Source: Euhalothece natronophila Z-M001
Lineage (GTDB): Bacteria; Cyanobacteriota; Cyanobacteriia; Cyanobacteriales; Rubidibacteraceae
Reading direction: 5' to 3'
DNA: 45,552 nucleotides
Assembly (NCBI RefSeq): GCF_007904085.1
Contig: NZ_CP042328.1
Coordinates: 1 to 45,552, forward strand
A program made the position numbers and the translations under genes. The notes beneath the pieces were generated by a model. It searched no databases. It saw only the letters and a program-made list of their open reading frames with translations, and had not been told where the DNA came from. Positions 1-45,552 of this stretch are shown here, in pieces. The stretch's first letter is position 1, and every line of letters starts with the position of its first letter.

Positions 1-923
1 AAACAGTTACCACCACAAGAGACATCAACTACGACAAGGAAACCAGCGCGATCGCGCAAATTGAAACCCCTTCCGATGAGGAACTTACCAAGCTGGAATC
101 CAAACATGAATTAACCGATTCCCAACGCTACCAATTAAGAAAAGGGAAAATGGAAAAGCGCTATGGTGTGGAAGCTGACAAGGAATTAGTTGAACAAGAC
201 GACGACGGGCTTTATCCTCAGTTATCCCTCCTATTTGGCTTACAGTGGGACGCGATCAGGTAGAGGAAGCTGACCACCAGAAGGCTAAAAATACGCTGAT
301 ACGACAGGAGGAAAAGGCTACTCACCCGATTTTAACCGCACTCAGAACCAAGCTAAAGTGCAAGTGCTAGAAGCTCTAAGAATCCCTGAAATTATAGCCA
401 TGGAAGGAGAGGAGGTAACTAATAGCTCGATTGATTGGTGGGCAACATATTCAAGACATTGTGAGAACAAAATGCCAAGACCACCGTTAAGCAGTTCCTG
501 AATTTAACGATATCCGATAAGGAAACACCAATCAGAAACTTAGGGAAGATACTTAACCGCGTTGGGTATGAGTTAGCCTTCTCTTACCAGAAAGGGAAAA
601 TGAGGGACGAGAACGAGTTTACACCAGTCGAACGGATAACCGACAAGCAAGATGTTATCTTCTCCCATTGGCTAGAGAGGTTAATGACGACCTTAAGCCT
701 CGGAATGTGGTTAACTTCCCTAAACGCCTTACATCATTAATTAATTATATCAATGTGATTCTATCCCATTCTACGGCAATAAGGATGGACTCTCTTTAAC
801 CGTTAGCTAAAGATGACGTGCAAAAATCGGTAGATGATTTAAGAGCATTCATCCCCATGTCACGATGAATTGGCGAGAAGTTTAATTAATGAATTAATAG
901 AATCCTATGAGGAGGTAGCTTAA
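1..923 (+). pseudogene. 3' part of the replication gene, broken by edge errors
   Basis: This is the C-terminal third of the CyRepA1-type replication protein that is intact at 29175-32504. About 12 bases are missing relative to the intact copy, for example one T at about 234 and single bases around 290, 440 and 470, so no frame is kept for long. The stop TAA at 921-923 matches 32502-32504. The breaks lie in homopolymers at a contig edge, so I regard this as an assembly artefact and not a biological pseudogene. Confidence 0.85.
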
Positions 924-949
924 GTGGTCACGCGAGATTATTATAATAT

Positions 950-1206
950 ATGGGAATCAATCAAAGTGACTCTAGTAACGCGAAGCCTTCTCCAAACGCC
1001 TTGTACTATGGCGACCTCGCGCTTTTAACTTATGAACATTGTCGTGGCGATTTAGATAAGTTTGCTGGATTAATCTTAGATAGCTTAGTGGATGTTGGAA
1101 TCATCAAAAAATGATCAGGTCAAGTGCATCCACCGATTAGAAATTAGCTTGATGATTCTCCTATTGGTTCAAGATGGTATTAGGAATTAGCCTGAAAATA
1201 AAATAA
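950..1206 (+). pseudogene. RusA-like resolvase remnant (first copy)
   Basis: Same sequence as 32532-32791, described there, with a few extra base losses. The two frame breaks seen in the better copy, at a TTTT and an AAAAAA run, are present here too. Confidence 0.4.
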
Positions 1207-1304
1207 TAAATAAATAATATTGAGTTAAAGGTTAGAAAATAATCGCTGACCATTAATGACTTGATTATGTCTTAAAAATAACAATTTAAAAGGAGAAAAA
1301 ATAT

Positions 1305-1634
1305 ATGAATAAAAAAGAAAAAATATTGAATTATTTAAAACATAACCTGATCGGTACACGCAAACAAATTGCTCAAGCAATCGACTATTCCGAATCTGCT
1401 ACCTACAGTGGATTGATGGAACTACTCGAAGAAAACCAAGTAGATCGCGAACAAGGAAAAGGCCGTAAGCCTGATACTTATTACCTCAAAAATAATTCCA
1501 AAAAAACACCAAAGAAAATCAAAAGTAAGTTTTCGAGTTTCCCAGATGAAAAGATTTATACCAAAGTCTTTTCATTAGATGATTTAGAGCATAAAGAGGT
1601 TATCATTTTGATTCTAACAGACAGAAACGCCTAG
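1305..1634 (+). CDS. Small winged-helix DNA-binding protein (first copy)
   Basis: The 109-residue product is identical to that of 32892-33221, where it is described. It starts at an ATG preceded by AAAGGAG. This is the same plasmid gene seen a second time, not a paralogue. Confidence 0.75.
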   Translation: MNKKEKILNYLKHNLIGTRKQIAQAIDYSESATYSGLMELLEENQVDREQGKGRKPDTYYLKNNSKKTPKKIKSKFSSFPDEKIYTKVFSLDDLEHKEVIILILTDRNA

Positions 1635-1666
1635 ATAGTTTAGTTCAATCTTAACTTTAGTCAGAC

Positions 1667-1700
1667 TCCCCCTTATTATTACTTAGGGGGATTTTTTTTT
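1667..1700 (+). terminator. Rho-independent terminator after the winged-helix gene (first copy)
   Basis: CCCCC and GGGGG arms enclose an AT-rich loop and are followed by a run of T residues. Same structure as 33254-33287. Confidence 0.8.
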
Positions 1701-1818
1701 ACAGTCCTAATAATTGAGTCCCTGTTTCTGTAGCTATGTTATGATCTAATTTTTACTTACTTTTTTAACTGTTTCTTGCTTAATCTCTTTCTATCTTCAA
1801 CATTTTTTCATGTTTGAT

Positions 1819-2353
1819 CTAAAAAGATTCTATCATATCATTTAATGCCTCTTCCCCATCTGCATTTCTATCATCATCTATCGGAAAATTTATTTCTGTA
1901 TCTCTCTTTCTCGCTTCCATGATTAACTCTGTTTTTGTTTTTTCTCTTTTTTTCTCCTTTTCCCCTTCCTTACTTGACTCTTCACTTGACTCTTCACTTG
2001 ACTCTTGGCTCAATTCTACAGTTGATGGGGGGTTTGCTTCCCCAACCGAGTTCACCCTTCTCCCTAGCATCTCTTCCACATCCACCCTGCTAGAATTGCC
2101 AAACTATGTATTTGACCCCATAAGTCACTTATAGAACGCCTTGCCATCACTTTTAATTCTTGCTCTGAATATCTTCAAATTCTGATATAAGTTCAGGATA
2201 ATAATACTTTTCGATCGCATGGCAAATCATTGCATTTCTTTCCCCAGATTCTATTTGATTAAGGTACTTAAACAACTTTCCTCGCTTACTATTTACTTTT
2301 GCTTGTGATTTATAGTTAATATATATTGTGGTATTACTCATAGGTGATTCCAT
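1819..2353 (-). pseudogene. RHH-like maintenance protein gene, broken by edge errors
   Basis: This corresponds to the intact 178-residue gene at 33407-33943. Here it is split into 2153-2353 and 1819-2085 by lost bases near 2075 and 2165. The second copy reads through both points, so the break is attributed to poor sequence at the contig edge. Confidence 0.8.
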
Positions 2354-2406
2354 CCTTTCTTTTCATAACAAAATCTTATAATTATGTGATTACGACAAAC
2401 AAGCGA

Positions 2407-2588
2407 TACCATTATTTTCCTTTTAATACCATAAGTTACCATTATTCACCATGATATGACCAAAAATAACCTTCTTTTATCAATGGTATTTGAACGACTC
2501 AATAAGATTGGCGATTCCTTATCTACCATGATACTCCCTGATCTACCCTGATCTATCTTCATCTACCATTGTCATTAAGGATTACCAT
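2407..2588. repeat. Array of TACCAT boxes (first copy)
   Basis: Same array as 34000-34182. One A is missing before the last box here, so the 20-base phasing is one base off at that point. Confidence 0.6.
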
Positions 2589-3159
2589 AAATGATTAAAA
2601 TCACACACCAAAATTGAGAAAAATCCTAAGCAACTGCAAAAACTCCAAAATATGGAGGATTCACGTCAACTCCCCTTTTTACTCCCTACTGCTACCAAAC
2701 TGATTTATATTATGATTTAATCAAGCTATTCGTATAAATTTAAGATAAAATAAATCATTAATAAAATAATATCTATATTCCCTATATAGCAAAGGATATA
2801 GCTAGCTAAAGATACATAAGTTACTTTATAAGTTTTATGTTTATAACAATAATACTGCAAAAAAGCAGAGGTAAATTATCAAGTTATTGAATTTTCTGAG
2901 GATTCAGACCCCTCTCTAACAAATTCTATTTTTTCTATGGGCGTTATTATCTCAGGCAATGACAACACTGTACTAAATAACCTAATAGAGCTTTGCGAAC
3001 CTGCCCTATGGGTCGCAACCCCACATCCCACTGAAAAAGGTCTAGCAACAGTTTGATCTAGCCATATCCCCCAAATTAAAGAAGGAGAAACTTTAATCTC
3101 AATATGAGCTAATCAGCGATCGCTATAATCACCTAGAACATTTTAATCAACCCCTCCCA

Positions 3160-3187
3160 ATCCCCAATTTTCTGGGGTTTTATTTTA
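3160..3187 (+). terminator. Terminator-like hairpin (first copy)
   Basis: CCCC, a short AT-rich loop, GGGG, then a T-rich tail. Same as 34761-34788. Confidence 0.5.
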
Positions 3188-4122
3188 TTTACATTTTTTA
3201 TCTTATTTAAATCACATTTGTTATTTACATAGTTATTTACTTTTTATATCAATCACAATTTTATTATGACTTTTTTTTCAGGATTCTCTTTTGCTTGCCT
3301 ATCTCTTCTCTTCCCCCCCATGCCTCCTCTTTTTTCTACTTGATCCCGCAAGCAAGGCAAAAAGTATGACAACAAAAGGGGGGAATTTTTAAAGTTCAAC
3401 GCGATCGCGCCCCACCTTAAAAAAATATAAAAGGGATGGTAATCATAAAACTATAATTTCGCATAATAATGGCTATAAACCAGTCATGGCAAGAGATATA
3501 GCAGTTATACCCCCTTATAACTAGATTAAATTTATAATATCACTAAATTCAAGCTAACTAAATCACTAAAAAAATATATCTCAAGCATTTTAATAAGCAG
3601 TTTATATTACATAATTATAGGTATTAACATCGAATAAAAAGGGAGAAGTGAAGGCAAATAGCAAGTAGTCAGACTCAGGAAGAGGAAAAAACGATCACAT
3701 TACCAAAGTAAACGTCTATGGAGTAAAATTTTACTATAATTTAAACTCTATATATAAACGATCAAAATTTAATAATCACGAAATATAATATCAATCAAAC
3801 AAATCAGAAATGGGAGAACGTTTTCAATATCACTTTCAGTATCTTCCAAAAGCTAGTGAGTTTTACACAAAAATGAAAGATTGGTAATCATCCCTATATT
3901 GCTTTAGGATTAACATAACAACATCATCAAACTGATCTTTGATTGAATCTTCAATAGCGATTTGAATTTAATCAATATAACGAAAGTAAAGACAATTAAA
4001 TAGTTATCAATTAATTTGGAAACTTTATGCTTTGGTAAGTTAAAATGAATTTTGTCTCCTTAATTTTTTCTTTGCTTGGTGTAATAAGGGTAATCTATCC
4101 ACTTTCCTTTTGGTTTATATTA

Positions 4123-4160
4123 GAGAACGCCCTAAACGGCGGGGCTTTAGACCCGTGATT
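4123..4160. other. IS200/IS605-like end hairpin (first copy)
   Basis: Overlapping short inverted repeats CGCC/GGCG and CTAAA/TTTAG, as at 35730-35767. No transposase gene is present beside it. Confidence 0.3.
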
Positions 4161-4590
4161 TTTGGTAATCATTACTTCCTTAATATGAAGTTTTGTAACC
4201 ATTTGACCCTCAGTAATTCCTAAGTGACCCAAAAGTTGCCAAATCTCTCATCAAAACAGTATTTTAACTGATTTACATTCTAATCATTAATATTTTCGTT
4301 CTATCACTTAAAATCCCCTCATACAGAAAATCAGAAAAAACATCTTTCTAGGGCTTTTCAGTAACTCATTTGATCAAAAAAGATTTTCTCACAAATTAGA
4401 GTGAAAGTCTTGTAACCCTCTCTTCACAATCAGTTCAGGATTTTTAGACTCTCTACACAAACTTAAAAACTGTTCGCTAATAGCAATCACAATTACACTC
4501 CCCTCTAAGGCATAGATTTAATTGAATTTGCTATTTTAGTTATTAGTTTTCCCCCTGATCTTCATTTACCTTGTAGTAGGAGTTAAGTCA

Positions 4591-7500
4591 ATGTCTGATC
4601 CTGCGAATTTAGAATTTTCCTTTGACCCTCTTTTTAACACTTGGCAAGAATTTCTCACGGAAGCCGCAACCAGTGGACGTTTAATTAGTGCCGCCCAAGA
4701 CGCACTACTCTTAGACGACACTCCCGACTCACTAGAAACATTAGTCAGTCAGTGGCAAGAAGGAGACTTTTCCCAACTGCCAGAAATTGAGGTGTTATCT
4801 GATTCTAATATATCAGGAGCGGCGGGAGCGTATGCTCGCAGTAATGAAACGATTTACCTGAATGAGGATTGGTTAGCTTCAGCGAGTGAAGATAGAGTAA
4901 TGGCAGTGCTAACAGAGGAGTTAGGACATCATCTGGATAACGTGGTGAATGAAGAGAATACCCCAGGGGATGAGGGAGCAATTTTCTCTGCTTTGGCATT
5001 GGGAGAAGAGTTAACGGAGACGGAATTAGAGACGCTACGGGAAACGGATGATCAGGGGACGATTGAAGTAGAGGGGGAAGAAATTGTTGTCGAACAGTCG
5101 GATGATTCTGTAAGTAATTCAGTGGTCACTTGGGGAGCTTCTGTCAGTGGTGGCGACCTCACTGGTGAAGAGGACGACAGAGCAACGGGAGTGCCAGGAG
5201 GAGAATTAAATAATGTCCAAGATATCATTCCTACTCAGGAAAGTAATGCCTTTGCCGCACTGAAAAAGGATGGCTCAGTGGTCACTTGGGGACATGCTAC
5301 TTGGGGTGGGGACTCTTCTAACCCAACAGGAGGAGAATTAAACAATGTTCAGGATATCTTTTCTACTCAAAGTGCTTTTGCAGCACTGAAAGAAGATAAC
5401 TCAGTTGTTACTTGGGGAAGTGCTGGCAGCGGTGGCGACCTCACTAGTGAAGAAGACGACAGGCCTATAGGAGTGCCGGGAGGAGAATTAGATAATGTCC
5501 AAGACATCTTTTCTAATAGTCGTGGGGCTTTTGCTGCGCTGAAGAAAGATGGCTCGGTTGTGGCTTGGGGAAATCCTAGCAGTGGTGGAGATGTCACTGG
5601 TGAAGAAGACGAATTTGATCGTGCAACAGGAGTCACAGGAGGAGAATTAAACAATGTCCAAGAGATCTTTTCTGCTAGTGGTCTGTTCGTTGGTGGAGCT
5701 TTTGCGGCGCTAAAAGAAGATGGCTCAGTGGTCGCTTGGGGACACCGTAGGGGTGGCGGTGACCTCACTGGTGAAGACCAAGGCTCCCTTCATGAGCATG
5801 ACAGAGCAACGGGAGTGCCCGGAGAAGAATTAAACAATGTCCAAGAAATTTTTTCTACTAGCAATGCCTTTGCTGCCCTGAAAGAAGATAGCTCAGTGGT
5901 TACTTGGGGACACTCTCGCTATGGTGGCAACTCCTCTGAGGCAATAGGAGGAGAATTAAACAATGTTCAAGAGATATTTTCTACTGAGGGCGCTTTTGCC
6001 GCCTTGAAACAAGATGGCTCAGTTGTCACTTGGGGAGACTCTTGGCTAGGTGGCGATCTGAGTGAGGAACGTGAGGAGGTTACTGGTGTCCCTGATGGGG
6101 AATTAAATAATGTTCAAGATATCTTTTCTACTCGTAAAGCTTTTGCAGCTCTGAAGGAAGATGGCTCAGTTGTCACTTGGGGAGATTCTAGGAGGGGTGG
6201 AGATCTCATTGGCAACGAAGATGTCTACCCTCCTGCTATAGGAGTACCAGGAGGAGAATTAAATAATGTTCAAGAGATATTTTCTACTTATGAAGCCTTT
6301 GCCGCCTTAAAAGAAGATGGCTCAGTGGTCGCTTGGGGAGATGCTAGCAGGGGGGGAGACCTCACTGGTGAAGAGGCTGACAGAGCTATAGGAGTACCAG
6401 GAGGAGAATTAAATAATGTTCAAGAGATATTTTCCAATCAGAGAGCCTTTGCAGCGCTAAAAGAAGATGGCTCGGTGGTTGCTTGGGGACACCGTTCTGG
6501 TGGCGCCGACCTTACTGGTGAAGATGGTGGTTCTGGCCTCCCTGATGGAGAATTAAATAATCCTCAAAATATTTACCCTGGTGGTAATGCCTTTGCCGCC
6601 ATTGTTGACGATGACCCCACCGCTCCCGAAGTCATCTCTAAAGACCCTTTTTCTATTGATCTTGACACCGTAGCAGTGGGAGACACCCTCTTCACTGTAG
6701 AAGCCAACCCAGAAGACAGTGAAGAAGACGACCTTGAATTTTCCATAGCCGATGACATCCCCGAACTTAGCATCGACCCCAACAGTGGCGAAGTCAGCCT
6801 CGAAGAAAAAGAAACAGTAGAAGAGGGCGACAGCTTTGACTTCGAGATCATTGTTGAAGAGCAACAAACAGGAATCACCAGTGAACCAGAAGAATTTTCA
6901 GTCGAGTTTACTGGATCATCACTTCCTAACCTAACTCCTTATCAACCAGACGGCTGGGATGATGAAATTGTTATTACTAATCAATTTGGAAGCAGGGAAA
7001 ATACTCGTTTCTTACATGAACAAAATAATGACAATATCTATGCTAACTTTGCTTATCGTAATGAAGGAGCACCAATAGGCGCTGATAGCCACAACACAAG
7101 ACTGCTTTTAATGGGTGATGGGCAAAGTAAGGTTGTCTTTGAAGAGGAAATTGCTTTTTCTCCTGTAGATGGATTTTATGCCTTTGAAGACATTAATTTA
7201 GGCTCTCTTGAGCCAGGTGAAGAATATAGCTTAGAGTTACAGATTGATTACGAGGATAATATTGAAGAAAGCGATACCAATAATAATATTCTTGAAAAAG
7301 AGTTCGAGGTACATGAAGTCGAATCCACTGGAAATGCTGCCTTTGATCTCATTGACTTAGACGTTCTACGCAGCGATCCTTTTTACTCAAACTTAGACGG
7401 TAGCAACTCAACTGCTGCAGTTATTGATAGTGGCTTAGATGGTTCACATCCTTACTTAGAAGATAACTTTGTAGGATTTAAAGATTTTGTTGAGAACACC

Positions 7501-10500
7501 TCGTTTACAGATAATCCAAGGGATAGCTATGATGCTACCGGACACGGAACCCATGTTGCAGGAACCGTTGGCTCTAGCGAGGATGACATTGGAGTAGCAC
7601 CAGGGGGGAGCCTTTTAGGACTGGGAGTTGAGGAGGACGAGGATCCTAATTTTCAAGCCCTAGAAGAAGCCCTTAAATGGGTAAAGGATAATCACGAGGA
7701 GTATGGCATTGATGTAGTGAATATGTCTTTGGTGTTTGGGGGATTTTTTCAAACCCCTGAGCCGTGGGAACTGGGGCAGAAGTTAGAAAACAATAACATT
7801 ACTCTAGTTGGAGCTGCAGGGAATGAGTATGCTGACCATCAAGAACAAGGAGTACGATTCCCTGCTATCGATTCTACCTTAAATGTAGGTTCTGTTTTTA
7901 AGCAAGATGAAGGGAGCTACGGACCAAGAGGCAGAGGGGCTGCTTACCATGATAATACTAAAGCCGATCTCGTTAGCGCATTTAGTAATCGTCTTCATCA
8001 GGGGGATTCCACTGATACAACCTTATTTGCCCCTGGTGCAACGATTAACAGTACAGAGCCAACCTCTTGGTTGCGACTTTCATCATCCCCTACAGGTGAG
8101 AGAGCTGGAACCAGTATGGCGGCTCCTCACGTCAGTGGTCTAGTTAGCTTAATGCAGGATGTAGCAAGAATGACAGGGGGGACTACTCTAGACCCTGATA
8201 CCATTGCTAAGATTCTTCACAACACTGCTGATACCATAACCGATGATGGAAGTCCTGCTTCATACTCTAATTTTCTGCTTGGAAGTAAAAACCTTTTACC
8301 AGTAACAGGAGAAGAATTTCCTCGCATCAATGCCTATAACGCTATTGAGGGAGTTCGAGAACATATATCTGAAAACACTGTTGATCGAGACTTCCCAGAT
8401 ACTCCAGACGCACTTCTTCCAAACACCATCAATTATGGTGGAACCTTTGCAGGAGCCACTTTTGCCTCTTCACTAGATGGTTTAAGCACAGCAACTCATA
8501 GCAATCGCCTCGGAGAAGAAGGAACAGAAGGAGAAATTAACGACACTGAAGTCAGTATGTACGAATTCAAGGTGGAATCGGACGGGATTACCACCATTGA
8601 ACTCAGTTCAGTTCCAGAAGAAGAAGACATGGATACCTATCTGCGTCTCTTCAATGAAGATGGAGAAGAAATTGCTGTTGATGACAACAGTGGTGAAGGA
8701 AACTACTCCCAACTTGAACTCGAACTTGACCCTGGCACTTATTATGCAGGAGTAAGTGGCGCTGGCAATGAAGACTATGATCCCAACCTCGCTAATAGTG
8801 GAACTGAAGGTGATACTGGCGCTTATAGCATTTCCTTTAACTTAGAAAATGAAGACCCCACAGGGACTTTATCAGGAGCCAATGATGTCTCTTTAGGGAA
8901 TTATCAGAATCCCTTTGTCTTTAATGGCGTTTTAGGCACAGATGGAGAAGAGGAAATTCCTGTCACCTTATCAGACGTGGACTTATTTCGAGTCACAGCC
9001 CCTGATGACGGTGAACTTCTAGCCAATATCAACACCCCCTACGAAGATAACCCAGCAGAAACTTACCTACGAGTGTTTGATGAAGATGGTAACGAACTTT
9101 ATGCCAATGAAAATGGAGTCTTTGAAAACGAAGTTCTGTCCGAACAAAACGAAACTCTAGACAGCGAAGAAGGATTAGTTTATCGTAATGACACCTTTGT
9201 TGGACATGAAACTGATAGCTTTATTTCTGCCCAGGTCGAAGGTGGCGAAGTTTACTATGTTGGCGTATCTGAACCCGATAACAACGACTATGATGCCGAA
9301 ACCTTAGATGACCGCCCTGATCCCATTCAAGAGGATGTTCTTTATGACTTAAGCGTTCAATTTGTTAACGACGACCTCAACGGCAGTATTATCCAAGCCA
9401 CTGACCCCATTTCCCTTCCCATTGAAGATGAAACCCGATACATTGGCCAAGACTTTAACGAAGAAGGGGAATTAATTGAAGTTGGCGACAAGGATGTTGA
9501 CCTAGAGAAAATTAACCTTGATGAACCAGGGGTTTTATCAGTAGAAGCCACCTCCTCTGACTCAGATCCAGTAGAACTGGTTTCCCAAGTTTTTGATGAA
9601 GAGGGAAATGCGATTGCAAGAGATGTTCAACCCGGTGATACTCGCCAGCTATTAGAACTTGAACCCGACACCGACTATTATGTTGCCATCTCAGGATGGG
9701 GCAATAGTGAGTTTGATCCTTATCAACTAGGAAGTGGCACTAGCGGCGACACGGGAGAATATAATCTGAATCTCGACTTTCTTGATCAACAAGAAGTCAT
9801 TAACGACCTGAGAAATCACACCATTGACTCAGAAGCCGTAGAAACCATTACCGAAGATGAGCCTCAAATTGGTCGTATTGGGATTGATAATGACCTACGA
9901 GTTGGGGCGGAAGATGTTGACCTCCATCGCTTAGTTCCCGAAGCCGATAAAGACTTTGTCATTGAAGCAGAAGGGGTTGACTTAGGGCCAGGGGGGCTAT
10001 CACCATTTTTACGGCTATTTAATGCCGATGGAGAAGAAATTGACTATAGTGGCAACCCCAGTATTGAAACCTCACTCCAAGAAGGGGAAGAGTATTATAT
10101 TGGAGTCAACGGAGCCAGTGAAAATGCGCGAGATTACGACCCCGTAACCGGAGACAACCCAGCAGAAGGTAGCACTGGTGAGTATCGCTTATCAGTGATG
10201 GGAAATGAACCTCCAGAAATTACGCCTGAAGAAGACGCATTTTCTATCCTTGAAACCGTCACTGATGGCACAGAAGTCTTTACCGTAGAAGCTACTGACC
10301 CCGATGGGGATAACGAAGCCATTACCTATAGCTTCACTGAAGATTATCCCTTTGCCATTGATGATGGTGTGGTTACAGTGGCAGATAGTGAAGAGTTAGA
10401 AGCCGATGACAGCTTTGAGTTAGAAGTAGAAGCCACTGATGAACTCGGCGCTAGCAGTACCGAAACCTTTACCGTAGAAATTGACCCCAACCTTCCCCCC

Positions 10501-13134
10501 GAATTCGATGAAGATGAATATAGCTTTACTATTGCTGAATTAGGGAATGCTGAAAACGGCGATGAAGTGGGAACCATTGCCGTCAGTGACCCCGAAGGAG
10601 ATAACTTTACTCTTAGCCTACCCGAAGATGTAAGTGAGTTTGCTATTGATGACGATGGAACATTTACCATTGCTTCTGTAGAAGAATTAGAACTCGGGGA
10701 ATTCGACTACACAGTGGAAGCCGAGGATGAATTCGGAAACAGCAGTGAAGCTGATGTCACCATCAACATTGATAGCCCCCCACCAGAAATCACCCCTGAA
10801 GACGAAGCCTTTTCTATACTTGAAACCGTCACTGATGGTACAGAAGTCTTTACCGTAGAAGCCATTGACCCCGATGGGGATAACGAAGCCATTAGCTATA
10901 GCTTCACTGAGGACTATCCCTTTGCCATTGATGAGGATGGTGTAGTTACAGTAAAAGATAGTGAAGCGTTAGAAGGAGAAGAGAGTTTTGAATTAGAAGT
11001 GGTAGCCACAAGTGAATTGGGAGTGGAGAGTGACCCCGTTAGCTTTGACGTGGAAATTGAAGAAGATGAACCTGATGAGCCAATTGATGAAGAGTTTGAG
11101 CAGGAACAAGATAGATTAGCGGAGGAACTTAATAATTCTTTCGATGACCCCGACGATCTTGTTGATAACTTTCTTAAGACTTCTAATGACCTCATTGAAA
11201 GAGTTGACGAAGACTTTCCTATCAATACTTTCTTTACCGCCGTTGACGATTTCTTGATTTTTGGCTTTGATAATGCTGAGATTTTAGAGGACTTTTTGGC
11301 TGACGTTAATCACTTTATTGAAAGTGATGACGATTTAAGTGATTTTAATTTCAGAGATATCACTGATGAGTTAATTATTAACAGCAATTTAATTGACGAG
11401 CAGAGAAGTGAGGTTAAAAACACTCTTAATGAAACCTTTCCCTCTTTAGAAGAGGACTTCGATAACATTTTTGATCAAATTTTTGAGTTTGGTGATCCCT
11501 TTACTTTAGAGAGATTATTTGTTGCTGTTGAAGAGATTATTTCAGCTTTTGAGGATGCTTCCCTTCTTGAAAACTTCTTTGATCATTCTGAGGAAATTAT
11601 CGAAGCAGTTGATGAAAATGAATCTGTCCTTTTAGATAGATTCTTGTCTACTGTGGGACAACTTAGTATAACCAATCAGTCTTCTCTTCTTGAAGACTTT
11701 ATAGAAACTTCTAGTCAAGTCTCTCAAAAAATTGAAGAGACTGAGATTTTGCGTATCTTCTTCTTTACTGCAGAAGAACTTAGCTTAACTATTGGTGATG
11801 AGCCTAATAGTAGTGGAGAAGAACTTAGCTTGACTACTGATGATGCTCCTAATAGTTTAGAAGATTTCTTACAAAGTGTTAATGAGATTATCGATAGTGA
11901 GATTTTAGAAAAATTTTTCCTGAGTATTGAAGAAGTGATTGAAAATGATGAAGAGAACTTAATTGATTTGAACTTCAGTGATTTGGTTGAGGAGTTGATG
12001 AGCGAAGAGCCTGACCCCGACCCAGAACCTGACCCCGAGCCTGACCCTGCACCTGATCCTGCACCTGACCCCGACCCTGAACCCGAACCCGACCCAGAAC
12101 CTGACCCCGACCCAGAACCTGAACCAGAAACCATCGAAGCAGGAGATGAGGGAGAAGAGCTTGAACCTTCTGCTCCTGATACTCCTACTGAATTCATTGC
12201 AGGTAGTGGCGATGATACAATGACCGGTAGCATAGCCCCTGATCTTTATGACTTAACCGCAGGAGGAGCAAATACCGTACAGGGGACAGTAGAACAACTT
12301 GACAATGATACGGTTGTTGGCTTTGATACTGATGATCTCTTAAAGGTTATAGACGCTACCTTTAACCAAGAGAACCTAACAGTAACTCAAGGGTCAGCCA
12401 TCCTTGAAATTGACGCTAACGATGATGGGGAAACTGATTCCACTGTTACTCTAGAAGGAGATTACTCGGATGGAGAATTTCTCACCGAACAAGTAGAAGG
12501 TGATACTGAGATTAGCTTTGAACCTGAGCCTGAACCCGAAGCAGATTTACCTGACATTCCCCTTGCAGTCAACTCAGAATCTATCTTTAACGAATCACTC
12601 TACCTTGCTCAAAATCCAGATGTTCTGCAAGCAGTGGAAAATGATGATTTTGACTCAGGATTAGACCATTTTCAGCAATTTGGATTGGGAGAAAATCGAA
12701 TCCCAACAGAAGTTTTAGAAAACTTTGACCCGACTAGCTATCTTAGTGAAAACTCAGATGTGGCTGATGCAGTAGAAGATGAGATTTTACAAAGTGCCCT
12801 TGACCACTATCTCAATTATGGTTTTCAAGAAGGACGAGAAGGAAGCAATCTTCCTTATGATGAAGCCTTCTACTTGAATGAGCATTCTGATGTTCTAGAC
12901 GCGGTAGAAAATGATGATTTCGGCTCAGGATTTGAACATTTTGTCTTATTTGGTTTAGAAGAAAATCGAGCTTCCACACAAGAGTTACTAGAGTTTGATG
13001 CCGAAAGCTACTTGGGAGCGAATTCAGATGTAGAACAAGCCGTGCAAGACGATGAGATGTCTAGCGCTCTAGAACACTGGATTAACTTTGGTATTGACGA
13101 AGGACGCGATTGGGGAACTGAAACAACTATCTAG
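4591..13134 (+). CDS. Giant modular surface/secreted protein with RCC1-like repeats and a subtilisin (S8) protease domain
   Basis: A 2847-residue, very acidic protein, probably extracellular. The N-terminal ~165 residues include EELGHHLD near residue 110. About ten RCC1-like repeats follow (roughly 170-670; recurring FAALKEDGSVVTWG), probably forming a beta-propeller. An S8 peptidase domain shows Asp946 (VIDSGLDG), His985 (GHGTHVAG), oxyanion Asn1078 and Ser1175 (GTSMAAPHVSG), so it should be active. Next come about four PPC-like beta modules (~1300-1870), three cadherin-like repeats from ~1870, a helical acidic stretch, a DPEP-rich linker (~2474-2513), an RTX-like segment and four C-terminal repeats of the type YLxxNxDVxxAV...EGR. 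No N-terminal signal peptide is visible; with the C-terminal organisation this suggests type I-like export, which is inference. The ATG follows TAGGAG at a good distance. No secretion genes lie nearby. Confidence 0.9.
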   Translation: MSDPANLEFSFDPLFNTWQEFLTEAATSGRLISAAQDALLLDDTPDSLETLVSQWQEGDFSQLPEIEVLSDSNISGAAGAYARSNETIYLNEDWLASASEDRVMAVLTEELGHHLDNVVNEENTPGDEGAIFSALALGEELTETELETLRETDDQGTIEVEGEEIVVEQSDDSVSNSVVTWGASVSGGDLTGEEDDRATGVPGGELNNVQDIIPTQESNAFAALKKDGSVVTWGHATWGGDSSNPTGGELNNVQDIFSTQSAFAALKEDNSVVTWGSAGSGGDLTSEEDDRPIGVPGGELDNVQDIFSNSRGAFAALKKDGSVVAWGNPSSGGDVTGEEDEFDRATGVTGGELNNVQEIFSASGLFVGGAFAALKEDGSVVAWGHRRGGGDLTGEDQGSLHEHDRATGVPGEELNNVQEIFSTSNAFAALKEDSSVVTWGHSRYGGNSSEAIGGELNNVQEIFSTEGAFAALKQDGSVVTWGDSWLGGDLSEEREEVTGVPDGELNNVQDIFSTRKAFAALKEDGSVVTWGDSRRGGDLIGNEDVYPPAIGVPGGELNNVQEIFSTYEAFAALKEDGSVVAWGDASRGGDLTGEEADRAIGVPGGELNNVQEIFSNQRAFAALKEDGSVVAWGHRSGGADLTGEDGGSGLPDGELNNPQNIYPGGNAFAAIVDDDPTAPEVISKDPFSIDLDTVAVGDTLFTVEANPEDSEEDDLEFSIADDIPELSIDPNSGEVSLEEKETVEEGDSFDFEIIVEEQQTGITSEPEEFSVEFTGSSLPNLTPYQPDGWDDEIVITNQFGSRENTRFLHEQNNDNIYANFAYRNEGAPIGADSHNTRLLLMGDGQSKVVFEEEIAFSPVDGFYAFEDINLGSLEPGEEYSLELQIDYEDNIEESDTNNNILEKEFEVHEVESTGNAAFDLIDLDVLRSDPFYSNLDGSNSTAAVIDSGLDGSHPYLEDNFVGFKDFVENTSFTDNPRDSYDATGHGTHVAGTVGSSEDDIGVAPGGSLLGLGVEEDEDPNFQALEEALKWVKDNHEEYGIDVVNMSLVFGGFFQTPEPWELGQKLENNNITLVGAAGNEYADHQEQGVRFPAIDSTLNVGSVFKQDEGSYGPRGRGAAYHDNTKADLVSAFSNRLHQGDSTDTTLFAPGATINSTEPTSWLRLSSSPTGERAGTSMAAPHVSGLVSLMQDVARMTGGTTLDPDTIAKILHNTADTITDDGSPASYSNFLLGSKNLLPVTGEEFPRINAYNAIEGVREHISENTVDRDFPDTPDALLPNTINYGGTFAGATFASSLDGLSTATHSNRLGEEGTEGEINDTEVSMYEFKVESDGITTIELSSVPEEEDMDTYLRLFNEDGEEIAVDDNSGEGNYSQLELELDPGTYYAGVSGAGNEDYDPNLANSGTEGDTGAYSISFNLENEDPTGTLSGANDVSLGNYQNPFVFNGVLGTDGEEEIPVTLSDVDLFRVTAPDDGELLANINTPYEDNPAETYLRVFDEDGNELYANENGVFENEVLSEQNETLDSEEGLVYRNDTFVGHETDSFISAQVEGGEVYYVGVSEPDNNDYDAETLDDRPDPIQEDVLYDLSVQFVNDDLNGSIIQATDPISLPIEDETRYIGQDFNEEGELIEVGDKDVDLEKINLDEPGVLSVEATSSDSDPVELVSQVFDEEGNAIARDVQPGDTRQLLELEPDTDYYVAISGWGNSEFDPYQLGSGTSGDTGEYNLNLDFLDQQEVINDLRNHTIDSEAVETITEDEPQIGRIGIDNDLRVGAEDVDLHRLVPEADKDFVIEAEGVDLGPGGLSPFLRLFNADGEEIDYSGNPSIETSLQEGEEYYIGVNGASENARDYDPVTGDNPAEGSTGEYRLSVMGNEPPEITPEEDAFSILETVTDGTEVFTVEATDPDGDNEAITYSFTEDYPFAIDDGVVTVADSEELEADDSFELEVEATDELGASSTETFTVEIDPNLPPEFDEDEYSFTIAELGNAENGDEVGTIAVSDPEGDNFTLSLPEDVSEFAIDDDGTFTIASVEELELGEFDYTVEAEDEFGNSSEADVTINIDSPPPEITPEDEAFSILETVTDGTEVFTVEAIDPDGDNEAISYSFTEDYPFAIDEDGVVTVKDSEALEGEESFELEVVATSELGVESDPVSFDVEIEEDEPDEPIDEEFEQEQDRLAEELNNSFDDPDDLVDNFLKTSNDLIERVDEDFPINTFFTAVDDFLIFGFDNAEILEDFLADVNHFIESDDDLSDFNFRDITDELIINSNLIDEQRSEVKNTLNETFPSLEEDFDNIFDQIFEFGDPFTLERLFVAVEEIISAFEDASLLENFFDHSEEIIEAVDENESVLLDRFLSTVGQLSITNQSSLLEDFIETSSQVSQKIEETEILRIFFFTAEELSLTIGDEPNSSGEELSLTTDDAPNSLEDFLQSVNEIIDSEILEKFFLSIEEVIENDEENLIDLNFSDLVEELMSEEPDPDPEPDPEPDPAPDPAPDPDPEPEPDPEPDPDPEPEPETIEAGDEGEELEPSAPDTPTEFIAGSGDDTMTGSIAPDLYDLTAGGANTVQGTVEQLDNDTVVGFDTDDLLKVIDATFNQENLTVTQGSAILEIDANDDGETDSTVTLEGDYSDGEFLTEQVEGDTEISFEPEPEPEADLPDIPLAVNSESIFNESLYLAQNPDVLQAVENDDFDSGLDHFQQFGLGENRIPTEVLENFDPTSYLSENSDVADAVEDEILQSALDHYLNYGFQEGREGSNLPYDEAFYLNEHSDVLDAVENDDFGSGFEHFVLFGLEENRASTQELLEFDAESYLGANSDVEQAVQDDEMSSALEHWINFGIDEGRDWGTETTI

Positions 13135-13418
13135 CGGGACTTTAGGCGATCCTTCTGATCAAAAAATCCCTAAACTTCTCCACTGATCGAGCTTTTAGCG
13201 CGATCGCGCTTCGCCATTTGCCCTGATGATCAATGCAAAAGGCTTGACAAAACACGATCATATAAACAGAGTTACAGACTTGTTAACTTACAGACTTACA
13301 GAACATGGGAGTGAAACTGATCGCGATCGCGCTTCGGTAACTAAGCCACATCGCGCCCATAACAAATATAAACTCGAAGGCTTGATCCTCCAATCGCTGA
13401 ATTTCTCCATTTAATGAC
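13135..13418. other. Intergenic region with HIP1 sites
   Basis: Two GCGATCGC octamers (near 13202 and 13323) and short direct repeats of TTACAGACTT (13270-13300). A 62-codon plus-strand frame at 13226-13414 has no ribosome-binding site and unremarkable content. The region separates the giant gene from the convergent minus-strand gene. The second copy is 44726-45008. Confidence 0.5.
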
Positions 13419-13988
13419 CTAAACTTTCTTTTCAATTTCCCAAGCTATTTCTCGTCCTATCTTTCCCGCTTTGGTGAAGATAAACGCCCCACGTTCCCAT
13501 GTTGCTCCGTGTGGTTTAGAGCCAACTAACTCATAGACTTGTTGGGTTGTTAATAACCAACCTTTTTCGCAAGCCTCTTCTAATTCTCGCCAGTTTTGAA
13601 GGGGTGATCTAGCTGGTTGTAATTGATCTGCTAACAATCGGATCAAATCTTCCCAATTTGGTTGGTTTTCAGTTTCTTCTGTGTTTTCAATAAGGCTTGC
13701 TTCTTGATAAACCAGTTCCTGGTTTTTAGATCGGGCAAGTCTATCGTGTCCACTGGTAGAGTCTAGTGAGTCCACCGCTAGACTGGAATCAAAATCTGCC
13801 ATTTTCCCGCCCTGATTCGTAATCCAATGGTCTAGGGCATCTAGGAGTTTTAATTGCTGTTCTGTCACATAATAAACCCCCTCTATTTTAGTGGGCTTAA
13901 TCCCTAAATGCTTTCTACGATTGATTTCTGCTTGTTTCTTAATTCCGTAACGCTCTTTCAATTTGGCGACTTCAAATAACTCAGTCAT
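13419..13988 (-). CDS. MerR/HTH-like DNA-binding protein of unknown role
   Basis: The product is 189 residues if started at the ATG at 13988-13986. I prefer this start because the N-terminus then reads MTELFEVAKLKERYG, the beginning of a compact DNA-binding domain resembling a helix-turn-helix/MerR-like fold (residues ~1-60, with KKQAEINRRKHLGIKP as the putative recognition region). A longer frame reaches 14027 but its extra residues look non-native. The middle is Ser/Asp-rich and low in complexity (DSSLAVDSLDSTSGHD); the C-terminus (~140-189) may be a second small folded domain. It lies downstream of, and in the same direction as, the tyrosine recombinase gene, separated by a TCTAGT repeat cluster that it might bind. 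Function is not recognised; a plasmid or recombination regulator is a guess. Confidence 0.65.
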   Translation of the reverse strand: MTELFEVAKLKERYGIKKQAEINRRKHLGIKPTKIEGVYYVTEQQLKLLDALDHWITNQGGKMADFDSSLAVDSLDSTSGHDRLARSKNQELVYQEASLIENTEETENQPNWEDLIRLLADQLQPARSPLQNWRELEEACEKGWLLTTQQVYELVGSKPHGATWERGAFIFTKAGKIGREIAWEIEKKV

Positions 13989-14040
13989 TAGCCTAGTCCA
14001 GTTGGTCGATTGCGTCCAGTGTACCACGAACTCAGTGAAA

Positions 14041-14084
14041 GTCTAGCGAGTCCAGTCTAGTAAGTCTAGTAAGTCTAGTCTAGT
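14041..14084. repeat. TCTAGT direct-repeat cluster
   Basis: GTCTAGT occurs at 14055, 14064 and 14073 (9-base period) and again at 14078, preceded by GTCTAGCGAGTCCA at 14041. A near-identical box, GTCTAGTGAGTCCA, lies inside the neighbouring gene at 13761-13774 and forms the inverted repeat GTCTAG-N11-CTAGAC (13761-13783). The boxes sit upstream of the HTH gene and downstream of the tyrosine recombinase gene, so they may be operator or recombination sites. Function is unproven. Confidence 0.5.
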
Positions 14085-14248
14085 GATACACTTGCAAGAG
14101 ACTCATTAATTGAAGAGTGGCTTGAAAATTTAGCTTCTTTTCCTGTCGAAAGAGGTCTTAAACGTTTTTCCAGATCATGAGCAGTAACCAACTCACCTAA
14201 TCGCGCTATTAAATCGGGAAACGTTAGTATAACGATGTGTTTGCCGTG
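14075..14248 (-). pseudogene. Open frame continuing directly after the recombinase stop
   Basis: Read on the minus strand, the frame of the tyrosine recombinase stays open for about 57 codons after its TAA (14249-14251), ending in TAG at 14075-14077. It has protein-like content (TFPDLIARLGELVTAHDLEK) but no ATG or GTG start of its own. It may be a decayed downstream gene, or a former C-terminal extension cut off by a stop mutation. No family is recognised. Confidence 0.3.
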
Positions 14249-14938
14249 TTAATCTGGATTTTTTTCTCTATCCCTCTTTAATTTGCTCTCTCGCTCTTCA
14301 TTTTTCAAGTTGGCTTCCCATTCTAGAGAACTGGGGGAATCATTAACGTTATGATCTGAATAGCCTAAGAGGGATAAAGCAGACGCGGCTCCCCTGACTT
14401 GTTCGGGGGTCACTTCCAGATAGCTTTGCAATACACCGAGAGAACGATGTCCTGAGATTTTTTGGATCACTCTTAAGGGGATGCCAGCGTTGCTCATTTG
14501 GGTTAATGCGGTTCGACGGAAAGAGTGGGTCGAAACTCCCTCCAGATCCAGTTCATAACAAGCGTCTCTTAAAATTTTAGCGGCACTGTCAGGATGAATA
14601 TGTCCTCTCCCATGTCGCCCAGTAAATAAAAACCATGTTCGGGGCTGGGGGTAATAGTCAATTAGCAGCGATCTCAACTCCTCAATAACGGGAATCGTTC
14701 TAGTCGCTAACTTCCCCTTGGTGTTCTCTTTGCGAATGATTAAGTCTTCTCTAGGCTTCCCTTTACGATTATAAACATCTGCGGTTCTTAAACTACAGGC
14801 TTCTCTGATTCGACACGCACCATAGAGACAGATGCCGAAGAGGGCGCGATCGCGCGGGTTAGTTAACCCTTGAGTAAAGAGTAATTGGATTTCTTTAGGG
14901 GTGAGGATTTTCGCTTGCCCGTGCCGATCTATCTTCAT
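14249..14938 (-). CDS. Compact tyrosine recombinase/integrase
   Basis: A 229-residue site-specific recombinase of the phage-integrase (XerC/D, lambda Int) superfamily. All catalytic positions are visible: Arg43 (GACRIRE), a Lys at 74 or 76 (NTKGK), His138 and Arg141 (HSFRR), His164 (SGHRS) and nucleophile Tyr173 (LQSYLE). It lacks the N-terminal SAM-like core-binding domain of full-length integrases (usually 300 residues or more), so it is essentially a bare catalytic domain that may need a partner or use short sites. The ATG at 14938 gives MKIDRHGQAKILTP; no strong ribosome-binding site is seen. On a circular plasmid a plausible job is multimer resolution or cassette integration, possibly at the nearby TCTAGT cluster; this is inference. 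Confidence 0.87.
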   Translation of the reverse strand: MKIDRHGQAKILTPKEIQLLFTQGLTNPRDRALFGICLYGACRIREACSLRTADVYNRKGKPREDLIIRKENTKGKLATRTIPVIEELRSLLIDYYPQPRTWFLFTGRHGRGHIHPDSAAKILRDACYELDLEGVSTHSFRRTALTQMSNAGIPLRVIQKISGHRSLGVLQSYLEVTPEQVRGAASALSLLGYSDHNVNDSPSSLEWEANLKNEERESKLKRDREKNPD

Positions 14939-15266
14939 GCTGGATGCGCTGAAAAAGAGTAATTAGCTTAAGGGTACTATTTTTTGGGCGGGCAAGATTG
15001 ATCAGAATGTGCAATGTGTTAGACCATTATTATTTTTTCTAAGCGATAATGAGAAAATGCCAAATAAACCGTTAACTATCTGTCTGCCCCATGATTAACA
15101 TCACATTCTAGAACACTGTGCCAGCGAGACTAAGGTGTCTAAGACAAAATTAGTTGTTGCTGTGCTTTCCCATTATTTTGACATGATAACTGAGGTTCTC
15201 TTGGAACAACAATTAGCACGGTTGAAAAAGAAAGTTAATTAATTACATTCTTTATTATTAATCTCA
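14939..15266. other. Divergent intergenic region upstream of the hsd operon
   Basis: It separates the leftward recombinase from the rightward restriction-modification operon, so promoters for both should lie here. A short open frame from GTG 15135 to TAA 15242 (35 codons, ending VLLEQQLARLKKKVN) looks protein-like and may be a remnant. No clear -10/-35 pair was identified by eye. Confidence 0.4.
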
Positions 15267-17672
15267 ATGCCAATCAAAAAAAGCGAACTCTACAGCCATA
15301 TTTGGAAAAGTTGCGATGAATTACGTGGAGGAATGGATGCCTCCCAGTATAAAGACTATGTTCTGGTTTTATTATTTGTTAAGTACGTTTCCGATAAATA
15401 TAGCGGGTTAGACGAAGATGACGCTGATGTAATTATTCCTAAGGGCGGGAGTTTTCAGGATATTGTTGCCCTTAAACATAATCCAGAAATTGGAGATCAA
15501 ATTAATCAAGTTATTAGTAAATTAGCGGAGGAAAATGAATTAAAAGGGATTATTGATGTTGCTGATTTTAATGATGAAAATAAACTGGGTAAAGGGAAAG
15601 AAATGCAGGATAGGCTATCAAATTTGGTAGCTATTTTTGAACATAATTCTCTCAGTTTTGGCAAGAATCAAGCGGATGATGATGATTTGTTAGGGGATGC
15701 TTATGAGTATTTAATGCGAAACTTTGCCACCCAATCAGGGAAGAGTAAAGGACAATTTTATACTCCTGCGGAAGTCTCTCGGGTAATTGCCCAAGTTATT
15801 AGTATTGAAAAAGCTCAAAGCCAAGATGAAACGATTTATGATCCCACCTGTGGCAGTGGTTCTTTGTTATTAAGAGCGGTGGATCAATCAGAATTGAAGT
15901 TAACCATTTATGGGCAAGAAATGGATAACGCTACTCGTGCTTTAGCTAAGATGAATATGATTTTGCACGGGCATCCTGATGCAGAAATTATACAGGGGAA
16001 TACGTTAGCTAATCCTCATTGGCGAGATGAAGATGGGAGTTTGAAACGGTTTAATTTTGCGGTGGCGAATCCGCCTTTTTCTGCTAAATCGTGGATGAAT
16101 GGGTTTGATCCGAATAATGATGAGTTTCGTCGCTTTCAGGGGTATGAGATTCCTCCCGCCAAAAATGGAGATTATGCTTTTTTATTGCATCTTCTTAGCT
16201 CTCTTAATAGTACTGGAAAAGGGGCGATTATTCTCCCCCATGGCGTGTTATTTCGCGGTCATACTGAAGCTAATATTCGTCAAAAGTTAATTCAGCAAGG
16301 GGTTATTAAAGGAATTATTGGCTTACCGCCGAATTTGTTTTATGGAACGGGAATTCCAGCTTGCATCATTGTTTTAGATAAAGAAAATGCTAATCAGCGC
16401 GATCGCGTATTTATGATCGATGCTAGTCGGGGATATATTAAAGATGGCAATAAAAACCGTCTTCGCGAACAAGATATTCGCAAAATTGTTGATGTTTTTA
16501 ATCAACAGCAGACGATTCCCCAATATTCCCGATTAGTTCCCATTGAGGAGATTGCTAACAATGACTATAATTTAAATCTTCCCCGTTATATCGACACTCA
16601 AGAAACGGAAGATATTCAAGATATAGAAGCGCATTGGAAGGGTGGCATTCCCAAGGCGGATATTGAAGCATTAGAAGATTATTGGGAGATTTATCCTTCT
16701 CTAAAACAAGAATTGTTTGAACCGCTACGTTCGGGATATTTGCAAATTAAAATTCCCCCAGATGAGGTCAAGAAATATGTTTTTGAACATCCCGAATTTA
16801 CCAGTTATGCTAATGCCATTGCCGACATTTTTAATCAATGGTGGGATCAAAATGTCTCCAACTTAAAGGGCATTCAACAAGGAGATAATCCCAAAGCGGT
16901 TATTAATCCCTTAGCAGAATCATTATTAAACGCATTTGAAAATCGTAACCTCATTGATAAATATGATATTTACCAGCATTTAATGGATTACTGGCTGGAA
17001 ACGATGCGCGATGATGTCTATATCTTGGCAGAAGATGGATGGGTTGCGGAATTAACGGAAGTGACTAATAATAAAGGGAAAGTCACTGACTACACTTGTG
17101 AACTGATTCCGAAAGAGTTAATGATTAACCGCTACTTTCCTGAAGAAAAGGAAAATATTGAATCGTTGGAAGCGCAAAAAGAAGACATTACTCGCCAACA
17201 GGAAGAAATAGAAGAAGAATATGGTGGGGAAGATGGTTTATTGGAAGAAGTTACCAGCGATGCGGGAAAAGTCACTAAAACCAATATCAATAATCGGATT
17301 AAAGAGATTAAAAATGATCCAGATTTTGCGGATGAATTGACGGTTATTAAAGATTATCTGGCATTGATTGACCAATCGGCAAAGCTGGATAAACAAGTTA
17401 AAGAAGCCGAAAAGCGTCTCAATGAACAAGTGATTAAAAAATATCAGGAACTCACGCCAGAGGAAGTTAAAACCTTAGTGGTTGATGATAAATGGATTCC
17501 GCGATTGTGGGAATCGCTGCGTTCAGAGATGGAACGAATTTCGCAACGTCTCGCGCAACGAATTCAGGATTTAGCGAAACGATATGATGAACCATTACCG
17601 CAGTTAGAAAAGGAAGCGGAAGAATTACAGCAGAAGGTAGAAAGTCATATTCAGTTGATGATGGATGCTTAA
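15267..17672 (+). CDS. hsdM: Type I restriction-modification methyltransferase subunit HsdM
   Basis: The 801-residue product is the DNA adenine methyltransferase subunit of a type I system. With HsdS it forms the M2S methylase that protects host DNA, and with HsdR the restriction complex. The N-terminal HsdM domain is evident (residues ~1-140; SHIWKSCDELRGGMDASQYKDYVL). The Rossmann-type N6 methylase follows, with the SAM-binding motif DPTCGSGS from Asp192 and catalytic NPPF from Asn268. The C-terminal third is long and rich in Glu/Lys coiled coil (KEDITRQQEEIEEEYG), making it longer than the classical ~520-residue EcoKI type and like the longer variants in other bacteria. It is first in the operon; xisH begins 58 bases after its stop, and hsdS comes three genes later. 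Confidence 0.95.
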   Translation: MPIKKSELYSHIWKSCDELRGGMDASQYKDYVLVLLFVKYVSDKYSGLDEDDADVIIPKGGSFQDIVALKHNPEIGDQINQVISKLAEENELKGIIDVADFNDENKLGKGKEMQDRLSNLVAIFEHNSLSFGKNQADDDDLLGDAYEYLMRNFATQSGKSKGQFYTPAEVSRVIAQVISIEKAQSQDETIYDPTCGSGSLLLRAVDQSELKLTIYGQEMDNATRALAKMNMILHGHPDAEIIQGNTLANPHWRDEDGSLKRFNFAVANPPFSAKSWMNGFDPNNDEFRRFQGYEIPPAKNGDYAFLLHLLSSLNSTGKGAIILPHGVLFRGHTEANIRQKLIQQGVIKGIIGLPPNLFYGTGIPACIIVLDKENANQRDRVFMIDASRGYIKDGNKNRLREQDIRKIVDVFNQQQTIPQYSRLVPIEEIANNDYNLNLPRYIDTQETEDIQDIEAHWKGGIPKADIEALEDYWEIYPSLKQELFEPLRSGYLQIKIPPDEVKKYVFEHPEFTSYANAIADIFNQWWDQNVSNLKGIQQGDNPKAVINPLAESLLNAFENRNLIDKYDIYQHLMDYWLETMRDDVYILAEDGWVAELTEVTNNKGKVTDYTCELIPKELMINRYFPEEKENIESLEAQKEDITRQQEEIEEEYGGEDGLLEEVTSDAGKVTKTNINNRIKEIKNDPDFADELTVIKDYLALIDQSAKLDKQVKEAEKRLNEQVIKKYQELTPEEVKTLVVDDKWIPRLWESLRSEMERISQRLAQRIQDLAKRYDEPLPQLEKEAEELQQKVESHIQLMMDA

Positions 17673-17730
17673 GAAAAAAGCGAATAATTGCCCTTCATAA
17701 GTTAAAATTTAGTCAAGAGTTAAGGTAAGC

Positions 17731-18144
17731 ATGGCAAGGGATATTTTCCATGATCTAGTACGAGCAGGTTTAGAAAACGAGGGCTGGACAATTACAGATG
17801 ATCCTTATTTTATCAGTTTGGATAGTGTTAATTTTCAGGTTGATTTAGCAGCAGAACGGATCATTGCAGCCCAAAAAGACAATGAAAAGATTGCTGTAGA
17901 AATTAAGAGTTTTCTTAATGCTTCCGCCGTTACTGATTTTTATGCGGCATTGGGTCAATTTCTTAGTTATCGTTTGGTATTACAAAAAACTGAACCTGAA
18001 CGACGTTTATATTTAGCAGTTCCCTTAGATACCTATGAGATGTTTTTCCAATCTACTTTTGCTCAATTAGCAGTAAGGGAATACCAACTTAAAATAATTA
18101 TTTATGATTCTCAGAATGGAGGGCTAACCCAATGGATAAATTAA
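17731..18144 (+). CDS. xisH: XisH family protein (endonuclease-fold)
   Basis: The 137-residue product is recognisable as XisH, named after the fdxN-element excision controlling factor of heterocyst-forming cyanobacteria. The family has a PD-(D/E)XK-like core; here the candidate residues are in NFQVDLAAERIIAAQ and IAVEIKSF (Asp...Glu-x-Lys). It overlaps xisI by 13 bases, the usual coupled arrangement. No fdxN element or nif gene is present, so the original excision role is unlikely here. XisH/XisI pairs are widespread in cyanobacteria outside that element and their general function is unsettled. Their position inside a restriction-modification operon suggests a defence or toxin-antitoxin-like role (inference). 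Confidence 0.88.
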   Translation: MARDIFHDLVRAGLENEGWTITDDPYFISLDSVNFQVDLAAERIIAAQKDNEKIAVEIKSFLNASAVTDFYAALGQFLSYRLVLQKTEPERRLYLAVPLDTYEMFFQSTFAQLAVREYQLKIIIYDSQNGGLTQWIN

Positions 18145-18467
18145 CTCAGTATCGGACATTGATTAAAGAATTACTATCGAGATATGCTTCTTATAAAAAA
18201 GATCAGGAAGACTGGGAGTTACAGTTAATCTTTGATGAAGAACGAGATCATTACTTATGGTTTGATGTGGGTTGGAAGGGAACAAAGCGAATTTATCACT
18301 GTGTTATTCATTTAGATATCAAAGACGAAAAAGTCTGGCTACAGCAAAATTTAACGGATTTAAATCCTGCGGAAGATTTGATTGAGTTAGGAGTAGCGAG
18401 AGAAGATATTATATTAGGTTTTCAGCCTCCTTTTAAGCGTCCTTTTACCAATTATGGAATCGCTTAA
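18132..18467 (+). CDS. xisI: XisI family protein, partner of XisH
   Basis: The 111-residue product is a typical full-length XisI, the usual partner of XisH. Family hallmarks are visible: an N-terminal YRTLIKELLSRYASY helix, a central WKGTKRIYHCVIHLDIKDEKVWLQQNL strand region and the C-terminal GVAREDIILGFQPP motif. Its ATG lies within the last codons of xisH, so translation is probably coupled. The Uma2-type gene starts 46 bases after its stop. The biochemical activity of XisI is not established. Confidence 0.9.
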   Translation: MDKLTQYRTLIKELLSRYASYKKDQEDWELQLIFDEERDHYLWFDVGWKGTKRIYHCVIHLDIKDEKVWLQQNLTDLNPAEDLIELGVAREDIILGFQPPFKRPFTNYGIA

Positions 18468-18513
18468 AACAGAGACAATCATTTGCGTTTTATAATAGAG
18501 CTTAAAAATCATT

Positions 18514-19092
18514 ATGGTTACAGCAAAAGACAATATTCCACATTTAACGCCTGAAGAATATTTTGCTTGGGAAGAGAAGCAAATCGACAAGTATGAATAT
18601 ATTGACGGTGAAATTTATGCAAGTGGGGGAGGTAGTAAAAATCATAGTTTAATTGCTGTTAGACTGACGACTGTATTGGCGAATCACCTAGAGGGAAGTA
18701 ACTGCGAAACAGGTAACTCAGACTTGAGAATTAATATTGCAGGGACGAATGATTATACTTACCCCGATATTACAGTTACTTGTGATGAACGCGATCGCGC
18801 TACTACTCAATTTATTACTTATCCCTGCTTAATTGTAGAGGTTTTATCAAAGAGTACAGAAGCCTATGATCGCGGTGGTAAGTTTAGAATGTATCGTAAC
18901 AATCCCATTTTACAAGATTATTTATTAGTTAGTTCTACCCGCATGGAAATGGATTTATATCATAAAAAAGAGACAGGGGAATGGATTATTATTAATTACG
19001 AAGAAGGAGACACCATTGAACTTAAAAGTATTAATCTTAGTTTTCCGATTGAACAAGTTTATTGCGGACTAACTTTAACGCCAGAGGATTAA
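18514..19092 (+). CDS. Uma2 (DUF820) family restriction-endonuclease-fold protein
   Basis: The 192-residue product has the layout of the Uma2/DUF820 family, which is greatly expanded in cyanobacteria and adopts a PD-(D/E)XK nuclease fold. Visible hallmarks are an N-terminal LTPEEYFAWEE and KYEYIDGEIYA, the active-site strand YPDITVTCDE (Asp) and PCLIVEVLSKST (Glu-Val-Leu), followed by YDRGGKFRMYR. The usual active-site Lys is not obvious after the Glu, as is common in this family. Uma2 genes are mostly orphan and of unknown biological role; some are linked to mobile DNA. Here it is the third gene placed between hsdM and hsdS. Confidence 0.88.
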   Translation: MVTAKDNIPHLTPEEYFAWEEKQIDKYEYIDGEIYASGGGSKNHSLIAVRLTTVLANHLEGSNCETGNSDLRINIAGTNDYTYPDITVTCDERDRATTQFITYPCLIVEVLSKSTEAYDRGGKFRMYRNNPILQDYLLVSSTRMEMDLYHKKETGEWIIINYEEGDTIELKSINLSFPIEQVYCGLTLTPED

Positions 19093-19123
19093 GTAATTAG
19101 CTCAAATTGGAGAAAGTAAAATA

Positions 19124-20335
19124 ATGGCAAGTCAGGAAGTAAAAGAAGGATATAAGTTAACGGATGTTGGAGTTATTCCTGAAGATTGGGAAGTTACTTT
19201 ATTAGATCAAGTTGCTAAAAGAGGAAGTGGACATACACCTGATCAAGCCCATCCAGAGTATTGGAATGGAAATATAAAGTGGATATCGCTTAAGGACTCA
19301 GATCGTCTTGATGCTCTTTATATTAGCGATACTGTTGCCAAAATTTCAAAAGCTGGACTTGAGAATTCAGCTGCCAAAATACATCCACAAGGTACTGTTG
19401 TTTTGTCTCGTGATGCTGGAGTAGGTAAAAGTGCCATAATGACAGATAATATGGCAGTTAGCCAGCACTTTATCGCTTGGGTATGTAGTAAATACTTAAA
19501 TAATCATTTTCTTTACTATTGGTTACAAAAAGAGAAATCAGAGTTTGAAAGAATTGCAATAGGTAATACAATCAAAACTATAGGGTTACCTTACTTTCAG
19601 TCTCTTAAAATTCCCCTTCCACCACTTGAGGAACAAGAAAAGATCGCGCAGGTGTTGAGTGATTTTGATAGCGCGATCGCGCACCTCGATAAACTCATCA
19701 GCAAAAAGCGTAATATCAAGCAGGGAACGATGCAACAACTGCTGACAGGAAAAAAACGCCTCCCTGGTTTTAGTGGTAAGTTGCAAGAAAGAAAATTAGG
19801 AGATTTAGTAGAAGTAGTAATGGGACAATCCCCTGATTCTAAAACATATAACACTGAGGAGAAAGGAGTTCCTTTAATTCAAGGAAATGCAGATATTAAT
19901 AATCGAAAAACTGTCAAAAGAGTTTGGACTACCCAAGCTACCAAATTATGTAATCAAGGCGATGTAATTATGACAGTTCGTGCGCCAATTGGTGCAATAG
20001 GTATTGCTTCTTATGATTCTTGTCTTGGAAGAGGTGCTTGTTTATTTAAAGCTAAAAATATCAATAAACTATATTTGTTTTATTTAATGACATTTAAAGA
20101 AGATATTTGGGAAACAATTGGTCAGGGAAGTACATTTACAGCTGTTAATTCAAATGATATTGTTAACTTTAATTTATCTGTTCCCAATTACCTAGCTGAA
20201 CAAAAAGCGATCGCGCAAGTATTAAGCGACATGGATGCCGAAATTGAAGCCTTAGAGAAAAAGCGAGACAAATATCAAGCGATGAAGCAGGGCATGATGC
20301 AAGAACTTCTTACGGGAAAAACGCGATTAAAATAA
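19124..20335 (+). CDS. hsdS: Type I restriction-modification specificity subunit HsdS
   Basis: The 403-residue product determines which DNA sequence the system recognises. It has the classical duplicated layout: target-recognition domain 1 (~15-170), a central conserved helix (LPPLEEQEKIAQVLSDFDSAI through KKRNIKQGTMQQLLTGKKRL), target-recognition domain 2 (~220-350) and a C-terminal repeat of the same helix (EQKAIAQVLSDMDAEIEALEKK through KQGMMQELLTGKTRL). The two recognition domains differ, predicting a bipartite target, which cannot be read from sequence alone. The ATG at 19124 follows GGAG at 19107-19110. Two HIP1 octamers lie inside, near the two conserved-helix regions, so they could aid domain exchange by recombination (inference). 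Confidence 0.94.
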   Translation: MASQEVKEGYKLTDVGVIPEDWEVTLLDQVAKRGSGHTPDQAHPEYWNGNIKWISLKDSDRLDALYISDTVAKISKAGLENSAAKIHPQGTVVLSRDAGVGKSAIMTDNMAVSQHFIAWVCSKYLNNHFLYYWLQKEKSEFERIAIGNTIKTIGLPYFQSLKIPLPPLEEQEKIAQVLSDFDSAIAHLDKLISKKRNIKQGTMQQLLTGKKRLPGFSGKLQERKLGDLVEVVMGQSPDSKTYNTEEKGVPLIQGNADINNRKTVKRVWTTQATKLCNQGDVIMTVRAPIGAIGIASYDSCLGRGACLFKAKNINKLYLFYLMTFKEDIWETIGQGSTFTAVNSNDIVNFNLSVPNYLAEQKAIAQVLSDMDAEIEALEKKRDKYQAMKQGMMQELLTGKTRLK

Positions 20336-20405
20336 GGGTAGATAACAACGCCATAGCGAACTGGGACGAGAAACCAAAAATTAGAAGTTTAAAAATGAAT
20401 CCCCC

Positions 20406-23400
20406 ATGTCAGATGTCGGAAGTATAGAACGGACTACCCAAAACCGCATTATCAAGTTTTTCCAAGATTACCTTAGCTACAGCTATTTAGGAAATTGGCA
20501 GTATCGCGAAAATAACCGTAATATTGAACCCGACTATCTCCGTCCATTTCTGGAACAACAAGGCTACAGCGATACCTTAATCAAAAAAGCGATCGCGCAA
20601 TTTCAGAAAACGGTTACTAACCAGAGTCAAAATCTCTACAACTTAAACAAAACGGTTTACAGCAGTCTTCGCTACGGCATTAAAGTTAAACCCGAAGTTG
20701 GGGCTAATACCGAAACAGTTTGGCTAGTTGATTGGGATACGCCTGAAAATAATCACTTCGCGATCGCAGAAGAGGTGGCGGTTAAAGGCGAACATCCGAA
20801 ACGCCCTGATATTGTTCTCTATATTAACGGCATTGCTTTAGGCGTGCTGGAATTAAAACGCAGCACTGTCAGCGTCTCAGAAGGTATCCGTCAAAACTTG
20901 GATAATCAAAAGAAAGAATTTATTGAGCATTTTTTTGCCACGCAACAATTAGTCATGGCAGGGAATGATACTCAAGGCTTACGTTACGGAACCATTGAAA
21001 CCCCTGAAAAATACTATCTGACTTGGCGAGAAGACAAAGACCAAGAAACCCCACTCGGCAACGACTTGGAAAACCCTTTAGAACGCGGGTTAATGCAACT
21101 GTGTTCCAAACAGCGATTATTAGAAATCATTCACAACTTTACTGTCTTCGATAATGGCAAGAAAAAACTCTGTCGTCATAACCAATACTTTGGGGTTAAA
21201 TATGCCCAAGACTATATCAAAAACGGCAAAGGGGGAATTATTTGGCACACCCAAGGCAGTGGTAAAAGCCTGACTATGGTGTGGTTAGCAAAATGGATTC
21301 GAGAATATAATCCCAATGCTCGTATTTTAATTATCACCGATCGCGATGAACTGGATAAACAAGTGGAGGGAGTTTTTTCTGGAGTGGATGAACCAATCAC
21401 TCGCACCCAAAGCGGGCAAGATTTAATCAAGAAACTCAATCAGACAACCCCCTCTTTGATGTGTTCCTTAATTCACAAATTTGGAAAAAATAAGACAACT
21501 GATTATGACAGCTACATCGAAGAATTAAACAATAGTCTCCCGCCAGACTTTCAAGCAAAGGGAGATATGTATGTGTTTGTGGATGAATGTCATCGCAGCC
21601 AGTCGGGGAAACTCCACGAAGCCATGAAACAAATTCTCCCTGATGCGGTATTGATTGGATTTACTGGCACGCCCTTATTAAAAAACGATAAACGCAAAAG
21701 TGTCGAAGTCTTTGGCAAATATATCCATACCTACAAATTTGATGAAGCCGTTACCGATAATGTCGTTTTAGATTTACGTTACGAAGCCCGTCGGGTGGAA
21801 CAAAAAATCACTTCTCAGGAAAAAATTGATCAATGGTTCGAGGTGCAAACCCAAGGGTTAACTGAATACGCTAAAACCGAACTCAAAAAACGTTGGGGAA
21901 CCCTGCAAAAACTCCTTAATTCAAAATCCAGACTGGAAAAAATTGTCGCTGATATTATTTTCGACTTTGCCACTAAAGATCGCCTCAAAAGCGGGCGTGG
22001 GAATGCCATGCTGGTTGCTGGAAATATTTATCAAGCCTGTCGCTACTACGAACTATTTCAAAATCAAGGCTTTACTAAATGCGCCATTGTCACTTCTTAC
22101 GAACCATCTCCCCAAGATATCAAAGGAGAAACCACTGGAGAACAAGAACGCACGGAAAAACTTAGGCAATACGAGATTTACCAGCAAATGTTAGGGGGAA
22201 AAGATCCCGAAAAATTTGAAGAAGATGTCAGGGAACAGTTTATTAACAATCCGGCGCAAATGAAACTGTTAATTGTAGTCAATAAACTATTAACTGGATT
22301 TGATGCGCCCCCTGCCACCTATCTCTACATTGACAAAACGATGCGCGATCACGGTTTGTTCCAAGCGATTTGTCGCGTGAACCGCTTAGACGGGGAAGAT
22401 AAAGAATATGGTTACATTATCGACTATCAAGACTTGTTCAAAAGTTTAGAGAAATCTATTGCTGACTATACCAGCGAAGCCTTTGAGGATTTTGACGATG
22501 AAGATATTCAAGGCTTACTCAGCGATCGCGTAGAAAAAGGGAAAGAACGCCTAGAAGAAATGCTAGAGAAAATTAGAGCATTATGTGAACCTGTTGAGCA
22601 ACCAAAAGACACCTCGGCATATATTCGTTATTTTTGCGGTTCCAACCAACCCGAACAAAATCCCGAACACCTCAAAACGTCTGAACAACAACGCCACACC
22701 CTTTATCAATATACCGCTTCCCTCGTTCGTGCCTATGCTAACCTTGCCAACGACATGATCGATGCAGGATACACGCCCCAACAAGCCTCAGAGATCAAAG
22801 CCGCAGTTAAACATTACGAACAAGCCCGTCAAGAAGTCAAACTTGCTAGTGGTGATTACATTGACTTAAAAACCTATGAACCCGCCATGCGCCATCTCAT
22901 TGATACCTACATCGGCGCAGAAGATAGCAAAACCATTACCGCCCTCGATGACATGACGCTAGTGGAATTAATTGTCGAACGAGGAGAACCCGCCCTTGAT
23001 GTTTTACCCAACGGGATTAAAGAGAATCCGGAAGCTGTGGCTGAAACCATTGAAAACAACTTACGCAAAATTATCACTGAGGAACAACCTACTAATCCCC
23101 GATATTACGAGCAAATGTCGGAATTGTTGGAACAATTAATTGAAGATCGCAGACAAGAAGCCCAAGATTATGAAACTTACTTGAAACGGGTTATAGAACT
23201 CAGTAAACAAGTCACTCAACCTCATAACTCTTCCCAGTATCCCCCTTCTCTAGATACTTCTGCCAAACGCGCCCTCTATGACAATTTAGATCAAGACGAA
23301 AGCCTTACGCTAGCTATTGATCACGCTATTAAAACAAATAAAAAAGACGGCTGGCGAGGCAATAAAATAAAAGAGCGTCAAATCAGAAGAGCGATTAAAG

Positions 23401-23468
23401 AACACCTAGATGACAAAGAAACGCTGAACCGCATTTTTGAATTAGTTAAGAACCAAAACGACTATTAA
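20406..23468 (+). CDS. hsdR: Type I restriction endonuclease subunit HsdR
   Basis: The 1020-residue product is the ATP-dependent translocase and nuclease subunit. The N-terminal nuclease domain carries the PD-(D/E)XK residues Asp135 (RPDIVLY), Glu149 and Lys151 (LELKRS). The SF2 motor has Walker A QGSGKS with Lys287, the DECH box at Asp393 (FVDECHRSQ), motif III GFTGTPL and motif VI region QAICRVNR. The C-terminal helical part should dock on HsdM. Length and motif order are normal for the family and nothing is truncated, so the restriction system looks complete. It starts 70 bases after hsdS and is followed one base after its stop by the metallopeptidase gene. Confidence 0.95.
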   Translation: MSDVGSIERTTQNRIIKFFQDYLSYSYLGNWQYRENNRNIEPDYLRPFLEQQGYSDTLIKKAIAQFQKTVTNQSQNLYNLNKTVYSSLRYGIKVKPEVGANTETVWLVDWDTPENNHFAIAEEVAVKGEHPKRPDIVLYINGIALGVLELKRSTVSVSEGIRQNLDNQKKEFIEHFFATQQLVMAGNDTQGLRYGTIETPEKYYLTWREDKDQETPLGNDLENPLERGLMQLCSKQRLLEIIHNFTVFDNGKKKLCRHNQYFGVKYAQDYIKNGKGGIIWHTQGSGKSLTMVWLAKWIREYNPNARILIITDRDELDKQVEGVFSGVDEPITRTQSGQDLIKKLNQTTPSLMCSLIHKFGKNKTTDYDSYIEELNNSLPPDFQAKGDMYVFVDECHRSQSGKLHEAMKQILPDAVLIGFTGTPLLKNDKRKSVEVFGKYIHTYKFDEAVTDNVVLDLRYEARRVEQKITSQEKIDQWFEVQTQGLTEYAKTELKKRWGTLQKLLNSKSRLEKIVADIIFDFATKDRLKSGRGNAMLVAGNIYQACRYYELFQNQGFTKCAIVTSYEPSPQDIKGETTGEQERTEKLRQYEIYQQMLGGKDPEKFEEDVREQFINNPAQMKLLIVVNKLLTGFDAPPATYLYIDKTMRDHGLFQAICRVNRLDGEDKEYGYIIDYQDLFKSLEKSIADYTSEAFEDFDDEDIQGLLSDRVEKGKERLEEMLEKIRALCEPVEQPKDTSAYIRYFCGSNQPEQNPEHLKTSEQQRHTLYQYTASLVRAYANLANDMIDAGYTPQQASEIKAAVKHYEQARQEVKLASGDYIDLKTYEPAMRHLIDTYIGAEDSKTITALDDMTLVELIVERGEPALDVLPNGIKENPEAVAETIENNLRKIITEEQPTNPRYYEQMSELLEQLIEDRRQEAQDYETYLKRVIELSKQVTQPHNSSQYPPSLDTSAKRALYDNLDQDESLTLAIDHAIKTNKKDGWRGNKIKERQIRRAIKEHLDDKETLNRIFELVKNQNDY

Positions 23469-23469
23469 A

Positions 23470-24177
23470 ATGCACCAAATCAAAGTGAGTGGCTTAACAA
23501 TTAACGTCACCCGCAAAAAAATTAAAAATCTGCATTTATCAGTTCACCCACCTCATGGAGAAGTCCGAATTTCCGCCCCTTTAACTGTGGATGACGAGTC
23601 GGTACGCCTGTTTGCTATTTCCCGATTAAATTGGATTAAGAAAAATCAAGCGCAAATTCTTGCTCAACCCCGTCAGTCACCACGGAAATTTGTCTCGGGA
23701 GAAAGCCATTATTTTCAAGGACAGCGTTATTTATTAAATGTAATTTACTATAATCGCGCTCCTAAAGTTGAAATCAGAAATAAAACGTATATCGACCTTT
23801 ATGTCAGAGAAGGCAGTAGCCAAGAAAAACGGCGAGAAGTCTTAAGAAACTGGTATCGCCAACACTTAAAAAGCGAAATTCCTAAACTGATTCAAAAATG
23901 GCAAGAAATCATGGAAGTGAAGGTAAGAGACTGGGGAGTTAAACGCATGAAAACCAAATGGGGAACTTGTAATATTCAAGCGCAAAGGATTTGGTTAAAT
24001 TTAGAATTAGCGAAAAAACCTCCCTCCTGTTTAGAATATGTCATTGTCCATGAAATGACTCATCTTTTTGAACGACATCATAACGAACGCTTTCAGAGTT
24101 TAATGGATCAGTTTTTACCCCACTGGCGGCGCGATCGCGACGAATTAAACCGAACTCCTATCGAAACTGAGTTTTAA
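23470..24177 (+). CDS. YgjP-like (DUF45/M48-type) zinc metallopeptidase
   Basis: The 235-residue product has the zinc-binding HExxH motif at His194-Glu195-His198 (VHEMTHLFERHH) and His204 at the spacing expected for the third ligand in YgjP/DUF45 proteins. Before it is the family signature WGTCNIQAQRIWLNLELA. The ATG begins one base after the hsdR stop, so the gene is very likely co-translated with hsdR. Genes of this family are often found beside hsdR in bacteria; whether they process or control a restriction subunit is not known to me. A HIP1 octamer lies near the 3' end. Confidence 0.87.
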   Translation: MHQIKVSGLTINVTRKKIKNLHLSVHPPHGEVRISAPLTVDDESVRLFAISRLNWIKKNQAQILAQPRQSPRKFVSGESHYFQGQRYLLNVIYYNRAPKVEIRNKTYIDLYVREGSSQEKRREVLRNWYRQHLKSEIPKLIQKWQEIMEVKVRDWGVKRMKTKWGTCNIQAQRIWLNLELAKKPPSCLEYVIVHEMTHLFERHHNERFQSLMDQFLPHWRRDRDELNRTPIETEF

Positions 24178-24355
24178 GCCAGATGGATTCTAGAGGATTC
24201 TGGTGGTGGCGCGATGTAGCAAAGCTACTTGCCAAAGGCAATCACGCTGTAACTACCATCTCCTAACATGAAAGAGAACCGTTTGGGAATTTGATATAAT
24301 TCGTATCACAGAATGATAGGATTGTAAATATCTTAAGGCATTGTGGAGATGGGGA
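24178..24355. other. Short intergenic gap before the HNH cassette
   Basis: About 180 bases with no gene. It probably carries the promoter of the following three-gene cassette; the candidate start is set by GGAG at 24345-24348. No terminator for the hsd operon is obvious. Confidence 0.4.
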
Positions 24356-24904
24356 ATGAATAAACGGGAGCGCAATCGTTTAATCAAGCAGATCAGTCAT
24401 GCTTCGGGAATTGCCCAATATGCCTTAAAACAGAAAATGACTGATGAAGAGGTCAGCGAAGCGGCTAAAAATTTGAAGGTTTTGGCATTAATTAAGTCTG
24501 CAAATACCTATAACCGATATTGCCAAGCTCAAAAGACCAAAGAAGCAAATGACAAATTAAAGGCTTTCCTCGACCCCAAGAATTCAGAGATTATCAGTGC
24601 CGGAAAATGGCTTCTCAATGCTTTATCCAAAGAGGGGAAAGAACGACAAAACACCCTGTTAGAGAAGGATTTGGTACATAAAGAAGATTATAATGCTACA
24701 ACTTCTGACTTGCGGGATACGATTTCCACTATAGAGAATGTGGCAAGGGAATCAACACAACAGTCAGCTGAAAAAATTAGAATTTTAGAAAAAAGGATTG
24801 ATACCCTTCAAAAACAGTTATCTAGCATTCAAAAATATATCCAGAATAACTATGGTGCTCAAGTGTGGAAGGATATCAGGAGCAAGTTTATTTCTAAGGT
24901 TTAA
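24356..24904 (+). CDS. Unknown helical/coiled-coil protein, first gene of the HNH cassette
   Basis: The product is 182 residues from ATG 24356, chosen because GGAG at 24345-24348 lies seven bases upstream; a TTG at 24341 in the same frame overlaps that site and is less likely. It is basic and almost all helical: an N-terminal MNKRERNRLIKQISHASG segment, a middle containing SAGKWLLNALSKEGKERQN, and a C-terminal coiled coil (SAEKIRILEKRIDTLQKQLSSIQKYIQ). No membrane segment, signal peptide or enzymatic motif is visible. It begins a tight same-strand group of three genes ending with an HNH nuclease. I do not recognise a family. Confidence 0.7.
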   Translation: MNKRERNRLIKQISHASGIAQYALKQKMTDEEVSEAAKNLKVLALIKSANTYNRYCQAQKTKEANDKLKAFLDPKNSEIISAGKWLLNALSKEGKERQNTLLEKDLVHKEDYNATTSDLRDTISTIENVARESTQQSAEKIRILEKRIDTLQKQLSSIQKYIQNNYGAQVWKDIRSKFISKV

Positions 24905-24927
24905 TAGGGTTAACTAACTAGGTAGAT

Positions 24928-25278
24928 ATGAAACTTATCGACGGCTTAAATTATCGAGAATGGCAAAAGAGAAATACAGAGCTTTTCTCGAAACTAGACC
25001 GTTCACAGCAAAAAGAACTTCGTAACCAAGGTTATCGCAACAAAGGTTGGCTTCATGTGCAGAAATCTTGGAAATTATTAAAAAACTTCTGTCAAGAAAT
25101 TAGTCTGTTTGACCATAAACTGAAAAACCATGATTTGCTAGGCGCGATTAATCACTCTATTTTAGAAGCTGAACAAGCCAAAAATGTTGCCAGCGAATCA
25201 TTAGAGATTCTTGAGGCAAACTATAATAAAGTTAAGGAACTAGCTGATCAAGCTCTTGACAAATACCAAATTCTATAA
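24928..25278 (+). CDS. Unknown small helical protein, second gene of the HNH cassette
   Basis: The 116-residue product begins 24 bases after the previous gene and ends 12 bases before the HNH gene, so the three are probably one transcript. It is charged and alpha-helical, with YREWQKRNTELFSKLDRSQQKELRNQGY at the start and heptad-like AEQAKNVASESLEILEANYNKVKELADQAL at the end. The DRSQQKELRNQGYRNKGW segment is rich in Arg/Lys/Gln and could bind nucleic acid or a partner. No known domain is recognised. It could be a specificity factor or an immunity partner for the downstream nuclease (inference). Confidence 0.65.
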   Translation: MKLIDGLNYREWQKRNTELFSKLDRSQQKELRNQGYRNKGWLHVQKSWKLLKNFCQEISLFDHKLKNHDLLGAINHSILEAEQAKNVASESLEILEANYNKVKELADQALDKYQIL

Positions 25279-25289
25279 CGATTTTAATA

Positions 25290-25787
25290 ATGAATAAAGA
25301 TAATCTAAAAGCTCTTTATAGAGGATCGGATATTAATGAGGTCTGGCAATCTTACCAAAATGAAAGAGTAATTGAACATCCAAAGTTGGGATTAATTAGT
25401 CCTAACGAATATCGGCAAAGTTATCATGGCAAGCCTTGCCCTTTTTGTGGCAAAAAGATGGTACATGGAAAAGCTAATTACTCCACTAAATCCAGACAAG
25501 AAGCCATCTCAAGAGGCTATCAATACAAAACTCAAAATGGTAAAAACTATATTAATCATGCTGGTCGTTTCCCTCGTTTATATTTCCATCCCCATTACGT
25601 CACTTTAGATCATAAAGTTAACAAAGCCCGTTGTCCTGAGCTTCTCTTTGAAGTAAGTAATCTTCAGATTATGTGTTGGAAATGTAATCAAAATAAGAGT
25701 GATAATAATAATTTTGAAGCTGAACAAGACTATAATTTTGTTAGTGATTTAGCTAGAGAAGCTCTTAGCAAATACAAAAAATTATAA
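25290..25787 (+). CDS. HNH endonuclease with zinc-binding Cys pairs
   Basis: The 165-residue product is a small HNH nuclease. The Cys pairs CPFC (Cys50, Cys53) and CWKC (Cys129, Cys132) form a probable structural zinc site. The HNH core is TLDHKVNK (general base His108), NLQIM (Asn124) and the terminal CNQNKSDN. The insertion between the first Cys pair and the His is longer than usual (~55 residues, rich in Tyr, His and Asn), perhaps a recognition element. It is the last gene of the three-gene cassette. HNH proteins in such contexts commonly act as the effectors of defence systems; a homing or group I intron role is less likely because no intron or intein is visible. Confidence 0.82.
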   Translation: MNKDNLKALYRGSDINEVWQSYQNERVIEHPKLGLISPNEYRQSYHGKPCPFCGKKMVHGKANYSTKSRQEAISRGYQYKTQNGKNYINHAGRFPRLYFHPHYVTLDHKVNKARCPELLFEVSNLQIMCWKCNQNKSDNNNFEAEQDYNFVSDLAREALSKYKKL

Positions 25788-25988
25788 AAATTAGGGAAGG
25801 ATTTTCTTAAAACACGATTGCTGAAGGCAAGTGGCTTTGGCTTATCGCGCTCCACTCCAATCCTTTACGGTACAGACGAGATGGAAGGTTCGGGGAATCC
25901 CACTGATCACTTTCCCCCCAATATTCCATCATTAATAAGTGAAATAAGAAGTTTGATGCAGCGCGTGCAGTTGAAACCAAAAATTATA
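25788..25988. other. Original upstream DNA of hsp20, cut off by the IS element
   Basis: About 200 gene-free bases between the HNH gene and the left end of the IS630 element. Joined across the insertion to 27129 onward, it would be the natural leader of hsp20. It probably holds the original hsp20 promoter, but no convincing -35/-10 pair is identified by eye. Confidence 0.45.
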
Positions 25989-27126
25989 TGAAATGGAACT
26001 GTGTATGCTACAAATAGAGGGAGAGATTGTTAGTAATCGAGATTAGCTATGGCAGGTGTCATTAAAATTGAGATTGCCGAGTCAGCTCAAGAGCTTAAAA
26101 AACAGCTCAACTTCTCCCAAAACAGTGAAGTCAAAGAACGAATCCAAGTCTTGTATTGGCTGAAAACGAACCAAGTCAGAAGTACCGGCGCGCTCGCCTC
26201 CCTAATCGGAAAACACCGAACGACAGTATCAAGATGGCTCAGTAAATATCGCAAAGGAGGTCTCAAAGGTCTTTTAGAAGTTAAGAAAAGTCCTGGGCGA
26301 GTCCCTAAAATCACGCCATCAGTAGAAAAAAAATTAATCCAAGAACTAGAAGATCCAGAAGGATTTTCTAGTTATAAGGAAATTCAAACATGGCTTCAGT
26401 TAATTCAAGATATTGATATTAGTTATAGTGCTGTTCATAAACGAGTCCGCTATGGTTTAGAAGGAAAACTGAAAGTGCCACGTCCAGTTCATAGCAAACA
26501 GGAATTGGGAGCACCGGAAGCTTTTAAAAAAAACTAAGTGAAATTGTTACAACCCAACTAGAAGCTAATTCAGAAAAGGTTAAACGATATCAAAACATTA
26601 GATATTGGTGCCAAGATGAATCTCGAATCGGGTTAATCACACTTCACGATACAAAAATTACAGGTAAAGGAATTCAACCGACAGGAAAAAAACAGTGGAA
26701 GTTTGATTATTTATGGTTGTACGGTTTAGTGGAACCGAGAACGGGAGAGAATTTTTTCAGAGAATTTTCTCATCTTGATGGTCTTTGCTTTGAGCAGTAT
26801 TTAAGCTGGTTTGCTCAAGAATATCCTGACGATTTACACTTAATACAAGTTGATAACAGTCGTTGCCATACTTGGTTAGAGTTACAACTTCCTGATAATG
26901 TCATTTTAATTTTCCAACCACCTTATTCCCCAGAAGTTAATCCCATTGAACGATTATGGCAAGAAATTAAGAAACCTTTGAAATGGGAATTCTTTCCCGA
27001 TTTAGATGATTTAAGAAAGCGACTTTCCAAAATCTTATCAAAATTAAGTTCTCAAGTGATTACTCAGATCACTGGATGGGACTTTATTCTCAATGCTTTA
27101 TCTGTAGCAAACATTTAGATATTTCA
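25989..27126 (+). mobile_element. IS630-family insertion sequence
   Basis: A 1138-base element flanked by TA dinucleotides (25987-25988 and 27127-27128), the target duplication expected of IS630/Tc1-type elements. The ends are imperfect inverted repeats: left TGAAATGG... and right ...ATTTCA, with 19 of 27 positions matching when the TA is included, among them the outer nine and inner seven. One transposase gene read through a frameshift occupies it. It is inserted so that its right end is only four bases before the GGAGG of the hsp20 gene. Confidence 0.85.
26049..27118 (+). CDS. IS630 transposase, made through a -1 frameshift
   Basis: Two frames together encode a DDE transposase of about 356 residues. 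The first (26049-26537) carries the N-terminal helix-turn-helix (GALASLIGKHRTTVSRWLSKYRKGG). The second carries the catalytic domain with Asp in CQDESRIG (26625), Asp in QVDNSRCH (26851) and Glu in NPIERLWQE (26948), a complete DDE triad. The switch occurs at eight A residues (26526-26533): zero-frame reading stops at TAA, while slipping back one base continues LSEIVTTQLE. Frameshifting on A-runs is known for IS630-type elements, so the element may be active. A sequencing error or a real mutation in the A-run is the alternative. Confidence 0.85.
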
Positions 27127-27130
27127 TATT

Positions 27131-27137
27131 AGGAGGT
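27131..27137 (+). promoter_or_regulatory. Strong ribosome-binding site of hsp20 next to the IS end
   Basis: AGGAGGT lies nine bases before the hsp20 ATG (27147), close to a full Shine-Dalgarno match. It begins only a few bases after the right end of the IS630 element, so the leader keeps its ribosome site but has lost its upstream DNA. Confidence 0.75.
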
Positions 27138-27146
27138 GACAGCGTT

Positions 27147-27611
27147 ATGGCACTAGTACGTTGGAATCCTGCTACTGAACTCGATGCTTTCCGTCGTCAA
27201 ATGGATCACCTATTCAATGAAATGACAGGTGACCGCGCCCTAACACCGCAATGGGGTCAACTTCCGATTGAACTCAATGATGCTGGTAATAATTTAGAAC
27301 TGAAAGCCCAAGTCCCTGGCATGAATCCTGATGATTTAGACGTGACAGTTAACCGCGATTCTGTAACCATCAGCGGTGAATATCGTCGCGAAAACGAAGG
27401 AGAAAACAGCTACGGCTCTGAGTTCCAATATGGCAAGTTCAGCCGTACCATTGGTTTACCCGTTGGCATCCAACAAGACCAAGTACAGGCGGACTACACC
27501 AACGGCCTTTTGACGCTACACTTACCGAAAGTGGAAGAAGCGGCGAATAAGAAAGTAAAAATTAACTTCGGTGATCAACAAGCCATTGCGGGTTCCAGCG
27601 GACAGTCCTAA
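27147..27611 (+). CDS. Small heat-shock protein, Hsp20/alpha-crystallin family
   Basis: The 154-residue product is an ATP-independent holdase chaperone that binds unfolding proteins as an oligomer in the cytoplasm. The N-terminal arm MALVRWNPATELDAFRRQMDHLFNEM is typical of cyanobacterial HspA-like proteins. The alpha-crystallin domain (~45-140) shows LELKAQVPGMNPDDLDVTV, VTISGEYRRE and the signature GLLTLHLPK. The C-terminal tail lacks an obvious I-x-I/V anchoring motif. A strong terminator follows at 27637. An IS630 copy sits directly upstream, so expression may now depend on read-through or a promoter at the IS end. Confidence 0.93.
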   Translation: MALVRWNPATELDAFRRQMDHLFNEMTGDRALTPQWGQLPIELNDAGNNLELKAQVPGMNPDDLDVTVNRDSVTISGEYRRENEGENSYGSEFQYGKFSRTIGLPVGIQQDQVQADYTNGLLTLHLPKVEEAANKKVKINFGDQQAIAGSSGQS

Positions 27612-27636
27612 CCGATAACACCTCCTAAAATTACAA

Positions 27637-27669
27637 CCCCCTTCCAGAGCAGGAAGGGGGAAATTTTTT
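27637..27669 (+). terminator. Rho-independent terminator of hsp20
   Basis: A nine-base-pair perfect stem, CCCCCTTCC/GGAAGGGGG, with loop AGAGCA, followed by AAA and six T residues. It starts 25 bases after the hsp20 stop. Confidence 0.92.
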
Positions 27670-27687
27670 GCTATATTCAAGATTTTG

Positions 27688-27900
27688 ATGCTAGCAATAC
27701 CATGTCTGATCTGGAATAATTTTAATATTTGCTACCTTAGCTGTAACTTGAGTTTTCAGAAATTGGACTACAAAACAGTGGAAGACGCTGTTAGCTTTGC
27801 CGACTTATTGTTTAGAATCAATGATAGAGCTATTAATGAGTCCAAGGAACAGTTAAAATCGGAGAAAAAAAAATGGGGGGACTACCAGAAGAAAAGCTAA
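27688..27900 (+). CDS. Possible small protein overlapping the next gene
   Basis: A 70-codon frame from ATG 27688. The first ~25 residues are hydrophobic and Cys-containing and may not be native. The second half (DYKTVEDAVSFADLLFRINDRAINESKEQLKSEKKK) looks like a real charged helix. It overlaps the start of the 27873 gene by 28 bases, so the two may be coupled. There is no good ribosome-binding site before 27688 and the true start may be internal. Function unknown. Confidence 0.35.
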   Translation: MLAIPCLIWNNFNICYLSCNLSFQKLDYKTVEDAVSFADLLFRINDRAINESKEQLKSEKKKWGDYQKKS

Positions 27901-28298
27901 GTCGAAAGCAACGTAAAAGAGCTAAACATAAAAAGCAAAAGCAAAGGAAAAGAGAGCTTCGAGAACAGTATTGGAAGGTAACAATGGGCGATCTGGCTTG
28001 GGAGTGTTACCAAAAATACGGGCGAGGGGTCGTGGCTTGCGCGAGCGATATTCCTTTCTCTTATGTCCTTCCAAATGTTGTCACTCTTCCAGATCAGGTC
28101 AAGAATTTTATCTTTAAATATGATCCAGAAACTAGCTTTTTACTATCTTTCTTTTATGATGAAGATGATGAGGGGCGCAGTGGATATTCAGTTCAAGTGG
28201 TTAACTTTAACGATGAAAAGGCTAGCCCCATAATAACCGCCGTCAAAGGGAAGGAAGAACTATCTGAGAAGATTAATGATTTTGTGGTTCAGGATTAG
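27873..28298 (+). CDS. Unknown protein with a strongly basic N-terminus
   Basis: The 141-residue product starts at ATG 27873, eight bases after GGAG. The first ~35 residues are a Lys/Arg/Gln-rich tail (EEKLSRKQRKRAKHKKQKQR), likely disordered and nucleic-acid-binding. Residues ~45-141 look folded and acidic (FIFKYDPETSFLLSFFYDEDDE), alternating hydrophobic strands and loops. No family recognised and no membrane segment visible. It follows the small 27688 frame with overlap and precedes decayed DNA. Confidence 0.6.
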   Translation: MGGLPEEKLSRKQRKRAKHKKQKQRKRELREQYWKVTMGDLAWECYQKYGRGVVACASDIPFSYVLPNVVTLPDQVKNFIFKYDPETSFLLSFFYDEDDEGRSGYSVQVVNFNDEKASPIITAVKGKEELSEKINDFVVQD

Positions 28299-28732
28299 CA
28301 CGTTCGCGCCCAAAGACTTATGAGATAGCCCCTAGAAGGAGTAATCATCCTAAAAGCGCGTCCTATATTATAAGGAATGATTTATGAGAAGGACGATCCA
28401 TCAATTATTAATGAACTAGCAACTGAAAAATCAGGCTCTTACAGCTAAATCCTGATTGCTAGATATTAAAATTTTTGATGCTAGTAATATGCAAATTTCC
28501 GTTTTAAACTCTCATCAAAAGTAGATTAATAATGATTTGAATTATGATTTAGATAGAGATAGTCGCCAGTGATCAAGCCAAGATGAAAGACAAACAAGAT
28601 TGAAGAAAGTAGCAGTGGAGAATTGCTAGAAATTAACACCCTATTAACCATCTCAAGTCTGATCTAGACCCTGAGATTACTATTACTGATTTAATTGACT
28701 ATCAGCCCGATTAAACTATCATTTTCTAAAAC

Positions 28733-28769
28733 CATCCCACTCTCCGATACGACAGGGGGATGACATTTT
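28733..28769 (+). terminator. Terminator-like hairpin before the rep leader
   Basis: CATCCC (28733-28738) can pair with GGGATG (28757-28762), and a run of T residues follows. The loop is long (18 bases), so the call is moderate. It would insulate the replication genes from upstream transcription. Confidence 0.5.
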
Positions 28770-28879
28770 TTTAAATTTAAACCTTAAAAGCAAATCCCTG
28801 ATTTGGATGACCTAAAAATTTTTAAAATTCCTGAAACGCACTGTGGGAGGGAGGTCAACGTTAGTTTTGGTGAAAATAC

Positions 28880-28910
28880 TGCTGCCCCTGACTTGAGGGG
28901 GTGGGAGCAG
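28880..28910. promoter_or_regulatory. GC-rich hairpin in the rep leader
   Basis: CTGCT/AGCAG arms enclose CCCC/GGGG arms around the loop TGACTTGA, in otherwise AT-rich DNA just before the small leader gene and rep. It could control rep expression, for example as an attenuator or antisense-RNA target, as in copy-number control. No experimental basis. Confidence 0.35.
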
Positions 28911-28957
28911 TAGTGCTACTGTGTAAGTATCCTAACCCAAACACAAGCACTAGTTTG

Positions 28958-29182
28958 ATGATAGCATTTACTTTCCAAAACAATCAAGCCACCGCCGCTC
29001 AACCTTCCTCTCTCCTCCCCTTCGACCAACAGGAACGGCGCAAACGTAATCCCTCCCAACTCTTACTCACCGCCCACGGCAAAGTCTTTTACCAACTAGA
29101 CCTCGGAATCCCACCAGATAGAGGGAGGAGGTTGATTCCTCTCCTCCAAGCTCAAATGATGGGAGGTGAGGCAAATGGCTAA
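28958..29182 (+). CDS. Small leader protein overlapping rep
   Basis: A 74-residue frame from ATG 28958; upstream in-frame GTG codons at 28901 and 28913 could extend it by up to 19 residues, and 28913 has GGGAG five bases before it. It overlaps the rep ATG (29175) by eight bases, and the rep ribosome site lies inside it, so translational coupling with rep is likely. The segment LLPFDQQERRKRNPSQLLL through FYQLDLG reminds me of the N-terminal domain of the urease accessory protein UreE. That is only a visual impression, and the nickel-binding part would be absent. It may be a replication control peptide. Confidence 0.5.
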   Translation: MIAFTFQNNQATAAQPSSLLPFDQQERRKRNPSQLLLTAHGKVFYQLDLGIPPDRGRRLIPLLQAQMMGGEANG

Positions 29183-32100
29183 TTTTATCTACCCTCACCA
29201 TCGGAATGAATGGAAAGGAAGCAAGATTTCAGAAGAAATCATTGAGCTTAATTTAAGAAGCCTCAAGGTTGAACCCTACGGCGCACGGGACGAGGCGATC
29301 GAGCTATTAGCTGACCTAGACAACATCAAACGTGATAACACGGGTCGGATTAGCCGTTCCGAGTTAAATAAATATAGCTTCCTTAATGATGGTGGCTGGC
29401 GTGCTCGGGGGGCTGATTTACAGAATGGAGGTTATTCTGACTTCATTACCCTGAAACCAGAAAACCCACGCTGGGATAGCCAGAAGCAGAAGCATATCAA
29501 ATACGAGCATCCCAGAGGGAGAGCTACAGAAATTTTTGCCCCTCTTGTGTCCTTTGCTGATAGTGCCAAAATTGTCGCAAAGAGCAAGAATGATGAGTTT
29601 CAGAAAGATTTTCTCAAACGGCTACAGGATGAAATAGACAAGGAAGAAATTAAGGATAGCAATAGCCTATTAGCCATCACTAGAGAAAATTGTAAGAATG
29701 GAGCAATTGAGGAGGTTTATCAGACTTCCCAGAAACTACGAAATAAGAAAGATGGTTTTGAGTACCTAAAATGTGAAGACTCTAAAACTCTCCTGAACGT
29801 TCTAATCAGACTAGATGAGGGCTTCTGGGAATCAGTTAAGACTCATCCTGTTTCTGTAGGAGTAACAGAAGGATACAAAAAAGCAGCGTCCATTCTGACC
29901 CAAGGATATCCTTGCGTCGCCGTTCCTGGGATCTGGAATTGGATCGATCAGGATGCTGAGAAATTTATCAACTTTAAGGGAGAAGAGAAACGCCGTAAGG
30001 AACTAACCCGACACTTAACACCCCTGTGCAAGGTTAAAAGAGAATTTTTCCTTGCCTTTGATGAGGATGAGAAAGCCAGCACCCGTCGCAATGTTGAACT
30101 CGCCCAAGAGGTATTAGGGAAGGTTCTCAGCAAAAATGGTGGCAAGGTTAGCATCCTTTACTGGAAACCCGAAGATGGAAAAGGGATTGATGACGCGATC
30201 GCGCTTAATGGTGCTAATTGGTTTAAGAAGGTTTATGAACAACGGCTGTCATTATCAGCATGGCTTTACTGGAATCAAAAATTAAGCCATGTTGACCAGC
30301 GATTAAATAAACAATTCCTAACCAAGGATGATATTGATAGTATTGCCAAAATCCTTGGAATTAAATCACCAAAGGGAACTGGCAAAACAGAAGCAATTGG
30401 CGATTATGTCCAAGAGTATATCAACGCTGGAATCCCTGTTCTCCTCTTATCCCACCGCCGCCAATTAGTAGAAGCCTTATCGGAACGGTTTGGCATTGAT
30501 AACGCTTATAACTTCCGTGTATCTGATACCAGGGGAGTTTTAGGGTTAGCGTTATGTTCTGATTCCCTCCACAGTAATAGTCAGGTTAACTTCAATCCTC
30601 ATAACTGGGATGATTTTGTTCTCATTATTGATGAGGTAGAACAAATGATTCCCCATACCCTCATCAGTACAGGGACAGATGTAGCTAACCACCGCACGGA
30701 AGTATTAGCCAACCTTTCTACCCTTTGCCAGAATGCCAAACAGATTATTTTATCCGATGCTGACCTCAGCGATCGCGGTCTCAATTATATCTCTTCCCTC
30801 ACTGGTCACTGTCAACAGAAGGTTATTGTTAATGATTTTCAACCTGCTAAAGGGAGAAAACTTTATAATTATCCTTCCCCAGAAGCTCTATTACATGACC
30901 TTCTTTTAGAATTAGATGATCCAGATTCTAAAGTGCTGATTCCCATAGATGCCCAAAGAGCAAGTTCCAAGTGGGGAAGCCAGACAGTAGAAACCTACAT
31001 CAAGACAAGATATCCCCATCTGAAGGTTTTACGAATTGACTCGGAAACCGTTGCTAATCCCGAGCATGAGGCTTTTGGGATTGCCAACCTGATCAATCAG
31101 GCAATTAAAGATTATGATGTGGTAATTTACACCCCCGTGCTAGGAACTGGCATAAGCATTGACGTTGAAAATCATTTCACCGCCGTTTACAGTTTCAATC
31201 AGGGAACGCAATCAGAAAACAGCACCCGTCAATTCTTGGCACGATTAAGGGATGATATCCCTCGCCACTGTTACTTTAAGCCCATTGGCGTTGGCTTTAT
31301 GAGTGGCGGCGAAACCGAACCCCGAGCCGTCAAACGCTCTAATAAATCAGTTACCAAACGGAACATTTGCAACCTGACCAAGCTAGACAATGAGGCTTTA
31401 GAGTTTGATTCCTTCGGAAACCATGTTAATGCTTACTGTAGCTATGTTGCCAACCATAATTTAGGCTTATCAGCGTATCGTGAAATTGTCTTGGAAGGGT
31501 TGAAAAGGGAAGGATATGAAATTATCCAAATGCAGGATATCGAGAAAGATGATAAGAAACCTCTAGGGAAAACAGTTACCACCACAAGAGACATCAACTA
31601 CGACAAGGAAACCAGCGCGATCGCGCAAATTGAAACCCCTTCCGATGAGGAACTTACCAAGCTGGAATCCAAACATGAATTAACCGATTCCCAACGCTAC
31701 CAATTAAGAAAAGGGAAAATGGAAAAGCGCTATGGTGTGGAAGCTGACAAGGAATTAGTTGAACAAGACGACGACGGGCTTTATCCTCAGTTATCCCTCC
31801 TATTTTGGCTTACAGTGGGACGCGATCAGGTAGAGGAAGCTGACCACCAGAAGGCTAAAAAATACGCTGATACGACAGGAGGAAAAGGCTACTCACCCGA
31901 TTTTAACCGCACTCAGAACCAAGCTAAAGTGCAAGTGCTAGAAGCTCTAAGAATCCCTGAAATTATAGCCATGGAAGGAGAGGAGGTAACTAATAGCTCG
32001 ATTGATTGGTGGTGGCAACATATTCAAGACATTTGTGAGAACAAAAATGCCAAGACCACCGTTAAGCAGTTCCTGAATTTAACGATATCCGATAAGGAAA

Positions 32101-32504
32101 CACCAATCAGAAACTTAGGGAAGATACTTAACCGCGTTGGGTATGAGTTAGCCTTCTCTTACCAGAAAGGGAAAAATGAGGGACGAGAACGAGTTTACAC
32201 AGTCGAACGGATAACCGACAAGCAAGATGTTATCTTCTCCCATTGGCTAGAGAAGGTTAATGACGACCTTAAGCCTCGGAATGTGGTTAACTTCCCTAAA
32301 CGCCTTACATCATTAATTAATTATATCAATGATGATTCTATCCCATTCTACGGCAATAAGGATAGGACTCTCTTTAACCTGTTAGCTAAAGATGACGTGC
32401 AAAAATCGGTAGATGATTTAAGAGCAATTCATCCCCATGTCACGAATGAATTGGCGAGAAGTTTAATTAATGAATTAATAGAATCCTATGAGGAGGTAGC
32501 TTAA
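29175..32504 (+). CDS. CyRepA1-type plasmid replication protein (TOPRIM primase/P-loop helicase)
   Basis: The 1109-residue product initiates plasmid replication. The N-terminal half resembles the DUF3854/TOPRIM region of the cyanobacterial CyRepA1 family: Glu232 in VGVTEGYKKAA, and the acidic cluster from Asp296 in LAFDEDEKAS. A helicase-like P-loop domain follows: Walker A PKGTGKTEA with Lys404, Walker B LIIDEVEQM with Asp486-Glu487, and a RQFLARLRDD segment with a candidate arginine finger. I start at ATG 29175 because GGAGGT at 29162-29167 sits seven bases before it; a GTG at 29166 in the same frame overlaps that site. It is coupled to the small leader gene. CyRepA-type proteins drive replication of small Synechocystis plasmids (established knowledge). 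A broken copy of the 3' end is at 1-923. Confidence 0.88.
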   Translation: MANFIYPHHRNEWKGSKISEEIIELNLRSLKVEPYGARDEAIELLADLDNIKRDNTGRISRSELNKYSFLNDGGWRARGADLQNGGYSDFITLKPENPRWDSQKQKHIKYEHPRGRATEIFAPLVSFADSAKIVAKSKNDEFQKDFLKRLQDEIDKEEIKDSNSLLAITRENCKNGAIEEVYQTSQKLRNKKDGFEYLKCEDSKTLLNVLIRLDEGFWESVKTHPVSVGVTEGYKKAASILTQGYPCVAVPGIWNWIDQDAEKFINFKGEEKRRKELTRHLTPLCKVKREFFLAFDEDEKASTRRNVELAQEVLGKVLSKNGGKVSILYWKPEDGKGIDDAIALNGANWFKKVYEQRLSLSAWLYWNQKLSHVDQRLNKQFLTKDDIDSIAKILGIKSPKGTGKTEAIGDYVQEYINAGIPVLLLSHRRQLVEALSERFGIDNAYNFRVSDTRGVLGLALCSDSLHSNSQVNFNPHNWDDFVLIIDEVEQMIPHTLISTGTDVANHRTEVLANLSTLCQNAKQIILSDADLSDRGLNYISSLTGHCQQKVIVNDFQPAKGRKLYNYPSPEALLHDLLLELDDPDSKVLIPIDAQRASSKWGSQTVETYIKTRYPHLKVLRIDSETVANPEHEAFGIANLINQAIKDYDVVIYTPVLGTGISIDVENHFTAVYSFNQGTQSENSTRQFLARLRDDIPRHCYFKPIGVGFMSGGETEPRAVKRSNKSVTKRNICNLTKLDNEALEFDSFGNHVNAYCSYVANHNLGLSAYREIVLEGLKREGYEIIQMQDIEKDDKKPLGKTVTTTRDINYDKETSAIAQIETPSDEELTKLESKHELTDSQRYQLRKGKMEKRYGVEADKELVEQDDDGLYPQLSLLFWLTVGRDQVEEADHQKAKKYADTTGGKGYSPDFNRTQNQAKVQVLEALRIPEIIAMEGEEVTNSSIDWWWQHIQDICENKNAKTTVKQFLNLTISDKETPIRNLGKILNRVGYELAFSYQKGKNEGRERVYTVERITDKQDVIFSHWLEKVNDDLKPRNVVNFPKRLTSLINYINDDSIPFYGNKDRTLFNLLAKDDVQKSVDDLRAIHPHVTNELARSLINELIESYEEVA

Positions 32505-32531
32505 GTGGTCACGCGAGATTATTAATAATAT

Positions 32532-32791
32532 ATGGGAATCAATCAAAGTGACTCTAGTAAACGCGAAGCCTTCTCCAAACGCCTTGTACTATGGCGACCT
32601 CGCGCTTTTAACTTATGAACATTGTCGTGGCGATTTAGATAAGTTTGCTGGATTAATCTTAGATAGCTTAGTGGATGTTGGAATCATCAAAAAATGATCA
32701 GGTCAAGTGCATCCACCGATTAGAAATTAGCTTGAATGATTCTCCTATCTGGTTCAAGATGGTATTAGGAATTAGCCTGAAAATAAAATAA
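32532..32791 (+). pseudogene. RusA-like Holliday-junction resolvase remnant
   Basis: Directly after rep, three frames together spell a RusA-like protein. The key stretch RGDLDKFAGLILDSLVDVGI resembles the RusA motif DxDN...K...LDaL..., followed after a frame change at six A residues (32689-32694) by KNDQVKCIHRLEISLNDSP, like the usual DDsqV segment. Another break at TTTT near 32605 separates the ATG-started beginning (MGINQSDSSKREAF). The first Asp pair and the later Asp are kept, but the catalytic-site Lys position is Gly. Both contig copies share both breaks, so it is probably a decayed gene, though two shared homopolymer errors cannot be excluded. Confidence 0.5.
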
Positions 32792-32891
32792 ATAAATAAA
32801 TAATATTGAGTTAAAGGTTAGAAAAATAATCGCTGACCATTAATGACTTGATTATGTCTTAAAAATAACAATTTAAAAGGAGAAAAAATAT

Positions 32892-33221
32892 ATGAATAAA
32901 AAAGAAAAAATATTGAATTATTTAAAACATAACCTGATCGGTACACGCAAACAAATTGCTCAAGCAATCGACTATTCCGAATCTGCTACCTACAGTGGAT
33001 TGATGGAACTACTCGAAGAAAACCAAGTAGATCGCGAACAAGGAAAAGGCCGTAAGCCTGATACTTATTACCTCAAAAATAATTCCAAAAAAACACCAAA
33101 GAAAATCAAAAGTAAGTTTTCGAGTTTCCCAGATGAAAAGATTTATACCAAAGTCTTTTCATTAGATGATTTAGAGCATAAAGAGGTTATCATTTTGATT
33201 CTAACAGACAGAAACGCCTAG
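32892..33221 (+). CDS. Small winged-helix DNA-binding protein
   Basis: The 109-residue product has an N-terminal winged helix-turn-helix (~1-62). KKEKILNYLKHNLIGTRKQIAQAIDYSESATYSGLMELLEENQV reads as helix, turn and recognition helix, and GRKPDTYYL as the wing. The C-terminal part is basic and then acidic (PKKIKSKFSSFPDEKIYTKVFSLDDLEHKE), perhaps a dimerisation or partner segment. The ATG follows AAAGGAG and a strong terminator follows the stop. It lies between rep and the RHH-like gene, so regulation of copy number or maintenance genes is plausible (inference). The same gene is seen at 1305-1634. Confidence 0.8.
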   Translation: MNKKEKILNYLKHNLIGTRKQIAQAIDYSESATYSGLMELLEENQVDREQGKGRKPDTYYLKNNSKKTPKKIKSKFSSFPDEKIYTKVFSLDDLEHKEVIILILTDRNA

Positions 33222-33253
33222 ATAGTTTAGTTCAATCTTAACTTTAGTCAGAC

Positions 33254-33287
33254 TCCCCCTTATTATTACTTAGGGGGATTTTTTTTT
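33254..33287 (+). terminator. Rho-independent terminator after the winged-helix gene
   Basis: TCCCCC pairs with GGGGGA across an AT-rich loop and is followed by nine T residues. It lies between the plus-strand winged-helix gene and the convergent minus-strand gene and works only in the plus direction. Confidence 0.85.
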
Positions 33288-33406
33288 ACAGTCCTAATAA
33301 TTGAGTCCCTGTTTCTGTAGCTATGTTATGATCTAATTTTTACTTACTTTTTTAACTGTTTTCTTGCTTAATCTCTTTCTATCTTCAACATTTTTTCATG
33401 TTTGAT

Positions 33407-33943
33407 CTAAAAAGATTCTATCATATCATTTAATGCCTCTTCCCCATCTGCATTTCTATCATCATCTATCGGAAAATTTATTTCTGTATCTCTCTTTCTC
33501 GCTTCCATGATTAACTCTGTTTTTGTTTTTTCTCTTTTTTTCTCCTTTTCCCCTTCCTTACTTGACTCTTCACTTGACTCTTCACTTGACTCTTGGCTCA
33601 ATTCTACAGTTGATGGGGGGTTTGCTTCCCCAACCGAGTTCACCCTTCTCCCTAGCATCTCTTCCACATCCAACCCTGCTAGAATTGCCAAACTATGTAT
33701 TTGACCCCATAAGTCACTTATAGAACGCCTTGCCATCACTTTTAATTCTTGCTCTGAAATATCTTCAAATTCTGATATAAGTTCAGGATAATAATACTTT
33801 TCGATCGCATGGCAAATCATTGCATTTCTTTCCCCAGATTCTATTTGATTAAGGTACTTAAACAACTTTCCTCGCTTACTATTTACTTTTGCTTGTGATT
33901 TATAGTTAATATATATTGTGGTATTACTCATAGGTGATTCCAT
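33407..33943 (-). CDS. Putative ribbon-helix-helix plasmid maintenance protein
   Basis: The 178-residue product has a possible RHH-type N-terminal domain: a strand TTIYINYKS, then helices SKRGKLFKYLNQI and GERNAMICHAIEKYYYPEL. A second helical segment follows (SEQELKVMARRSISDLWGQIHSLAILAGL). The tail is low-complexity: a SQESSEESSEESSKEGEKEKK tract from 12-base tandem repeats, then an acidic end. Two ATGs are possible, 33943 and 33931 (MSNTTIYIN); the second is about 11 bases after AGGA, the first directly abuts it. The gene reads away from the TACCAT-box array at 34000-34182, about 60 bases upstream, as expected for a partition or autoregulator protein binding its own upstream repeats. No ParA gene is present. 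The family assignment is inference. Confidence 0.6.
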   Translation of the reverse strand: MESPMSNTTIYINYKSQAKVNSKRGKLFKYLNQIESGERNAMICHAIEKYYYPELISEFEDISEQELKVMARRSISDLWGQIHSLAILAGLDVEEMLGRRVNSVGEANPPSTVELSQESSEESSEESSKEGEKEKKREKTKTELIMEARKRDTEINFPIDDDRNADGEEALNDMIESF

Positions 33944-33999
33944 CCTTTCTTTTTCATAACAAAAATCTTATAATTATGTGATTTACGACAAACAAGCGA

Positions 34000-34182
34000 T
34001 ACCATTATTTTCCTTTTAATACCATAAGTTACCATTATTCACCATGATATGACCAAAAATAACCTTCTTTTATCAATGGTATTTGAACGACTCAATAAGA
34101 TTGGCGATTCCTTATCTACCATGATACTCCCTGATCTACCCTGATCTATCTTCATCTACCATTGTCATTAAGGAATTACCAT
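34000..34182. repeat. Helically phased TACCAT-box array
   Basis: TACCAT occurs at 34000, 34020, 34030, 34117, 34157 and 34177, with variants CACCAT at 34040 and TACCCT at 34137 and one inverted box ATGGTA at 34076. Spacings within each half are multiples of 10 bases (20, 10, 10; then 20, 20, 20), placing boxes on one face of the helix. Such phasing is typical of multimeric operators or centromeres bound by RHH proteins, and of iterons. The adjacent leftward gene encodes the best candidate binder. Confidence 0.65.
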
Positions 34183-34479
34183 AAATGATTAAAATCACAC
34201 ACCAAAATTTGAGAAAAATCCTAAGCAAACTGCAAAAAACTCCAAAATATGGAGGATTCACGTCAACTCCCCTTTTTACTCCCTACTGCTACCAAACTGA
34301 TTTATATTATGATTTAATCAAGCTATTCGTATAAATTTAAGATAAAAATAAAATCAATTAATAAAAATAATATCTATATTCCCTATATAGCAAAGGATAT
34401 AGCTAGCTAAAGATACATAAGTTACTTTATAAGTTTTATGTTTATAACAATAATACTGCAAAAAAGCAGAGGTAAATTA

Positions 34480-34704
34480 TCAAGTTATTGAATTTTCTGA
34501 GGATTCAGACCCCTCTCTAACAAATTCTATTTTTTCTATGGGCGTTATTATCTCAGGCAATGACAACACTGTACTAAATAACCTAATAGAGCTTTGCGAA
34601 CCTGCCCTATGGGTCGCAACCCCACATCCCACTGAAAAAGGTCTAGCAACAGTTTGATCTAGCCATATCCCCCAAATTAAAGAAGGAGAAACCTTTAATC
34701 TCAA
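34480..34704 (-). CDS. Doubtful small frame in the AT-rich region
   Basis: A 74-codon frame starting with TTG, containing IWGIWLDQTVARPFSVGCGV and FSTVLSLPEIITPIEKIEF. The content is protein-like, but there is no ATG and no ribosome-binding site, and an in-frame TAG lies just upstream. It may be a remnant of a larger gene. No family recognised. Confidence 0.22.
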   Translation of the reverse strand: MRLKVSPSLIWGIWLDQTVARPFSVGCGVATHRAGSQSSIRLFSTVLSLPEIITPIEKIEFVREGSESSENSIT

Positions 34705-34760
34705 TATGAGCTAATCAGCGATCGCTATAATCACCTAGAACATTTTAATCAACCCCTCCC

Positions 34761-34788
34761 AATCCCCAATTTTCTGGGGTTTTATTTT
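34761..34788 (+). terminator. Terminator-like hairpin without an upstream gene
   Basis: CCCC (34764-34767) and GGGG (34776-34779) enclose an eight-base loop and are followed by TTTTATTTTATTT. It points in the plus direction, yet the nearest plus-strand gene ends 1.5 kb earlier behind its own terminator, so it may end a small non-coding transcript. Confidence 0.5.
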
Positions 34789-35729
34789 ATTTACATTTTT
34801 TATCTTATTTAAATCACATTTGTTATTTACATAGTTATTTACTTTTTATATCAATCACAATTTTATTATGACTTTTTTTTCAGGATTCTCTTTTTGCTTG
34901 CCTATCTCTTCTCTTCCCCCCCATGCCTCCTCTTTTTTCTACTTGATCCCGCAAGCAAGGCAAAAAGTATGACAACAAAAAGGGGGGAATTTTTAAAGTT
35001 CAACGCGATCGCGCCCCACCTTAAAAAAATATAAAAGGGATGGTAATCATAAAACTATAATTTCGCATAATAATGGCTATAAACCAGTCATGGCAAGAGA
35101 TATAGCAGTTATACCCCCTTATAACTAGATTAAATTTATAATATCACTAAATTCAAGCTAACTAAATCACTAAAAAAATATATCTCAAGCATTTTAATAA
35201 GCAGTTTATATTACATAATTATAGGTATTAACATCGAATAAAAAGGGAGAAGTGAAGGCAAAATAGCAAGTAGTCAGACTCAGGAAGAGGAAAAAACGAT
35301 CACATTACCAAAGTAAACGTCTATGGAGTAAAATTTTACTATAATTTAAACTCTATATATAAACGATCAAAATTTAATAATCACGAAATATAATATCAAT
35401 CAAACAAATCAGAAATGGGAGAACGTTTTCAATATCACTTTCAGTATCTTCCAAAAGCTAGTGAGTTTTACACAAAAATGAAAGATTGGTAATCATCCCT
35501 ATATTGCTTTAGGATTAACATAACAACATCATCAAACTGATCTTTGATTGAATCTTCAATAGCGATTTGAATTTAATCAATATAACGAAAGTAAAGACAA
35601 TTAAATAGTTATCAATTAATTTGGAAACTTTATGCTTTGGTAAGTTAAAATGAATTTTGTCTCCTTAATTTTTTCTTTGCTTGGTGTAATAAGGGTAATC
35701 TATCCACTTTCCTTTTGGTTTATATTAGA

Positions 35730-35767
35730 GAACGCCCTAAACGGCGGGGCTTTAGACCCGTGATTTT
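35730..35767. other. IS200/IS605-like end hairpin, possible relic
   Basis: The stretch has overlapping inverted repeats: CGCC-CTAAA-CGGCG, and CTAAA...TTTAG around a GC-rich core, then GACCCGTGATTTTT. GC-rich subterminal hairpins of this kind are seen at ends of IS200/IS605 elements common in cyanobacteria. No tnpA or tnpB gene is nearby, so at most this is a solo end or a small non-autonomous relic. Confidence 0.3.
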
Positions 35768-36197
35768 TGGTAATCATTACTTCCTTAATATGAAGTTTTG
35801 TAACCATTTGACCCTCAGTAATTCCTAAGTGACCCAAAAGTTGCCAAATCTCTCATCAAAACAGTATTTTAACTGATTTACATTCTAATCATTAATATTT
35901 TCGTTCTATCACTTAAAATCCCCTCATACAGAAAATCAGAAAAAAACATCTTTCTAGGGCTTTTCAGTAACTCATTTGATCAAAAAAGATTTTCTCACAA
36001 AATTAGAGTGAAAGTCTTGTAACCCTCTCTTCACAATCAGTTCAGGATTTTTAGACTCTCTACACAAACTTAAAAACTGTTCGCTAATAGCAATCACAAT
36101 TACACTCCCCTCTAAGGCATAGATTTAATTGAATTTGCTATTTTAGTTATTAGTTTTCCCCCTGATCTTCATTTACCTTGTAGTAGGAGTTAAGTCA

Positions 36198-39100
36198 ATG
36201 TCTGATCCTGCGAATTTAGAATTTTCCTTTGACCCTCTTTTTAACACTTGGCAAGAATTTCTCACGGAAGCCGCAACCAGTGGACGTTTAATTAGTGCCG
36301 CCCAAGACGCACTACTCTTAGACGACACTCCCGACTCACTAGAAACATTAGTCAGTCAGTGGCAAGAAGGAGACTTTTCCCAACTGCCAGAAATTGAGGT
36401 GTTATCTGATTCTAATATATCAGGAGCGGCGGGAGCGTATGCTCGCAGTAATGAAACGATTTACCTGAATGAGGATTGGTTAGCTTCAGCGAGTGAAGAT
36501 AGAGTAATGGCAGTGCTAACAGAGGAGTTAGGACATCATCTGGATAACGTGGTGAATGAAGAGAATACCCCAGGGGATGAGGGAGCAATTTTCTCTGCTT
36601 TGGCATTGGGAGAAGAGTTAACGGAGACGGAATTAGAGACGCTACGGGAAACGGATGATCAGGGGACGATTGAAGTAGAGGGGGAAGAAATTGTTGTCGA
36701 ACAGTCGGATGATTCTGTAAGTAATTCAGTGGTCACTTGGGGAGCTTCTGTCAGTGGTGGCGACCTCACTGGTGAAGAGGACGACAGAGCAACGGGAGTG
36801 CCAGGAGGAGAATTAAATAATGTCCAAGATATCATTCCTACTCAGGAAAGTAATGCCTTTGCCGCACTGAAAAAGGATGGCTCAGTGGTCACTTGGGGAC
36901 ATGCTACTTGGGGTGGGGACTCTTCTAACCCAACAGGAGGAGAATTAAACAATGTTCAGGATATCTTTTCTACTCAAAGTGCTTTTGCAGCACTGAAAGA
37001 AGATAACTCAGTTGTTACTTGGGGAAGTGCTGGCAGCGGTGGCGACCTCACTAGTGAAGAAGACGACAGGCCTATAGGAGTGCCGGGAGGAGAATTAGAT
37101 AATGTCCAAGACATCTTTTCTAATAGTCGTGGGGCTTTTGCTGCGCTGAAGAAAGATGGCTCGGTTGTGGCTTGGGGAAATCCTAGCAGTGGTGGAGATG
37201 TCACTGGTGAAGAAGACGAATTTGATCGTGCAACAGGAGTCACAGGAGGAGAATTAAACAATGTCCAAGAGATCTTTTCTGCTAGTGGTCTGTTCGTTGG
37301 TGGAGCTTTTGCGGCGCTAAAAGAAGATGGCTCAGTGGTCGCTTGGGGACACCGTAGGGGTGGCGGTGACCTCACTGGTGAAGACCAAGGCTCCCTTCAT
37401 GAGCATGACAGAGCAACGGGAGTGCCCGGAGAAGAATTAAACAATGTCCAAGAAATTTTTTCTACTAGCAATGCCTTTGCTGCCCTGAAAGAAGATAGCT
37501 CAGTGGTTACTTGGGGACACTCTCGCTATGGTGGCAACTCCTCTGAGGCAATAGGAGGAGAATTAAACAATGTTCAAGAGATATTTTCTACTGAGGGCGC
37601 TTTTGCCGCCTTGAAACAAGATGGCTCAGTTGTCACTTGGGGAGACTCTTGGCTAGGTGGCGATCTGAGTGAGGAACGTGAGGAGGTTACTGGTGTCCCT
37701 GATGGGGAATTAAATAATGTTCAAGATATCTTTTCTACTCGTAAAGCTTTTGCAGCTCTGAAGGAAGATGGCTCAGTTGTCACTTGGGGAGATTCTAGGA
37801 GGGGTGGAGATCTCATTGGCAACGAAGATGTCTACCCTCCTGCTATAGGAGTACCAGGAGGAGAATTAAATAATGTTCAAGAGATATTTTCTACTTATGA
37901 AGCCTTTGCCGCCTTAAAAGAAGATGGCTCAGTGGTCGCTTGGGGAGATGCTAGCAGGGGGGGAGACCTCACTGGTGAAGAGGCTGACAGAGCTATAGGA
38001 GTACCAGGAGGAGAATTAAATAATGTTCAAGAGATATTTTCCAATCAGAGAGCCTTTGCAGCGCTAAAAGAAGATGGCTCGGTGGTTGCTTGGGGACACC
38101 GTTCTGGTGGCGCCGACCTTACTGGTGAAGATGGTGGTTCTGGCCTCCCTGATGGAGAATTAAATAATCCTCAAAATATTTACCCTGGTGGTAATGCCTT
38201 TGCCGCCATTGTTGACGATGACCCCACCGCTCCCGAAGTCATCTCTAAAGACCCTTTTTCTATTGATCTTGACACCGTAGCAGTGGGAGACACCCTCTTC
38301 ACTGTAGAAGCCAACCCAGAAGACAGTGAAGAAGACGACCTTGAATTTTCCATAGCCGATGACATCCCCGAACTTAGCATCGACCCCAACAGTGGCGAAG
38401 TCAGCCTCGAAGAAAAAGAAACAGTAGAAGAGGGCGACAGCTTTGACTTCGAGATCATTGTTGAAGAGCAACAAACAGGAATCACCAGTGAACCAGAAGA
38501 ATTTTCAGTCGAGTTTACTGGATCATCACTTCCTAACCTAACTCCTTATCAACCAGACGGCTGGGATGATGAAATTGTTATTACTAATCAATTTGGAAGC
38601 AGGGAAAATACTCGTTTCTTACATGAACAAAATAATGACAATATCTATGCTAACTTTGCTTATCGTAATGAAGGAGCACCAATAGGCGCTGATAGCCACA
38701 ACACAAGACTGCTTTTAATGGGTGATGGGCAAAGTAAGGTTGTCTTTGAAGAGGAAATTGCTTTTTCTCCTGTAGATGGATTTTATGCCTTTGAAGACAT
38801 TAATTTAGGCTCTCTTGAGCCAGGTGAAGAATATAGCTTAGAGTTACAGATTGATTACGAGGATAATATTGAAGAAAGCGATACCAATAATAATATTCTT
38901 GAAAAAGAGTTCGAGGTACATGAAGTCGAATCCACTGGAAATGCTGCCTTTGATCTCATTGACTTAGACGTTCTACGCAGCGATCCTTTTTACTCAAACT
39001 TAGACGGTAGCAACTCAACTGCTGCAGTTATTGATAGTGGCTTAGATGGTTCACATCCTTACTTAGAAGATAACTTTGTAGGATTTAAAGATTTTGTTGA

Positions 39101-42100
39101 GAACACCTCGTTTACAGATAATCCAAGGGATAGCTATGATGCTACCGGACACGGAACCCATGTTGCAGGAACCGTTGGCTCTAGCGAGGATGACATTGGA
39201 GTAGCACCAGGGGGGAGCCTTTTAGGACTGGGAGTTGAGGAGGACGAGGATCCTAATTTTCAAGCCCTAGAAGAAGCCCTTAAATGGGTAAAGGATAATC
39301 ACGAGGAGTATGGCATTGATGTAGTGAATATGTCTTTGGTGTTTGGGGGATTTTTTCAAACCCCTGAGCCGTGGGAACTGGGGCAGAAGTTAGAAAACAA
39401 TAACATTACTCTAGTTGGAGCTGCAGGGAATGAGTATGCTGACCATCAAGAACAAGGAGTACGATTCCCTGCTATCGATTCTACCTTAAATGTAGGTTCT
39501 GTTTTTAAGCAAGATGAAGGGAGCTACGGACCAAGAGGCAGAGGGGCTGCTTACCATGATAATACTAAAGCCGATCTCGTTAGCGCATTTAGTAATCGTC
39601 TTCATCAGGGGGATTCCACTGATACAACCTTATTTGCCCCTGGTGCAACGATTAACAGTACAGAGCCAACCTCTTGGTTGCGACTTTCATCATCCCCTAC
39701 AGGTGAGAGAGCTGGAACCAGTATGGCGGCTCCTCACGTCAGTGGTCTAGTTAGCTTAATGCAGGATGTAGCAAGAATGACAGGGGGGACTACTCTAGAC
39801 CCTGATACCATTGCTAAGATTCTTCACAACACTGCTGATACCATAACCGATGATGGAAGTCCTGCTTCATACTCTAATTTTCTGCTTGGAAGTAAAAACC
39901 TTTTACCAGTAACAGGAGAAGAATTTCCTCGCATCAATGCCTATAACGCTATTGAGGGAGTTCGAGAACATATATCTGAAAACACTGTTGATCGAGACTT
40001 CCCAGATACTCCAGACGCACTTCTTCCAAACACCATCAATTATGGTGGAACCTTTGCAGGAGCCACTTTTGCCTCTTCACTAGATGGTTTAAGCACAGCA
40101 ACTCATAGCAATCGCCTCGGAGAAGAAGGAACAGAAGGAGAAATTAACGACACTGAAGTCAGTATGTACGAATTCAAGGTGGAATCGGACGGGATTACCA
40201 CCATTGAACTCAGTTCAGTTCCAGAAGAAGAAGACATGGATACCTATCTGCGTCTCTTCAATGAAGATGGAGAAGAAATTGCTGTTGATGACAACAGTGG
40301 TGAAGGAAACTACTCCCAACTTGAACTCGAACTTGACCCTGGCACTTATTATGCAGGAGTAAGTGGCGCTGGCAATGAAGACTATGATCCCAACCTCGCT
40401 AATAGTGGAACTGAAGGTGATACTGGCGCTTATAGCATTTCCTTTAACTTAGAAAATGAAGACCCCACAGGGACTTTATCAGGAGCCAATGATGTCTCTT
40501 TAGGGAATTATCAGAATCCCTTTGTCTTTAATGGCGTTTTAGGCACAGATGGAGAAGAGGAAATTCCTGTCACCTTATCAGACGTGGACTTATTTCGAGT
40601 CACAGCCCCTGATGACGGTGAACTTCTAGCCAATATCAACACCCCCTACGAAGATAACCCAGCAGAAACTTACCTACGAGTGTTTGATGAAGATGGTAAC
40701 GAACTTTATGCCAATGAAAATGGAGTCTTTGAAAACGAAGTTCTGTCCGAACAAAACGAAACTCTAGACAGCGAAGAAGGATTAGTTTATCGTAATGACA
40801 CCTTTGTTGGACATGAAACTGATAGCTTTATTTCTGCCCAGGTCGAAGGTGGCGAAGTTTACTATGTTGGCGTATCTGAACCCGATAACAACGACTATGA
40901 TGCCGAAACCTTAGATGACCGCCCTGATCCCATTCAAGAGGATGTTCTTTATGACTTAAGCGTTCAATTTGTTAACGACGACCTCAACGGCAGTATTATC
41001 CAAGCCACTGACCCCATTTCCCTTCCCATTGAAGATGAAACCCGATACATTGGCCAAGACTTTAACGAAGAAGGGGAATTAATTGAAGTTGGCGACAAGG
41101 ATGTTGACCTAGAGAAAATTAACCTTGATGAACCAGGGGTTTTATCAGTAGAAGCCACCTCCTCTGACTCAGATCCAGTAGAACTGGTTTCCCAAGTTTT
41201 TGATGAAGAGGGAAATGCGATTGCAAGAGATGTTCAACCCGGTGATACTCGCCAGCTATTAGAACTTGAACCCGACACCGACTATTATGTTGCCATCTCA
41301 GGATGGGGCAATAGTGAGTTTGATCCTTATCAACTAGGAAGTGGCACTAGCGGCGACACGGGAGAATATAATCTGAATCTCGACTTTCTTGATCAACAAG
41401 AAGTCATTAACGACCTGAGAAATCACACCATTGACTCAGAAGCCGTAGAAACCATTACCGAAGATGAGCCTCAAATTGGTCGTATTGGGATTGATAATGA
41501 CCTACGAGTTGGGGCGGAAGATGTTGACCTCCATCGCTTAGTTCCCGAAGCCGATAAAGACTTTGTCATTGAAGCAGAAGGGGTTGACTTAGGGCCAGGG
41601 GGGGCTATCACCATTTTTACGGCTATTTAATGCCGATGGAGAAGAAATTGACTATAGTGGCAACCCCAGTATTGAAACCTCACTCCAAGAAGGGGAAGAG
41701 TATTATATTGGAGTCAACGGAGCCAGTGAAAATGCGCGAGATTACGACCCCGTAACCGGAGACAACCCAGCAGAAGGTAGCACTGGTGAGTATCGCTTAT
41801 CAGTGATGGGAAATGAACCTCCAGAAATTACGCCTGAAGAAGACGCATTTTCTATCCTTGAAACCGTCACTGATGGCACAGAAGTCTTTACCGTAGAAGC
41901 TACTGACCCCGATGGGGATAACGAAGCCATTACCTATAGCTTCACTGAAGATTATCCCTTTGCCATTGATGATGGTGTGGTTACAGTGGCAGATAGTGAA
42001 GAGTTAGAAGCCGATGACAGCTTTGAGTTAGAAGTAGAAGCCACTGATGAACTCGGCGCTAGCAGTACCGAAACCTTTACCGTAGAAATTGACCCCAACC

Positions 42101-44725
42101 TTCCCCCGAATTCGATGAAGATGAATATAGCTTTACTATTGCTGAATTAGGGAATGCTGAAAACGGCGATGAAGTGGGAACCATTGCCGTCAGTGACCCC
42201 GAAGGAGATAACTTTACTCTTAGCCTACCCGAAGATGTAAGTGAGTTTGCTATTGATGACGATGGAACATTTACCATTGCTTCTGTAGAAGAATTAGAAC
42301 TCGGGGAATTCGACTACACAGTGGAAGCCGAGGATGAATTCGGAAACAGCAGTGAAGCTGATGTCACCATCAACATTGATAGCCCCCCACCAGAAATCAC
42401 CCCTGAAGACGAAGCCTTTTCTATACTTGAAACCGTCACTGATGGTACAGAAGTCTTTACCGTAGAAGCCATTGACCCCGATGGGGATAACGAAGCCATT
42501 AGCTATAGCTTCACTGAGGACTATCCCTTTGCCATTGATGAGGATGGTGTAGTTACAGTAAAAGATAGTGAAGCGTTAGAAGGAGAAGAGAGTTTTGAAT
42601 TAGAAGTGGTAGCCACAAGTGAATTGGGAGTGGAGAGTGACCCCGTTAGCTTTGACGTGGAAATTGAAGAAGATGAACCTGATGAGCCAATTGATGAAGA
42701 GTTTGAGCAGGAACAAGATAGATTAGCGGAGGAACTTAATAATTCTTTCGATGACCCCGACGATCTTGTTGATAACTTCTTAAGACTTCTAATGACCTCA
42801 TTGAAAGAGTGACGAAGACTTTCCTATCAATACTTTCTTTACCGCCGTTGACGATTTCTTGATTTTTGGCTTTGATAATGCTGAGATTTTAGAGGACTTT
42901 TTGGCTGACGTTAATCACTTTATTGAAAGTGATGACGATTTAAGTGATTTTAATTTCAGAGATATCACTGATGAGTTAATTATTAACAGCAATTTAATTG
43001 ACGAGCAGAGAAGTGAGGTTAAAAACACTCTTAATGAAACCTTTCCCTCTTTAGAAGAGGACTTCGATAACATTTTGATCAAATTTTGAGTTTGGTGATC
43101 CCTTTACTTTAGAGAGATTATTTGTTGCTGTTGAAGAGATTATTTCAGCTTTTGAGGATGCTTCCCTTCTTGAAAACTTCTTTGATCATTCTGAGGAAAT
43201 TATCGAAGCAGTTGATGAAAATGAATCTGTCCTTTTAGATAGATTCTTGTCTACTGTGGGACAACTTAGTATAACCAATCAGTCTTCTCTTCTTGAAGAC
43301 TTTATAGAAACTTCTAGTCAAGTCTCTCAAAAAATTGAAGAGACTGAGATTTTGCGTATCTTCTTCTTTACTGCAGAAGAACTTAGCTTAACTATTGGTG
43401 ATGAGCCTAATAGTAGTGGAGAAGAACTTAGCTTGACTACTGATGATGCTCCTAATAGTTTAGAAGATTTCTTACAAAGTGTTAATGAGATTATCGATAG
43501 TGAGATTTAGAAAAATTTTTCCTGAGTATTGAAGAAGTGATTGAAAATGATGAAGAGAACTTAATTGATTTGAACTTCAGTGATTTGGTTGAGGAGTTGA
43601 TGAGCGAAGAGCCTGACCCCGACCCAGAACCTGACCCCGAGCCTGACCCTGCACCTGATCCTGCACCTGACCCCGACCCTGAACCCGAACCCGACCCAGA
43701 ACCTGACCCCGACCCAGAACCTGAACCAGAAACCATCGAAGCAGGAGATGAGGGAGAAGAGCTTGAACCTTCTGCTCCTGATACTCCTACTGAATTCATT
43801 GCAGGTAGTGGCGATGATACAATGACCGGTAGCATAGCCCCTGATCTTTATGACTTAACCGCAGGAGGAGCAAATACCGTACAGGGGACAGTAGAACAAC
43901 TTGACAAGATACGGTTGTGGCTTGATACTGATGATCTCTTAAAGGTTATAGACGCTACCTTTAACCAAGAGAACCTAACAGTAACTCAAGGGTCAGCCAT
44001 CCTTGAAATTGACGCTAACGATGATGGGGAAACTGATTCCACTGTTACCTAGAAGGAGATTACTCGGATGGAGAATTTCTCACCGAACAAGTAGAAGGTG
44101 ATACTGAGATAGCTTTGAACCTGAGCCTGAACCCGAAGCAGATTTACCTGACATTCCCTTGCAGTCAACTCAGAATCTATCTTTAACGAATCACTCTACC
44201 TTGCTCAAAATCCAGATGTTCTGCAAGCAGTGGAAAATGATGATTTTGACTCAGGATTAGACCATTTTCAGCAATTTGGATTGGGAGAAAATCGAATCCC
44301 AACAGAAGTTTAGAAAACTTTGACCCGACTAGCTATCTTAGTGAAAACTCAGATGTGGCTGATGCAGTAGAAGATGAGATTTACAAAGTGCCCTTGACCA
44401 CTATCTCAATTATGGTTTCAAGAAGGACGAGAAGGAAGCAATCTTCCTTATGATGAAGCCTTCTACTTGAATGAGCATTCTGATGTTCTAGACGCGGTAG
44501 AAAATGATGATTCGGCTCAGGATTGAACATTTTGTCTTATTTGGTTTAGAAGAAAATCGAGCTTCCACACAAGAGTTACTAGAGTTTGATGCCGAAAGCT
44601 ACTTGGGAGCGAATTCAGATGTAGAACAAGCCGTGCAAGACGATGAGATGTCTAGCGCTCTAGAACACTGGATTAACTTTGGTATTGACGAAGGACGCGA
44701 TTGGGGAACTGAAACAACTATCTAG
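36198..44725 (+). pseudogene. Second copy of the giant subtilisin/RCC1 protein gene, broken by edge errors
   Basis: The first 1800 codons are the same as the intact copy at 4591-13134, including the RCC1-like repeats and the full protease domain. Frame is first lost at an extra G (seven instead of six, about 41599-41605), then at a shortened C-run near 42105, and at further single-base losses near 42777, 42811, 43074, 43507 and 43907 and many more after 44040. All lie toward the contig end. I treat the breaks as sequencing error; the gene should be annotated once, from the first copy. Confidence 0.85.
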
Positions 44726-45008
44726 CGGGACTTTAGGCGATCCTTCTGATCAAAAAATCCCTAAACTTCTCCACTGATCGAGCTTTTAGCGCGATCGCGC
44801 TTCGCCATTTGCCCTGATGATCAATGCAAAAGGCTTGACAAAACACGATCATATAAACAGAGTTACAGACTTGTTAACTTACAGACTTACAGAACATGGG
44901 AGTGAAACTGATCGCGATCGCGCTTCGGTAACTAAGCCACATCGCGCCCATAAAAATATAAACTCGAAGGCTTGATCCTCCAATCGCTGAATTTCTCCAT
45001 TTAATGAC
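44726..45008. other. Intergenic region (second copy)
   Basis: Matches 13135-13418, with HIP1 octamers near 44792 and 44912. Nothing new. Confidence 0.5.
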
Positions 45009-45552
45009 CTAAACTTTCTTTTCAATTTCCCAAGCTATTTCTCGTCCTATCTTTCCCGCTTTGGTGAAGATAAACGCCCCACGTTCCCATGTTGCTCCGT
45101 GTGGTTTAGAGCCAACTAACTCATAGACTTGTTGGGTTGTTAATAACCAACCTTTTTCGCAAGCCTCTTCTAATTCTCGCCAGTTTTGAAGGGGTGATCT
45201 AGCTGGTTGTAATTGATCTGCTAACAATCGGATCAAATCTTCCCAATTTGGTTGGTTTTCAGTTTCTTCTGTGTTTTCAATAAGGCTTGCTTCTTGATAA
45301 ACCAGTTCCTGGTTTTTAGATCGGGCAAGTCTATCGTGTCCACTGGTAGAGTCTAGTGAGTCCACCGCTAGACTGGAATCAAAATCTGCCATTTTCCCGC
45401 CCTGATTCGTAATCCAATGGTCTAGGGCATCTAGGAGTTTTAATTGCTGTTCTGTCACATAATAAACCCCTCTATTTTAGTGGGCTTAATCCCTAAATGC
45501 TTTCTACGATTGATTTCTGCTTGTTTCTTAATTCCGTAACGCTCTTTCAATT
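45009..45552 (-). CDS. MerR/HTH-like protein gene, second copy, cut by the window edge
   Basis: Matches 13419-13963 of the first copy. A missing C near 45470 breaks the frame upstream of the residues reading MTEQQLKLLDALDHW, and the true N-terminus lies past the end of the window. Use the first copy. Confidence 0.75.

Follow-up and report, generated by a model that had tools for sequence, protein, structure and literature searches.

The locus and its replicon

The stretch of DNA analysed here, called the window, is 45,552 nucleotides long and constitutes contig C3 of a five-contig, 3.52-Mb genome in which C1 is the chromosome and C2 a contig of 82 kb. On its forward strand, at 29166..32504, lies the gene for a plasmid replication protein of the CyRepA1 family, 1112 amino acids long (NF042913, E 1.4e-122; DUF3854, E 2.3e-34). 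It is followed, at 32892..33221 of the same strand, by a gene for a protein of 109 amino acids with weak winged-helix-like profile matches; genes similar to this one occupy the same place on C2 and C4. Convergent with it, on the reverse strand at 33407..33943, is a gene for a protein of 178 amino acids that family profiles mark as parR-like, with a predicted DNA-binding N-terminal half, a low-complexity linker and a C-terminal tail. A terminator-like hairpin, recognised by a consensus match only, separates the two convergent genes (33256..33277, forward strand). The repeat array studied here lies directly upstream of the 178-residue gene, 1.5 kb downstream of the CyRepA1 gene.

The contig is over-circularised: positions 31570-45552 duplicate positions 1-13963 with 0 mismatches and 59 gap openings. 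An overlap of about 14 kb between the ends, in which the only differences are indels, indicates a circular replicon and an assembly prone to indels. The true size of the replicon is about 31.6 kb, and it has a single array: the repeat found at 2407..2588 (forward strand), considered as a second site, was rejected, being the same array seen again in the contig overlap. Contig C4 is over-circularised in the same way, its positions 1-8095 corresponding to 31891-40000 with differences that are gaps only. A DNA search of PLSDB with positions 29000-35600 yields no match.

Two other regions of the replicon can be described. A frame of 2847 amino acids at 4591-13134, shorter in the overlap copy at 36198-41630, belongs to a very large gene with RCC1-like and subtilase domains, then cadherin-type frames; its product is perhaps a surface or secreted protein. 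Positions 15267-23468 hold the type I restriction-modification genes HsdM, HsdS and HsdR, identified with Pfam; HsdM is separated from HsdS by XisH, XisI and Uma2-type genes.

A phased array in two clusters

A preliminary description of this DNA had reported TACCAT boxes, six of them direct and one inverted, together with two variants that differ by one base, between positions 34000 and 34182, helically phased within each half, and a scan of the sequence bears it out. The direct boxes start at 34000, 34020, 34030, 34117, 34157 and 34177, and the variants are CACCAT at 34040 and TACCCT at 34137; the single inverted box (34076..34081, reverse strand) stands in the spacer between two clusters. 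Cluster B, at 33996..34045 of the forward strand, is made of five contiguous 10-bp units, with boxes at 34000, 34010, 34020, 34030 and 34040. Cluster A, at 34113..34182 of the same strand, spans seven 10-bp registers, five of which (34117, 34137, 34147, 34157 and 34177) keep at least four of the six box letters, as do 10 of the 12 units of the two clusters together. Read in the sense of parR, the unit is ATGGTAnnnn. The 10-bp register is strict inside each cluster, and holds only there, since the step from 34040 to 34117 is 77 bp, which is no multiple of 10.

The autocorrelation of the array reaches z = 5.3, 4.9 and 3.1 at lags 10, 20 and 30; among 105 sampled 203-bp stretches of the replicon, z exceeds 2.1 only at the duplicate copy of the array (z 6.2). 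The five-unit tandem score at period 10 is reached by none of 300 shuffles, and only this period stands out: z is at most 0.8 at periods 8, 9, 11, 12 and 13, and two control upstream regions in the window give -0.2 at period 10. Shuffling the replicon 30 times never produced a 6-mer of at least three different letters with six copies in 183 bp, and produced one with five copies once.

The 178-residue protein

Searched against Pfam with E up to 1, the 178-residue protein has no match. In NCBIfam it weakly resembles two models, one of ParR (E 0.037) and one of replication factor C (E 0.15), each time far below the cut-off, and scans of 21 family members against both collections bring nothing better than E 0.037. 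There is no tblastn match to the protein in PLSDB; a pattern scan of the genome contigs with the four ParRs of its own genome returns 135 pattern matches, none confirmed; and the ParR profile, compared with solved structures, has a best E of 0.4, to an unrelated one.

AlphaFold2 models the whole protein from 21 sequences with a mean pLDDT of 60.8, and residues 1-104 from 20 sequences with a mean of 70.3. These monomer models, of low to middling pLDDT, form no strand and place helices at about 23-33, 36/38-57/59, 64-88 and 93-101, an order fitting a ribbon-helix-helix (RHH) protein; the whole-protein model also has a tail helix at 166-176. Foldseek finds no significant match and no ParR for either model, the best being a MazG-like structure (E 0.34) and an unrelated one (E 1.8). 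The putative DNA-contact strand reads TIYINYK on C3 and C4, TISFQYR on C1 and TVYFRYQ on C2: of the alternate positions T, Y, N and K the last three vary, and the positions between them stay hydrophobic or aromatic. An alternation of this kind marks the strand of an RHH protein. The models speak neither for nor against an RHH fold, which the protein of the window may have. A C-terminal motif, chosen after viewing the tails, is found in 15 of the 17 named ParRs with complete ends (three truncated rows omitted), yet shuffling the window protein's own tail reproduces it 333 times in 2000, which makes it weak for that protein.

Linkage of the family to ParM

The chromosomal copy of the gene has a neighbour, P0003, that matches 102 plasmid records; among the best 40 of these 102, 31 are annotated as ParM/StbA family and 9 as hypothetical. 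A profile of 13 ParMs, compared with solved structures, finds CorM (9.9e-23), CBg-ParM (2.7e-9), Cbc-ParM (4.4e-9) and ALP12 (1.4e-5). CorM (solved structure 9rmi) is grouped with FcmB/FcmC as a cyanobacterial ParM-like actin.

With E up to 0.01, a profile of the four ParRs of the genome has matches in 21 of the 388 genomes of the order, its own included. Twenty of the 23 outside matches were taken as distant homologues, and ParM is adjacent at 13 of these 20 loci; two of the seven others, L049 and L060, are near contig ends. With a profile built from the window protein and the 20 homologues, a ParR is found on the downstream side of ParM, at most some hundreds of bases away, at 21 of 23 named ParM loci. 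Of the 23, L095 is apparently on the same contig as the profile's own L056, and L092 ends right after ParM. This wider profile has matches in 103 of the 388 genomes. The ParM profile has matches in 232, so that a ParM elsewhere in a genome is common, and not a rare event in itself.

For a count by locus, 148 ParR rows among the matches listed were paired with the listed ParM rows and four more, the row of the duplicate copy on C3 being omitted. A ParM lies within 3 kb in 107 of them, in one case as a fragment at a contig end. The remaining 41 include C2, C3 and C4 of the window's own genome; the other 38 divide into 27 with a ParM no farther away than 3.5 kb, in some cases truncated where the contig stops, three with no more than a short piece resembling ParM (L109, L143 and, at a contig end, L108), four with no ParM (L114, L117, L125 and L142) and four near contig ends. 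In total, a ParM lies at no more than 3.5 kb in 134 of the 148 rows among the matches listed, which makes ParM-less copies rare. Because matches to the family profile adjoin ParM at most loci, the window protein is best read as a ParR; it is, by these profiles, a member of a cyanobacterial ParR family beyond the coverage of Pfam and NCBIfam.

Arrays at the loci of relatives

Known ParRs bind direct repeats of 10 bp (pB171) or 11 bp (R1), and parC is usually upstream of parM (both from part of PMC9426499). The array test applied to relatives uses the five-unit tandem score against 200 shuffles, keeps the best of periods 8-13, and counts z > 3 as a pass, upstream of an estimated parM start. Of the 23 named loci, 21 were entered, and L095 was too short. 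Of the 20 named loci that could be tested, 14 pass upstream of parM, each with a period of 10 or 11, and 6 give no array; on the side downstream of parR there are two passes among 16, with periods of 11 and 12. Among 13 unnamed parMR operons, 7 of the 12 validly tested pass upstream of parM, at period 11, and 5 have no array. The loci tested include close relatives and are hence not independent. The tie of the family to ParM, together with the frequent 10- or 11-bp arrays at its loci, supports the proposal of the preliminary description that the array is a ParA-independent partition site beside a DNA-binding adaptor.

Copies that lack ParM or lie at a contig edge are mixed in this respect. L066 has z 14.3 at period 11, and L065 (in the same place as L142) and L117, the latter at period 11, pass weakly; L125 passes at the non-helical period 9, which means that the mark of z > 3 is not free of chance passes. 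The ParM-less L066/L109 combines its strong 11-bp array with a short ParM-like fragment beside parR (E 0.0014), and its genome has five ParMs on other contigs. By the same mark, L053, L054, L049 and L114 have no array, and L053, L054 and L114, ParM-less and arrayless, speak against the explanation proposed below, as do the 6 named and 5 unnamed operons without an array.

One further locus, L057 (G152:C95), holds a short ParR-like gene without ParM, near a relaxase-like gene; downstream of it is a strong 10-bp array with TTGCATGAAA-type units (z 10.7).

The other copies in this genome

Homologues of the window protein are encoded on C4 (95% identity), on the chromosome C1 (81%) and on C2 (66%). 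A search with the single sequence finds no homologue in any of the 8 other genomes of the taxonomic family; the wider profile finds a ParR in one of the 8, G004, together with a ParM. Contig C4 shares positions 29138-35037 of the window, the Rep-parR region, at about 95-98%, with an identical array region. Both C2 (L014, 9564-14542) and C4 repeat the arrangement of the window, in which parR converges with the 109-aa gene and a large gene follows. On C4 this gene is CyRepA1; on C2 its product, of 1175 amino acids, has no NCBIfam replication match, a BLASTP E of 0.16 to the CyRepA1 of the window and no clear family, and may be a cyanobacterial replication protein of another kind.

The chromosomal parR has an open frame that overlaps the frame of the ParM-like gene; close by are a GIY-YIG gene and a P4-type primase that contains DUF3854. 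With these neighbours, and with blocks in common with the window (an Hsp20 gene, parR and the stretch beyond the array), the locus looks like a plasmid-derived island. Its parR is frameshifted near the start, in an assembly rich in indels, and the locus may thus not be intact. The order of the genes there (L013, 6472-8249) is parR then parM; in the 13 unnamed operons examined it is parM then parR.

Arrays of period 10 stand upstream of parR on the chromosome (z 6.4, 0 of 300 shuffles) and on C2 (z 3.3, 1 of 300), with letters that differ from those of the window. Conservation in relatives, which the preliminary description had named as its own check, is thus found for the spacing but, C4 excepted, not for the letters of the boxes. 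Arrays of period 10 with different letters thus sit upstream of parR in three diverged lineages of this genome. We hold it very probable that the array is a ParR-binding site of the centromere type.

These same arrays bear on the possibility that the array is an operator only, a site for regulating its own gene and perhaps the neighbours, with no role in segregation. Its place directly upstream of parR is what an operator would have, and in R1 the parC repeats flank the promoter of the operon (PMC9426499, by the title of its reference 5). However, the recurrence of arrays with other letters beside parR on the chromosome and C2 goes against it, promoter-like matches in the region are at chance level (7 found, 6.5 expected), and an array of twelve units in register, spread in two clusters over 187 bp, would exceed what an operator is expected to need. 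We consider an operator without any other role quite unlikely.

It had also been suggested that the array is an iteron set or a rep-linked origin, which here would mean iterons bound by CyRepA1. The array does follow the CyRepA1 gene at 1.5 kb, and C4 has both rep and array in common with the window. But in this genome parR and its array accompany large replication-type genes of three unrelated sorts: on C2 the large protein has no detectable similarity to CyRepA1, and the chromosomal copy accompanies the P4-type primase. Moreover, other genomes have arrays on the upstream side of parM, and pSYSA, a CyRepA1 plasmid, can replicate from a fragment of 3,566 nt that includes ssr7036 and slr7037 (PMC9978351, in part). 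Iterons bound by CyRepA1 are, on this evidence, extremely improbable.

Contigs C3 and C4 have identical arrays and Rep regions about 97% identical, and both are in the assembly, which argues against a simple or strict partition incompatibility, unless the two plasmids live in different cells of the culture; their co-occurrence is otherwise unexplained.

No motor gene found on the plasmid

The preliminary description saw no ParA on the plasmid, and we agree: the ParA family (PF13614) has 22 matches in the genome, on C1, C2, C4 and C5, and none on C3. A type I (ParABS) system was rejected for the window plasmid, there being no ParA ATPase on C3. Searches with one ParM and with the profile of 13 ParMs find a single ParM in the genome, on C1, beside the fourth ParR, and none on C2, C3, C4 or C5; the search with one ParM has one further match, at E 0.19, and the profile has none. 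Three plasmids of the genome, C2, C3 and C4, thus carry a ParR without a ParM. A minimal one-protein system, which the preliminary description had considered, may apply to a plasmid on which neither ParA nor ParM was found, but the chromosome does encode a ParM.

The parR frames of these three copies are open despite their divergence. With the 97 random substitutions that separate C3 from C2, only 0.98% of 5000 simulated genes remain without a stop, and with the 67 that separate C3 from C1, 3.4% do; open frames being rarely kept by chance, their survival in ParM-less copies speaks for function. It also weighs against decay, in which the locus would be a remnant of ParMRC, deprived of parM and no longer functional. 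Such decay would have parallels in loci where no more than a short piece of ParM is left beside ParR (L109, L143), but the arrays of the window, C1 and C2 hold their 10-bp period in spite of different letters, and the DNA-binding half and the array are identical in C3 and C4 between flanks that differ, an identity that recent exchange would also produce. We regard a remnant as very unlikely.

The same open frames would suit a motor-free mode, in which ParR on the array stabilises the plasmid without a dedicated NTPase, for instance by attachment to the nucleoid or by pairing of copies. The model for it is StbA of R388, which works on two groups of 9-bp repeats, five to a group and 2 bp apart, its putative ATPase partner StbB being dispensable for stability (PMC3098194, in part); and neither ParA nor ParM was found on the window plasmid. 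Against this analogy stand the ParM that neighbours the family at most loci, the ParM that the genome does encode, and the end of the C-terminal tail, which is kept in all four copies of the genome. A motor-free mode, the chief alternative to the explanation proposed below, seems to us rather unlikely.

Head and tail of ParR

Compared with C4, the window has 0 base differences in 33630-33932 and in 33956-34458; on both sides the two differ by several per cent, with 35 differences in 32872-33629 and others again from 34530 on. Compared with the chromosomal, ParM-linked copy, the window is nearer in the tail than in the head: codons 141-178 have pS 0.05 and pN 0.02, and codons 7-60 have 0.26 and 0.14. 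The ParR of the window has the predicted DNA-binding half and the array of C4, and a C-terminal tail that is nearly that of the chromosomal ParR. We read this as the head of ParR moving with its array, the tail appearing to be exchangeable separately. In the comparison of C3 with C2 the tail has pN 0.149 and pS 0.150; being equal, they give no clear sign of selection on it, and the common tails could come from plain recombination.

Proposed explanation

To judge from sequence, the array is best read as parC and its neighbour as the ParR of a type II (ParMRC) locus, and not as iterons. We lean, if by a little, towards a parC-type centromere bound by the neighbouring ParR, on a plasmid without its own parM, with the chromosomal ParM acting in trans. 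The divergent neighbour would make ParR, which may occupy the 10-bp units next to one another, all on the same face of the helix, so that a ParR-parC complex is built on the array; ParR probably also represses its own promoter. The window plasmid would have lost, or never had, a parM of its own, and the C-terminal tail of the plasmid ParR would most likely be bound by the chromosomal ParM, whose gene adjoins that of a ParR paralogue; this ParM may move the plasmid in trans, sharing out its copies at cell division. That the window plasmid does use ParM in trans has, in our estimate, close to an even chance, or a little less.

A tentative extension, somewhat less likely to hold than to fail, is that one chromosomal ParM drives several co-resident plasmids, each with a ParR-parC cassette only. 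ParR would then be modular, its head exchanging together with the matching array and its tail matched to the shared ParM. We suggest such cassettes because the window and C4 are identical over the head of ParR and the array and differ on both sides, with a tail that is nearly the chromosomal one.

The locus offers a concrete candidate for a partition module on a CyRepA1 plasmid, a type of replicon studied for cyanobacterial vectors (PMC10899382 and PMC9978351, each in part), and it points to a ParR family outside Pfam and NCBIfam. If a chromosomal ParM does serve several plasmids, their segregation would depend on a cytoskeletal motor encoded by the host.

Comparison with known systems

No case of a ParM-less ParR, of ParM in trans or of a cyanobacterial ParMR stood out among the literature matches listed, judged by titles and the starts of abstracts, in a collection outside which lie most subscription journals and all preprints.

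The ParMRC systems of R1, pB171 and pSK41 and the parMRC families of C. perfringens resemble the present locus in having an adaptor gene beside direct repeats phased at about one helical turn, in two clusters, and the family here is linked to ParM; they differ in that no parM was found on the plasmid, only on the chromosome, and in that the protein is without a Pfam family, its best NCBIfam ParR match (E 0.037) being far below the cut-off. StbA and the stbDRs of R388 likewise combine two sets of short, helically spaced direct repeats with one DNA-binding protein, here a predicted one. In R388 a motor is not needed for stability (PMC3098194, in part), whereas the protein here is from a ParM-linked family, and the likeness is one of analogy.

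Two chromosomal systems come closer in the location of the motor. In the ParM/ParR-like pair FcmB/FcmC of Nostoc punctiforme, as here, an actin similar to ParM is encoded on the chromosome together with a ParR-like partner; the role of FcmB is in cell shape (PMC12645912, in part), whereas the chromosomal pair of the present genome lies in a plasmid-like island and has ParR paralogues on three plasmids. The chromosome-encoded ParMs of the cParCMR systems (PMC12270681, in part) also share with this genome a ParM on the chromosome; what sets the present case apart is that plasmids of the same genome carry ParR and an array without ParM.
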